DNA from: Candidatus Cybelea tumulisoli
GTDB lineage: Bacteria > Vulcanimicrobiota > Vulcanimicrobiia > Vulcanimicrobiales > Vulcanimicrobiaceae
Assembly: GCA_003167155.1 (NCBI GenBank)
Contig: PMTY01000172.1
Span: 36,536 to 84,160, forward strand
Length of the DNA stretch: 47,625 nt
Direction: 5' to 3'
The translations under genes were made by a program, and so were the position numbers. Under the pieces are notes generated by a model. The model was not told the origin of the DNA. It saw only the letters and a list, made by a program, of their open reading frames with translations, and searched no databases. Within the stretch, counting starts at the first letter, position 1. The number at the start of each line of letters is the position of its first letter. Below, piece by piece: positions 1 through 47,625 of the stretch.

Positions 1-1
1 G

Positions 2-1246
2 CTCGCGTATATCTTCTTCTTCGTCGTCGTGACGCGCTTTTGGGTGGTGGCGCGAAACCGCGGCTACGTGACGCTGGCGGATTTCATTCGCGATCGCTAC
101 GATGACCGTCGCCTCGAGGTCGCCGTGGCGCTCACGTGCGTTGCTGCCGCGATGCCGTACGTCGCCCTGCAACTCGTCGGCATGCAAGCCGTCCTCACGC
201 AGTTTGGCGCCGGCTCGCCGTTCGTCCAAGACTCCGCGCTCTTCGTCGCCTTCGCAATCGTCGCCGCCTATACGTACATGTGCGGCTTGCGCGGCCCGGC
301 ATTGGTCGCCTTCGTCAAAGACACGCTGATGTACGTGACGATCGTCGCCGCCATGGTTATCATTCCCGCAAAGCTGGGCGGCTGGGGACACATTTTCAGC
401 GCCGCGAGCGTCGCGCTGTCGAAGCACGCGCCGCCCGGCGGGCTGCTCGTCCCACCGAACATGTATTTCGCCTACGCCACGCTGGCGCTCGGTTCGGCCT
501 GCACGCTTTTTTTGTATCCGCATTCGATCACGAGCGCGCTTAGCGCAAAGAGTAAGCGCGTCATCGAGCGCAACGCCGTCTTCTTGCCGCTCTATTCGAT
601 CTTGCTGGCGCTGCTCGCGCTCCTGGGTTACTGCGCGCTGGCGGCCGGCATCCATCTCGACGCTAAACACACCAGCCTCGCCGTCCCGCTCTTGCTCAAG
701 GCGCTCTTCCCGGGTTGGCTCGCCGGCGTGGGCTTCGCTGCGATCGTTACGGGCGCGCTGGTTCCAGCCGCGGTCATGGCGATCGGCGCGGCCAACCTTT
801 TTGCCAGCAACGTGCTCGCGGAGTTCACCCAAGATCGACCTCCCGGCGAAACGCAACGCGCAAAACTCATCTGCCTTGCGGTGCTTGCAGCGGCGCTGGT
901 TCTGGTGCTTACGGTTCCCGTGCCGTTCGCAATCAACTTTCAACTGCTGGGCGGCGCGTGGATGCTGCAGATCTTCCCCGTGGCAGCGATCGGCCTCTAT
1001 ACGCGTTGGTTCAACCCGCAGGCTTTGCTGGCCGGCTGGGCCTGTGGGATCGTCTGCACGACCGCGATGGCGGTAGCGACCGGATTTAAATCGACGTTCG
1101 CACTCGGCGGAAACGGTCTTGTGGGATATATCGGCTTCTACGGATTCGTGCTCAACCTCGCCGTCGCCACGGGCTTGACGCTGCTCTTACGCGGAACCGG
1201 CAGCGCGCGCGGGGTCGATCGAACCGTCCCGGCGGACTACGCCTAA
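2..1246 (+). CDS. Sodium:solute symporter (SSF family), 5' truncated by window edge
   Basis: This is an integral membrane protein of the SSF (PutP/MctP-like) family, which couples Na+ entry to uptake of a small organic solute. About 414 residues are visible. The frame is open to the first base of the window, and the visible part begins at the end of a membrane helix before 'YVTLADFIRDRYDD', the loop that normally follows helix 2. I therefore expect roughly 80-90 residues to be missing. At least nine hydrophobic helices follow. A GTG at 29 is in frame but would start inside a helix, so it is probably not the true start. The substrate cannot be told from the sequence; monocarboxylates or amino acids are both possible. 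Confidence 0.85.
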   Translation, partial: LAYIFFFVVVTRFWVVARNRGYVTLADFIRDRYDDRRLEVAVALTCVAAAMPYVALQLVGMQAVLTQFGAGSPFVQDSALFVAFAIVAAYTYMCGLRGPALVAFVKDTLMYVTIVAAMVIIPAKLGGWGHIFSAASVALSKHAPPGGLLVPPNMYFAYATLALGSACTLFLYPHSITSALSAKSKRVIERNAVFLPLYSILLALLALLGYCALAAGIHLDAKHTSLAVPLLLKALFPGWLAGVGFAAIVTGALVPAAVMAIGAANLFASNVLAEFTQDRPPGETQRAKLICLAVLAAALVLVLTVPVPFAINFQLLGGAWMLQIFPVAAIGLYTRWFNPQALLAGWACGIVCTTAMAVATGFKSTFALGGNGLVGYIGFYGFVLNLAVATGLTLLLRGTGSARGVDRTVPADYA

Positions 1247-1314
1247 CGGAACGTTTTCGTACGCGGCTTGGAGTACGATGGCAGTGTGATCCCGATCGGA
1301 CCGGCCCTCGCTCG

Positions 1315-1363
1315 GGTACCTGGGCAGGAGAAGCTCGCGCATCTCCTCTATAGCGCAGGTACC
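1315..1363. repeat. Nested inverted repeat between symporter and lipoprotein genes
   Basis: Outer arms GGTACCTG (1315-1322) and CAGGTACC (1356-1363) are perfect complements. They enclose inner arms AGGAGA (1326-1331) and TCTCCT (1342-1347). The structure lies about 70 bases after the symporter stop and about 75 before the lipoprotein start. It could be a transcription terminator (no U-tract is evident) or a leader structure. Nothing else is recognisable in the 191-base gap 1247-1437. Confidence 0.5.
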
Positions 1364-1437
1364 GCGCGTACGCCCGCCGGTCGGGTCTTTTAGCCACACC
1401 CGTCACGTACTTTCACGTATTTAAAGGAGAGTTTGGA

Positions 1438-1911
1438 ATGCGTTTTCTCAAGATGTCGCTCGTCCTCGTTGCCGCAACCCTCGTGATAACGGCCTGCGCG
1501 AGCAAGTCCTCGTCGAACGATCAGAGTCAATCCAATGCCGAGGCTACGTCGGCCGCCTCGTCTGCCGCGACCACGGACAGCGGCGGCACGACCACCGACA
1601 ACACCGCCGCGAGCACGGCGCCCGCGGGTGAAGCGCCCGCCTATCCCGGCGCAGTCACGCAGGCCTCCGGAACCAACTCCAGCATGGGCCAAACCGCGGC
1701 AGGCACGGTCATGACGACCGATGACTCCTTCGATAAAGTCTACGCCTGGTACCAGAAGAACATGCCGGCCGGTTCCGAGAAATCCCACACCACCGCGCCG
1801 ATGCAGAGCGCCGTCTTTATGGTTGGCGATCCGGGCTCCGGGCAGACCTCGGTAACGATCACGGTATCGAACGGCAAGACGATGATCACGAGCGCCAAAG
1901 TAAAGATGTAG
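1438..1911 (+). CDS. Small lipoprotein of unknown function
   Basis: The 157-residue protein has a basic n-region, a hydrophobic stretch and a lipobox ending at Cys20 (VITAC), so it is predicted to be lipid-anchored outside the cytoplasmic membrane. A low-complexity Ser/Thr/Ala linker (about residues 22-60) leads to a compact domain starting 'AYPGAVTQ', with 'DSFDKVYAWYQKNMP' and 'AVFMVGDPGSGQTSVTI'. A good Shine-Dalgarno AAAGGAGAG lies just upstream of the ATG. The gene stands alone, convergent with the GloVer lipoprotein. I do not recognise an enzymatic family; the fold is likely a small alpha/beta domain, but that is inference. Confidence 0.75.
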   Translation: MRFLKMSLVLVAATLVITACASKSSSNDQSQSNAEATSAASSAATTDSGGTTTDNTAASTAPAGEAPAYPGAVTQASGTNSSMGQTAAGTVMTTDDSFDKVYAWYQKNMPAGSEKSHTTAPMQSAVFMVGDPGSGQTSVTITVSNGKTMITSAKVKM

Positions 1912-1927
1912 CCGCTCCACTTCATCG

Positions 1928-3175
1928 CTACGGCGTGAATTCGTAGACCGTTCCTTGGCCGAAAGCGCCGCCGGCCACGGTCGCGCCGTAGAGGTTGCCC
2001 TTCGCATCGAATGTCAATCCGTAGTAGGGATACGCGCCGTCGCTGCCGCTGCCGAACGCATGGAGCACGCTTTCACTTCCCGATGTTGCGTTGACTTTGA
2101 AGATCGTGCCGCAGCCGCAGCTTCCGCCGCCCGCGGATGTCGTTCCGTAAAGTTCGCCGTTTTGAAAAACTAGCGTCGCCGTCGGAGAGCTTCCGTCGCT
2201 GCCTCCCTGGAAACTGTAGAGCACGCGCTCCCGATACCGTCCGTGCGTTCTCGCGGCGAGTTCGAAGACGGTGCCTTGCCCATCGGCGCCGCCGTAGTAG
2301 GTCGTTCCGTAAAGATCGCCGGCCGCGTCGGCAACCAAACCGCCGTACGGGGAGTCGCCATCGAGCGAACCCGTAAAGGCGTAGAGCGTCGTCAGTTTCC
2401 AGCGTTTCCTCGACGTCACACGTAGTTTGAAGACCGTACCATCGCCATGAGCGCCGCCGATCTCCGCGACGCCATACAAGTTGCCCGCGGCATCGCGCAG
2501 TAAAAGGCCGAGTGACCCGATGCCCCCGTCCGTGCCTCCGGTAAAGGCGTGAATGACCTTCTCGTGCCATTGGTGCCCGGCACGCCAAACCTCGTAGATC
2601 GTACCCTGGGAATGCGCGCCGCCGTCGGGAGTCATGCCATAGAGGTTGCCGCTCGGATCGAAAACGACGCCGCCGCCTGGTCCGAATCCGTCGCTGCCGG
2701 CGCTAAAGTTGTGCAGGACGTTCTCGGTCTGTGGGGTCAACTGGAAGACGATCCCGCAGCCGTCGCTGCTGCACGATCCGCCGGAACCGCCGGCAACGGT
2801 GGTACCGTCGAGGTTTCCGTGCCGATCGAAGCTCACTCCACCGTGCGGATTCTTTCCGTCGGCGTAACAGCCGAAATTGTGCAGCACGCTCTCCGGCCAC
2901 GGCGGACTCGCTTGCGGCGTCAATTTGAAGATCGTGCCGCACTGCGACGTTCCGCCGATGACGGTCGTACCGTAGAGATTTCCGTTGCCATCGAAAGCCA
3001 GCCCGGTCGCGGCATTGCCTCCGTCGCCGCCACCGGTGAAACTATAGAGAACCTGTTCGGAGCTCGTCGCAGAGCGGCTGCGCGCGACGACGGCGTGTGC
3101 GGGATCGTAGCCGCTTAGACCGTATGCGCAGCCGGAAAGCATCATCGCGAGAACGATGACCGCGAGTCCGCGCAC
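1928..3175 (-). CDS. GloVer-type tandem-repeat lipoprotein
   Basis: The 415-residue protein starts at GTG and has a signal peptide with lipobox LSGC (Cys16). The rest consists of about seven repeats of 45-50 residues with the pattern [VT]LYSFTGGxDG...GLxxDxxGNLYGTTxxGG...GTIFKLTP. This is the 'choice-of-anchor tandem repeat GloVer-containing' family (TIGR03803 type). Seven repeats of this length suggest a seven-bladed propeller, though this is inference. It is the last gene of a minus-strand series and begins 4 bases after the stop of the preceding secreted-protein gene, so cotranscription is very likely. Function is unknown; surface binding or structural roles are plausible. Confidence 0.85.
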   Translation of the reverse strand: MRGLAVIVLAMMLSGCAYGLSGYDPAHAVVARSRSATSSEQVLYSFTGGGDGGNAATGLAFDGNGNLYGTTVIGGTSQCGTIFKLTPQASPPWPESVLHNFGCYADGKNPHGGVSFDRHGNLDGTTVAGGSGGSCSSDGCGIVFQLTPQTENVLHNFSAGSDGFGPGGGVVFDPSGNLYGMTPDGGAHSQGTIYEVWRAGHQWHEKVIHAFTGGTDGGIGSLGLLLRDAAGNLYGVAEIGGAHGDGTVFKLRVTSRKRWKLTTLYAFTGSLDGDSPYGGLVADAAGDLYGTTYYGGADGQGTVFELAARTHGRYRERVLYSFQGGSDGSSPTATLVFQNGELYGTTSAGGGSCGCGTIFKVNATSGSESVLHAFGSGSDGAYPYYGLTFDAKGNLYGATVAGGAFGQGTVYEFTP

Positions 3176-3179
3176 GACG

Positions 3180-3557
3180 CTACCCGCGGTAGGCGGCTGG
3201 AACGCTAACGCGGGCGCCGCCGTTCTCGCTGATGGTTGCGGTGCTTTGCTTTGGCGCGGTATCCGCTTCGCGGATCAGCTCGAACTGGACGACGGCTTGG
3301 CCCGAGGCGGGTATCGTGACGTCAACGCGCTCCGGCGAGCAGATCTTTGGCGTGCAAAAAGCCGCGAGCCATCCGCTGGCCACGCCGGACGCCTGCAAAC
3401 GGATCACGGCCTGCGGTTTGCCGCTGACTTCCAGGCGGTACTTGGCGGCCGCGCTGGTCGTCGCCTGAAGGTCGTTGCCCGTCCATGGCTGGATCGAGAG
3501 ATGAGTGGCAGGCGAGACGGCGAGCATCATCGCGAGGCCGGCGACAGCTACGTTCAT
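3180..3557 (-). CDS. Small secreted protein of unknown function
   Basis: The 125-residue protein has a short signal-like N-terminus (MNVAVAGLAMMLAVSPATH) followed by a predicted beta-rich domain with a Cys pair (AAFCTPKICSPE). Its ATG overlaps the TGA of the upstream ABC permease gene by 4 bases, which indicates translational coupling. The next gene starts 4 bases after its stop. It lies between an ABC exporter and a surface lipoprotein, so an envelope role is likely. The beta-rich middle looks like a small Ig-like sandwich. No family was recognised. Confidence 0.7.
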   Translation of the reverse strand: MNVAVAGLAMMLAVSPATHLSIQPWTGNDLQATTSAAAKYRLEVSGKPQAVIRLQASGVASGWLAAFCTPKICSPERVDVTIPASGQAVVQFELIREADTAPKQSTATISENGGARVSVPAAYRG

Positions 3558-4300
3558 GTTCGCAGCTTATAGCCGATTGCCATCAGGCGCAAGATAATGC
3601 CGAGTGAAATTGCGGTGAGAAGCACGACCATCCCAATCGAAAACACGGGCGCGAGGTAGCTCTGCCCGGTGTAACTGCGACGAAAGGCGTCGATCGTATA
3701 AAAGATCGGATTGAAAAGCTCTAAGGTCTGCAGCGGTCGCGGAAGCATTCTTGCCGAGGTGAAGACGCCGCCGACGAAGGTAAGCGGCGTGATCACGAAC
3801 GTCGTGAGGATCGCGATGTGGTCGAACTTGTCGGCGAGCAGCCCAAAGATGAGGCCGAGGGCCGAGAATAAGACCGAGACCAGCGCGATCACCACGAAAT
3901 AGATCAGCCAGTCGTGGGGAACGCTGTGCACGAGCACCACGCCGAGCACGGTGATGAGCCCGGCGATGAGCATCGAGCGCGCCAAACTGCCGATGATATA
4001 TCCGCCGACCAGCTCGTAGGCCGACATCGGCGCGATCAGCAGCTCCTGGATCGAGTTCATGAACCTTCCCTGGAAGAGCGAGCTCGAGCACTCGCCGTAC
4101 GACGAGTCGATCACTTGCAGCATGATCAGCCCGGGGATCAAGAACTGCGCGTAGCTGACGCCGTCGACGACCGGGATGCGGCTGCCCAGCGCCAAGCCGA
4201 AGACGAAGACGTAGAGCACCGTCGTGATGATCGGCGGCCAGATCACCTGGTTGATGATCTTGAGGCTCCGCACGATCTCACGCCTGACCAGCGTCCACAA
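3554..4300 (-). CDS. ABC-2 type exporter permease (YadH-like)
   Basis: The 248-residue membrane protein has about six predicted helices. It contains the ABC-2 signature 'YAQFLIPGLIMLQVI', 'NSIQELLIAPMSAYEL' and 'TPLTFVGGVFTSARMLP', very like E. coli YadH, NodJ and DrrB. It should form the membrane channel of an exporter with the adjacent ATPase. TTG at 4298-4300 gives the standard N-terminus (MWTLVRREIVRSLK); no clear Shine-Dalgarno is visible. It begins 10 bases after the ATPase stop and overlaps the next gene by 4 bases. Substrate is unknown; members of this family move lipids, polysaccharides or drugs. Confidence 0.9.
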   Translation of the reverse strand: MWTLVRREIVRSLKIINQVIWPPIITTVLYVFVFGLALGSRIPVVDGVSYAQFLIPGLIMLQVIDSSYGECSSSLFQGRFMNSIQELLIAPMSAYELVGGYIIGSLARSMLIAGLITVLGVVLVHSVPHDWLIYFVVIALVSVLFSALGLIFGLLADKFDHIAILTTFVITPLTFVGGVFTSARMLPRPLQTLELFNPIFYTIDAFRRSYTGQSYLAPVFSIGMVVLLTAISLGIILRLMAIGYKLRT

Positions 4301-4310
4301 AGCTACGGAG

Positions 4311-5060
4311 TTAATTGCGCGTCAACTCCAAGAAGACGTCTTGCAAGGATGCGCCCAACGCGACCAGTTCTTCGGTCGGCTTTTCGGCAACGATGCGGCC
4401 GGCGCGCACGATCGCGATGCGACGGCAGAGTTCTTCGGCCTCTTCCAAGTAATGCGTCGTCAAAAAAACCGTCAGCCCTTCGGCATTGAGCTTCTGCAGC
4501 CACTCCCAGAGTTCTAAGCGAAGCTCGACGTCGACGCCGGCGGTGGGTTCGTCGAGAATCAGGAGCTTGGGTTCGTGAATCAAGGCACGTGCCAATGAGA
4601 GCCGGCGCTTCTGGCCGCCGGAAATCTTCGTGTACTCGAGATGCGCGTGCGAGGTCAGGCCGAAGCGCTCCAGCAGCATGTCGGCGCGTTCGGCCACGAG
4701 CTTTCCCCGCAGCCCGTAGTAACCGGCGGCATAGATCAGGACGTCGCGCAGCGAGAGATACCGGTCGAAGTTGAACTCCTGCGGCGAAAGGCCGATGAGG
4801 CGCCGAGCCTCGCGCCATTGCCGTTCGTTGTCGTAACCGAAGATTCGGATACTCCCGGCGCTCGTGCGAGCCAAACCGACGATTGCGTTGATCGTCGTCG
4901 TTTTGCCGGCGCCGTTGGGGCCGAGGAAGCCGAAAAACTCTCCCGATTCCACGCGCAGCGAGATTCCATCGACGGCCGTAAAACTGCCATAGCGCTTCAC
5001 GAGCCCATTGACTTCAATGGCTGGGGCGGATGCGGGGACTAGGGAATCGTGGTCTTTAAT
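4311..5060 (-). CDS. ABC transporter ATP-binding protein (YadG/DrrA-like)
   Basis: This is the ATPase partner of the ABC-2 permease downstream. Visible motifs are Walker A (GPNGAGKTT), Q-loop (LSPQEFNFDR), signature (ISGGQKRRLSLARAL), Walker B (LLILDEPTAGVD) and H-loop (FLTTHYLEEAEE). The start is uncertain. The conserved first strand 'IEVNGLVKRYG' has no ATG, GTG or TTG close upstream. The nearest such codon is a TTG at 5189, which would add 43 residues that are only the antisense-free, out-of-frame reading of the upstream gene. I place the start at an ATT at 5060 (MKDHDSLVP...), about 19 bases before the upstream stop, as the likeliest. Reinitiation after the upstream gene would fit. Confidence 0.85.
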   Translation of the reverse strand: MKDHDSLVPASAPAIEVNGLVKRYGSFTAVDGISLRVESGEFFGFLGPNGAGKTTTINAIVGLARTSAGSIRIFGYDNERQWREARRLIGLSPQEFNFDRYLSLRDVLIYAAGYYGLRGKLVAERADMLLERFGLTSHAHLEYTKISGGQKRRLSLARALIHEPKLLILDEPTAGVDVELRLELWEWLQKLNAEGLTVFLTTHYLEEAEELCRRIAIVRAGRIVAEKPTEELVALGASLQDVFLELTRN

Positions 5061-5770
5061 CGTTTGTACCGGTGGCGGCGGAGGGTGGCGATGAGTTCGG
5101 TACTCTCCGGAATCCCGCAGTCGCTCAATTGAGTTGCGACCTTCTTGACGTCGAAGGCGACGCGCCGGTGCTTCACCTGCCAGCCGCAATCACGCTCGGT
5201 AAAGATCGCATAGCAGGCCCGCGGATCGCCATCCTTCGGTAAGCCGACCGACCCTACGTCGACCAGCAGTTTGCCTCGCCACATTCGCACGTAGGGCAAG
5301 TGCAGATGGCCGAAGGCAATCGTCGCTGCGCGCTCGTCGCCGACGAGTCGCTGGAGCACCTCTTCATCGGCATCCGGCCAGAGGTGTTCGTCGTCGTTCT
5401 TTGGATTGGCGTGCACGATCAGCAGTTGGTTGTCGTCTTCGCCCATGCGCAGGGCAAAGGGCAACTCTCGCAGCCATGCGAGCCAACGTTCGCCGATCTC
5501 CCGGCGCGTCCACGCAATCTGCGCCTTCTCGGCCGCCGTCAGCGTCTCGGCGACCGCTTCGTCGAAGACGTAGCGGTCCTTGTTCCCGCGAATGCACGCG
5601 GCGCCGATCTCTTCCAGGCGCAGCAGCACCTTCTTGGGTTTCGGTCCGTCGAGACAGAGATCGCCCGCAACGACAACGCCGTCGGCGCCCCCCTGCGATT
5701 CGAGATCCGCCAGACAAGCGTCGAGCGCTAAAAGGTTTCCATGCACGTCAGAAAAGACGGCAAATCGCAT
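5039..5770 (-). CDS. Calcineurin-like metallophosphoesterase
   Basis: The 243-residue cytoplasmic protein carries the metallophosphoesterase metal-ligand set: DVH (residues 8-10), GDLCLDG (36-42), GNKD (62-65, in place of the usual GNHD or GN[CN]D), a His in LIVHAN (120) and FGHLH (153-157). It is similar in size to the YfcE/MJ0936-like phosphodiesterases. A 25-45 residue C-terminal extension is basic. It starts 12 bases after the DDAH-like gene and ends inside the ABC ATPase gene, so it belongs to the same operon. Substrate is not predictable. The Lys in GNKD replaces a residue that is often the catalytic His, so activity may be altered. Confidence 0.85.
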   Translation of the reverse strand: MRFAVFSDVHGNLLALDACLADLESQGGADGVVVAGDLCLDGPKPKKVLLRLEEIGAACIRGNKDRYVFDEAVAETLTAAEKAQIAWTRREIGERWLAWLRELPFALRMGEDDNQLLIVHANPKNDDEHLWPDADEEVLQRLVGDERAATIAFGHLHLPYVRMWRGKLLVDVGSVGLPKDGDPRACYAIFTERDCGWQVKHRRVAFDVKKVATQLSDCGIPESTELIATLRRHRYKRLKTTIP

Positions 5771-5782
5771 CGGCCCTCCAAC

Positions 5783-6616
5783 TCACTCGCGTTTGAGAGC
5801 CAGCGCCAGCATCGACGGAGCAACTCCAAGCTTCGTAAACTCGTAGAGGTCGATCGATTCGACGGTGATGCCCGCGCGACGCATTTGTGCCAACGCCGTG
5901 CGGTAGCGAATGTCGGCGAGCACGTGCCGTTCGCCTAGGCAGAGCACGCCGGCGGCCAGTTCTTCCCCTCGCTCCAGCACGATCGTCCGAAAACCGGCAA
6001 ACGCGGCAATGTCGGCTTTGTCGCCGCCGACGACGATCGTGTCCCTTGCGACGGCGCCCGCGACGCAGCGCAGCGAAAGCACGTTGGGGGCAAGGCGGAC
6101 TTCGACGACGCGATACCCGCGTGCGCCCGCGAGTTTCGCAAAGCCCTCGCGGCCAAATGCGTTTCCGCGCGAGCCCACGCCGACAAAGGCGGTCTCGCCC
6201 GCGAGAATGACGTCGTTGCCGTCGAGCAATCCGGGGCTCGCAATATGTCCGGCCAGCGGCACGTCGAGCTGCGCGAACTCCGCTTGCATCCGATCGGCCT
6301 CCGCGCGTCGCGACAGGGGCGTCGGGCGCATCATCACCGCGCCGTCCTCAAAGACGACTGCGGCATCGCCCGCGCCCACTTCGTAGGGATCGTTTGCGTG
6401 AGAGCCGAGCACGATCGTTTCGACGCCGAAGTATGCGAGCGTCGAACGCAGGACTTCGTGCTGCTCGAACGCGCGGGCATAGATTGCGCCGGGCTCGCCG
6501 ATTCGCGCGCCGGCGCGCTCGATGCCGGCGTTCGGGCGCACCAAAACGGCGCACCGCAGGCGCCCCGTTGCCGTCGCCACCAACCGCGGGCCAAAACCGA
6601 CCGCAGTGGGCGTCAT
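5783..6616 (-). CDS. DDAH/arginine-deiminase-fold protein, apparently without catalytic His and Cys
   Basis: The 277-residue protein matches dimethylarginine dimethylaminohydrolase across its length: 'GAGDAAVVFEDGAVMMRP' with 'LSRRAEAD', 'LDGNDVILAGETAFVGVGSR' and a C-terminal 'EFTKLGVAPSMLALAL'. In active enzymes the third block reads LHLKS with the catalytic His; here it is LSLRC, with Ser181. The C-terminal block normally reads [GL]LTCxS with the nucleophilic Cys; here it is APSMLAL, with Met269. Asp84 and the DGxD motif (132-135) are kept. It is therefore probably a binding or structural pseudoenzyme rather than a hydrolase. Its ATG overlaps the stop of the upstream fusion gene by 4 bases. 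Confidence 0.8.
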   Translation of the reverse strand: MTPTAVGFGPRLVATATGRLRCAVLVRPNAGIERAGARIGEPGAIYARAFEQHEVLRSTLAYFGVETIVLGSHANDPYEVGAGDAAVVFEDGAVMMRPTPLSRRAEADRMQAEFAQLDVPLAGHIASPGLLDGNDVILAGETAFVGVGSRGNAFGREGFAKLAGARGYRVVEVRLAPNVLSLRCVAGAVARDTIVVGGDKADIAAFAGFRTIVLERGEELAAGVLCLGERHVLADIRYRTALAQMRRAGITVESIDLYEFTKLGVAPSMLALALKRE

Positions 6617-8904
6617 TGCGCTTGATAGGTTTCGGGAACGGGGGCAACGGTAAAAAAGCTCGCCAAATCGGAGGCGAGCAGATCGTTGAGCGTCAGAGGC
6701 GGCAATCCGAAGATCTCCTCTTCGGTCTTTACGATGCTGGCGACGCTAAGATTCTGATCGCCGACGTATCCGCGCCGGGCCAGCGGCGACACGACCAAGG
6801 CATAGCTGCGCAGCCCGTCGAGGTGATCGTTGGGCGATTCGACGCCCTCGGGCACGACGAAGATCGCCGTCGAGCTCCAGTGCGGCGTGTGTGAGATAAA
6901 ATCGACGATTTCACCCAGCGCGGCGTCGGCATCGCTCACGCCGGTCGGCCCGTCCTCCGTCGGAATCAAGACGTAGGTAAAGCTCGGCACCCGATCGCTC
7001 GCAACCAACTGCTGCATGTCTCGCACGAACTCGTCGGCCCGAGCCTTATCGGCGACTTTCGGATTGTAGCCCGCGTAATCGAGGTCCACGTTGCCCGAGA
7101 GCGCGGCAAGCGCGGGAACGTCGAGATGATAGAGGGATCCATCGTATCCGGAAAGGCGCAACAGGCCTCCGTAGTCGCGGTAGGTAAGGCCGGCCCGCGC
7201 AAAGGCATTGAAGAGATAGCCGCCGCGACCATAATCCTCCGGATCGTCACCGTGGTCGTTGCGCGGAGCGCGAGCGGCGCCGGCCGCATCCACGAGCTGC
7301 TGGTAGAGCGTTGGTTCGGAGGCCGTTGCGAGCTGCTTGGCAATGTTGAGATCGGTGTCGGCTGCGTAAAAGTTGTCGGCCAGCGCGTAGCTGCGCGCGA
7401 GCGCGTGCAGATTTGGGGTCGAACTCTGCGGATACAGATTCAACGCGGCGTCGCCGTTGCCGTGCGGCTTGCCCGAATCGTCATTCAGGTCGCCGAGCAT
7501 GGCGTCGTAGCCATGCGTGCCAACGGCGATGTACACGACGTGATCGATGACGACGCTACGCTTGTTCGAGCGCAGGGGCGGAATCACGGCGTCGAACTTT
7601 GCGAGTCCGGGCGTCCGATTGTAGCGCAGCGCAGCCAGCGTCGCCTTGACCAGCGACGTGTGCTTGAGGTCCACGCGTTGCAGGATCGCTTGACTGCCGG
7701 CGCTTTTGGCATTGGCCACGTACAAATAGCGGCCATTGGCGGAGAGTGCGATTGCCGTCGGATACCACGCGGTCGGAATCAGCCCGAAACGATAGCGCGT
7801 GGTACGCCGCGAGTCGAGCACCGCCACGGCGTTGAGTCCGGCCAACGCAACGTAGAGCCGCTTGCCATCGGGACTAAGTGCTTCGGCGCTCGGCGCGGCG
7901 CCGTACGGCGCGCCGGGATACAGCCGCAGGTCGAGTCCGCGCACCACCCGGGGCGCTCCGGCGAGACTGACGACCGCCACGCGATCCACGTTGGAGAGCG
8001 CCACGTACGCCAGCTTGCCATCCTTACTGAGCACCATCGCGCCCGGCGCGGCTCCGCCGACGACTTGCGTGCCATTGGGCGCCGGGTCCAGCGGAACCGT
8101 CACAGGATCGACGCTCGCACTCCCGGGAGAGAACTGGAAGACCGAGAGCGCCGACGATTTACTCGGATCGAAGACGGGTGCGGCAAAGTTTGGCTGTCGT
8201 GCCGGCTGCGCGAGCACTGCGTACGTCGAGAGGCCGCTCCCGCTTGCCAGCAGCTTGTCGCGCGCGGCGGCAAGGTAGAGCGGAAAATCGCCAGCGGGAA
8301 TCGTTTGCGTGACGGTTCGGCTCGAGAGATCGACTTCAAGTACCGCGTTGCCGAGATTATCGGCGACGTACGCGGTTCGACCGTCGGGCGACAGGGCAAT
8401 CTGCGCGGGAAATGCGTGGCCCGGATGTTGCGACGGAAGCGTTATCGCCGCTTGCGCGACGAGCGTGCCGCTAGGATCGAGGTTGAAGACGTCGAGCGCG
8501 CCAGCCGCCGCGTCCGAGGCGAGCACGATCGTTTGCGCCGGGTCCCGCGGGTCACGCGTTGCCGCGACCCCCATGAAGAACGATGCCGACGGATTCGGAT
8601 AGAGGCTCGCTAGCTTCATCGTCCCCACGTTCACGACGCCGAGCGACGAGGTTCCCGACAGAATGGCGTACCGGCCGTCCGGCGAAAGCGCCATACCCAA
8701 TGCGCCGCTGCCGACTAGGAGGCTCGTGCCCGCCGGTGCGGCGATTCTTCCGTCAGGAAGAACGGCATCGGCGGGGTCTATCCGGTCGGCTCCGGCTGGA
8801 CGGATGCCTGCGGGTGCGGAGTACATGATGAGAGGAGCCGGTCGACTCCCCGCACCCAATAAGGCGGCGGCCAATAACGCCGCTGCAATTTGTCGAAACG
8901 ACAC
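6613..8904 (-). CDS. YncE-like beta-propeller fused to phosphatase-fold domain (likely inactive)
   Basis: The 763-residue protein has a signal peptide (about residues 1-20). A YVTN/YncE propeller follows (about 60-420), with repeated 'LSPDGRYAYVA'-type strands. The C-terminal domain (about 455-755) resembles the phosphoesterase of 'bifunctional YncE/alkaline phosphatase family' proteins: 'IDHVVYIAVG', 'TPNLHALARSYALADNFY', 'DADAALGEIVDFISHTPHW', 'LRSYALVVSPLARRGYV'. The usual ENRTYD nucleophile block reads GTHGYD, SADGH reads DTDLNI, and EDDAQ reads PEGVE; only the later DH is kept. The phosphatase is therefore predicted dead. GTG start with no clear Shine-Dalgarno. It is first in a seven-gene minus-strand series. 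Confidence 0.85.
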   Translation of the reverse strand: MSFRQIAAALLAAALLGAGSRPAPLIMYSAPAGIRPAGADRIDPADAVLPDGRIAAPAGTSLLVGSGALGMALSPDGRYAILSGTSSLGVVNVGTMKLASLYPNPSASFFMGVAATRDPRDPAQTIVLASDAAAGALDVFNLDPSGTLVAQAAITLPSQHPGHAFPAQIALSPDGRTAYVADNLGNAVLEVDLSSRTVTQTIPAGDFPLYLAAARDKLLASGSGLSTYAVLAQPARQPNFAAPVFDPSKSSALSVFQFSPGSASVDPVTVPLDPAPNGTQVVGGAAPGAMVLSKDGKLAYVALSNVDRVAVVSLAGAPRVVRGLDLRLYPGAPYGAAPSAEALSPDGKRLYVALAGLNAVAVLDSRRTTRYRFGLIPTAWYPTAIALSANGRYLYVANAKSAGSQAILQRVDLKHTSLVKATLAALRYNRTPGLAKFDAVIPPLRSNKRSVVIDHVVYIAVGTHGYDAMLGDLNDDSGKPHGNGDAALNLYPQSSTPNLHALARSYALADNFYAADTDLNIAKQLATASEPTLYQQLVDAAGAARAPRNDHGDDPEDYGRGGYLFNAFARAGLTYRDYGGLLRLSGYDGSLYHLDVPALAALSGNVDLDYAGYNPKVADKARADEFVRDMQQLVASDRVPSFTYVLIPTEDGPTGVSDADAALGEIVDFISHTPHWSSTAIFVVPEGVESPNDHLDGLRSYALVVSPLARRGYVGDQNLSVASIVKTEEEIFGLPPLTLNDLLASDLASFFTVAPVPETYQAQ

Positions 8905-8910
8905 GGGAGG
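8905..8910 (+). promoter_or_regulatory. Shine-Dalgarno GGGAGG placing the PKS start at ATT 8916
   Basis: GGGAGG is followed by 5 bases (TTGCC) and an in-frame ATT. No ATG, GTG or TTG occurs in this frame between the upstream TGA at 8829 and the GTG at 8979. The spacing is ideal for ribosome binding. It touches the start codon of the divergent gene. Confidence 0.5.
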
Positions 8911-8915
8911 TTGCC

Positions 8916-9980
8916 ATTACCAGCGCGGGTCGCGTTGACCCTGCCGTCTTAGCGGTAGCTACGGCCGTTCCGCCCTTTGTGCTCGGCCAAGCCGAGGTGG
9001 TCCGGCGCATCGATTTGGCGCTCGGCCCACGCTCGCGGGAAATCGTCCGGCTGCTTCCAATGTTCGGCAACACGGGCATCGAGCGCCGCTACTCCTGCGT
9101 CCCGATCGAGTGGTACGAGGAAGCCCACGACTGGCCCGACCGCAATGCGGTCTATCTCGATTCGGCCGTCGCCCTCCTCGAGAAGGCGACGATCGAGGCC
9201 CTCGAGCGCGCGGGTCGCCGAGCCGACGAAATTGAGGCCATCGTCGTCGTCTCCACGACCGGAGTCGCGACCCCCAGCCTGGACGCGCTCCTAATGGAGC
9301 GCATGGGATTACGCCGAACCGTCCGCCGCTTGCCGATCTTCGGGCTTGGCTGCGCCGGCGGCGTGATCGGGCTGGAGCGCGCCGCCACGATGGCCCGCGC
9401 GAAACCTGACGCTCTGGTGCTCTTCCTGGTCGTAGAGCTCTGCGCGCTCTGCTTTCGCCGTGACGACTTCTCCAAAAGCAACATCGTGGCGACCGCCCTC
9501 TTCGGCGACGGAGCCGCGGCCGCGCTGCTCTCCTGCGAAGGCCAGGGCCCGCTAGTCCTAGGCGGGGGTGAGTTCACGTGGCCGGAGTCGCTCGACGTGA
9601 TGGGCTGGGAGGTCACGGGTGACGGGCTCAAGGCCATCTTTTCACGCGATATTCCGGACCTGGTAACGACGAGACTGCACGATGTAACGGCCGGCTTTCT
9701 TTCCGAGCACGGTCTCACATTACGCGACATCGATCGCTTCGTCTGCCATCCCGGTGGCGCGAAGGTGCTCGACGCTCTGGCCGTCGCATTTGAAATCCAA
9801 CCGCAACGGTTGAGCGAGTCGCGCGAAGTCTTGCGCGATTACGGCAACATGTCGGCAGCCACCGTGATGTTCGTACTCGAACGCACGCTTGCATCGCCCA
9901 CGCCGTGGAAACGCGCACTGCTCAGCGCCCTAGGCCCCGGCTTCACCGCCGGCTTCACCCTGCTCGAATTGTCATCCTGA
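8916..9980 (+). CDS. Type III polyketide synthase
   Basis: This chalcone-synthase-family enzyme condenses malonyl-CoA units on an acyl-CoA starter to make alkylpyrones or alkylresorcinols. The catalytic triad is visible: Cys146 in GLGCAGG, His278 in VCHPGG and Asn311 in GNMSAATV. The first canonical start is a GTG at 8979, but that would cut off the conserved N-terminal strand 'VLAVATAVPPFVL'. Reading back in frame leads to an ATT at 8916 with GGGAGG 5 bases upstream, giving 354 residues, the normal family length. The gene diverges from the propeller/phosphatase gene by only 11 bases. It is followed by an ICMT-family gene, as in Bacillus bpsA-bpsB, so the product may be O-methylated. Confidence 0.9.
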   Translation: MTSAGRVDPAVLAVATAVPPFVLGQAEVVRRIDLALGPRSREIVRLLPMFGNTGIERRYSCVPIEWYEEAHDWPDRNAVYLDSAVALLEKATIEALERAGRRADEIEAIVVVSTTGVATPSLDALLMERMGLRRTVRRLPIFGLGCAGGVIGLERAATMARAKPDALVLFLVVELCALCFRRDDFSKSNIVATALFGDGAAAALLSCEGQGPLVLGGGEFTWPESLDVMGWEVTGDGLKAIFSRDIPDLVTTRLHDVTAGFLSEHGLTLRDIDRFVCHPGGAKVLDALAVAFEIQPQRLSESREVLRDYGNMSAATVMFVLERTLASPTPWKRALLSALGPGFTAGFTLLELSS

Positions 9981-9997
9981 GCGCAGTCGAAGGATGA
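9972..9997. repeat. REP-like palindrome bridging PKS stop and ICMT start
   Basis: Perfect 7-base arms TCATCCT (9972-9978) and AGGATGA (9991-9997) flank a 12-base loop GAGCGCAGTCGA. The TGA stop of the PKS lies at the foot of the left arm and the ATG of the next gene lies in the right arm. From memory, very similar 'TCATCCTGAGCG...AGGATGA' sequences are dispersed in many unrelated bacterial genomes. No second copy was noticed here. Confidence 0.6.
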
Positions 9998-10497
9998 GCG
10001 TCCTTTACGTCGCCCTCACACTCGTACTGCTACAACGCATCGCCGAGTTAATCTACTCCGCGCGCAACACGCGCCGGCTTCTGCAACGCGGCGGCATCGA
10101 AATCGGTGCCGTGCAATACCCGTTCTTCGTCGTGCTTCACGCCGCGTGGCTGGCGAGCATGGCCATTTTCATCCCGCCTGCGACGCCGCCGAACTGGTCG
10201 CTGCTGGGGCTGTACGTGCTGGTGCAGCCGCTGCGGATTTGGAGCATCGCAAGCCTCGGACCGTATTGGACGACGCGCATCATAACCGTTCCTGGAGAGC
10301 CGCTCGTCCGGCGCGGACCGTATCGCTTCTTCCGCCATCCGAACTACATCGTCGTCTGCACCGAGATCGGCGTCCTGCCGCTCGCGTTCGGTGCCGTCGA
10401 AATCGCGCTCGTCTTCTCGATCCTCAACGCGGCGCTGCTTTCGTGGCGCATTCGCGTCGAAGAACGCGCATTGCTTGGCCGCAAAGCGGATGACTAG
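9994..10497 (+). CDS. Isoprenylcysteine carboxyl methyltransferase (ICMT) family membrane protein
   Basis: The 167-residue protein has about four membrane helices and the ICMT/phospholipid-methyltransferase motif 'GPYRFFRHPNYIVVCTEI' followed by a C-terminal 'RIRVEERALL'. In Bacillus the equivalent BpsB, next to type III PKS BpsA, methylates alkylpyrones. The same job is likely here, by family and context. Its ATG lies in the right arm of the palindrome that also ends the PKS gene, 13 bases after the PKS stop. The purine-rich GAAGG abuts the ATG and is too close to be a normal Shine-Dalgarno, so coupled translation is probable. Confidence 0.85.
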   Translation: MSVLYVALTLVLLQRIAELIYSARNTRRLLQRGGIEIGAVQYPFFVVLHAAWLASMAIFIPPATPPNWSLLGLYVLVQPLRIWSIASLGPYWTTRIITVPGEPLVRRGPYRFFRHPNYIVVCTEIGVLPLAFGAVEIALVFSILNAALLSWRIRVEERALLGRKADD

Positions 10498-10521
10498 ACC
10501 CGTGGCGCCGAAGTTTTATTT

Positions 10522-11286
10522 ATGGATGCGCTAACCGACCACGCACGCAAGAATCTCGAGCACTGGGACCGGCAAAGCGACGACTATGAGGCGCGTCATT
10601 CGGAGCAACTAACGCAAAATCCGATGGCTTGGGGCTGTTGGTCGGTTCCGGAGTCGCAGCTCCAAGTGCTTGGGGACGTCGGCGGAAAAGATGTACTCGA
10701 ACTCGGCTGCGGGGCAGCGCGCTGGGCCATCGCGCTCGCGAAGCGCGGCGCGCGAGTCGTCGGACTCGATATTTCAGCGCGCCAGCTCGAGCACGCGCGA
10801 CGAAATATGCGCGATGCCTGCGTTGATTTTCCGCTCGTTCATGCCAGTGCGGAAGCGGTTCCGTTGGCGGATGCCTCGTTCGACATCATCTTCTGCGACC
10901 ACGGTGCCATGACTTACTGTGACCCGTATTGCACGGTGCCCGAAGCGGGGCGGCTGTTACGCCGGGGCGGCCTGCTGGCCTTTTCCGCAGCAACACCGAT
11001 CCTGAATCTCTGCTGGAACGAATCGGAAGACCACGTTGACGACCACCTCCATGCGAACTACTTCGATCAGCGACGTTCTGAGGATGCCTCAAGTGTCAAC
11101 TTCTCGTTACCTTATGGCGAGTGGATCGCGCTATTTCGCCGCAATGGCTTTACCATCGAGGACTTGATCGAGCTCCGCCCGCCGCACGATGCCCAAACAA
11201 GCTATACGGATTATGCGCCGATTGCGTGGGCACGTGCGTGGCCGGCGGAGCAGATATGGCGCGTCAAGAAACTGCGCGATTCTTAG
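10522..11286 (+). CDS. Class I SAM-dependent methyltransferase
   Basis: The 254-residue cytoplasmic protein has the Rossmann methyltransferase motifs: motif I 'DVLELGCGAARWAIALA', post-I acidic residue in 'VVGLDIS', motif II region 'ASFDIIFCDHGAM' and motif III 'RLLRRGGLLAFS'. It starts 24 bases after the ICMT-family gene on the same strand, so it probably belongs to the PKS operon and may modify the polyketide. An N-terminal aromatic/acidic extension ('HWDRQSDDYEARH') is typical of UbiE/Methyltransf_11 enzymes. Substrate is not predictable. Its end overlaps the convergent secreted-protein gene by 4 bases. Confidence 0.85.
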   Translation: MDALTDHARKNLEHWDRQSDDYEARHSEQLTQNPMAWGCWSVPESQLQVLGDVGGKDVLELGCGAARWAIALAKRGARVVGLDISARQLEHARRNMRDACVDFPLVHASAEAVPLADASFDIIFCDHGAMTYCDPYCTVPEAGRLLRRGGLLAFSAATPILNLCWNESEDHVDDHLHANYFDQRRSEDASSVNFSLPYGEWIALFRRNGFTIEDLIELRPPHDAQTSYTDYAPIAWARAWPAEQIWRVKKLRDS

Positions 11287-11735
11287 CAGCCGCCCTTCAT
11301 GCCGAACGCTAACGCACCCGAGTCAAAATCTGCCCCGCCATAGACATCTTCGAAGACGCCCGGACCGATGTTGTCGGGGTTGGCCGATCCGATGAACACC
11401 AATCCGGCGTTCTGGCCGTATCCCTGTACTGGGATAGTCGCCACGAGGGTGTGGTTAATGACTAGGAATGAGCCGTTAGAGAGTTTTTGGCTGCCGGTGT
11501 CAAGCGACGCCGAGCCGGCATTCCGGCCATTTTCGGTCAGCGTCAGGCAGGACGTACCGTTGCTGTGTTGTGAGTGGGTCACGGTCACCGGCCAGCTGCC
11601 ACTGTAACTGTGCGATTCTGGGACAACCATATACATGGTGTTGCCGTTGATACCGTGAGCCATGGCGGAACCGCCCGAGACAACCATCGCGATGGTTGCA
11701 ACGGTGGCGATTAGAGTCCGTTTCGAAAAATGCAT
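11283..11735 (-). CDS. Secreted protein of unknown function
   Basis: The 150-residue protein has a clear signal peptide with an AMA-H cleavage site (about residues 1-26). The mature part is rich in Gly, Ser and Asn and predicted to be beta-rich. It has a Cys in SCLTLTENGR and a C-terminal GGC, which could form a disulfide. A good Shine-Dalgarno AAGGAGA lies 7 bases upstream of the ATG. It is divergent from the GloVer lipoprotein at 11862 (126-base gap) and convergent with the methyltransferase. No family is recognised. Confidence 0.7.
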   Translation of the reverse strand: MHFSKRTLIATVATIAMVVSGGSAMAHGINGNTMYMVVPESHSYSGSWPVTVTHSQHSNGTSCLTLTENGRNAGSASLDTGSQKLSNGSFLVINHTLVATIPVQGYGQNAGLVFIGSANPDNIGPGVFEDVYGGADFDSGALAFGMKGGC

Positions 11736-11861
11736 GGGCGTTTCTCCTTGTGGGGTCTGAGTGGAACAATGTCGCAGAGTCTAAGCTAGGTTGATGAAAA
11801 AAGCCTGAAGAATATCTTTCAGTCGCTGATCCGTTCGCGGAAGCGAGATGGGGTAAGGCAC

Positions 11862-13178
11862 ATGAAGGGATTTGATTTCGGTCGGCATGCGTTAAGCAGT
11901 TGTATGGCTGCAGCCATGCTCGCGAGCTGCGGTCTCCAGGACGAAACGCAGCCGCCGATCGGAGCTCCGCGGACGATGCCGCGGAGTGCCTCGCACCCTC
12001 CCCGGCTAACCGTTCTGTACGCGTTCCGGGGCGGTCACGATGGTGCCGGACCCGGGGGAGCTCTCGTCATGGATGCGAGCGGGGCGATCTACGGCCTTGC
12101 GGGCGGAGGCGGTGTGACAGCGTGCTACCACGGGTGCGGCACCGTGTTCAAGCTCACGCCATCCCGCTCAGCCTATAAAGAGAGAATTCTCTACAGATTT
12201 CTCGGTGGAAGTGACGGCGAATCCCCCGACGGGGGGCTGATTATGGATGCCGGGGGTGCGCTGTATGGAACGACGGTCGGCGGGAGTTCCGGGTGTCCGC
12301 CGAGTTGCGGTACCGTTTACTCGCTAGCGCCCACCAAGGCGGGATGGGTTCACGACGTCCTTTACCGGTTCAAGGGCGGCTCCGATGGTTACGGCACGTA
12401 TGGCGGTTTAACCATTGACTCGAGCGGCGCGCTCTATGGCACGACCGCTGAGGGCGGCGCACACGGTGCTGGGACGGCGTATAAACTGACGCCGACGAAA
12501 TCGGGTTACGAAAAGTCCACGCTATTCAGCTTCCCAAGGAGCCACGACGCGGAACCCGTGGCGAGTCTGCTCCTCGGCAAGCGCGGAGCCCTCTACGGCA
12601 CGGCGCTTTTTAGCAGCGTCTTCGCGTTGACGCCCAAGTCGTCGCATTATGTCGCGCGAATTCTCCACGAATTGAGCGGGTCTCCCGACGGCTCTTTACC
12701 GTACGCTAACGTCATTCCCGGCCCCGACGGAGCGCTCTACGGTACGACGTACGAAGGCGGCACGTCGCACTGCAAGTACCACACTGGATGCGGAACCGCG
12801 TTTAAACTCAGCCCCGCGAAGTCCGGCTACAGCGAGACGGTCTTTAGCTTTGCGAACGACGACGGTGCCTATCCGCTCACGGCTCTGCTACTCGCTAAGG
12901 GCGGCGCGCTGTACGGTACAACGACCGGCGGTGGTAACAAGTGCCCCGGCCGCGAACCGACCTATGGATGCGGCCTGGCTTTTAAGCTCGAACCCGCAGG
13001 CTCGGGCTTCAAGGAAACGGTGCTCTACAAATTCACGGGCCGAGCCGACGGAGCGGACCCGTCGTCACCTCTGATTGCCGACGCGAGCGGCGCGCTGTAC
13101 GGCGCGGCTGGAACCGGAGGTCCAAGCCTCCGGAGGTGTCAGGGCGGTTGCGGGATCATCTTTAGCCTGGAGCCATAG
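11862..13178 (+). CDS. GloVer-type tandem-repeat lipoprotein with PPIGAP motif
   Basis: The 438-residue protein has a signal peptide with lipobox LASC (Cys23), followed by 'QPPIGAPRTMP' (residues 30-40). About seven repeats follow, of the pattern VLYRFxGGSDG...GLxxDxxGALYGTTxxGG...GTxxKLTP, the GloVer family. The middle repeats (about residues 210-270) are shorter and degenerate. Seven repeats suggest a seven-bladed propeller (inference). It is a distant paralogue of the 1928-3175 gene on the other strand. The sequence after its stop contains the remains of a further repeat in another frame. Function is unknown; it is expected to face the periplasm or cell surface. Confidence 0.85.
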   Translation: MKGFDFGRHALSSCMAAAMLASCGLQDETQPPIGAPRTMPRSASHPPRLTVLYAFRGGHDGAGPGGALVMDASGAIYGLAGGGGVTACYHGCGTVFKLTPSRSAYKERILYRFLGGSDGESPDGGLIMDAGGALYGTTVGGSSGCPPSCGTVYSLAPTKAGWVHDVLYRFKGGSDGYGTYGGLTIDSSGALYGTTAEGGAHGAGTAYKLTPTKSGYEKSTLFSFPRSHDAEPVASLLLGKRGALYGTALFSSVFALTPKSSHYVARILHELSGSPDGSLPYANVIPGPDGALYGTTYEGGTSHCKYHTGCGTAFKLSPAKSGYSETVFSFANDDGAYPLTALLLAKGGALYGTTTGGGNKCPGREPTYGCGLAFKLEPAGSGFKETVLYKFTGRADGADPSSPLIADASGALYGAAGTGGPSLRRCQGGCGIIFSLEP

Positions 13179-13210
13179 CGTAGCGGTGCTCGCGCGCGCT
13201 CCGTTTCAAA

Positions 13211-13270
13211 GGCGGTACGACGAGCTGCGGCGGCGACGGTTACGGAACCGTATTTACGAGCAAGCCGTAG
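13211..13270 (+). pseudogene. Fossil of a GloVer repeat
   Basis: In the frame starting at 13211 the sequence reads GGTTSCGGDGYGTVFTSKP then TAG. This matches the end of a GloVer repeat (GGTxxCGxxGCGTVFKLTP). It is in a different frame from the intact gene that ends 33 bases earlier, and has no start of its own. It looks like a decayed extra repeat or the tail of a deleted paralogue. Confidence 0.6.
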
Positions 13271-13280
13271 ATGAAGGGCG

Positions 13281-14258
13281 ATGACGAACATGAAGAGCTG
13301 TCACGTGAGCATTTCAGGCTTTAGCCTTTATACGTTAAGCTTCTGCCCAGCCGTTGCGTCGCTCGCAGCGTGTGGCACCGTTCCGCCGCCGATCGGCGCG
13401 CCGGGCGCAATGCGGCAACCCTCTGCAATCGCAACGAACACCGCTCGTGGCAAGTCGTGGATGCTGCCTGAAGCAAAGAGCCACGACTTGTTGTATATTT
13501 CCGATCCGGGGAGCTCGTCCATCGATGTTTTTACCTATCCGGCGCTCAATTTAGTCGGTACGATCGGTATCGAGGACCCGGAAGGCTTGTGCGTTGACAA
13601 GACAGGCGATGTGTTCGCCACCAGCAATGAAGGCTCCGATATCTTGGAATATGCGCACGGTGGCACCAGCCCGATCGCAAACCTCATTGACGAAAATGAG
13701 AGCCCTCGGGGATGCGCAATAAGCCCGAGAACTGGGGACCTCGCCGTCACAAATCTCGATACGTACTACAGCACCGTCGTCGTTTACCGTAAAGCTCGGG
13801 GGAGCCCGCAAGCATACTCGATTCCCAGTATGGGCGCCAGTTTCTGTGGATACGATACGGACGGCAACCTTTTTGTCGACGGCGGGCACAACGGCCAGTC
13901 CCTTCTTGCGGAACTCCCCTTTCGAAGCGAGACGTTCAAGATGATCCAGCTGGAAAGAGCCATCGGAGCATTCGGCGGCGTCCAGTGGGATGGTAGACAC
14001 TTGGCGGTTGGAACGTTTGTGTCCGTCTACCAGATTGACGTTTCGGGCTCAAGTGGGCGAGTTGTTGGTGTTACGCCGCTAAGCGGATCGAAAGGCATCT
14101 TTCAGTTTTGGATTCAGGGAATGACGCTGATTGGGCCCGACCTGTATGCTGATGACGTTGGATTCTGGAACTACCCTTTGGGGGGTGAGAGCACCAAAAC
14201 GATTCCTTACCTCTTTTCAACTCCGTTCGGCTCCACCGTCAGCCTCGCGCGGAAATAA
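13281..14258 (+). CDS. NHL-like propeller lipoprotein with PPIGAP motif
   Basis: The 325-residue protein has a signal peptide and lipobox LAAC (Cys31). Directly after comes 'TVPPPIGAPGAM', the same motif as in the preceding lipoprotein. The rest shows weak propeller repeats ('LLYISDPGSSSIDVFTYP', 'PEGLCVDKTGDVFATSNEG', 'GDLAVTNLDTYYSTVVVYR'), similar to NHL/SMP-30-type blades. ATG at 13281 (or 13290) follows GAAGGGCG. It is about 100 bases downstream of the GloVer lipoprotein on the same strand. Function is unknown; a ligand-binding surface protein is plausible. Confidence 0.75.
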   Translation: MTNMKSCHVSISGFSLYTLSFCPAVASLAACGTVPPPIGAPGAMRQPSAIATNTARGKSWMLPEAKSHDLLYISDPGSSSIDVFTYPALNLVGTIGIEDPEGLCVDKTGDVFATSNEGSDILEYAHGGTSPIANLIDENESPRGCAISPRTGDLAVTNLDTYYSTVVVYRKARGSPQAYSIPSMGASFCGYDTDGNLFVDGGHNGQSLLAELPFRSETFKMIQLERAIGAFGGVQWDGRHLAVGTFVSVYQIDVSGSSGRVVGVTPLSGSKGIFQFWIQGMTLIGPDLYADDVGFWNYPLGGESTKTIPYLFSTPFGSTVSLARK

Positions 14259-14264
14259 ATCCGA

Positions 14265-15320
14265 CTAAGGCGTCTCGGTTATGGCGATTCCAAATGCCTC
14301 GGACGAACTGGTCGTCGTAGGCGTAGAAGCGACCACCTTGCCGCTGGGAAACGCGTATTCGACGCCGCTGGTAACGAATTCGGAGCTGCTTGGCACGTTG
14401 TTGGCAGCCCAGACGTGCGTCGTATCCTTGCCTGAGGGATCGACCGACAACGCGGTATCGATCCCAGAGTACCTAAAGGTACCTTCTTTGGTGAGCTTCT
14501 CGCCCTTGAGCAACCATTCCGTAATACCGGGAGGGCCGTTTGCCGTTCCTTGATCGTTGACGAAAAGATAGCCGGTCTTCCCGGTGTTAACTATTACCGC
14601 CAGTCCACCCGGCGTGTAGCCCATTTGGCCCGATGGACCAAGGGACTTGAACGTGTCGCCGGCCTCAAACTCGTCAACCTCGATTCCGCCGCTCGCTTTC
14701 GATTGCCCCTCGACGTAGATGTCATTGCGCCTGTCTACGGCGATGTAGCTCAAGCTCAGGAGATTCGAGTCAGTGTAAGTTTGGGATGGCGACCGTGCGC
14801 CCGGATAAAATTCGCTGATCGTTGCCGACGGCGAGTTGGTAACCCACAGGTTGCCCCTAAAATCGCTGGCGATTCCGGTTGGATTGCCGGTCAATCCGGT
14901 CAAGGTGCCGGCTTTTGTATATCGGCCTTTCTTCCATTCCGCAACGGCCACGGTGCCGTTTGAGAACCCAGCGTAGGAGGTCTTGGAGTCGTTGTTACCT
15001 TTGAGGAAGGCGACGGCATATAGCATGGCCGCTTTGCCGGCTCCACAATCTTTGGAGACGAGCACCCACTCGTCTCCAAAGATTTTCTTGGAGCTGCTAC
15101 CGCAACCTGTATCGCATCCGTAGAGGCAGCGGCAGTCCGCACAAGACACATAAGCGTAATTATTGTAAGCATGGTCTGGTTCGGACTTCCAGCCGCGAAA
15201 CGAGGCCGGAGCGGCGAACTGAGATGATCCGGCATTGCTACAGCCGCCCAGCAGGAGCCCGGCAATCGCGATGGTCGCCGAACACTGTTTTAAATTCAAG
15301 GGCTTCACGACATACTCCAT
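14265..15320 (-). CDS. NHL-like propeller lipoprotein with N-terminal Cys cluster
   Basis: The 351-residue protein has a hydrophobic leader and lipobox LGGC (Cys27). Residues 60-73 carry five cysteines in CADCRCLYGCDTGC, with another at SKDCGAG (about 95). The cluster is probably disulfide-bonded or metal-binding in the envelope. The remaining 250 residues show propeller-like strands ('GNPTGIASDFRGNLWVTNS', 'LSYIAVDRRNDIYVEG', 'ALSVDPSGKDTTHVWAANN'). It starts 21 bases after the malic enzyme stop and is convergent with the lipoprotein at 14258. It is related in architecture to the 13281 and 35522 genes. Function unknown. Confidence 0.7.
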   Translation of the reverse strand: MEYVVKPLNLKQCSATIAIAGLLLGGCSNAGSSQFAAPASFRGWKSEPDHAYNNYAYVSCADCRCLYGCDTGCGSSSKKIFGDEWVLVSKDCGAGKAAMLYAVAFLKGNNDSKTSYAGFSNGTVAVAEWKKGRYTKAGTLTGLTGNPTGIASDFRGNLWVTNSPSATISEFYPGARSPSQTYTDSNLLSLSYIAVDRRNDIYVEGQSKASGGIEVDEFEAGDTFKSLGPSGQMGYTPGGLAVIVNTGKTGYLFVNDQGTANGPPGITEWLLKGEKLTKEGTFRYSGIDTALSVDPSGKDTTHVWAANNVPSSSEFVTSGVEYAFPSGKVVASTPTTTSSSEAFGIAITETP

Positions 15321-15341
15321 TCTCTCGAGATTCTCGCACGT

Positions 15342-16790
15342 TTATCGCGAGACGCGATCGATAGCGTCCTCGCCTTCGATTTTGCCTGGCGTGCGGCGTG
15401 CGATGCCCTCTTCTTGTGCGGCGTTCGCAACGGCTTTGGCGACTGCATCGACAACCCGAACGTCAAAGACGCTGGGGATCACGTATTCGGCGCTGCGCTC
15501 GTCCTCGCCGACGATCTCGGCGATGGCAAAGGCGGCGGCGAGTTTCATCCGTTCGGTGATGCGCGAGGCGCGAACGTCTAGAGCGCCGCGAAAGATTCCC
15601 GGGAACGCCAGCAGATTGTTCACCTGATTGGGAAAATCGGAGCGCCCGGTTGCAATAACCGCCGCGAACGGAGCCGCAACGTCGGGCATGATCTCCGGAT
15701 TGGGATTGGCCATCGCAAAAACGATGGGATCGCGTCCCATGCTCGCGATATGCTCGGGTTGGAGGATGCCCGGGGCGGAGACCCCGATAAAGACGTCCAC
15801 GCCGGCCAAGACCTCGTGCAGTGACCCGCGGCGGTTCTCCAGATTGCAATGCTCGGCCAGCCAACGCCAATGCGGGTTCTCATAGCGGTCGGTGCGATTG
15901 AGTGCGCCACCGCGGTCGACCGGAATGACGTCGCGCACTCCTGCGCCCAGCAGCATCTTGATCGTCGCGGTACCCGCGGCGCCGCTTCCCGAAACGACGA
16001 CCTGTAGATCCTCCAGCGGCTTGCCGACGACGCGCGCGGCGTTGATGAGCGCCGCGAGAATCACGACCGCAGTACCATGCTGGTCGTCGTGCATTACCGG
16101 AATGTCGAGCGCTGCGATCAAGCGATCTTCGATCTCAAAACAGCGGGGAGCGCTGATGTCTTCGAGATTGACTCCCCCGAACACCGGCGCGATGCGCACG
16201 ACCGTTTCGACGATCTCGTCGACGTTCTTGGTGTCGAGGCAGATCGGGAACGCGTCGATGTCGGCGAACTGCTTAAAGAGCATCGCCTTACCCTCCATCA
16301 CCGGAAGCGCGCCGAGCGGCCCGATGTCGCCCAAGCCAAGCACGGCCGTCCCGTCGGTAACGATCGCCACCGTGTTGCGCTTGATCGTGAGTTGGAAGGC
16401 TTTGCCGGGGTCGGCGGCGATCGCCATCGAGACGCGGGCCACGCCGGGCGTATAGACCGTCGAAAGATCCTGACGCGTCTTGATCGCGATCTTCGGCTCG
16501 ATGCGAATCTTGCCGCCGATATGCGCGAGAAAGGTCGAGTCGGCCGAGAAGATGATTCGAGCGCCGTCGATGCCTTCGACCGCCTTGCGCACATCGTCGG
16601 CAACGGCGTCGGAGGCGACGCTAATCGTGACGTCGCGAACGACGCGCGTTCGCGCGACGGTGTGCATATCGACGGCGCCGATCGCTCCACCGGCATCCCC
16701 GATCGCATTGGCGAGCACGCCGAACGCGCCGGGCTCGTTGGGTGTCTCGATTCGCAGGACGAGGGTTAGGCTGATTGCGGGTTGCGTCAT
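15342..16790 (-). CDS. NAD(P)-dependent malic enzyme with N-terminal ACT domain
   Basis: The 482-residue enzyme should convert malate to pyruvate and CO2. An ACT-like regulatory domain occupies about residues 8-85 ('LVLRIETPNEPGAFGVLANAI'). The malic domain follows, with 'TVYTPGVARVSMAIA', 'LGLGDIGPLGALPVMEGKA' and 'LEDISAPRCFEIE'; then the NAD-binding domain with 'DDQHGTAVVILAAL' and 'VVVSGSGAAGTATIKMLL'. It begins one base after the TldE stop, so it is cotranscribed with the peptide-turnover genes. The ACT domain implies allosteric control by a small molecule, probably an amino acid. Confidence 0.93.
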   Translation of the reverse strand: MTQPAISLTLVLRIETPNEPGAFGVLANAIGDAGGAIGAVDMHTVARTRVVRDVTISVASDAVADDVRKAVEGIDGARIIFSADSTFLAHIGGKIRIEPKIAIKTRQDLSTVYTPGVARVSMAIAADPGKAFQLTIKRNTVAIVTDGTAVLGLGDIGPLGALPVMEGKAMLFKQFADIDAFPICLDTKNVDEIVETVVRIAPVFGGVNLEDISAPRCFEIEDRLIAALDIPVMHDDQHGTAVVILAALINAARVVGKPLEDLQVVVSGSGAAGTATIKMLLGAGVRDVIPVDRGGALNRTDRYENPHWRWLAEHCNLENRRGSLHEVLAGVDVFIGVSAPGILQPEHIASMGRDPIVFAMANPNPEIMPDVAAPFAAVIATGRSDFPNQVNNLLAFPGIFRGALDVRASRITERMKLAAAFAIAEIVGEDERSAEYVIPSVFDVRVVDAVAKAVANAAQEEGIARRTPGKIEGEDAIDRVSR

Positions 16791-16791
16791 G

Positions 16792-18123
16792 TTAGTTACC
16801 GCTGACCATCAGCTCGGAGACGCGAAACGACGGCGAAACGACCCCCGCATCGAACTGCAGATCGTTCGCGATGCCATCGATGTTCGCAAGCATGTCCACA
16901 TACTGTCCCGCGACGGTAAACTCATCGATGGGATAAGCGACTTCGCCGTTCTCGATGAAGAAGCCGCGGGCGCCGCGGCTATACGTCCCCGAGGCATGTT
17001 CGGTCGCGAAGCCGATCGTATCGAGCACCAGGACGCCAAGCGGCGTCGAGGCGATCAGTTCGGCAAGCGACATCGCGCCCGGCTCGAGGTAAAAATTGTT
17101 CGGCCCGATTCCGCCGCCGGTCGAGTTCCCGGTGCTGACGGCACCGAGTTTGCGCGCATAGTACGTGTCGTAAAGAAACGTTCGCAGCGTTCCACGCTCA
17201 AAGACTGCAGTACGCTGCGTCGGAACCCCTTCACCGTCGAACGGCGAGCTTCCGAGTTTGCCGACCAGCCGTCCGTCATCCACGATCGTCACCAGCTCGC
17301 TGCCGATGCGTCTGCCGGTCCGCTCCGTCAGCCACGAGTTATCGACCGCCACGTTGGCGGCCGAGATCGCCGAGAAGACGTCGTCGAGAAACGTGGCGGC
17401 CACGTCGCGCTCGAAAATCACCGGCACGCGCATCGTCGGCGGCTTTCGCGCGCCAAATAGATCGACTGCCCGGCGGACGGCCGTCGTCGCCACGGCTGCC
17501 GGCGCCTCCAAGTCGCCGAGATAGCGTCCGGCGGTTCCATAGTGTGCGATTCGTTTGACGCCGCCGTCGATGGCGACGGGGCCGGTCGAGCGCCCCGCGC
17601 GCGTCCACTTATAGACGGCCGAAAACCCCGACGTATTCGCGATCGCCGAGACGGCGATGGCGTCGGTGTAGTTGGAGCCGCTGGAGTTGACGACGCGCGC
17701 GTCGGCTTCGCGGATCAACCGTTCGAGTTTGATCGCGTCGTCGAGCTTGTCGGCGCCGTCCCGGTCGGCGATGCGGGAATCGAAGAGGGCCAGATCGACG
17801 TCGTCGGTCGCGACCACGTCGGGAAGCCCCGCAAACTCGTCCACCGCGACTTGGTCTGCCTGTGCGACCGCGCGACGAATCGCTTCGTCCATTCCCTCGA
17901 GCGAAAAATCGGAAGTTGTCAGCGTTGCCTTTCGCCCGCCCCGGAAGACGCGCATGAAGAGGCCTTTGCCGGTAGAGGCTTCGAGCTTGGAAATCGCATT
18001 GTCTCGCGCTTCGGCATGGAACCGCCGAGCGATCGAGACGGAAGCCTCGGCGCTTTCGGCGCCCGCGGCGCTTGCGAGCTTGAGCGCCGCGGAGGCTAAC
18101 TCGATCGCGCTGGCGTCATTCAT
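16792..18123 (-). CDS. tldE: TldE/PmbA-type metalloprotease subunit
   Basis: The 443-residue cytoplasmic protein is the non-catalytic partner (PmbA/TldE) of the TldD-TldE protease, which in other bacteria matures microcin B17 and CcdA and unfolds small peptides. Family marks include 'SVSIARRFHAEARDNAISKLEAS', 'GKGLFMRVFRGGRKATLTTS' and 'DDGRLVGKLGSSPFDGEGVPTQ', with no HExxxH. It overlaps the end of tldD by 8 bases and is followed by the malic enzyme after one base. The order tldD-tldE is common. Its substrate here is unknown; no obvious peptide precursor is nearby. Confidence 0.9.
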   Translation of the reverse strand: MNDASAIELASAALKLASAAGAESAEASVSIARRFHAEARDNAISKLEASTGKGLFMRVFRGGRKATLTTSDFSLEGMDEAIRRAVAQADQVAVDEFAGLPDVVATDDVDLALFDSRIADRDGADKLDDAIKLERLIREADARVVNSSGSNYTDAIAVSAIANTSGFSAVYKWTRAGRSTGPVAIDGGVKRIAHYGTAGRYLGDLEAPAAVATTAVRRAVDLFGARKPPTMRVPVIFERDVAATFLDDVFSAISAANVAVDNSWLTERTGRRIGSELVTIVDDGRLVGKLGSSPFDGEGVPTQRTAVFERGTLRTFLYDTYYARKLGAVSTGNSTGGGIGPNNFYLEPGAMSLAELIASTPLGVLVLDTIGFATEHASGTYSRGARGFFIENGEVAYPIDEFTVAGQYVDMLANIDGIANDLQFDAGVVSPSFRVSELMVSGN

Positions 18124-19513
18124 GTTGCGTTCCGCCGACGGTAATGGACGAAATCTTCACCGTCGGCATGCCGACGCCGACGGGCACGCTCTGGCCACCC
18201 TTCCCGCAGGTGTAATGGCCGCGCGCCAGGCGACTGTCGTTCCCGACCGCCACGACCTTCCTCATCGCATCCGGGCCGTTTCCGACGATCGTCGCGTTTC
18301 GAACCGGCGCCGTGATCTTTCCATTCTCAACCAGATAGCCTTCGCCAACCATGAAAACGAAATCTCCCTTGGCGATCTCCACTTGGCCGCCCGCGAAGGA
18401 CTTCGCATAGATTCCGCGCTTGGTCGAAGCCAAGATCTCCTCAACGGTAGAGTCGCCGTTGGGCATGTACGTGTTGCACATGCGCGGCTGGGGAGCGTAC
18501 CGGAAGGATTGTCGCCGCCCGCTGCCCGTCGAATGGGTGCCCATCAAGCGCGCGTTGAGCGTATCTTGCATGTATCCGCGAAGCACGCCGTTTTCGACCA
18601 ACACCTTATGCTGCCCCGGCACGCCCTCGTCGTCGACGTTGATGCTGCCCCGCTCCTCGTGCAAGTTTCCGTCATCGTAGATCGTCACCAGTTCGCTGGC
18701 CACGCCTTCGCCGACCCTTCCGCTGTAGAGTGAGGTGCCACGCCGGTTGAAATCGCTCTCGAGGCCGTGGCCGACGGCCTCGTGGAGCAGCACGCCGCCG
18801 CCCCCGGCTCCGACGATCATCTCCATCTCGCCCGCCGGGGCCGGCGCCGCGGAAAGGTTGACCGTCGCGATCCGGGCGGCGTCTTCGGCAAGCATCTCGG
18901 GCGTTTGCCGATCGAAATAGGCGATGGACGTGCGACCGCCATCACCGACATATCCGGAGCTGCGCTCGCTCTTGTCGGTCGCCACGGTTTGGATGCCGAG
19001 CGTAACGAGGGGACGGCAATCCCGAACGATCCGCCCTTCACTCGTCGCAATCCATACTTCTTGTATCTCGTCGACGACCTGCGCATTCACCGCGACGATG
19101 CGAGGATCGTAACGGCGCGCGGCGACATCCGCGCGTTCCAGCAGAGCGGCATAGCGGGCGCCGTCGATTGCCGTCAGGAGATCACAATCGTAGAGCTTCG
19201 GCACGTTCTCGAGGCGAAGCTGCGCGGCACCGACCTTTCCCGAGGGCGCCGTCCGGGCAATCAAGGAAGCCGAGTCGGCGGCCTCCATCAGCGCATCGGT
19301 GCTTAGATCGTCGGAGCTCGCGAAGCCGGCCGATTCGCCAACGACCACGCGCACGCCGACGCCGAGCGTCACGCCGTAGCTGGCGTCGTGGATTCGGCCG
19401 TCTTGCAGCCGGTAGCTCACCGTTCTGCGCCGCTCGCAGAAAACGTCGGCGTATTCGCCGCCGCGCTGTAACGCGCGATCGAGCAATCGTGAGAGCAGAG
19501 ACTCGTCGAACAC
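18116..19513 (-). CDS. tldD: TldD metalloprotease subunit
   Basis: This is the catalytic subunit of TldD-TldE, with the zinc motif 'HEAVGHGLESDFN' (HExxxH) and flanking 'GGGGVLLHE', 'VNVDDEGVPGQ'-like and 'ARGHYTCGKGGQSVPVG' blocks. The frame is open far upstream, but the family N-terminus 'VFDESLLSRLLDRALQRGG' begins at GTG 19513, just after AAGAAGGG and 17 bases after the stop of the upstream carboxypeptidase gene. This gives 465 residues, the usual length (E. coli TldD 481). It overlaps tldE by 8 bases. Confidence 0.92.
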   Translation of the reverse strand: MFDESLLSRLLDRALQRGGEYADVFCERRRTVSYRLQDGRIHDASYGVTLGVGVRVVVGESAGFASSDDLSTDALMEAADSASLIARTAPSGKVGAAQLRLENVPKLYDCDLLTAIDGARYAALLERADVAARRYDPRIVAVNAQVVDEIQEVWIATSEGRIVRDCRPLVTLGIQTVATDKSERSSGYVGDGGRTSIAYFDRQTPEMLAEDAARIATVNLSAAPAPAGEMEMIVGAGGGGVLLHEAVGHGLESDFNRRGTSLYSGRVGEGVASELVTIYDDGNLHEERGSINVDDEGVPGQHKVLVENGVLRGYMQDTLNARLMGTHSTGSGRRQSFRYAPQPRMCNTYMPNGDSTVEEILASTKRGIYAKSFAGGQVEIAKGDFVFMVGEGYLVENGKITAPVRNATIVGNGPDAMRKVVAVGNDSRLARGHYTCGKGGQSVPVGVGMPTVKISSITVGGTQHE

Positions 19514-19530
19514 TTTTGTGCGAACCCTTC

Positions 19531-20895
19531 TTAATACTCGACCAAACGGTCGACGGCGCGTACGATTGAGGCATCGGGATCGGCGGAAGATCCGTCGATC
19601 AGAAACGCGAATGCAACGCGGCCGTGGTGCAGGGTCGAGGCATAGCCGGCGAGCGACGAGACATTCGAAAGGTGCCCGCTCTTGGCGCGAACCCGGCCAA
19701 GCGCGGTCGTGAAATCGTAATCGGCGAGCGTTCCGTCGCGCCCGCCGCGCGGGAGTAAACCATAGAGCAACGGCTCTTCGGCAACCAGAAGACGCGTTAC
19801 CGTTATCGCCGCGACGCGATTGTTGTGCGAAAGGCCGCTGCCGTCCAAGAGCCTCAAGCCCGGCGACGGAACGCCGAGCCGCGTCAGAAAGAGACGTTCG
19901 GCGCCAACGCCGGCATCGTCGCTGGACTCGCCGGTCACTTCCTCGCCAACGGTTCGCAAGAGCTGCTCGGCATAGTGGTTGTCCGAGACGAAGAGCATGT
20001 GCGTTTCGAGAACGCTCAGGGGAGCGGATTTGTGGTTCCACAGGACCAGCGTCCCCAGCGGCGCGGCGCCGAGGCTGGGCGATGTCGAAACCAGGATTCC
20101 GCGCGCGCGAAGCATCGTCGCAGTCTGCCCCGCCACGTAGCGTTGGACGTCTTGCATCGGCGTCCAGACCGGTTGCCCGTCGTCGTCGGACTCGACGGTA
20201 TCACCGTCCAGAGATATCCCGCTCGTCGGCGGAGCATAATCTTCACCGGCATCGTCGGCGTCCCAGTGCGGATTGTACGCGGGCCCACTCATCGCGGTCG
20301 CATCGATCACGACGCTGCCGTCGATCCGGCGCAATCCCGAACGCAAGAGCACGGCGATGCCGTTGCGAACGTCCGACGACTGCAGCGACGGATCGCCCGA
20401 TCCGGCCAGCCAAAGATTTCCCTCGAGCACGCCGTCGCCGGCCGGCTCTCGAGAGGCGAAAATTGTATGATAGCGGTAGTTCGGACCCAGCGCATCGAGC
20501 GCGCTCGCCGCAACGATCAGCTTTTGAACCGATGCCGGGGCCACGGCGTCGCCCGAGCGATCGCCGTAAATTGTTTGGCCGCCGGGGCCGGCGACGGCCA
20601 AACTCCAGCTTTCGGCGCCGTCGAGCGCCGGCGCAAAGGCGCCTCGTAAAGCCGCGGCGAGCGCGAGCCGTTGCGAGTTGGTCCAGGGCGGTGCCTGGGT
20701 CGATAGCGGCGCGCGCGTCGTCGGAGACTTCGCCGAAACGCCGTGGCCGAGTGCGCCGCCTCGTCCGTCGTTCCAAAGCCAAGCCCCCAGCGTCGCCAGC
20801 GTGACGATAAGCGCGAAAGCGAAGACCCGGCGCTTATGCACGCGCGAGCGCTTCGATCTTCTCCTGTAGCCTACGCTGGTCTTCACGTAACTCAT
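19531..20895 (-). CDS. dacB: D-alanyl-D-alanine carboxypeptidase/endopeptidase (PBP4, DacB family)
   Basis: This peptidoglycan hydrolase should remove terminal D-Ala and cut 4-3 crosslinks in the periplasm. Active-site motifs are SxxK (APASVQKLI), SxN (VSDNHYAEQLLR) and KSG (RAKSGHLSNVSSLAGY). A basic segment followed by one hydrophobic helix (RRVFAFALIVTLATLGAW) forms the signal or anchor. The start is unclear. ATG 20895 has GAGG 6 bases upstream but overlaps the aminopeptidase by 62 bases; GTG 20841 overlaps it by only 8. I list the former because of its ribosome site. Length (about 436-454 residues) fits the family. Confidence 0.9.
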   Translation of the reverse strand: MSYVKTSVGYRRRSKRSRVHKRRVFAFALIVTLATLGAWLWNDGRGGALGHGVSAKSPTTRAPLSTQAPPWTNSQRLALAAALRGAFAPALDGAESWSLAVAGPGGQTIYGDRSGDAVAPASVQKLIVAASALDALGPNYRYHTIFASREPAGDGVLEGNLWLAGSGDPSLQSSDVRNGIAVLLRSGLRRIDGSVVIDATAMSGPAYNPHWDADDAGEDYAPPTSGISLDGDTVESDDDGQPVWTPMQDVQRYVAGQTATMLRARGILVSTSPSLGAAPLGTLVLWNHKSAPLSVLETHMLFVSDNHYAEQLLRTVGEEVTGESSDDAGVGAERLFLTRLGVPSPGLRLLDGSGLSHNNRVAAITVTRLLVAEEPLLYGLLPRGGRDGTLADYDFTTALGRVRAKSGHLSNVSSLAGYASTLHHGRVAFAFLIDGSSADPDASIVRAVDRLVEY

Positions 20896-23380
20896 CAATG
20901 TCCTCGCGCATGCCTTTGACCTGCGCCGGTACCTTCGCCGCCGCACGAATTCGGATTGCGGCCTCCATCGCGTCGCGGCGCATGCGTCCGTCGACCGCCT
21001 GTTGAGCGACACGGTCGAGTCCCGGCAAAAGGCGCACATCCGAGAGCGCTTCGGCGGCAACGATCGCGTCGAGCGCTACCATGAAACTGGAATCGCCGAA
21101 TCGCTCTTCGAGTTCGTCGACGACGTGCGTGCGCTCCTCTTCGACCAGCGCGCCGATTCGTCCCAACGCCATCGCTGCCGCGCGGCGCAGGCCTTCGCTG
21201 CGCTCGGGACGCAATGCGTCGACGATTGGCGCCATCGCTCGCGCGTCGGCCAACTCGGCTAGTCCGATGACTGCGCCGGCTTCCACCGTTCCATTCCACG
21301 TCGTCCGCTTGACGGCCGCCAAAAGAATGTCGAAGGCTCGCGGATCCCGCGTCTTCCCCAACGCGGCCAGCGCGGCCGCGCGCACGAAATAGGAGGCGTG
21401 ATTTGCAGCGGTCTCGATGAGCGCGGTCGCGGCGTCGGCCTCGCGGAAACCACCCAACGCTCCGGCTGCGGCGCGGACGACTTTCGGATGCCGGTGCGAG
21501 AGCGCCGAAATAAGAACCGCGCGGGCCCAGGGCGCGCGCGTTGCGCCGATAGCATAGGCCGTTTCTGCAAGGACGCCCCAAAAAGGCTCCTGCGCGAATG
21601 CCGTCGCGATGGCCTCACGGGCAACGCGGCCTCCATCTCTGGCGAGTTCGCGCGCGGCTCGGATACGGGCAACGACGTCAGGATCGGCTCGCAGCGCCCC
21701 CGCCGCCAGATCTTCGCCCAAATGGTAGCGCACGTCGGCCAAGAGAAACGAGCCCGGATCGAACCGGAGGAGTTTGGGTTCGAAGTCGAGCGGCACGGTA
21801 ATCGTCTCGTGCCGCCGCTCGATGCTGGCGCGCACGCGACGCTCGCCGGGCACCGGGTCGTGCGCCGGTTGCAGCGGCAGTGCCGCCGCGTCGGGCGAAA
21901 AGCCGATCTCGACATCGAAGAAATAGGCGGGATTGTCGGCATCGACGGTTTGGTTCTGATCGATCGTCAGCGTCGCGACGCGGCGCACGGCGTCCCACAC
22001 GACGGCAACTTGGAGCTTTGGATGGCCTTCGCGATAAACCCACTGCTGGAAGAATCGCCGCATGTTCCGCCCGGTTTCGGCTTCGATCGCGCGAATCAAA
22101 TCGATCGTCTCGACCGAGCGCTGTGCGTTATCCTCGACATACCGCCCGATCGAGCGCCAGAAGCGGTCCTCGCCCAACTCGCCGCGCAACATATGTAAGA
22201 CGGTGGCGCCTTTTTGATAAAGGTGGCGATCGAAAATCTCGATCGGGTCGCGATAGACGTTGCAGACGATTGGGCGCCGATAACGGTGCGCGTCCTCTCG
22301 AAGGTACGCCGTCAAGCACCCGAAGATATCGTAGAGGTACTCGTCCGCACCGAGATCGGCTTCGCGCCAGACGGCCTCCATATACGTCGCGAAGCCCTCG
22401 TTGAGCCAGGCGTGCGCCCAATCGCGGCAGGTCAAGAGGTCGCCGAACCACTGATGCGCGAGCTCGTGAGAGACTAATGGGTCGCTCGAAAAATCGAGAT
22501 GCGCGACCTCATCGTGAAGGGTTCGATCGGTCTGCGTCGTCGCCGAAGTATTTTCCATGCCGCCGAAAATGAAGTCGGAGACGGCGATCTGCGAGTAGCG
22601 AGCATACGGATAGGGCACGCCGATCCGCTCTTCGAAACGTTCGATCATCTGCGGCGTCTTGCCGAAGGCTCGTTCCCCGTCGTCTTCGCGGCCGGGGAGC
22701 ACGTAATAAAAGACCGGGACGCCGTTACGCCCCGCCTTGCCTTGCGCGACCTCGACGAACGGGCCGGCGACCATCGTCATCAGGTACGTGCTGTGCGGCA
22801 CGTCCTGCCGGTAGCAAAAGGTGGTGCGCTCGCCCTCGTCTCTGCGCTCCACAAGCTCGCCGTTGCCGAGCGCGAACATGCCCTTGGGGACGACGATCGT
22901 CGTCGTCGTGCGCTGCTTCTCGGTCGGATAGTCGAAGCACGGAAACCAATAACGCGCGTATTGGTCTTGGCTCTGCGTCCAGACGTGGGTAATCTTCTCG
23001 GGATGCGCCGTCGTCGGCTTGATAAAAAACAGCCCGGCTCGGGGCTTGGAGGCGCGATACTCGATCGCTATCGCGGCGCGCTCGCCCGGCGCAATCGGCG
23101 CGGGCAAATCGATGTCGAGCTTCCCGTCATGCGCCGCAAACTTTGCGGCCGGCTCGACCCGAAGGATTTCGAGATCGACGGCGTCGAGCGTCAGGCGCGA
23201 AACTGGTTCGTCGAGCGCCCGAACCGTCAGCGTGCAGATGCCGTCGAGCGACTCGTTTTCGAAGTCCGGCGTAAGGTGCAGATCGATATGCTCGACTGCA
23301 ACGATCTTATCGGGTCCGAAGTGCGGACGCGCGCCGGGCAAGGCAAATGCCTGATGTTCTTCTCTGTCGTCGCGAAGCAT
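20834..23380 (-). CDS. M1 family aminopeptidase with C-terminal HEAT-like repeats
   Basis: The 848-residue zinc aminopeptidase shows the exopeptidase motif GGMEN, the zinc site HELAHQWFGDL and the second ligand in 'LNEGFATYMEAVW'. The N-terminal beta domain begins 'GPDKIVAVEHIDLHL'. After about residue 550 come Ala-rich helical HEAT-type repeats ('HPKVVRAAAGALGGF', 'YFVRAAALAALGKTRD', 'GLRRAAAMALGRIG'), then a coiled coil at the end (MREDIDELREDQRRLQEKI). ATG 23380 is chosen because upstream starts would run into the SDR gene, whose stop is 56 bases away. It lies in a peptide- and wall-turnover operon with dacB, tldD and tldE. Confidence 0.93.
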   Translation of the reverse strand: MLRDDREEHQAFALPGARPHFGPDKIVAVEHIDLHLTPDFENESLDGICTLTVRALDEPVSRLTLDAVDLEILRVEPAAKFAAHDGKLDIDLPAPIAPGERAAIAIEYRASKPRAGLFFIKPTTAHPEKITHVWTQSQDQYARYWFPCFDYPTEKQRTTTTIVVPKGMFALGNGELVERRDEGERTTFCYRQDVPHSTYLMTMVAGPFVEVAQGKAGRNGVPVFYYVLPGREDDGERAFGKTPQMIERFEERIGVPYPYARYSQIAVSDFIFGGMENTSATTQTDRTLHDEVAHLDFSSDPLVSHELAHQWFGDLLTCRDWAHAWLNEGFATYMEAVWREADLGADEYLYDIFGCLTAYLREDAHRYRRPIVCNVYRDPIEIFDRHLYQKGATVLHMLRGELGEDRFWRSIGRYVEDNAQRSVETIDLIRAIEAETGRNMRRFFQQWVYREGHPKLQVAVVWDAVRRVATLTIDQNQTVDADNPAYFFDVEIGFSPDAAALPLQPAHDPVPGERRVRASIERRHETITVPLDFEPKLLRFDPGSFLLADVRYHLGEDLAAGALRADPDVVARIRAARELARDGGRVAREAIATAFAQEPFWGVLAETAYAIGATRAPWARAVLISALSHRHPKVVRAAAGALGGFREADAATALIETAANHASYFVRAAALAALGKTRDPRAFDILLAAVKRTTWNGTVEAGAVIGLAELADARAMAPIVDALRPERSEGLRRAAAMALGRIGALVEEERTHVVDELEERFGDSSFMVALDAIVAAEALSDVRLLPGLDRVAQQAVDGRMRRDAMEAAIRIRAAAKVPAQVKGMREDIDELREDQRRLQEKIEALARA

Positions 23381-23435
23381 CCAGGCCGGGCTTACGAGCC
23401 GAGCATAGCTTTGTCCTGTGCTCGGCAGGCTCCGG

Positions 23436-24176
23436 TCACTCTGCGGCGGTTTGCAGGCCTCCGCCCACTTCAATTACCGCACCGGTGATAAAATCGCGTT
23501 CTGCGGCGACGAAGAAACGGACTGCATCGGCAACGTCTTCGAAACTGCCCGGCCGGCCGCGCGGATTGTTGGCGCTGCGTTCGTAGGCCTGCCTGCGCGC
23601 GAGCGTCTTTTCGCGAATGTCGCCGGGAGAGACGACGTTGATGGTAATGCCGTGGGCCGCTTCTTCGAGGGCGAGGCACCGCGCAAATGCAACCAGCGCG
23701 CTCTTGGCCGACTGATAGAGCGAGAAGCTGCGGAAGGGACGCGTCTGCTCGGAGCCCAGCATTCCGAAGAAGACGACTCGGCCGAACTTTGCATCGCGCA
23801 TCGCGGGCAGCGTCGCGCGCGCTGCTAGGATCGCGCTTCGCACGTTACCGTCGAACGTCTCCGCATACTCCTCCAGCGTCGTGCGAGCGAAGCGCTTGAC
23901 GACGAGCGGCCCGACGGCGTGCACGAGCGTATCGAATGGACCGTGCTGCCGCACGAGGGCGTCGAGGCTCTTTTCCACACGAGCGGGATCGTCGAGGAAG
24001 TCGACCCTCTCGGCGGATGCGGCGGCGCCGGCGGCTTTGATTGCGGCAAGCGTCGCATCGGGCGGCGTGTTGCGATAGGTGATCGCTACGCCGCTGAAGC
24101 CGTCGCGCGCCAACGACGAAGCGATGCCGGCCGCGAGGCCGGCTGCCGCTCCAGTTACCAGCGCTCGCCTAGGCAG
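23436..24176 (-). CDS. Short-chain dehydrogenase/reductase
   Basis: This NAD(P)-dependent oxidoreductase of the SDR family has the cofactor motif 'ALVTGAAAGLAAGIA' (TGxxxGxG-like), a catalytic 'SLYQSAKSALVAF' (YxxxK) and the C-terminal 'VIEVGGGLQ'. The usual SDR N-terminus begins only a few residues before TGxxxG. The only start there is CTG at 24176 (MPRRALVTG), preceded by GGAGAGG with 4 bases of spacing. The nearest ATG (24230) would add 18 basic residues from the pump gene's other frame. The CTG overlaps the pump's stop by 8 bases. Substrate is not predictable; 3-oxoacyl-ACP reductase-like. Confidence 0.85.
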   Translation of the reverse strand: MPRRALVTGAAAGLAAGIASSLARDGFSGVAITYRNTPPDATLAAIKAAGAAASAERVDFLDDPARVEKSLDALVRQHGPFDTLVHAVGPLVVKRFARTTLEEYAETFDGNVRSAILAARATLPAMRDAKFGRVVFFGMLGSEQTRPFRSFSLYQSAKSALVAFARCLALEEAAHGITINVVSPGDIREKTLARRQAYERSANNPRGRPGSFEDVADAVRFFVAAERDFITGAVIEVGGGLQTAAE

Positions 24177-27100
24177 GCGCCCTCTCCAACGGCTGCGACA
24201 TCTCCGCTTCGATGGCGCGGCGATCGGCACGGCGCTCGAAATAACCGATCCACGTCTCGTAGATCATCGGCACGAGGAAGAGCGTTAGAATCAGCGAGCT
24301 CAAGAGTCCGCCGATGATGACCGTTCCCATCGCCTGGCGCCACTCCCCGCCCTCGGCATAACCCAGCGCGAGCGGCAGCATGCCGAAGATCATCGCGGCG
24401 GTCGTCATGATGATCGGGCGGAAACGCGTGGCCGAGGCTTGCAGCACGGCATCGTGCACGCGCATGCCGCGTTTGACCAGCGTGTTGGAGTAATCGACGA
24501 GCAGAATTCCGTTCTTTGCAACGAGTCCGAAGAGCATGATGACGCCGAGCATCGAGATGATGTTGAGCGACTGGCCTTGGTCCGGCTGCAAGCGCCCCAT
24601 CAGGGCCAGCAGGATCAGTGCTCCGATGATGGCCAGCGGTACCGAGAACATGACGATCAGCGGCTCGAGGAACGACCCGTAGAGGATCACCATCAAGATG
24701 TAGACGAGCATGAACGAAGTGATCAGCGCGATGCCCATGTTTGCAAAGGTCTCTTCCATGAACTGCGAGTTGCCTTGCGACTTGAGGCCGACGCCTTGGG
24801 GAAGAAAGCCCGGCATTTGCATCTTCTTCTGCAACGGTCCGACGACTTGACCGAGCGAGTAGCCGGGAAGGATGTCGCCATACACGTTGACGACGCGCTC
24901 GCGATTGAGGCGCTCGATTTTCGTCGGCGCGGTCGTCCAGCTAAAGCTGGCAACGTCGCCGATGGGCACCAGCGAACCGTCGTTTGCGCGAACCTTCACG
25001 TATTTCAGCGCGTCTTCGGTATTGCGGTCGGCCGCGGGAAACTGCACGCGCACGTCGACCAGGCCCGTCGGCGTGCGCACTTTCGTCGCGACCGCGCCGT
25101 CCACGGCGATGCGGGCGACCGTCGCGACGTCGGACGGGTTGATTCCGAGAAGCTCGCACTTGGCGCGGTCCACGTCCACGTTCATTCGCGGTGCGCCGTT
25201 TTCCGCGCTGGTCTGCACGTTAACGGCACCCGGGACCGTGCGCAGGAACTGCGCGACCTTTTCGGCCGCCGGACCGAGCGACTCGTCGGGACCGGTCAAA
25301 GAGTAGTAGATCGCGGGTCCGTTTTCGTTATCGCCGGCCACGTCGAACTCGGCACCGGGCACCAAGTAGCCAAGCTTACGAACGGATTTGATCGCGTTGT
25401 TGGTATCCTTGATGCGGTTATCTTGCATCTGCGCGTTGAGCTGCGCGTAGTTGCCGCCGGTCACGCTGCTCCACCCCGCAGGCTTGCGCCCGGTGGTGGC
25501 GCTGACGGATTTGATGCCGTCGATCTTCATGATCGCATCTTCTAAGTGGGATACGTAGCCATTCGTAACGGCAATCGGCGTTCCGGGCGGATAGCTGACG
25601 GTCATGCTGATCTCGCCGGTCTGCTGCGCCGGCATGAAGTCGAAGCTCACGGCCCCGAGCGGCAGCATCAGCAGCGCCAGCACGACCGGAAGCGCAAACG
25701 TCGCCACCGTCGTGGATTTCGTCGTGCCAATCGAACGAAGGAAACGCAACGGTCCAAACCGTTCGGCCCGGCGCGAGGCGCGCGGCCTGCGCAAGAGCAT
25801 CCCGGCTGCGTGGGCGAGTGCACAGACGACCAACAAGACGACGTCGACGGCCACGGTCGCCATACCGCCGCCCGCGACCAGTGTGATCGAATTGAGGAGC
25901 AGCGCGAGGCAGACGAAGACCACGAAAGCACCGTGGCGCAATGCGAACGGTAAGAACTTCGAGCGATAGAGCTGCAGTATCGACTCGTACCGGTGGACGA
26001 ACGCATTGAGCAACAACAGCGCCGCGACGAAAATCCCGAGCGCGTTGAGCAGGAACCAGCCCGTGAACGTTCCGATAGCGAACATCGCCGCCGCCAGCAG
26101 GAGCAGTCCGATATCGACGCGCCGGTCGTCGAGCAGTCGCAACCAGGCTGGGGGCGCTTCGGAGCGGCTGAGAACGCTCCACTTTGCGGCCAGCAGCGGC
26201 GTCAGCGTAAAGGAGACGAAGAGCGAGAAGAGCGTGGCGGTTACGACGACCGCGCCGTACTCGCGCAAGTACGCTCCGACGATTCCGGACATGAAGGCGA
26301 TCGGAAGAAAGACGACGACGTCTACCATCGTGATCGCGATGGCCGCGCTGCCGATCTCGGTGCGGCCGGTGATGGCCGCGGTCATTGGATCCAGCCCCAT
26401 ATCTCGATGGCGCGTGATATTCTCGAGAACGACGATCGAGTCGTCCACGAGGATGCCGATGATCAGCGCCAGACCCATCATCGACATCGAGTCGATGTGG
26501 AATCCAAAGAGCCGCATCACGATGAAGGTCGCGAGAATCGAGGTGGGAATCGCGAGAAAGACGACGACGGCGTTGCGCCAGGCGTGGAGAAAGAGCAGCA
26601 TGACGATCGCCGTTAAGATGATGCCCTCGATCAGCGACTGGCCGACGCCCACGAGCATCTTCTGCGTGTAATCAGCCGGCGCGTCGATCTCGTGGAACTG
26701 GAGCTGCGGGAACTGTGTCTGAATCTTCTTGAGTTCGGTTCGCAAGGCCGCAGTCGCTTTGATCTGATCGGCGTCGAGGGTCGGGTTGATCTCCATGTAA
26801 ACGCGCGGGTGGCCGTTGTATGAGGAGATCGTTCGCATCGCGATGTGGCTGTCGTACGCGTTGGCCACGTCGCCGATCTTCAGCGACTTGACGGGGAACT
26901 GGAGCACGGTGATCGGCGAGAGCGGAATGCCCAGCAAATCGTCGGACTTTTCGACGTAATCGTGAATCGCGACGCTGCCCTCACGCGTCGGCTGCGTCAT
27001 GATGCCGCCCGGCACGTTGAGGTTGTTGATCGCGACGGCGTTGAAGATGTCTTCGAGCGTGGCGCTGGTGCCGTCGAGCCGAACCGGGTCGGGCTCGACG

Positions 27101-27657
27101 TGAAACTCGCGAGTGGCCGACCCGTAAACGTCGACGGATTGAACGTTGGGTATCTGCTCGATCAGCGGCGTGATCTCACTGTTGATGAGGTCGGCAATCT
27201 GCGGCTGGGAGAGCGTCGTCGAACTGACGGCCACGTCTAAGAGTGGCGGTTCGGCCTGTCCCGCCTTCGTCACGACCGGCGGATCGAGGTCGGTGGGCAT
27301 GTAGACCCGCGCGATATCCACGCGCCGCTGGACGTCGACCGACGCGAGATTAAGGTCGGTGCCCATCTTGAACTGCACGACGACGATCGCGGTGCCTTCC
27401 TGGGCGTTCGCAGTTAGCTGGTCGAGATGGTCGATGCCGGACATCTGGTCTTCGATCGGCTTGATGACCATTCGCTCCATGTCTTGGGGCGAGGCTCCCG
27501 GATAGCTGGCAAAGACGGCGACGACCGGGAAGTCGGTGTTGGGCGGACTCGAGCTACGGCCGAGCTGAACGAACGAGATGATGCCAAAGATGACCATCGC
27601 GGCGAAGATCGCGATGGTGACCGTCGGACGGGAAAGCGCGAAACGCGTCAACCACAT
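24169..27657 (-). CDS. RND efflux transporter permease (AcrB/HAE1-like) with extra membrane helices
   Basis: The 1162-residue inner-membrane pump uses the proton gradient to export toxic compounds, usually with a membrane-fusion and an outer-membrane partner. Neither partner is in the window. Recognisable parts are the N-terminus 'MWLTRFALSRPTVTI', porter domains, TM4 'ILVDDSIVVLENI' and the C-terminal 'FGLVAKNGILLVDYSN'. Typical HAE1 pumps have about 1030-1050 residues. The excess is between about residues 513 and 645, before TM7, where four additional hydrophobic segments appear. ATG 27657 fits the family start. It is the first gene of a long minus-strand operon. Confidence 0.93.
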   Translation of the reverse strand: MWLTRFALSRPTVTIAIFAAMVIFGIISFVQLGRSSSPPNTDFPVVAVFASYPGASPQDMERMVIKPIEDQMSGIDHLDQLTANAQEGTAIVVVQFKMGTDLNLASVDVQRRVDIARVYMPTDLDPPVVTKAGQAEPPLLDVAVSSTTLSQPQIADLINSEITPLIEQIPNVQSVDVYGSATREFHVEPDPVRLDGTSATLEDIFNAVAINNLNVPGGIMTQPTREGSVAIHDYVEKSDDLLGIPLSPITVLQFPVKSLKIGDVANAYDSHIAMRTISSYNGHPRVYMEINPTLDADQIKATAALRTELKKIQTQFPQLQFHEIDAPADYTQKMLVGVGQSLIEGIILTAIVMLLFLHAWRNAVVVFLAIPTSILATFIVMRLFGFHIDSMSMMGLALIIGILVDDSIVVLENITRHRDMGLDPMTAAITGRTEIGSAAIAITMVDVVVFLPIAFMSGIVGAYLREYGAVVVTATLFSLFVSFTLTPLLAAKWSVLSRSEAPPAWLRLLDDRRVDIGLLLLAAAMFAIGTFTGWFLLNALGIFVAALLLLNAFVHRYESILQLYRSKFLPFALRHGAFVVFVCLALLLNSITLVAGGGMATVAVDVVLLVVCALAHAAGMLLRRPRASRRAERFGPLRFLRSIGTTKSTTVATFALPVVLALLMLPLGAVSFDFMPAQQTGEISMTVSYPPGTPIAVTNGYVSHLEDAIMKIDGIKSVSATTGRKPAGWSSVTGGNYAQLNAQMQDNRIKDTNNAIKSVRKLGYLVPGAEFDVAGDNENGPAIYYSLTGPDESLGPAAEKVAQFLRTVPGAVNVQTSAENGAPRMNVDVDRAKCELLGINPSDVATVARIAVDGAVATKVRTPTGLVDVRVQFPAADRNTEDALKYVKVRANDGSLVPIGDVASFSWTTAPTKIERLNRERVVNVYGDILPGYSLGQVVGPLQKKMQMPGFLPQGVGLKSQGNSQFMEETFANMGIALITSFMLVYILMVILYGSFLEPLIVMFSVPLAIIGALILLALMGRLQPDQGQSLNIISMLGVIMLFGLVAKNGILLVDYSNTLVKRGMRVHDAVLQASATRFRPIIMTTAAMIFGMLPLALGYAEGGEWRQAMGTVIIGGLLSSLILTLFLVPMIYETWIGYFERRADRRAIEAEMSQPLERAPA

Positions 27658-27826
27658 GATGCGAAATCCATTGTTGTTTACTCTACGCTCGGAGCCCGCC
27701 GTCTGTTTCAGGCCCAGGGACGCCCGGCGCATCTTTTCGCCCGGGCGGTCACATTTTCCGGTCCCACTCCGTCAATGGCAGGACGCGGCACGTACCGCAA
27801 ACGTAAAAAGAACGGAGGGGAAACGA

Positions 27827-28219
27827 ATGAAAATCAAGTTGATCAGCGTCTACGTAGACGACCAGGAAAAGGCCCTGCGCTTCTACACCGACACGCTCGG
27901 CTTTATTAAGAAGGGCGATTTCAGCAAGGGGCCGTTTCGCTGGCTGACCGTGGCCTCGCCCGAGGACCCCGACGGAACCGAGCTGCAGCTCGCGCTCAAC
28001 GACAACCCGGCGGCCAAGGCCTACCAGGAGGCGAGGTTCGCGCAGAGCCAGCCCGCCGTCATGTTCTTCACCGACGACATCAAGGGCGACTACGAGCGCA
28101 TCAAGGGGCGCGGCGCCGAGTTCACGATGCCGCCGACCGAGGTGACCGGCTCGACCATCGCCATGCTGAACGACACCTGCGGCAACCTAATCCAGATCTC
28201 CCAGCTAGCCCGCTGGTAG
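27827..28219 (+). CDS. VOC family protein (glyoxalase/bleomycin resistance fold)
   Basis: The 130-residue protein has two beta-alpha-beta-beta-beta modules: 'IKLISVYVDDQEKALRFYTD' to 'GTELQLALND', and 'PAVMFFTDDIKGDYERI' to 'CGNLIQISQL'. ATG 27827 has a strong GGAGGGG 6 bases upstream. Glu in ELQLAL could be a metal ligand; the first His of glyoxalase I is absent. Very similar short VOC proteins are common in actinobacteria and other groups, so transfer is possible. Codons are strongly G/C-ending compared with its flanks. It diverges from the RND pump. Function is unknown. Confidence 0.85.
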   Translation: MKIKLISVYVDDQEKALRFYTDTLGFIKKGDFSKGPFRWLTVASPEDPDGTELQLALNDNPAAKAYQEARFAQSQPAVMFFTDDIKGDYERIKGRGAEFTMPPTEVTGSTIAMLNDTCGNLIQISQLARW

Positions 28220-28495
28220 CCCTAGCGCCGCTGCGGTTTAACGATTAATTCGTAAAGTGAGGACTGCGCTCTGGCTCTCCACGTACAAGATAGGTTCACG
28301 TCATACGGTGCGTCATAATAGGTCAGCGTCGCAACGCGGTCGTGGTAATGTTGAACGTGAACGAATCGGAGGGCGAGCTTTGTTGGCTGCCAGGATAGCG
28401 TACGGGTAGGGTTTCCCACCGGCGCCAACTGACTTGCGTTGGAAGGCGCTGGGGATGTGACGTTAGCATGTGTTTTGCCCCCAAAATCCCCTAAA

Positions 28496-28580
28496 TGCGC
28501 AAGACAGGACTCGAACCTGCACGAGATTGCTCCCGCTAGCCCCTCAAGCTAGTGCGTCTACCAATTCCGCCACTTGCGCA
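28496..28580 (-). tRNA. tRNA-Leu (GAG anticodon)
   Basis: The 85-base minus-strand sequence has a perfect 7-base acceptor stem (TGCGCAA/TTGCGCA). The D-loop GGCGGAATTGGTAGACGC is class II. The anticodon stem CTAGC/GCTAG encloses loop TTGAGGG, anticodon GAG. A long variable arm is present, and the T-arm has GGTTCGAGTCC. No 3' CCA is encoded. It lies between dppC and the VOC gene. Confidence 0.95.
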
Positions 28581-28624
28581 GGGAGGGCTTTGAGCGTTTG
28601 GGCCCGCCGGCCGTCCGGCCCTGC

Positions 28625-29560
28625 CTAGCGCATGTTGGGGTCGAGGGCGTCGCGTAATCCGTCGCCGATATAGTTGATCGCCAAAACGGTCACCAGAATG
28701 CACAGACCCGGGAAGACGGCCGCCCACCATGCGATCTGCAGATCGCTTTGAGCGTTCGAGAGCATGCTGCCCCAGGAAGCCGTCGGCGGCTGGATGCCCA
28801 GCCCTAAAAAGGAGAGCGTCGACTCTAAGACGATGACGCCCGCGACGTCGAGCGTCGCCTGAACGATGATTGGGGCGACCGCATTGGGCAGAAGGTGGCG
28901 AAAGATGATGCGGGCGTCGTTATTGCCGACCGCTCGCGCGGCTTCGGCAAACTCGCGCTCGCGCAAACTCAGAAACGAGGCCCGCACCAAGCGAGCGACG
29001 CCGGGCCACGAGAGCGCGCCGATGATGATCACGATCACACCGAAACTCAACGCCGCCTTGGACGATGTCGCCGCCACGATCGCCGTCAGCACGAGCAGCA
29101 ACGGCAGCAGCGGAATAGAAAGGAAGACGTCCGTGAGGCGCATCAGCGCATAGTCGATCCAACCGCCGTAATATCCGGCAATCGCACCGAGCACCGTGCC
29201 GATGAGCACCTCCATGAGCACGGCGAAGAGACCGACGGTTAGCGAGATGCGCGCGCCGAAGAGCAGTCGCGAGAGTAAGTCGCGCCCGACCTCGTCGGTT
29301 CCCAGCGGATGCCCCCAGCAGAGCGACTTGTCTTGAAAGCACGGCGGCAGCGGCGTACCGTTCCAATGCGGCACCGCCGCAGTCCCGTTATCGATGAAGT
29401 CGGGGTTGAACGGAGAGACCTGTCGGGCAAAGACGGCGGCGAGCACCATCAGCGTCAGCACCGCGACGCCGGCGATCGCAAGTTTGTGCCGGCGGAAGCG
29501 CGTCCAAAACGTTACTTTGGAGTACGGAAGTTCTTGTTCGACGATCGCCGCGGCGGACAT
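28625..29560 (-). CDS. dppC: Dipeptide/oligopeptide ABC transporter permease DppC
   Basis: The 311-residue inner-membrane permease has the DppC/OppC N-terminal extension (OppC_N), the family motif 'HPLGTDEVGRDLLSRLLFGARISL' and the ATPase-contact loop 'EFAEAARAVGNNDARIIFRHLLPN'. The ATG at 29560 overlaps the dppB stop by one base (TGATG), so translation is coupled. No substrate-binding protein or ATPase gene follows; a tRNA comes next. It should act with DppB in peptide, amino-acid or nickel uptake. Confidence 0.92.
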   Translation of the reverse strand: MSAAAIVEQELPYSKVTFWTRFRRHKLAIAGVAVLTLMVLAAVFARQVSPFNPDFIDNGTAAVPHWNGTPLPPCFQDKSLCWGHPLGTDEVGRDLLSRLLFGARISLTVGLFAVLMEVLIGTVLGAIAGYYGGWIDYALMRLTDVFLSIPLLPLLLVLTAIVAATSSKAALSFGVIVIIIGALSWPGVARLVRASFLSLREREFAEAARAVGNNDARIIFRHLLPNAVAPIIVQATLDVAGVIVLESTLSFLGLGIQPPTASWGSMLSNAQSDLQIAWWAAVFPGLCILVTVLAINYIGDGLRDALDPNMR

Positions 29561-30534
29561 CAATCGTACTTCACGCGCGGATCGAGCCACGCGTACACGA
29601 CGTCGGCGAGAAGGTTGGAGAAAACGACGAGAAATGCCACGAGGATAAGGTACCCCATGAGCAATGCGAGGTCGCTCTGCGTCAGCGCGTTGATGAAGAG
29701 CCGGCCCATCCCCGGCCAAGCAAAGATCGTCTCGGTAACGATGGCGCCCGCGACCAGGCCCGGCAGCGAGAGCGCTGTGACGGTGACGACGGGTATCAGC
29801 GCGTTCTTCAGGCCGTGCTTGTACAGAATCGTTCTGAACGAAAGTCCCTTGGCCGCCGCCGTCCGCATGTAGTCCGTGCCCAGAACCTCCAAGAGCGAGG
29901 ACCGCATGAACCGGCTAAAAAGCGCGATCTGCAGCAACGAGAGGACGACGGCCGGCAAAATCAGGTGCACGAGCCGATCACCGAAGTCGAAGCTGTCACT
30001 GCTCGAGATGCTGGCTGACGGCAGCTGGATCAGATAGCCCCCGGGGAGCGGAATGCCGTGGACCGCAAACGCGAGCTGCATCATGAGGGCGAACCAGAAG
30101 ACCGGCATCGATTGTCCGAAAAATGCGAAGGTCGTGATCGCATAATCGAGCGCGGAGTAACGATAGACCGCCGAGACGATGCCGGCGCTGATGCCGACCA
30201 GGATCGCGATGAAGAGCGAAGCGCCCATCAACTCCAGCGTCGCTGGGAAGCGCTCGATCAGCGCTTGAAAGACGGGCTCCGAGTTGCTCGTCGAGTACCC
30301 CATGTCGCCGGTCAAAATGTGTCCGAGCCACTTGAGGTATTGGATCGGCACCGGCTGGTCGAGGCCCATGTTGTGTTTGAGGCGCGCAATGTCCGCCGCC
30401 GTAATATGCGGATTCTGCAGGTAAGGCGCCAGGGGTCCACCCGGCATGTTGTAGAGGATGCCGTAAAGGATGACGGAGATGGCCAGCAGCAGCGGAATTG
30501 ACTGAAGCGTCCGCCGCACGACATAGGTGAACAA
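29560..30534 (-). CDS. dppB: Dipeptide/oligopeptide ABC transporter permease DppB
   Basis: The 324-residue permease has six membrane helices. It starts 'MFTYVVRRTLQSIPLLLAISV' in the usual DppB manner and contains 'YMRTAAAKGLSFRTILYKHGLKNALIPV', the loop that contacts the ATPase. It lies 9 bases after the kce gene and overlaps dppC by one base. This links peptide or amino-acid uptake to the kam/kce genes. The cognate DppA, DppD and DppF must be encoded elsewhere. Confidence 0.92.
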   Translation of the reverse strand: MFTYVVRRTLQSIPLLLAISVILYGILYNMPGGPLAPYLQNPHITAADIARLKHNMGLDQPVPIQYLKWLGHILTGDMGYSTSNSEPVFQALIERFPATLELMGASLFIAILVGISAGIVSAVYRYSALDYAITTFAFFGQSMPVFWFALMMQLAFAVHGIPLPGGYLIQLPSASISSSDSFDFGDRLVHLILPAVVLSLLQIALFSRFMRSSLLEVLGTDYMRTAAAKGLSFRTILYKHGLKNALIPVVTVTALSLPGLVAGAIVTETIFAWPGMGRLFINALTQSDLALLMGYLILVAFLVVFSNLLADVVYAWLDPRVKYD

Positions 30535-30543
30535 TCGGCGGCG

Positions 30544-31371
30544 TTATTGCGGCATCGGCAGACCGAGGACCTTCCGGGCGTGCTCGGGCGTGGCGATGGT
30601 ACGGCCGGCCTCAGTGGCAAGTCGAGCGACGCGCGCCACGAGCTCCTCGTTGCGAGCCAGCCGCCCGCGACTGTAATAGAGATTGTCCTCCAGCCCCACT
30701 CGGACGTGACCGCCCATCGCAATGGCGGCCATCGCCATGGGAAGCTGGCGTTTTCCAATGCCTGCGACCGACCACGTGCAGCCCTCGGGAAGGTCGTCGA
30801 CGAGATCGCAGAGATTCTGGACCGTCGCTTCCAAACCGCCCGGCACCCCGAGTACGAAATCCACGTGTTGCGGGAGCATCAGCACGCGCTCTTTGGCGAG
30901 GCGGCGCGCGTTGGCAAGGTGGCCCTTGTCGAAAATTTCGAGCTCGGGGCGCACCCCGTACTCATTCATCTTCTTCAAGAGACCGCGCATGATCGGGAAA
31001 CTGTTCTCAAAAATGTCGTCGCCGAAGTTGACGCTTCCACAGGTGAGGGTCGCCATCTCAGGGCGCAACTCGAGTACGCTCGAGCGCTCCTGCGGCGTCA
31101 TCCCGATCGCGCCGCCGGTAGAGAACTGCACGATGAGATCGCTCGATTGACGAATCGCCTCGTACGCTTGACCAAAGCGTTCCAGGCTATGCGTGTTGCT
31201 GCCGTCGTCGTTGCGGCAATGGACGTGCAGAATCGAGGCGCCGGCCTCGCGTACCAGCCGGGCTGTCTCTCCAAGAAGTTGCGGCGTGTACGGCAAATGC
31301 GGCGTCTGTTCGGGCCGGATCTCCGCTCCAACGGGTGCGCACGTGATGATCAGAGGGTCCATGGCGCTCAT
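30544..31371 (-). CDS. kce: BKACE family protein (3-keto-5-aminohexanoate cleavage enzyme, Kce-like)
   Basis: The 275-residue TIM-barrel enzyme cleaves a beta-keto acid with acetyl-CoA. In lysine fermentation the substrate is 3-keto-5-aminohexanoate. Visible family marks are 'ITCAPVGAE', the zinc-binding HVH in 'ASILHVHCRNDDG', 'VQFSTGGAIGMTP', 'RPELEIFDKGHLANA' and 'HVRVGLEDNLYY'. The BKACE family covers many substrates, so the lysine assignment rests mainly on its neighbours. Its ATG overlaps the KamC-like stop by 4 bases; dppB follows after 9 bases. Confidence 0.85.
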   Translation of the reverse strand: MSAMDPLIITCAPVGAEIRPEQTPHLPYTPQLLGETARLVREAGASILHVHCRNDDGSNTHSLERFGQAYEAIRQSSDLIVQFSTGGAIGMTPQERSSVLELRPEMATLTCGSVNFGDDIFENSFPIMRGLLKKMNEYGVRPELEIFDKGHLANARRLAKERVLMLPQHVDFVLGVPGGLEATVQNLCDLVDDLPEGCTWSVAGIGKRQLPMAMAAIAMGGHVRVGLEDNLYYSRGRLARNEELVARVARLATEAGRTIATPEHARKVLGLPMPQ

Positions 31372-32972
31372 TGTGACAGCGCGCGGTAGGCGGCCTTTAC
31401 GAACTCCGGATCGAGGCCGAGCAGCTCGGCAAGCGCGATGGCGTCGGCATGCGGAGGGTCATCGCCGCCGACCACGGCGATGGTGTAATCCATTGAGGCG
31501 GCCAACGCATCGAGCGCGTCCTTCAGGTCGCGCGCGGCCGGAGGCGTGCCGATTGCTTTGAGCCCGCGAACCGCAAAATGCGCGACTCCGGCAGCCGCGG
31601 CAACGCCTTGCAAATGCGTCGCTATTAAAGCGCAGGCATTTCTTTGCCGCAAACGCTGGGTCAGCGCTACGACGAGCGCCTTTCCTTCGTGCGGCGTGGT
31701 CGTGCGGGCGAACTCGTCGACCAAGATCAAGAGCCGCGGAGCGAATCGCGTCAGGATCTCTTTGAGCGACGTCACCTCTCGGGCAAACGAGGAGAGCAGA
31801 CCCCCGGAGCGCTCTCGGAGTCCCGTCCCCAGCCACGCGATTTGATCGAAAAGCCCGACTCGCGCCTGGGCGGCGGGCACCGGCAACCCAAAAGCGGCGC
31901 ACAGCGCGAGAAAACCGCAAGTCCGCAACGCGATGCTCTTTCCGCCCATGTTCGGCCCGGTCAAAACGCCCGCACCGCGCAGGTCGAGATCGATCGGAAC
32001 GTACCGGCGGCCCGCGACCCTCAACTCGGCCTCCAACGGGAGGAAGCGCGCCCGCTCAAAGGTCAGCGCCGCCTCGGCGATGACGGCCGGGGCGGTGCAG
32101 TGATGCGACTGCGAAAAGCGCACGGCCGCAAGGCTCACGTCGAGCTCGCCGATCGCGCGCGCGGCGACGCCAAGTCCCGCGGCATGCTCGCGAACGACGC
32201 ATGACAGCTGAAGCCGAACGCGCTCTTCGAGCGCACTCATCCGGCCGAATGCCGCCTCACGGCGCTCGAGCGCACCGCGCGAGCTTTCGCCGTACTCCAA
32301 CGCACAGAGCAGATAGGTCACCGCTTCCCGCACGACGCGCACGCCTGCCGGCAACCTTCCGAGCACCTCCGATCGCATCACGATGAACTCGTCGCCGGCG
32401 ACCTCTTCGCGCCCTAGCTGGCGCGCAACGCGCTCCTGCTCTCGACCGCGTGCCGCATCGACCTCGGCCTGCGCTTGCGCGTACGCAGCGCGCGCCGCCG
32501 CCAAGTCGGCGTCGAAGGCGTCGGAAAGATAAAACCCCGCCGCTTCGTTGCGCCCCGGAGCGAGTGCCGCCGAAACCGCTTGCGTCGCTTCGCTTGCAAC
32601 CCGCTGCCCGAACCCGCTCGCCGGTAGCGACGCGTCGACGCGCTCGACGGTCTCGCAAAATAGACGCAGCTCGAAAAAGCCGGGATCGTCGAGCATCGCT
32701 CCCATCGAGACCCCAGCGACGACCCCGGCGATGTCGGGCAGGTGTTCGAGGAGGGAGCGCGCCGCCGAAACTCGATCCGGATGAAGCTGCTCGGCGATCT
32801 GCGCAATGGCTCGCGCGCGCGATTCTGCGGCTGCCTCGTTACCGGGGCGAAACGGCACGAGTTCGGAGAACAGGCGCGTTCCATACGGCGAGATGGGCGC
32901 CACGGCGTTGACGAGCCAGTCAAAACCCAGCAGCTCGGCACTTGCGGCATCGAGTAGATCGAGCGCCTTCAC
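31368..32972 (-). CDS. kamC: MutS-related ATPase, likely lysine 5,6-aminomutase reactivase KamC
   Basis: The 534-residue protein has a MutS-like C-terminal ATPase: Walker A 'TGPNMGGKS', Walker B 'LLILVDEFARTTTPHEGKAL' and 'LIATHLQGVAAAA'. It lacks the mismatch-recognition and connector domains of MutS. In known lysine-fermentation clusters such a protein (KamC) acts with KamB to reactivate the B12-dependent lysine 5,6-aminomutase. Its position between a KamB-like gene and kce supports the same role. The GTG start overlaps the KamB-like stop (GTGA). A MutS2-type DNA protein is the alternative, but no Smr or nuclease domain is present. Confidence 0.78.
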   Translation of the reverse strand: MKALDLLDAASAELLGFDWLVNAVAPISPYGTRLFSELVPFRPGNEAAAESRARAIAQIAEQLHPDRVSAARSLLEHLPDIAGVVAGVSMGAMLDDPGFFELRLFCETVERVDASLPASGFGQRVASEATQAVSAALAPGRNEAAGFYLSDAFDADLAAARAAYAQAQAEVDAARGREQERVARQLGREEVAGDEFIVMRSEVLGRLPAGVRVVREAVTYLLCALEYGESSRGALERREAAFGRMSALEERVRLQLSCVVREHAAGLGVAARAIGELDVSLAAVRFSQSHHCTAPAVIAEAALTFERARFLPLEAELRVAGRRYVPIDLDLRGAGVLTGPNMGGKSIALRTCGFLALCAAFGLPVPAAQARVGLFDQIAWLGTGLRERSGGLLSSFAREVTSLKEILTRFAPRLLILVDEFARTTTPHEGKALVVALTQRLRQRNACALIATHLQGVAAAAGVAHFAVRGLKAIGTPPAARDLKDALDALAASMDYTIAVVGGDDPPHADAIALAELLGLDPEFVKAAYRALSQ

Positions 32973-33823
32973 GCGGCCTCTCTACCGGCGAAGACGTCGA
33001 ACGAGGGCAACTTCGTTGCGCCGGCAACGGCGGCAAGAAAGGGCCCGGGATCGAAGCTGCGCTCCGGCGCAACGGCGCAGACCGTCGTCGCGATCACGTC
33101 GAGCGTGCGCCGGCAACGAATGCGCAGCCGCGCCAACGCTTCGGCGAGCGATCTGCCGTTCATGACGATCTGCGTCGAATCCCCAACGACGATCTGCCGC
33201 TCTTCCCCTGCGGCAATAAAATCCGCGGCCATCGTTGCGGTGAGGGCTCCTTCCAACTCGAGGGCACCGGCAAGCGGATCGAATGCTGGGACGCGCAGGC
33301 GCGCAGTCAACGTTGCGACGTCGCCGACTGCTTCGGACTCCGTCTTGGCTGCTGCGGCGCCGCAGGAGACGACGATCGCGCCGTTGGCGCTGGCCAGCGT
33401 TGCGAGCCGATCGATCGCACCGTCGATCAAAACGATATCGCTGCGCGCTGCGATCTCCTCGACGGCCACGCGGAGTCCCGAGGCGCTCGAAGGACCGGCC
33501 AAATCGTACAGGCCGCCGTAAGCCGTTCGAGCATAAAGCAGCGATCCCGAGGAGCTCTCGAGTTCCGAGATCTTGAGAATTTCGGCGGAGGGCGACGACG
33601 GCAGCAACGGGCGCGCCGTAACGAAGATGGTGTTTGGATGCAGCCGTAGGCGAGGCTTAGGACCGATCGACGCCAAGCCTACGCGCAATCCCGAGTTGCA
33701 GGCCGCTTCGTACATCGCCAAGAGCGCGGTGGTTTTACCGACGTTCTTTCCGGTCCCAACGACGAAGATCGCGCGCGCGCCTCTTTCGCGCGCAAGCTCC
33801 AAGAGTCTCAGCCCGACTCGCAC
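32969..33823 (-). CDS. kamB: P-loop protein, likely lysine 5,6-aminomutase reactivase subunit KamB
   Basis: The 284-residue protein starts with a P-loop 'IFVVGTGKNVGKTTALLAMYEA' and a second strand 'GLRVGLASIGPKPRL'. This resembles the KamB subunit of aminomutase reactivase and, more distantly, MobB/BioD-type nucleotide-binding folds. 'ARSDIVLIDGAIDRLATLA' is the likely Walker-B-like strand. It starts at GTG 33823, 15 bases after the mntP stop, and overlaps the KamC-like gene by 4 bases. The KamB call rests on the P-loop, the size and the kamC-kce context. No aminomutase (KamD/KamE) is adjacent. Confidence 0.65.
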   Translation of the reverse strand: MRVGLRLLELARERGARAIFVVGTGKNVGKTTALLAMYEAACNSGLRVGLASIGPKPRLRLHPNTIFVTARPLLPSSPSAEILKISELESSSGSLLYARTAYGGLYDLAGPSSASGLRVAVEEIAARSDIVLIDGAIDRLATLASANGAIVVSCGAAAAKTESEAVGDVATLTARLRVPAFDPLAGALELEGALTATMAADFIAAGEERQIVVGDSTQIVMNGRSLAEALARLRIRCRRTLDVIATTVCAVAPERSFDPGPFLAAVAGATKLPSFDVFAGREAA

Positions 33824-33837
33824 GCGTCCGATTTCAG

Positions 33838-34401
33838 CTACCCAGCGTGCAGCGCCTTGAGCGCCGCGAAGGCGATGCCGGTAAGTGAAAGCAAGAGCCC
33901 GCCGACGAACGCGGCGTTGCGTTCGGCAAAGCGTCCCAGCCGGGATCCCACGGTGAGGCCGAGGCTCGTCGCTGCGATCGACACGGAAGCGATCACGATC
34001 AGCGAGACCGGCATCGGAACGCCGATGTAGAGAATCGAAAACCCGATTCCTAGCGAGTCGAGGCTGATCGCCAGCGAGGCGACGATCAAGCCCGGCCCGC
34101 GCGAGAGGTCGACCGGTGCGCCCCGCAGATCGGTGCGACTCTCATTCATCATGTATGCGCCCAGGCCCACGAGCGCGGCAAATCCGAAGTAGCCCGCGAC
34201 GTCGCCGATGAGCCGGCCGGCCAACAAACCGAGGCACGCTCCAAGGATATTCATCACGACTTCGGCACAAGCAAAGGCGATGCCGATGCGAATTTTCTGC
34301 CGAAGCGAGACGCCGCGAACGCCGGCCCCAACGCCGACGGCAAAGACGTCGAGCGCCAGGGCAAGCGCGATGACGAGGACCTTGAGCAGTGCTGCGCTCA
34401 T
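33838..34401 (-). CDS. mntP: MntP family manganese efflux pump
   Basis: The 187-residue membrane protein has six helices arranged as two repeats. The first begins 'VIALALALDVFAVGVGAGV' and the second 'VASLAISLDSLGIGFSILY'. The Asp residues in each repeat are the MntP hallmark and should bind Mn2+. ATG 34401 gives the family-typical N-terminus; further upstream starts would add unrelated basic residues. It diverges from the ModB-like permease with 38 bases between them. The following KamB-like gene begins 15 bases after its stop. Confidence 0.87.
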   Translation of the reverse strand: MSAALLKVLVIALALALDVFAVGVGAGVRGVSLRQKIRIGIAFACAEVVMNILGACLGLLAGRLIGDVAGYFGFAALVGLGAYMMNESRTDLRGAPVDLSRGPGLIVASLAISLDSLGIGFSILYIGVPMPVSLIVIASVSIAATSLGLTVGSRLGRFAERNAAFVGGLLLSLTGIAFAALKALHAG

Positions 34402-34439
34402 CGGCACGCTTTGCGCGCTACGTCGGTGAAGGTTCCTGC

Positions 34440-35213
34440 ATGAGGCGCCAGTCCGCGGGTCCGATCTTTTTCCTCGCGGCGTTCCTGCTGCTGGTTGCAC
34501 TCGTTGCGCCGGTGGTCGCCGTCATCACGGCGATGCCGCCCACCCAAGCGTTTGCCATATTCGCCAAAATTGGAGGCGACGCGTTGCGCGTTTCGCTTAT
34601 CGCGTCGGCGGGAGCCACGCTGGTCGCGACGCTCTTGGGAATACCCGCGGGATACTATCTCGCGCGAAAGGCCCCGAGTCTGCGCGCGGCGGCCCTCTTT
34701 TTGCTGGCTCTACCACTGGCCTTTCCGCCTGTCGCCTCGGGTCTGATGCTGATCTACGCGCTGGGCACGAACTCGCCGATTGGATCCTGGCTGGCAGCGC
34801 ACGGATTGATGGTGCCGGATTCGTTGTTGGGCGTTGGCGTTGCCGAGTTCTTCGTCTCCGGATCGTTCGTCGCCATTGCCGCAACCGCTGCGTTCAGCGC
34901 CCTCGATCCAATGTACGCCGATGCCGCCCGAACGTTGGGTTCGAGCGAGTGGCGCATCTTCTCTCGCATCGCCTTGCCGGCCGCGTCGGGCAGCATTGGC
35001 GCCGGAATCGCGTTCGCATGGCTTCGCGCGATCGGCGAATACGGAGCGACGAGCATCGTTGCCTTTCATCCCACATCGCTGCCGGTCGCGCTGTACGTCG
35101 CGCTTTCCGCTTCGGGCGTTCGCGAAGCGCTGGCACTCTGCTACGGCTTCATCGTTCTGGCCGCTGTCGTGCTCGCCACCGCATGGCTTCTGCGCCGCGG
35201 CGTAGACCGTTAG
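34440..35213 (+). CDS. ModB/CysT-type ABC transporter permease
   Basis: The 257-residue permease has about six helices and the binding-protein-dependent transport loop 'MYADAARTLGSSEWRIFSRIALPAASGSIGAGIAFAWLRAIGEYGAT' (EAA-type), most like molybdate/tungstate ModB or WtpB. ATG 34440 has GAAGG 8 bases upstream. No binding protein or ATPase gene is adjacent; downstream lies only a pseudogene on the other strand. It may use a distant ATPase, or be left over from a former mod operon. Confidence 0.8.
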   Translation: MRRQSAGPIFFLAAFLLLVALVAPVVAVITAMPPTQAFAIFAKIGGDALRVSLIASAGATLVATLLGIPAGYYLARKAPSLRAAALFLLALPLAFPPVASGLMLIYALGTNSPIGSWLAAHGLMVPDSLLGVGVAEFFVSGSFVAIAATAAFSALDPMYADAARTLGSSEWRIFSRIALPAASGSIGAGIAFAWLRAIGEYGATSIVAFHPTSLPVALYVALSASGVREALALCYGFIVLAAVVLATAWLLRRGVDR

Positions 35214-35225
35214 GGTTCAGAGGCG

Positions 35226-35521
35226 CTAGCGCCAGGCGATTATAATCCGGCCGTTGCCTGCCGGCGCGGCCCCGCCGCCGTAGTATCCGCCGCCACCACC
35301 CGCGCGGCCGTCGTTCCAAAGGCAGCTGAAACGGCCAAAGCCTCCCTGGCCGAGACCCCCTGATTCGCCGCTGCCGGACGCGCAACAGCCGCTGATTCCC
35401 GGGCCGCCGGAGCCGCCGCTCCGCCGCCGCTTTGCGCACCTCCACCGCCTGCCGCGTACCCGCCATCGCCGTTACCGCCTGCGCCGCCGGTCCTTCCGCC
35501 GCCGGAGCCACCGTCGCGCGG
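35226..35521 (-). pseudogene. Frameshifted glycine-rich protein remnant
   Basis: Two minus-strand reading frames together give one glycine-rich tail. The first part (about 35521-35421) reads DGGSGGGRTGGAGGNGDGG and so on. The second (about 35420-35226) reads GGSGGPGISGCCASGSGE, then WNDGRAGGGGGYYGGG, and ends GNGRIIIAWR with a TAG. The frame changes near 35420 in a GGC-rich run and needs one extra base to join. The first part is in frame with, and directly after, the TAG of the upstream lipoprotein gene, but has no start. It is a decayed gene or, less likely, a sequencing indel plus readthrough. Confidence 0.6.
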
Positions 35522-36508
35522 CTAGGTGCCTAAGGCGTTGTCGGGACTCACTGCGACTGGCCACTGGCCGCCGTTTGTCGAGAGCTTGTTGCTTAGCGAC
35601 GTGCCGTTCGGATAGGCAATACTTTGAATGACGAACGGCGTTCCAACGTCGACGCTGACGTACAACTCTTTCTCATTGCTGCTGAGCGAAAGCTCGAACG
35701 GCGAACCGCTCGTTACGTCGATCTCTTTTGACGGCTGCGTCTGGCCTGCCGGAAAATACTCGATCTCGCTTCCGTAGACCACGATCAGGTTGCCCGAGCG
35801 ATCGACTTCGAGCGCGCCCGGATAGCTAGGAAGGCCGAGGTTGACGCCGTTGCTGGATCCCGGAGCGAACTCTAATACGGCGGCTCCCACGGAGGCGTAC
35901 AGATTATCTTTCGCATCCGTTGCGAGGCTCTCGGGGCTGGACGACAATGAGATCGTGAGCGACGGAGAAGTCTTCCCGCGCGGATAGACCGTAATCGTGT
36001 CGTTACCGACGTTGGCGCAGTAGACCGTGCCCGCTGCGTCCACCGTGAGACCCGTAGGCGAATCCACCCCGGTGCTGATGGTCAGGAACGGCGAGGTCTT
36101 CCCCGGCTTGTACGCGGTTATCGTGTCGTTGTCGATGTTGGTGGCGTACACGTTACCCTTTTTGTCGACGAAGAGACGCTCGGGGTTCGAAAGGCCCGCG
36201 GTGATCTGACCCTCTTCTTTTCCGTTGACGCCTTTGCCCGAGTAGATCGTGATCGTGTTGTCGTTGTAATCGCCCCAATAGATCAGGTTCTTGCCCTTCT
36301 TGGCGTCGGGGGACAACCAACCGCCCGTCTTCGCCTGCAGTTGTTGCGTGCTCACGCGATGACCGTTTGCGAGCGCGCGGTAATCGCTCGCTGAATTACT
36401 CGCTGGACTAGCCGTAGGCACCCCAGAGTTCGAGCACCCAACGGCGAGGGCGCCAAATATCGAAATCGTCGCCGCACGACGAACAAACGAAGCGGTACGA
36501 TGCAACAT
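35522..36508 (-). CDS. NHL-like propeller lipoprotein
   Basis: The 328-residue protein has a signal peptide and lipobox AVGC (Cys25), then 'GWLSPDAKKGKNLIYWGDYND'. At least five blade-like repeats follow: 'NTITIYSGKGVNGKEEGQIT', 'DTITAYKPGKTSPFLTIS', 'DTITVYPRGKTSPSLTISL', each with 'GLTVDAAGTVYCANVGN'-type strands. ATG 36508 has AAGGAG 7 bases upstream. It is related to the 13281 and 14265 lipoproteins but without the PPIGAP motif. It faces the small secreted protein gene across a 173-base divergent region. Function unknown. Confidence 0.8.
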   Translation of the reverse strand: MLHRTASFVRRAATISIFGALAVGCSNSGVPTASPASNSASDYRALANGHRVSTQQLQAKTGGWLSPDAKKGKNLIYWGDYNDNTITIYSGKGVNGKEEGQITAGLSNPERLFVDKKGNVYATNIDNDTITAYKPGKTSPFLTISTGVDSPTGLTVDAAGTVYCANVGNDTITVYPRGKTSPSLTISLSSSPESLATDAKDNLYASVGAAVLEFAPGSSNGVNLGLPSYPGALEVDRSGNLIVVYGSEIEYFPAGQTQPSKEIDVTSGSPFELSLSSNEKELYVSVDVGTPFVIQSIAYPNGTSLSNKLSTNGGQWPVAVSPDNALGT

Positions 36509-36627
36509 CTTAGTCTCCTTAAAAAATCGGTAGCGCGCCGTTCCCCGATGCCTCACGCCAAACCTTTAGAGCAACTCGCTCGAAGGTCGGCCGCATATCC
36601 GCCAAGGGGCGCCTGCACCGCACCGCC

Positions 36628-36643
36628 AATCCTCATGAGGATT
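36628..36643. promoter_or_regulatory. Perfect 16-base palindrome, possible operator
   Basis: AATCCTCATGAGGATT is its own reverse complement. It is 38 bases upstream of the ATG at 36682 and about 120 bases from the divergent lipoprotein start. This placement fits a dimeric regulator site; no specific regulator is suggested. Confidence 0.4.
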
Positions 36644-36681
36644 TTCATCGTCGCTTGCGGCCTCTTAGAAAGGTCTCCACC

Positions 36682-37071
36682 ATGAATCGTTTCCTTATTC
36701 CCGGCGTCGCCTTAGCTGTCGCGCTGGCGGGGCCCGCTTCAGCCGGAAGCTACTTCCGCGATCTCGCGCCGGCTGCCTCGACGCCGGTAGGAGGCATCGT
36801 ACACGCAAACGGAACGGTCGAACGCGGTCGCGGTTTTGCCGTCGAACTCGAAAACTCCGGTTACTACAAAATCACCTTTGACAAGGGCGTCTTCCCAACG
36901 GGGTGCGCGGCAGTCGTCGTCAATGGAGAAGTCCAGGGACCAGTTCTAAGCTCGAGCGTTGCCGTCAACTGCCATAACCTTGCACCGCTTGTCGTGCAAG
37001 TGCACCTCTACGATCCCCGCGACGACCGCATGGTCGAGGCGAAGTTTCAGTTCGTAGCGGTTGGCGTCTGA
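36682..37071 (+). CDS. Small secreted protein of unknown function
   Basis: The 129-residue protein has a signal peptide (MNRFLIPGVALAVALAGPASAG) and a beta-rich domain containing 'GRGFAVELENSGYYKITFD' and two cysteines (GCAAVVV, NCHNL) that could pair. The G-Y-x-I-T-F pattern recalls the small C1q/jelly-roll-like domains of bacterial envelope proteins, but I am not sure. ATG 36682 follows GAAAGG. Its stop lies 7 bases before the proline dehydrogenase start, so they may be cotranscribed. Confidence 0.7.
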   Translation: MNRFLIPGVALAVALAGPASAGSYFRDLAPAASTPVGGIVHANGTVERGRGFAVELENSGYYKITFDKGVFPTGCAAVVVNGEVQGPVLSSSVAVNCHNLAPLVVQVHLYDPRDDRMVEAKFQFVAVGV

Positions 37072-37078
37072 CGGCGGA

Positions 37079-37948
37079 ATGATAAGAGACACGGTCCAGC
37101 GGAACTTCTATTTTCTCGCCCGGCGTTTCGTCGCCGGCGACAAGATCGGCGATGCGATTGCGGCCGTGCGGGCACTCAACGCCCAAGGGATGTCGGCGAC
37201 GCTCGACTTTCTGGGTGAGGACGTCCACGTTGCCGACGCGGCACTCCGCACGCGCGAGACCTACGAAGAGATTCTCGACGCGATTGCGCAAAGCGGCGTC
37301 GATTCGAACGTTTCCGTCAAACTAACGGCAATGGGCCTGCTCTTCGACGAAAAGTTTGCCTTGGACAACCTCGTTACGATCCTGGAGCGTGCCGAACGCA
37401 ACCGCGATCCGTTCGTGCGCATCGATATGGAAGGTTCTCCCGTCGTCGAGGCCACGCTGCGCGTTTTCCAGCAAGCCTTCGCGGCGCATCCCAACGTCGG
37501 GCCCGTGCTGCAGTCCTACTTGAAGCGCACGCCCGCCGACGTGGAAAACGCGATCGCGCTTCGCGCTCGAGTTCGGCTCGTCAAGGGCGCCTACAACGAA
37601 AGCCCGGAGATCGCCTACAAGTCGATGCCGAAGATCCGTGCGCAATACCTGGAAGAGGCGCGCCGGCTCTTGTTGCATGGAAACTACCCTGGCATCGCGA
37701 CGCACGATCACCGTCTGATCGCCGCCGTCAAGGAGTTCGCCGCCGTCGAGAGCATCCCGCGCGACCGCTTCGAGTTCCAGATGCTCTACGGCTGTCGTCC
37801 CAGCGTGCAGCGGCAAATAGTCGCCGAAGGATACCGGCTGCGGATTTACGTTCCGTTCGGGACGCATTGGGCGGGATATTTCTACCGGCGCGTCTTGGAA
37901 CGCCGCGAGAACGCGCTCTTCGCAATCTCCTCCATCTTCTCACGCTAG
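37079..37948 (+). CDS. putA: Proline dehydrogenase (monofunctional PRODH)
   Basis: The 289-residue FAD-dependent TIM-barrel enzyme oxidises proline to pyrroline-5-carboxylate. Conserved blocks are 'VSVKLTAMG', 'VRIDMEGSP', 'RVRLVKGAYNES', 'IATHDH', 'FEFQMLYG' and the C-terminal 'YVPFGTHWAGYFYRRVLERREN'. The length matches monofunctional bacterial enzymes such as Thermus PRODH, not the large PutA fusion. The P5C dehydrogenase is not in the window. The dtd gene follows after 11 bases. Confidence 0.93.
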   Translation: MIRDTVQRNFYFLARRFVAGDKIGDAIAAVRALNAQGMSATLDFLGEDVHVADAALRTRETYEEILDAIAQSGVDSNVSVKLTAMGLLFDEKFALDNLVTILERAERNRDPFVRIDMEGSPVVEATLRVFQQAFAAHPNVGPVLQSYLKRTPADVENAIALRARVRLVKGAYNESPEIAYKSMPKIRAQYLEEARRLLLHGNYPGIATHDHRLIAAVKEFAAVESIPRDRFEFQMLYGCRPSVQRQIVAEGYRLRIYVPFGTHWAGYFYRRVLERRENALFAISSIFSR

Positions 37949-37959
37949 CGAGCCGCAAA

Positions 37960-38409
37960 GTGCGCGCGGTCGTTCAACGAGTCAGTCACGCCGGCGTGCG
38001 CGTAGGCGATCGCATCGTGGGGGAAGTTGGCGCCGGCCTCTTAGCGCTGGTCAGCGTCGGAAGTGACGACGACGAACGCGACGCCCGGTCGATGGCCGAA
38101 AAGATCGCCGAGCTGCGCATATTTCCCGATGCCGGCGGTTTGATGAACCGCTCCCTGCGAGAGACGGGCGGAGCCCTCCTACTGGTCTCCCAGTTCACCT
38201 TGCACGGCGACGTGCGGCGGGGCCGGCGCCCTTCATTCATCGCTGCGGCACCGCCGGCGCTGGCACGCACCCTTTACGAGGTCGTGGGCGGGTCGGTGGC
38301 GTCGCTCGGGGTTCCGGTGGCCTACGGGGAGTTCGGAGCCCAGATGGCCGTCGAGCTGGTCAACGACGGTCCGGTCACGATCCTGATCGACACGAAAAGG
38401 CTCTTTTAA
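37960..38409 (+). CDS. dtd: D-aminoacyl-tRNA deacylase
   Basis: The 149-residue enzyme recycles D-amino acids wrongly attached to tRNA. It begins 'VRAVVQRVSHAGVRVG' and contains the conserved 'LLVSQFTLHGD' and the Gly-cisPro motif in 'NDGPVTILID'. GTG 37960 gives the universal family N-terminus; there is no strong Shine-Dalgarno, and it starts 11 bases after the proline dehydrogenase stop, suggesting coupling. Confidence 0.95.
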   Translation: MRAVVQRVSHAGVRVGDRIVGEVGAGLLALVSVGSDDDERDARSMAEKIAELRIFPDAGGLMNRSLRETGGALLLVSQFTLHGDVRRGRRPSFIAAAPPALARTLYEVVGGSVASLGVPVAYGEFGAQMAVELVNDGPVTILIDTKRLF

Positions 38410-38425
38410 CCGAGCAGGAGCTTCC

Positions 38426-38475
38426 TGCCTAGGGCTACTCGAATTGCACGCTCTCATCGGTCCCCAACCTAGGCA
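38426..38475. repeat. Long hairpin after dtd (possible terminator or leader structure)
   Basis: TGCCTAGG (38426-38433) pairs perfectly with CCTAGGCA (38468-38475) around 34 bases. A competing short hairpin GCAGGA-GCT-TCCTGC (38414-38428) overlaps the left arm. ACTTTTCT follows 5 bases later. It could terminate dtd transcription or form part of the KGG gene's leader. Confidence 0.4.
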
Positions 38476-38521
38476 CCAAACTTTTCTCCTCAAAATGACG
38501 TTGTAGTAGTTAGAAAGAGTT

Positions 38522-38542
38522 TGCCGCCCTTGCTTGGCGGCA
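38522..38542 (+). promoter_or_regulatory. Leader hairpin upstream of the KGG gene
   Basis: TGCCGCC (38522-38528) and GGCGGCA (38536-38542) form a 7-base GC-rich stem with loop CTTGCTT, 25 bases before the ATG at 38568. It may shape translation or mRNA stability of this abundant-type stress protein. Confidence 0.4.
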
Positions 38543-38567
38543 GACGGACAGGTGAACAGCAATAGTC

Positions 38568-38900
38568 ATGGCAGAAAAAGATAAGGAACCCAAAGTCCGG
38601 GCCGGCGGCATGTCCGTCCGGGAGGCCGGCCAAAAAGGCGGCGAGACCGTCAAGAATAAGTACGGCGCCTCGTTTTACGAGCAAATCGGCCGCAAGGGCG
38701 GCCTAGCCACGAAACTTGCCCACGGCCACGAGTTCTACGAACAGATCGGCAAGAAGGGTGGCAAGAAGGGCGGCGAAGCCACGCGAGACCGCTATGGACC
38801 CAACTTCTACGAACGCATCGGACAAAAGGGTGGGCAAAAAGTTAAGCAGCTCATCGAAGAGGGCAAGCGCGCAGCCAAAGCTCAGAAGCGCGCGAGCTAA
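38568..38900 (+). CDS. KGG repeat stress protein (hydrophilin/GsiB-like)
   Basis: The 110-residue, highly charged protein is almost free of hydrophobic core. It repeats a unit of about 22 residues containing 'YGxxFYEQIGxKGG' (three FYE[QR]IG copies), with KGG motifs at 'GQKGGET', 'GRKGGLA', 'GKKGGKKGGEA' and 'GQKGGQK'. Such KGG proteins are related to B. subtilis GsiB and plant LEA group-1 proteins and are associated with desiccation or general stress. It probably stays disordered in the cytoplasm. It has its own leader with hairpins, so it is likely regulated separately from dtd. Confidence 0.88.
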   Translation: MAEKDKEPKVRAGGMSVREAGQKGGETVKNKYGASFYEQIGRKGGLATKLAHGHEFYEQIGKKGGKKGGEATRDRYGPNFYERIGQKGGQKVKQLIEEGKRAAKAQKRAS

Positions 38901-38934
38901 GGTATCCCGGCTTGGGATCCGCCTAAGCCTTTTC

Positions 38935-39687
38935 ATGTTTGCAGCCGTCGCGATCGGCGCGGGAAGCGTAGGGGCTTATCCAATGCCCCTAAAGCCCATG
39001 CCGAGACCGTCGCCGAGTCCGACGGCTCCCCCAGTCAACGTCTTGCCTTTTGACTCGACGCTGCTCTTCATATTGGACGATCCGATTGCGTCGAACTCAT
39101 CGCGGGCCGGACAAATTGTGCGCGTTCATCTCAAGAGCCCGATCGTCGTCAGCGGCAAGACCGTTGCGCCCGCCGGCACGCCCGGCCAGATCCGCATCGT
39201 GGCCGTCTCGGGATCGGACATCGAGGATAAGTACGGATTTGTAGACATTTTCTTCGAAGCGCTTACGCTGCCCGATGGCCGCGTTTTGCCGTTGCGCGCT
39301 CCGGTGGCACGTCTCGAGCCGCGCGATTCAGCAGGACACGAAAGTACGGTCGAGGCTGAGGACACCGCAGGCGACATCTTTGTGCCGTACTACACCCTAT
39401 GGCAGATCTTCCGTCGCGGGAAGAATTTCGTGCTGAGTCCCGGTTCCGAACTTCCGGCACGAACCGAAGCGACGATCACTTCCCAAGCCAATGGAACGAT
39501 CGCGATCGTCACGCCGCGCCCCTTGCCGCAAGGATCCGAGGTTCCCGATGCGACCTTTCCCTTATCGCCGCTAGCGACGCCGCTCCCAACGTACGCCCCC
39601 ATTCCGAAGGTCCGGCAAACGCCGTCACCCACGCCATGGCCGTCGCCCTCACCGCCCTCGACGGCGGCCCCTACCCCAACGCCGTAA
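38935..39687 (+). CDS. Secreted Pro-rich-tailed protein of unknown function
   Basis: About 250 residues. The first hydrophobic stretch 'MFAAVAIGAGSVGAYP' resembles a signal peptide with its basic n-region missing. Just upstream the frame reads GIRLSLF without an ATG, GTG or TTG, so the true start may be a non-standard codon near 38917. After a PSPSPTAPP linker comes a folded domain ('LPFDSTLLFILDDPI', 'QIVRVHLKSPIVVSGKTVAPAGTPG', 'YGFVDIFFEALTLPDGRVLPL'), then a long Pro/Ser/Thr tail. It starts 34 bases after the KGG gene. No family was recognised. Confidence 0.65.
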   Translation: MFAAVAIGAGSVGAYPMPLKPMPRPSPSPTAPPVNVLPFDSTLLFILDDPIASNSSRAGQIVRVHLKSPIVVSGKTVAPAGTPGQIRIVAVSGSDIEDKYGFVDIFFEALTLPDGRVLPLRAPVARLEPRDSAGHESTVEAEDTAGDIFVPYYTLWQIFRRGKNFVLSPGSELPARTEATITSQANGTIAIVTPRPLPQGSEVPDATFPLSPLATPLPTYAPIPKVRQTPSPTPWPSPSPPSTAAPTPTP

Positions 39688-39747
39688 GACCACGATGTTT
39701 TTGGCCTCACTTCGGGAAAAGAGCCCGGAGAAAGTGAGGTTCCGCTC

Positions 39748-40422
39748 GTGTTGACTCGACTATTCTTTGCGTTTGCAGTCGTCGCCCTAACCACGATCCC
39801 CGGTTTTGCCGCGACACCGTCACCCGTCCCATCGCTCTCGCCCGTGCCGCAGGGCACCGAAGTGGCCTTCGTTGCGATGATTCAAAAAGATCTGATGGCT
39901 CGCTTCTCAACGCCCGCAGCAGCCGAAAAGGCCGGCTACTTCCGGTACGGCAATGAAGACGAAGACGGCGCGATCAGCTACGCCAACCTGCAATGGCAGA
40001 GCGGGAATCCCAAGGAGCCCAGCCAGCTCTGGTACGACGTCCACGGCAACTTACTCGGTGCCGATTTTTCCGCGCTGCAGAGCAGCTCGCCGGAACCACC
40101 CTCAGTTTGGGGCGTCAGTTACCGCCGCTGGACTTCGTTTCGCGAGCACGTTCATTACATTCTCGTTGGCCCTAACGGCACTGAAGTGTACGGCGCCACC
40201 AGCGTAAAGAAGTTCGCGGCCGCGGGGGGCGACGTCGATAATCCTACGGCCGAGACGGTCGTCAAGCTGGGCAAAGCCAAAAACGTCGCCGACGTGAAGC
40301 GCGTCTTTCTTTTCCCCTCGATTTGGGATCTCATCGTCTGGATCAAGCCCAATCCCAGCGGCGCCTTCGCCGATAAGAATCCTGACGTAATCCCCAGCGC
40401 CAACGCCGAGAAACCCGACTAA
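39748..40422 (+). CDS. Secreted protein of unknown function
   Basis: The 224-residue protein has a signal peptide ending GFAATP and a Pro/Ser linker. The mature domain contains 'AMIQKDLMARFSTPAAAEKAG', 'SQLWYDVHGNLLGADFS' and 'WTSFREHVHYILVGPNGTEV'. GTG 39748 follows GTGAGG by 9 bases. It shares the Pro-rich linker style with the preceding gene. Its stop abuts that of the convergent 40423 gene. I do not recognise it. Confidence 0.7.
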   Translation: MLTRLFFAFAVVALTTIPGFAATPSPVPSLSPVPQGTEVAFVAMIQKDLMARFSTPAAAEKAGYFRYGNEDEDGAISYANLQWQSGNPKEPSQLWYDVHGNLLGADFSALQSSSPEPPSVWGVSYRRWTSFREHVHYILVGPNGTEVYGATSVKKFAAAGGDVDNPTAETVVKLGKAKNVADVKRVFLFPSIWDLIVWIKPNPSGAFADKNPDVIPSANAEKPD

Positions 40423-41091
40423 CTACTTCTTGGGGACGCAGTAGGTTTGGGCGGCTGAGTAGGCGGTGTCGACGGCTTGGTCTTCGGATCGCGCGATCAG
40501 GGCGCGCTGGGCGTCGAAGTGCAGCCAGTTTTTCGAGTCGCGCATTGCCTGAGGCTCGATCATTTCGCGCTCGCTGAAACCGCCCATCGGCGGGTTGGCA
40601 TAGTTGACATTGTAGTTGCGCATCGCTTGATACAGATGCATCAGGTCGATCGCTAGTTGGCGCTGGTGGTCGTAGGCGGTCTGGAGGTCCCAAACGGCAT
40701 TGGTGACCTGCGCTTTCGCCTGGGCGTCGGTTGTTAGCGCCGCGCCGTCGTGCAGCATGGCTATGTTGCGCGAAATTCCGGCAAGCGAGTCGTTGAGCGT
40801 CGTTTCCTGACGCTCGATCGCATCTTGCACGTGCATGTACTGTTGGGCGTAGTTCGTCTGATGAAAGAGCGTGTTGAGCGTATCGAGCTGGCCGCTCGTG
40901 CCCTCAAGTACGCGGTCGTTGGCGAGCATCGGCGCCATCGCGCCGTTGAAGTGATCGGCCAGCGAGTTGCAGTACGGCGACGAGATCACCGTCACGATCG
41001 TCGGCAGCTCGCGCTCAGCGGGCGAAGCCGACGGCGATGGATTCGGGAGTGCTACCGCGACGAGCGCGGTCAACAAATTCAGCAATACCAT
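40423..41091 (-). CDS. Secreted helical protein of unknown function
   Basis: The 222-residue protein has a signal peptide and a PSPSASPAE linker. The rest is predicted helical, with 'VQDAIERQETTLNDSLAGISRNIAM' and 'DLQTAYDHQRQLAIDLMHLYQAMRNY', and two cysteines (SSPYCNSL and the near-terminal TYCVPKK) that may bridge the ends. The ATG at 41091 has AAAAGAA immediately upstream. It is 23 bases downstream of rpoD. Function unknown. Confidence 0.7.
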   Translation of the reverse strand: MVLLNLLTALVAVALPNPSPSASPAERELPTIVTVISSPYCNSLADHFNGAMAPMLANDRVLEGTSGQLDTLNTLFHQTNYAQQYMHVQDAIERQETTLNDSLAGISRNIAMLHDGAALTTDAQAKAQVTNAVWDLQTAYDHQRQLAIDLMHLYQAMRNYNVNYANPPMGGFSEREMIEPQAMRDSKNWLHFDAQRALIARSEDQAVDTAYSAAQTYCVPKK

Positions 41092-41114
41092 TTCTTTTAA
41101 ACCGTAGGGCGGCG

Positions 41115-42281
<1,167 letters not shown>

Positions 42282-42329
42282 TATCTTTTCGTTCACCTCC
42301 TCTCGGTTTGTTTTGTTTCCTTTTGGCCC

Positions 42330-44126
42330 TTAGCGCTTCAACTTAGCGACAAGCGTTTCGAACTCTCCGCGCAGCTCCTCCGAAACCTGCTCGCCGCCGG
42401 CGAGCCGCTCGTCGATGAGATGCGATAACTCTCGGTACCGCTCTCGTTCGTTGTCGAGCCGCAGCCGCTCGACCACCCGTTCGAGGTGCGCGCGCCGCTC
42501 TTCGGTGTCGCCGTACCGTACGGCGGAGCTTCGGTCCCGCCGTCCCAGCTCGACGACCACGTCGAGAATCTCCTGGTCCTCGGCAAAGAGGCCGAAGACG
42601 TCTGCCGTAGTGCGAAGCGTACCGGCCGCGCCCACGATCCGCTCGTAAACCCGGCGATACACCTCGTTGCGGAAACGTGATGCACCGATGCGCTCCCCAT
42701 ACTCCCCCGCCAGCAACGGCTCCTCGAGCAGTATGCTCACGACTTCCCGTTCGAAAGAGAGCGGCTCCAATGCAGTGCTGACGTGGCGGCTTTCGGGCAA
42801 CCCATTTCGCACGCGCGGCGCGAAGTTCGAGCTATCAGCGAGGAATCGGCTATTCCGAAGATCGTCCACGTTTACCTGCAGACGGCTTGCGACGTAGACG
42901 ACCCAACGGTCCCATTCCTCACGCGGCGCTAACCTTCGAATCAGCCCGGCGGCCTTGGGCATAATGCGCGCCGGTGAATCGAACCCAGCGCGCAGTTGCT
43001 CGATTTCCGCATCTATCTTGAATTCGATTGCCGGCTTAGCGGCGTCGAGCAAGCGGCGAAACTCGGTGGCGCCGTGAGCACGAATGAAACTATCGGGGTC
43101 GTCTCCGGAAGGGAGAAGCACGATGCGCACCGGGGAACCGGTGCTCTCAATCGCGTTAGACGCAATATCGATCGCTTTGGTTGCGGCGCCGCTGCCGGCT
43201 GCATCGCCGTCGAAGCAAAGATAGATGTAGTCGGCGTACTTGCGAAGCTCGGCCCCTTGCTCGGCGGTGAACGACGTTCCGAGCGCGGCGACGGTGTTTT
43301 CGATCCCGGCTTGATGCAAGGCGATGCAATCGAGGTAGCCCTCGACGACGATCAGCGTACGATCGCTCTGCGCCGCGCGGCGTGCGAGATTGAGCGCGAA
43401 GAGATGATGGCCTTTGGTGTACACCGGCGTCGTCGACGTGTTGAGGTACTTCGGCTCGCCGTCGCCGATCGCGCGGCCGCCGAAGGCCAGGACTTCGCCG
43501 GTGGTTGCATACGTCGGCACCATGAGGCGATCGCGGTAGAAGTCGTAATAGCCGCGTTGGCCGCTCTTGAGCAAGCCGGCCTTGGCGGCCAACCCCAAAT
43601 CCACACCGTTGCGCTCGAGCTCGGCCACCAGGCCGCTCCACGAGTCCGGTGCGTATCCGAGGACGAATCGCTCGATCGTCGCGGCGGTGAAGCCACGTTT
43701 GGCGCAGTAGGCTCGGGCCGCCTCGCCTCGCTCGCCGGCCAACATCCGCGCGAAATAGGCGGCCGCGATGCGGTTGGCTTCGAAGATCGCTTCGCGCTCG
43801 CTGCGCACCCGCTGGGCGCGAGGATTCTCGGGCTCCAGCTCCACGCCGGCTTTGGCTGCCAGCATCCGAACGGCATCGCCGAAACCGGCGTTCTCCAACT
43901 TTTGGACGAAGGTGATGACGTCGCCGCCCACGCCGCAGCCGAAGCATTTGAAGAATCCACGGTCGGGATGCACGTGAAACGAGGGCGTCTTTTCAGCGTG
44001 AAACGGGCAGAGACCCACCAAGTCGTTGCCCCGCTTTCGAAGCGGTACGTACTGTCCCACGAAGCTCGCGATGTCGATTCGCGCCCGAATTTCGTTAAGA
44101 GCGCCCTGGTCGTATCTCAATGTCAC
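42330..44126 (-). CDS. dnaG: DNA primase
   Basis: The 598-residue enzyme makes RNA primers for replication. The N-terminal zinc finger is visible ('CPFHAEKTPSFHVHPDRGFFKCFGCGVGGD'), as is the catalytic core with 'LMVPTYATTGEVLAFGGRAI' and Toprim 'LIVVEGYLDCIALHQAG' with 'YLCFDGDAAG'. A C-terminal DnaB-binding-like helical domain follows. GTG 44126 matches the usual start (VTLRYDQGALNEIR); a longer frame to 44192 would overlap the divergent HD gene. Confidence 0.95.
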   Translation of the reverse strand: MTLRYDQGALNEIRARIDIASFVGQYVPLRKRGNDLVGLCPFHAEKTPSFHVHPDRGFFKCFGCGVGGDVITFVQKLENAGFGDAVRMLAAKAGVELEPENPRAQRVRSEREAIFEANRIAAAYFARMLAGERGEAARAYCAKRGFTAATIERFVLGYAPDSWSGLVAELERNGVDLGLAAKAGLLKSGQRGYYDFYRDRLMVPTYATTGEVLAFGGRAIGDGEPKYLNTSTTPVYTKGHHLFALNLARRAAQSDRTLIVVEGYLDCIALHQAGIENTVAALGTSFTAEQGAELRKYADYIYLCFDGDAAGSGAATKAIDIASNAIESTGSPVRIVLLPSGDDPDSFIRAHGATEFRRLLDAAKPAIEFKIDAEIEQLRAGFDSPARIMPKAAGLIRRLAPREEWDRWVVYVASRLQVNVDDLRNSRFLADSSNFAPRVRNGLPESRHVSTALEPLSFEREVVSILLEEPLLAGEYGERIGASRFRNEVYRRVYERIVGAAGTLRTTADVFGLFAEDQEILDVVVELGRRDRSSAVRYGDTEERRAHLERVVERLRLDNERERYRELSHLIDERLAGGEQVSEELRGEFETLVAKLKR

Positions 44127-44181
44127 CGGTTTCCCACGAAGGGAGTTCTTCGGTTTGCCCGCGTATTCCGTCGCGCGTGGC

Positions 44182-45420
44182 ATGAAGCGCATCTTTGACC
44201 CGGTTCATCACTTCATCGAGTTATCCACAGCGGAAGCGCGGCTCCTCGACCTTCCGGCAATGCAGCGTCTGCGCCGTTTGCGGCAGCTGGGCCTGGCGTA
44301 CCTCGCGTTTCCGTCGGCGGAACACTCCCGCTTCACGCACGCGCTCGGCGCGCTCGCGATCGGGACGCGCGCATTCGACGAGCTGGTGCGCCACGGGCGC
44401 CATTTCTTCGGGGACGAAAAGGACGTCGCGTATCAACGGCGCCTGGTGCGCGCGGCGCTACTGCTGCATGACGTCGGCCACGGGCCCTTTAGCCACGGGT
44501 GCGAAGAGGTTCTGGAAGTTCGTCACGAGCGGCGTACGGCCGACATGCTTGCGTTGCCCGACGTCGCCGAGGGAATCGCCGCGCTCGAGGTGGACGCGGG
44601 CGACGTCCTCGCCCTGATCGTGGCGGATTCCGCCGGGCGGTACCCCGAGCTGCGCGAGCTCGTGAGCGGTCCGAATCTGGACGCCGACCGCATGGACTAC
44701 CTTCAGCGCGACGCCTATTTCACCGGCGTCGCGACGGGACGCTACGACGCCGAGCAGCTCCTTGGATCGTTGCGCATCGTCAGCCACGCCGGCCGCAAGA
44801 CGGTCGGCATCGATCGTCGCGGCGTCGTTGCGCTCGAGTCGTTCGTGATGGCGCGCTACATGATGTTCGCGTCGGTCTATTTTCATCACACCACCCGCAT
44901 GTTCGAACACGTGCTGCACGACGTGCTGCGCGAACTCTGGCCGAACCCGCGCGCGCTCGACGAAATCGGTGAGTTTCTTCGCTGGGACGACTTCCGCGTG
45001 CTGAACTCACTCGACGATTCGGGCAGCGAAGCGGCCTACGCGTTGCGCAACCGCGTACGCGTCTACGCGTTGGCCGCCGAGTTCAATGCCGAACGCGATC
45101 TGCGCGCCTTCGAAGCCTGCTCGGCGGCCCTGCGCGAGCGCTTCGGCGAAGCCAACGTTTGGGCCGACTCGCAGTCGCAGCTGCTGCACCGCCTGCCCTT
45201 GGGAATCGGTCAGCCCTCGACCGTTCTGGTCGACGGCCCGAGCGGTCCGGTCGATGCGCGCGAGGCCTCCGACGTCATCGCCAAACTGAGCGGGACCGCC
45301 TACTGGCGCAAACTCTTCGTGCGACGATCCCCCGGGCGCGAAGACGACGTGCGCGAGGCACGCCGCATTTGCGCAGCCACCCTACTTGATAACGCCGATG
45401 GCCGATTGCGCGGCGGCTAG
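44182..45420 (+). CDS. HD superfamily phosphohydrolase (COG1078 / dNTPase-like)
   Basis: The 412-residue metal-dependent phosphohydrolase resembles SAMHD1/YwfO-type dNTP triphosphohydrolases. It starts 'MKRIFDPVHHFIEL' and has 'QRLRRLRQLGLAYLAFPSAEHSRFTHALGA', the HD pair 'LLLHDVGHGPFSHGCEE' and the last metal Asp in 'NLDADRMDYLQRDAYFTG'. It is divergent from dnaG (55 bases). Its 3' end overlaps the end of ppdK by 39 bases. Substrate is probably dNTPs. Confidence 0.9.
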   Translation: MKRIFDPVHHFIELSTAEARLLDLPAMQRLRRLRQLGLAYLAFPSAEHSRFTHALGALAIGTRAFDELVRHGRHFFGDEKDVAYQRRLVRAALLLHDVGHGPFSHGCEEVLEVRHERRTADMLALPDVAEGIAALEVDAGDVLALIVADSAGRYPELRELVSGPNLDADRMDYLQRDAYFTGVATGRYDAEQLLGSLRIVSHAGRKTVGIDRRGVVALESFVMARYMMFASVYFHHTTRMFEHVLHDVLRELWPNPRALDEIGEFLRWDDFRVLNSLDDSGSEAAYALRNRVRVYALAAEFNAERDLRAFEACSAALRERFGEANVWADSQSQLLHRLPLGIGQPSTVLVDGPSGPVDAREASDVIAKLSGTAYWRKLFVRRSPGREDDVREARRICAATLLDNADGRLRGG

Positions 45421-47625
45421 GCGCGCGATCGGAACGCGATAAGGCGAACAGGAAACGTAATCCAAACCCAAGTTGTCGCAGAAGGCGATACTGCTCGGTT
45501 CGCCGCCGTGTTCTCCGCAGATGCCGATCTTGAGACCGGGACGTGCCCCGCGCCCCAGCGTGACGGCTTGCTGCATCAGCGTGCCGACGCCGTGACGGTC
45601 GAGCACTTGGAACGGATCCTCTTTAAGGATTCGCTTATCGAGGTAGACTGGAATGAAAGAGGCCTCCGCATCGTCGCGGCTGTACCCGTAGGTCGTCTGC
45701 GTGAGGTCGTTGGTTCCGAACGAGAAGAATTCGGCGTCGACGGCAAGCTCGTCGGCGACGATGCAGGCTCGGGGAAGCTCGACCATCGTGCCGATGCGAT
45801 ACGGCACTTCGACGTTCTGCTGCTTTATGATTTCGTCGGCAACGCGCTTGGCCGCCTCGCGCGTCGTCTGCATCTCTTCCTTCGTGCCGACGCCGGGGAT
45901 CATGACGTCGGGCCGCGCGTCCACGCCGCGGCGCCGCAGCTCGCACGCGGCTTCAAAGATGGCGCGCACTTGCATCGCATAGATCTCGGGATAGACGATT
46001 CCCAAGCGGCAGACGCGCAGGCCGAGCATCGGGTTCTGTTCGTGCAACTGCTGGACGCGGCGCAGCATCGCTTCCTTCTGGCGATATTCCGCCGATTCGA
46101 CGCCTTTGGTGAGACGCAGCTCGGTCGTTTCGACGAGCAGCTCTTCAAGCGAGGGCAGAAACTCATGCAATGGCGGATCGAGCAGCCGGATCGTCACCGG
46201 CAGCCCCTGCATTACTTCCAGGATGCCGGAAAAATCGTCACGCTGAAAGGGCAGCAGCTTTTCAAGCGCTTTCGCGCGCTCGTCGACCGACGTTGCTAAG
46301 ATCATTTCATGGACGATCGGCAGGCGGTCGGGCTGCATGAACATATGCTCGGTACGGCAGAGACCGATGCCCTGCGCGCCGACCTCGCGCGCCTTCGCCG
46401 CGTCTTCGGGCGTATCGGCATTCGCCCAGACCTGCATTCGCCGCAACTCGTCGGCCCACGAAAGAAACGTCGCCAGCCAGTCGGGCAACTGCGATGGCGG
46501 CGCAATCAATCCCAGCTCGCCGATAAATACGTTGCCCGTGGTGCCGTCGATCGTCACCCAGTCGCCTTCGCGCAGCTCCCGCTCTCCGAAGGTGGCGCGC
46601 TTGTTGCGCAAGTCGATTCGCATAGCTTCGCAACCCGCGACGCACGGTTTGCCCATGCCGCGCGCGACGACCGCCGCGTGCGACGTCGCGCCGCCTTTTT
46701 GGGTCAGCACTCCTTCGGCCGCGATCATCCCGTGAACGTCGTCGGGCGTCGTCTCGGTTCGCACCAGGATCGTCTTGCGGCCCTGTTCCCTCCACGTGAC
46801 GGCCTCGTCGGCGGTGAAGACGATCATGCCGGCCGCCGCTCCCGGCGCCGCGTTGAGCCCTTTGCAGGCGACGGCAACGCTTTGGCTGGGATCGATGCGG
46901 GCGTGGAAGAGCTGGTCGAGCGATTGGGCGTTGACCATGCTAACGGCGCGCCGCTTGTCGATCAGTCCTTCTTCGACCAGATCGCGCGCGATTTTTACGG
47001 CGGCTTCCGCCGTGCGCTTTGCGTTGCGAGTCTGCAGCATGAAGAGCTTACCGCGTTCGACGGTAAACTCGAGATCCTGAACGTCGCGATAATGCCGCTC
47101 GAGGCGGGTGGCGATCTCTTCGAACTGCGTGTAGACCTTCGGCGCAATCCGCTTGAGGTCCGAGATCTTTTCGGGAGTCCGAATCCCCGCGACGACGTCC
47201 TCGCCTTGCGCGTTGGTGAGATACTCGCCGAAGAGCACGCGCTCGCCGGTGTTCGGATCGCGCGTAAAGGCTACGCCGGTTCCGGAGTCGTCGCCCATAT
47301 TTCCGAAGACCATCTCCATGACGTTCACGGCGGTGCCCCAATCGTCGGGAATTTTGTTGTAGCGCCGGTAGTCGACGGCCCGCTTGGAGTGCCAGGACTC
47401 GAAGACGGCTTCGATAGCGGCGTACAACTGCGTGTGAACGTCTTGCGGAAACTCTTTGCCGTGCTCCCGCACGATGGCTTTAAAACGATCGGTCAGGGCC
47501 TTCCAGGAAGCTGCGTCGATTTCGGCATCGGTCCGGACGCCCAGCGAGGTCCGAGTCGCGTCGATCAGCTCTTCGAACCGATCCTTAGCGATGCCGAGAA
47601 CGACGTTTGAAAACATCATGATGAA
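45382..47625 (-). CDS. ppdK: Pyruvate, phosphate dikinase, 5' end beyond window
   Basis: About 747 C-terminal residues are visible. The enzyme interconverts pyruvate and phosphoenolpyruvate with ATP and phosphate. The phospho-carrier His lies in 'TQKGGATSHAAVVARGMGKPCVAG', and the PEP-binding TIM barrel has 'FFSFGTNDLTQTTYGYSRDDAE' and the catalytic Cys in 'KIGICGEHGGEP'. The N-terminal nucleotide-binding part begins in mid-domain ('FIMMFSNVVLGI'); about 130 residues are missing. Together with the ACT-malic enzyme it points to control of the PEP-pyruvate-malate node. Confidence 0.95.
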   Translation of the reverse strand, partial: FIMMFSNVVLGIAKDRFEELIDATRTSLGVRTDAEIDAASWKALTDRFKAIVREHGKEFPQDVHTQLYAAIEAVFESWHSKRAVDYRRYNKIPDDWGTAVNVMEMVFGNMGDDSGTGVAFTRDPNTGERVLFGEYLTNAQGEDVVAGIRTPEKISDLKRIAPKVYTQFEEIATRLERHYRDVQDLEFTVERGKLFMLQTRNAKRTAEAAVKIARDLVEEGLIDKRRAVSMVNAQSLDQLFHARIDPSQSVAVACKGLNAAPGAAAGMIVFTADEAVTWREQGRKTILVRTETTPDDVHGMIAAEGVLTQKGGATSHAAVVARGMGKPCVAGCEAMRIDLRNKRATFGERELREGDWVTIDGTTGNVFIGELGLIAPPSQLPDWLATFLSWADELRRMQVWANADTPEDAAKAREVGAQGIGLCRTEHMFMQPDRLPIVHEMILATSVDERAKALEKLLPFQRDDFSGILEVMQGLPVTIRLLDPPLHEFLPSLEELLVETTELRLTKGVESAEYRQKEAMLRRVQQLHEQNPMLGLRVCRLGIVYPEIYAMQVRAIFEAACELRRRGVDARPDVMIPGVGTKEEMQTTREAAKRVADEIIKQQNVEVPYRIGTMVELPRACIVADELAVDAEFFSFGTNDLTQTTYGYSRDDAEASFIPVYLDKRILKEDPFQVLDRHGVGTLMQQAVTLGRGARPGLKIGICGEHGGEPSSIAFCDNLGLDYVSCSPYRVPIARLAAAQSAIGVIK

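Follow-up and report, generated by a model that had tools for sequence, protein, structure and literature searches.

What does a DDAH-like protein do when the residues with which DDAH cuts its substrate are missing? The question is raised by a gene of Candidatus Cybelea tumulisoli that lies beside the genes of a putative ABC exporter on contig PMTY01000172.1, within an analysed stretch of 47,625 nt that is called the window here. The features of the locus are collected in Table 1.

Fold assignment and genomic setting

No Pfam family was matched by the DDAH-like protein at 1e-3, and the curated NCBIfam dimethylargininase profiles NF045658 and NF045660 scored it at 93.4 and 66.5 bits, far under their cut-offs of 340 and 450; intact DDAHs from the same phylum likewise score under these cut-offs. 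In a phmmer search of the PDB, DDAHs were the sole matches (best 7e-14). An AlphaFold2 model built from 41 sequences (mean pLDDT 94.2, pTM 0.91) had Pseudomonas aeruginosa DDAH (PaDDAH, 1h70) as its top PDB fold match (TM 0.83/0.90, rmsd 2.2, 260 columns), and model and match both display the five-module pentein fold. Furthermore, hhalign aligned the cassette proteins with intact DDAHs over 260 columns at an E-value of 2.7e-45. On the strength of a confident model and a profile match, the DDAH fold claimed by the initial annotation is firmly assigned.

The gene belongs to a cassette that is read on the minus strand in the order propeller/phosphoesterase, DDAH-like protein, metallophosphoesterase, ABC ATPase and ABC-2 permease; the start codons of several of these genes are estimates. 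The propeller gene precedes the DDAH-like gene on the same strand in 48 of 49 loci, with a gap of at most 100 bp in 43, and the metallophosphoesterase gene comes next in 42 of the 49 (median gap 8.5 bp). At L045, L046, L106, L109 and L112, a spacer of 0.7-1.5 kb separates the propeller and DDAH-like genes where the join is usually tight. Translational coupling to the upstream gene had been suggested, and in the window the two genes do overlap by 4 bp (ATGA), an arrangement found at about 15 of 49 loci and hence in only about a third of orthologues. A promoter and terminator scan gave nothing above shuffled sequence. The ATPase and permease resemble those of the DrrAB, NodIJ and YadGH ABC-2 exporters, from which they differ in scoring below the curated cut-offs, and those systems are not known to us to include accessory propeller or DDAH-like genes. 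The sister family carries the cassette without the metallophosphoesterase, and of the cassette genes a third family of the same class (f3) has just the ABC ATPase/permease pair, which suggests that the DDAH-like and propeller genes joined an older exporter pair.

The upstream partner has a hydrophobic N-terminus. The 50 PDB matches listed for it were all propellers, and the phosphoesterase domain was not found among them. That domain has lost its presumed metal ligands in the window: intact paralogues read ENRSYD and EDDAQDGPDH where the window protein reads GTHGYD and PEGVESPNDH, so that EN, replaced by GT (462-463), and DD, replaced by EG (686-687), the expected metal-binding motifs of the PF04185 phosphoesterase family, are both gone. 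Among 48 orthologues, the E of EN is kept in 15 and DD is partly kept in 18. The suggestion that this neighbour is a second pseudoenzyme thus suits the window's genus and, for the family at large, describes a tendency rather than a rule.

Several flanking genes were also recorded. A small exported-looking protein without a family match is encoded directly after the permease (3180-3557, minus strand) at about 20 loci. Divergent from the cassette, 8979-11286 (plus strand) encodes a type III polyketide synthase, an isoprenylcysteine-type methyltransferase and a SAM methyltransferase; the first two of these are neighbours of the cassette only within the window's genus and in a few relatives. A malic enzyme with an ACT domain, TldE/TldD and a DacB-like carboxypeptidase occupy 15342-21060 (minus strand); in many relatives the genes for the malic enzyme and TldE are found upstream of the cassette. 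The window further encodes two similarly composed exported proteins with GG.DG..P..GL repeats, at 1928-3175 (minus strand) and 11862-13178 (plus strand).

Table 1. Cassette genes and key codons of the DDAH-like protein in the window; orthologue counts refer to distinct cassette proteins
Feature	Position	Strand	Basis
Upstream partner: predicted signal sequence, YncE-type beta-propeller and PF04185 phosphoesterase domain, degenerate metal-binding motifs	6613..8904	-	profiles, motif alignment
DDAH-like pseudoenzyme, 277 aa	5783..6616	-	ORF, PDB match, fold model, alignment
Codon 41, Glu; 80/80, invariant in cassette clade only	6494..6496	-	alignment
Codon 84, Asp, Asp66 equivalent; kept in 73/80	6365..6367	-	alignment
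Codon 103, Arg, Arg85 equivalent; kept in 79/80	6308..6310	-	alignment
Codon 132, Asp, equivalent of catalytic carboxylate Glu114; Asp in 78/80	6221..6223	-	alignment
Codon 150, Arg, Arg132 equivalent; kept in 62/80	6167..6169	-	alignment
Codon 181, TCG, Ser, at catalytic His162 of PaDDAH	6074..6076	-	alignment
Codon 237, Arg; 80/80, invariant in cassette clade only; Gly in most intact enzymes	5906..5908	-	alignment
Codon 269, ATG, Met, at nucleophilic Cys249 of PaDDAH	5810..5812	-	alignment
Calcineurin-like metallophosphoesterase; SDVHGN/GD/GNKD/GHLH motifs present	5039..5770	-	profile and motifs
ABC transporter ATPase, DrrA/NodI-like; listed start overlaps preceding gene, true start probably near 5035	4311..5189	-	profile
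ABC-2 permease, PRK15066/YadH-like, 221/225 bits	3554..4300	-	profile

Catalytic loss across the cassette clade

DDAH catalysis depends on a Cys-His-Glu triad (PMC9980740). The replacement of His by Ser181 and of Cys by Met269, as read in the initial annotation, was borne out by a multiple alignment in PaDDAH numbering and by the profile-profile alignment used to check it. Further losses in the window protein are aligned at Asp60 (Tyr78), Glu65 (Gly83) and Asn204 (Gly223), so only the Asp66 equivalent survives of the FVED motif (Asp60, Glu65, Asp66). The Asp60 position is presumed to contact the alpha-amino end of the substrate.

Among 80 distinct cassette orthologues, which are mutually related and all from one phylum, none has Cys at the Cys249 column and four, all from the sister family, have His at the His162 column. 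Of the readable cases among the 25 rows of non-cassette relatives, all 24 have His and 23 of 24 have Cys. With Cys absent from 80/80 and His from 76/80 cassette proteins, catalytic loss is not a matter of chance. The loss of both residues therefore holds for every orthologue examined from the window's own family and has to be qualified for the four sister-family proteins with His; no orthologue retains the intact pair. The particular residues Ser181 and Met269, whose conservation was proposed at first as a check, alternate with others (Arg, Ser or Ala at the His column; Met, Ser, Leu, Ala or Gln at the Cys column), and it is the absence of Cys, and of His outside the sister family, that is conserved. 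Within the clade, the His, Cys and Asp60 columns lie at entropy percentiles 66, 78 and 95, as against 0, 5 and 18 for the Arg85, Glu114 and Asp66 columns, indicating that the catalytic columns drift freely while several binding columns do not.

Misalignment or a substitute cysteine was also considered and rejected, as Cys184 is found in 2/50 and Cys226 in 18/50 orthologues. The Cys-dependent hydrolysis of the pentein superfamily would therefore be beyond this protein. The invariant charged residues Arg97, Arg103, Asp132, Asp135, Arg237 and Glu41 could in principle form an active site in this pocket that works by a new chemistry without Cys; in the orthologue alignment none of the residues around the former catalytic positions is a conserved Cys, His, Ser, Thr, Lys or Tyr, we know of no Cys-independent member of the superfamily, and such an enzyme is considered highly improbable.

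Retained pocket residues and new invariants

The substrate side of the pocket tells a different story. In line with the initial annotation that substrate-side residues remain, Arg103, Asp132, Asp84 and Arg150 are all present in the window protein and widely kept among the orthologues (Table 1), which favours ongoing binding of something in the window's family. Arg276 (80/80) and Gly264 join Glu41 and Arg237 as clade-specific invariants, with Pro267 nearly so, and the new Arg237 and Glu41 suggest a remodelled site or interface. In the sister family, the Asp66 equivalent is gone from 4/4 proteins and the Arg132 equivalent from most, and the cassette is kept. It is doubtful that the whole order shares one ligand, since Asp60 is lost and its column highly variable, the Arg132 position varies as well, and Asp66 is missing from the sister family.

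Known pentein proteins offer several points of comparison. With PaDDAH the window protein shares the fold, a full-length alignment and equivalents of Arg85, Glu114 (as Asp) and Asp66, whereas it lacks the catalytic Cys and His, FVED and the Asn204 and Asp60 equivalents, falls under the curated cut-offs and is encoded in an exporter cassette. The N-terminal stretch of sister-family members matches the profile of arginine deiminase (ADI), which is compared here together with the arginine dihydrolase ArgZ, and the intact relative L093 has an FTRD motif; the 277-aa window protein, in contrast, has neither the Cys/His pair nor the helical insert of ADI, nor an ornithine cyclodeaminase domain. IF6/eIF6 and PADI6 also have the pentein fold, have no demonstrated catalysis and work by way of protein contacts; the likeness drawn to the cassette protein is one of kind, not of sequence.

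The closest likeness in kind is RESC5 of Trypanosoma brucei (8dpk), a match in the fold search with TM 0.74-0.75. RESC5 is a lineage-specific pseudoenzyme of DDAH fold in which Cys is replaced by Ala and His by Pro and the pocket Arg and Asp are kept, and it binds neither citrulline nor dimethylarginine although more of its pocket is kept than in the window protein (PMC9980740). The window protein likewise combines a DDAH fold with the absence of Cys and His. However, RESC5 is a component of a eukaryotic RNA-editing complex and the cassette protein belongs to a bacterial ABC-exporter operon; there is no detectable sequence link between them, and the losses are independent. To our knowledge, RESC5 is the only characterised DDAH pseudoenzyme, and DDAH-fold pseudoenzymes are known only from trypanosome RNA editing.

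These comparisons bear on what the pocket may hold. A sensor that binds arginine, methylarginine or citrulline without hydrolysis and signals to the exporter would account for the carboxylate- and guanidinium-side residues Arg103, Arg150, Asp84 and Asp132. Against it, the Asp60, Asn204 and Glu65 equivalents are lost, Arg132 is variable, and the Asp60 loss together with the sister-family losses argues against a fixed guanidino ligand. As RESC5 binds no methylarginine (PMC9980740), a guanidino ligand is not to be assumed, and this narrow form of a binding role is judged improbable. A pure scaffold has better prospects and is a substantial, if less probable, alternative to a binding role. Here the pocket would be empty and the surface alone would matter, as proposed for RESC5 and IF6, with the protein bridging exporter subunits or the metallophosphoesterase. 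The RESC5 precedent points this way by analogy, the clade-specific Glu41, Arg237, Arg276, Gly264 and Pro267 suggest a new surface or site, and the sister family keeps the cassette without the Asp66 and Arg132 equivalents. However, the near-invariance of the Asp66, Glu114 and Arg85 equivalents in the window's family, while the catalytic residues drift, would be unexpected of an empty scaffold unless folding needs them.

Descent and maintenance of the cassette protein

All 50 cassette proteins in a 75-row tree fall on one side of a single branch with support of 100/99, and on this phylogeny they are of one origin. The intact relative L093, whose branch is poorly placed in the same tree, is a candidate sister. 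Intact DDAHs with FVED, LHLKS and SCLS motifs are encoded at unrelated loci in the same class (L041-L044), one genome (G026) has both an intact DDAH and the cassette protein, and some cassette genomes have an intact ArgZ-type paralogue elsewhere. A second weak DDAH-like match lies directly upstream of one intact DDAH (L041/G048:C95:9023-9565). The four sister-family proteins carry His in an HLG context like that of L093 and Ala-type residues at the Cys position; their retention of His without Cys suggests that Cys was lost first and His later.

Of 99 genomes from the window's family, 97 contain the DDAH-like gene at detectable similarity, as do all four from the sister family. Among the two exceptions, G004 is 68% complete; in G030 the propeller gene runs to the edge of one contig and the permease gene begins close to that of another, so true absence was rejected in favour of a probable assembly break. 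No occurrence outside the phylum was seen among the 51 matches of a conserved-pattern scan, whose narrow pattern distant members may escape; the matches bearing names were Candidatus Eremiobacterota/Vulcanimicrobiota MAGs or misnamed MAGs. Plasmid hits were intact enzymes, not pseudoenzymes. Enterococcus phage records OR846605.1 and PQ520363.1 contain an unannotated half-length match to the C-terminal part of the protein. A literature search found no paper on DDAH-like cassette proteins in Eremiobacterota.

Pairwise comparisons give the DDAH-like gene a dN/dS of 0.13-0.24, which is near the value for the propeller gene and higher than for the ABC genes. The protein is thus under strong purifying selection and maintained. 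Its lost catalytic residues might suggest a decaying relic, translated without function, and this is refuted by the dN/dS values, the near-complete retention and the fixed cassette position, leaving it a negligible prospect; the same features give the stable inheritance under selection expected of a pentein pseudoenzyme. A role as regulatory subunit of an active DDAH was rejected, as no further DDAH-type gene is present in the window's genome at E<=1e-10.

Discussion

The reading tentatively preferred here is that this conserved pentein-fold pseudoenzyme serves the exporter cassette by binding or as an adaptor, without hydrolysis, and does so in the cytoplasm, since it has no signal sequence. 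It is favoured over the empty scaffold by the pocket residues kept in the window's family. As the order arose, a superfamily enzyme would have been added upstream of the older ABC ATPase/permease pair. In the window's family, the remodelled pocket (Arg103, Asp132, Asp84 and Arg150 with Arg237 and Glu41) is probably still occupied, whether by a small amino-acid-like or anionic ligand or by a protein side chain, and the occupied protein may gate or dock the ABC ATPase/permease or the neighbouring phosphoesterase, with the secreted propeller partner acting across the membrane from it. The functional tie to the exporter is suggested by synteny. Against a binding or adaptor role, the f3 exporter works, presumably, without a DDAH-like protein, folding may be the reason why residues such as Arg103 and Asp132 persist, and RESC5 keeps its pocket and binds no methylarginine or citrulline (PMC9980740).

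A bolder and rather unlikely extension of the binding or adaptor role is an exporter module run by two tandem pseudoenzymes, in which a cytoplasmic dead DDAH would sense or dock a ligand for the ABC-2 transporter and be paired with an exported dead phosphoesterase-propeller, giving a new accessory-controlled ABC export system that defines the order.

The cassette protein is an independent bacterial DDAH-fold pseudoenzyme whose approximately 100 orthologues trace back to a single branch. Because intact relatives occur nearby and the sister family supplies an intermediate that has His without Cys, stepwise catalytic loss is open to study. Automatic annotation may label the protein a dimethylargininase, and the label would be wrong. 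The cassette is also present in what appears, by inferred genome identity, to be the cultivated Vulcanimicrobium alpinus, which makes its role testable. The phylum Eremiobacterota is little studied, and in one of its orders almost all members keep this protein in one gene block with an exporter although the residues for cutting have been lost; its role is therefore probably to bind or dock something and not to cut it.
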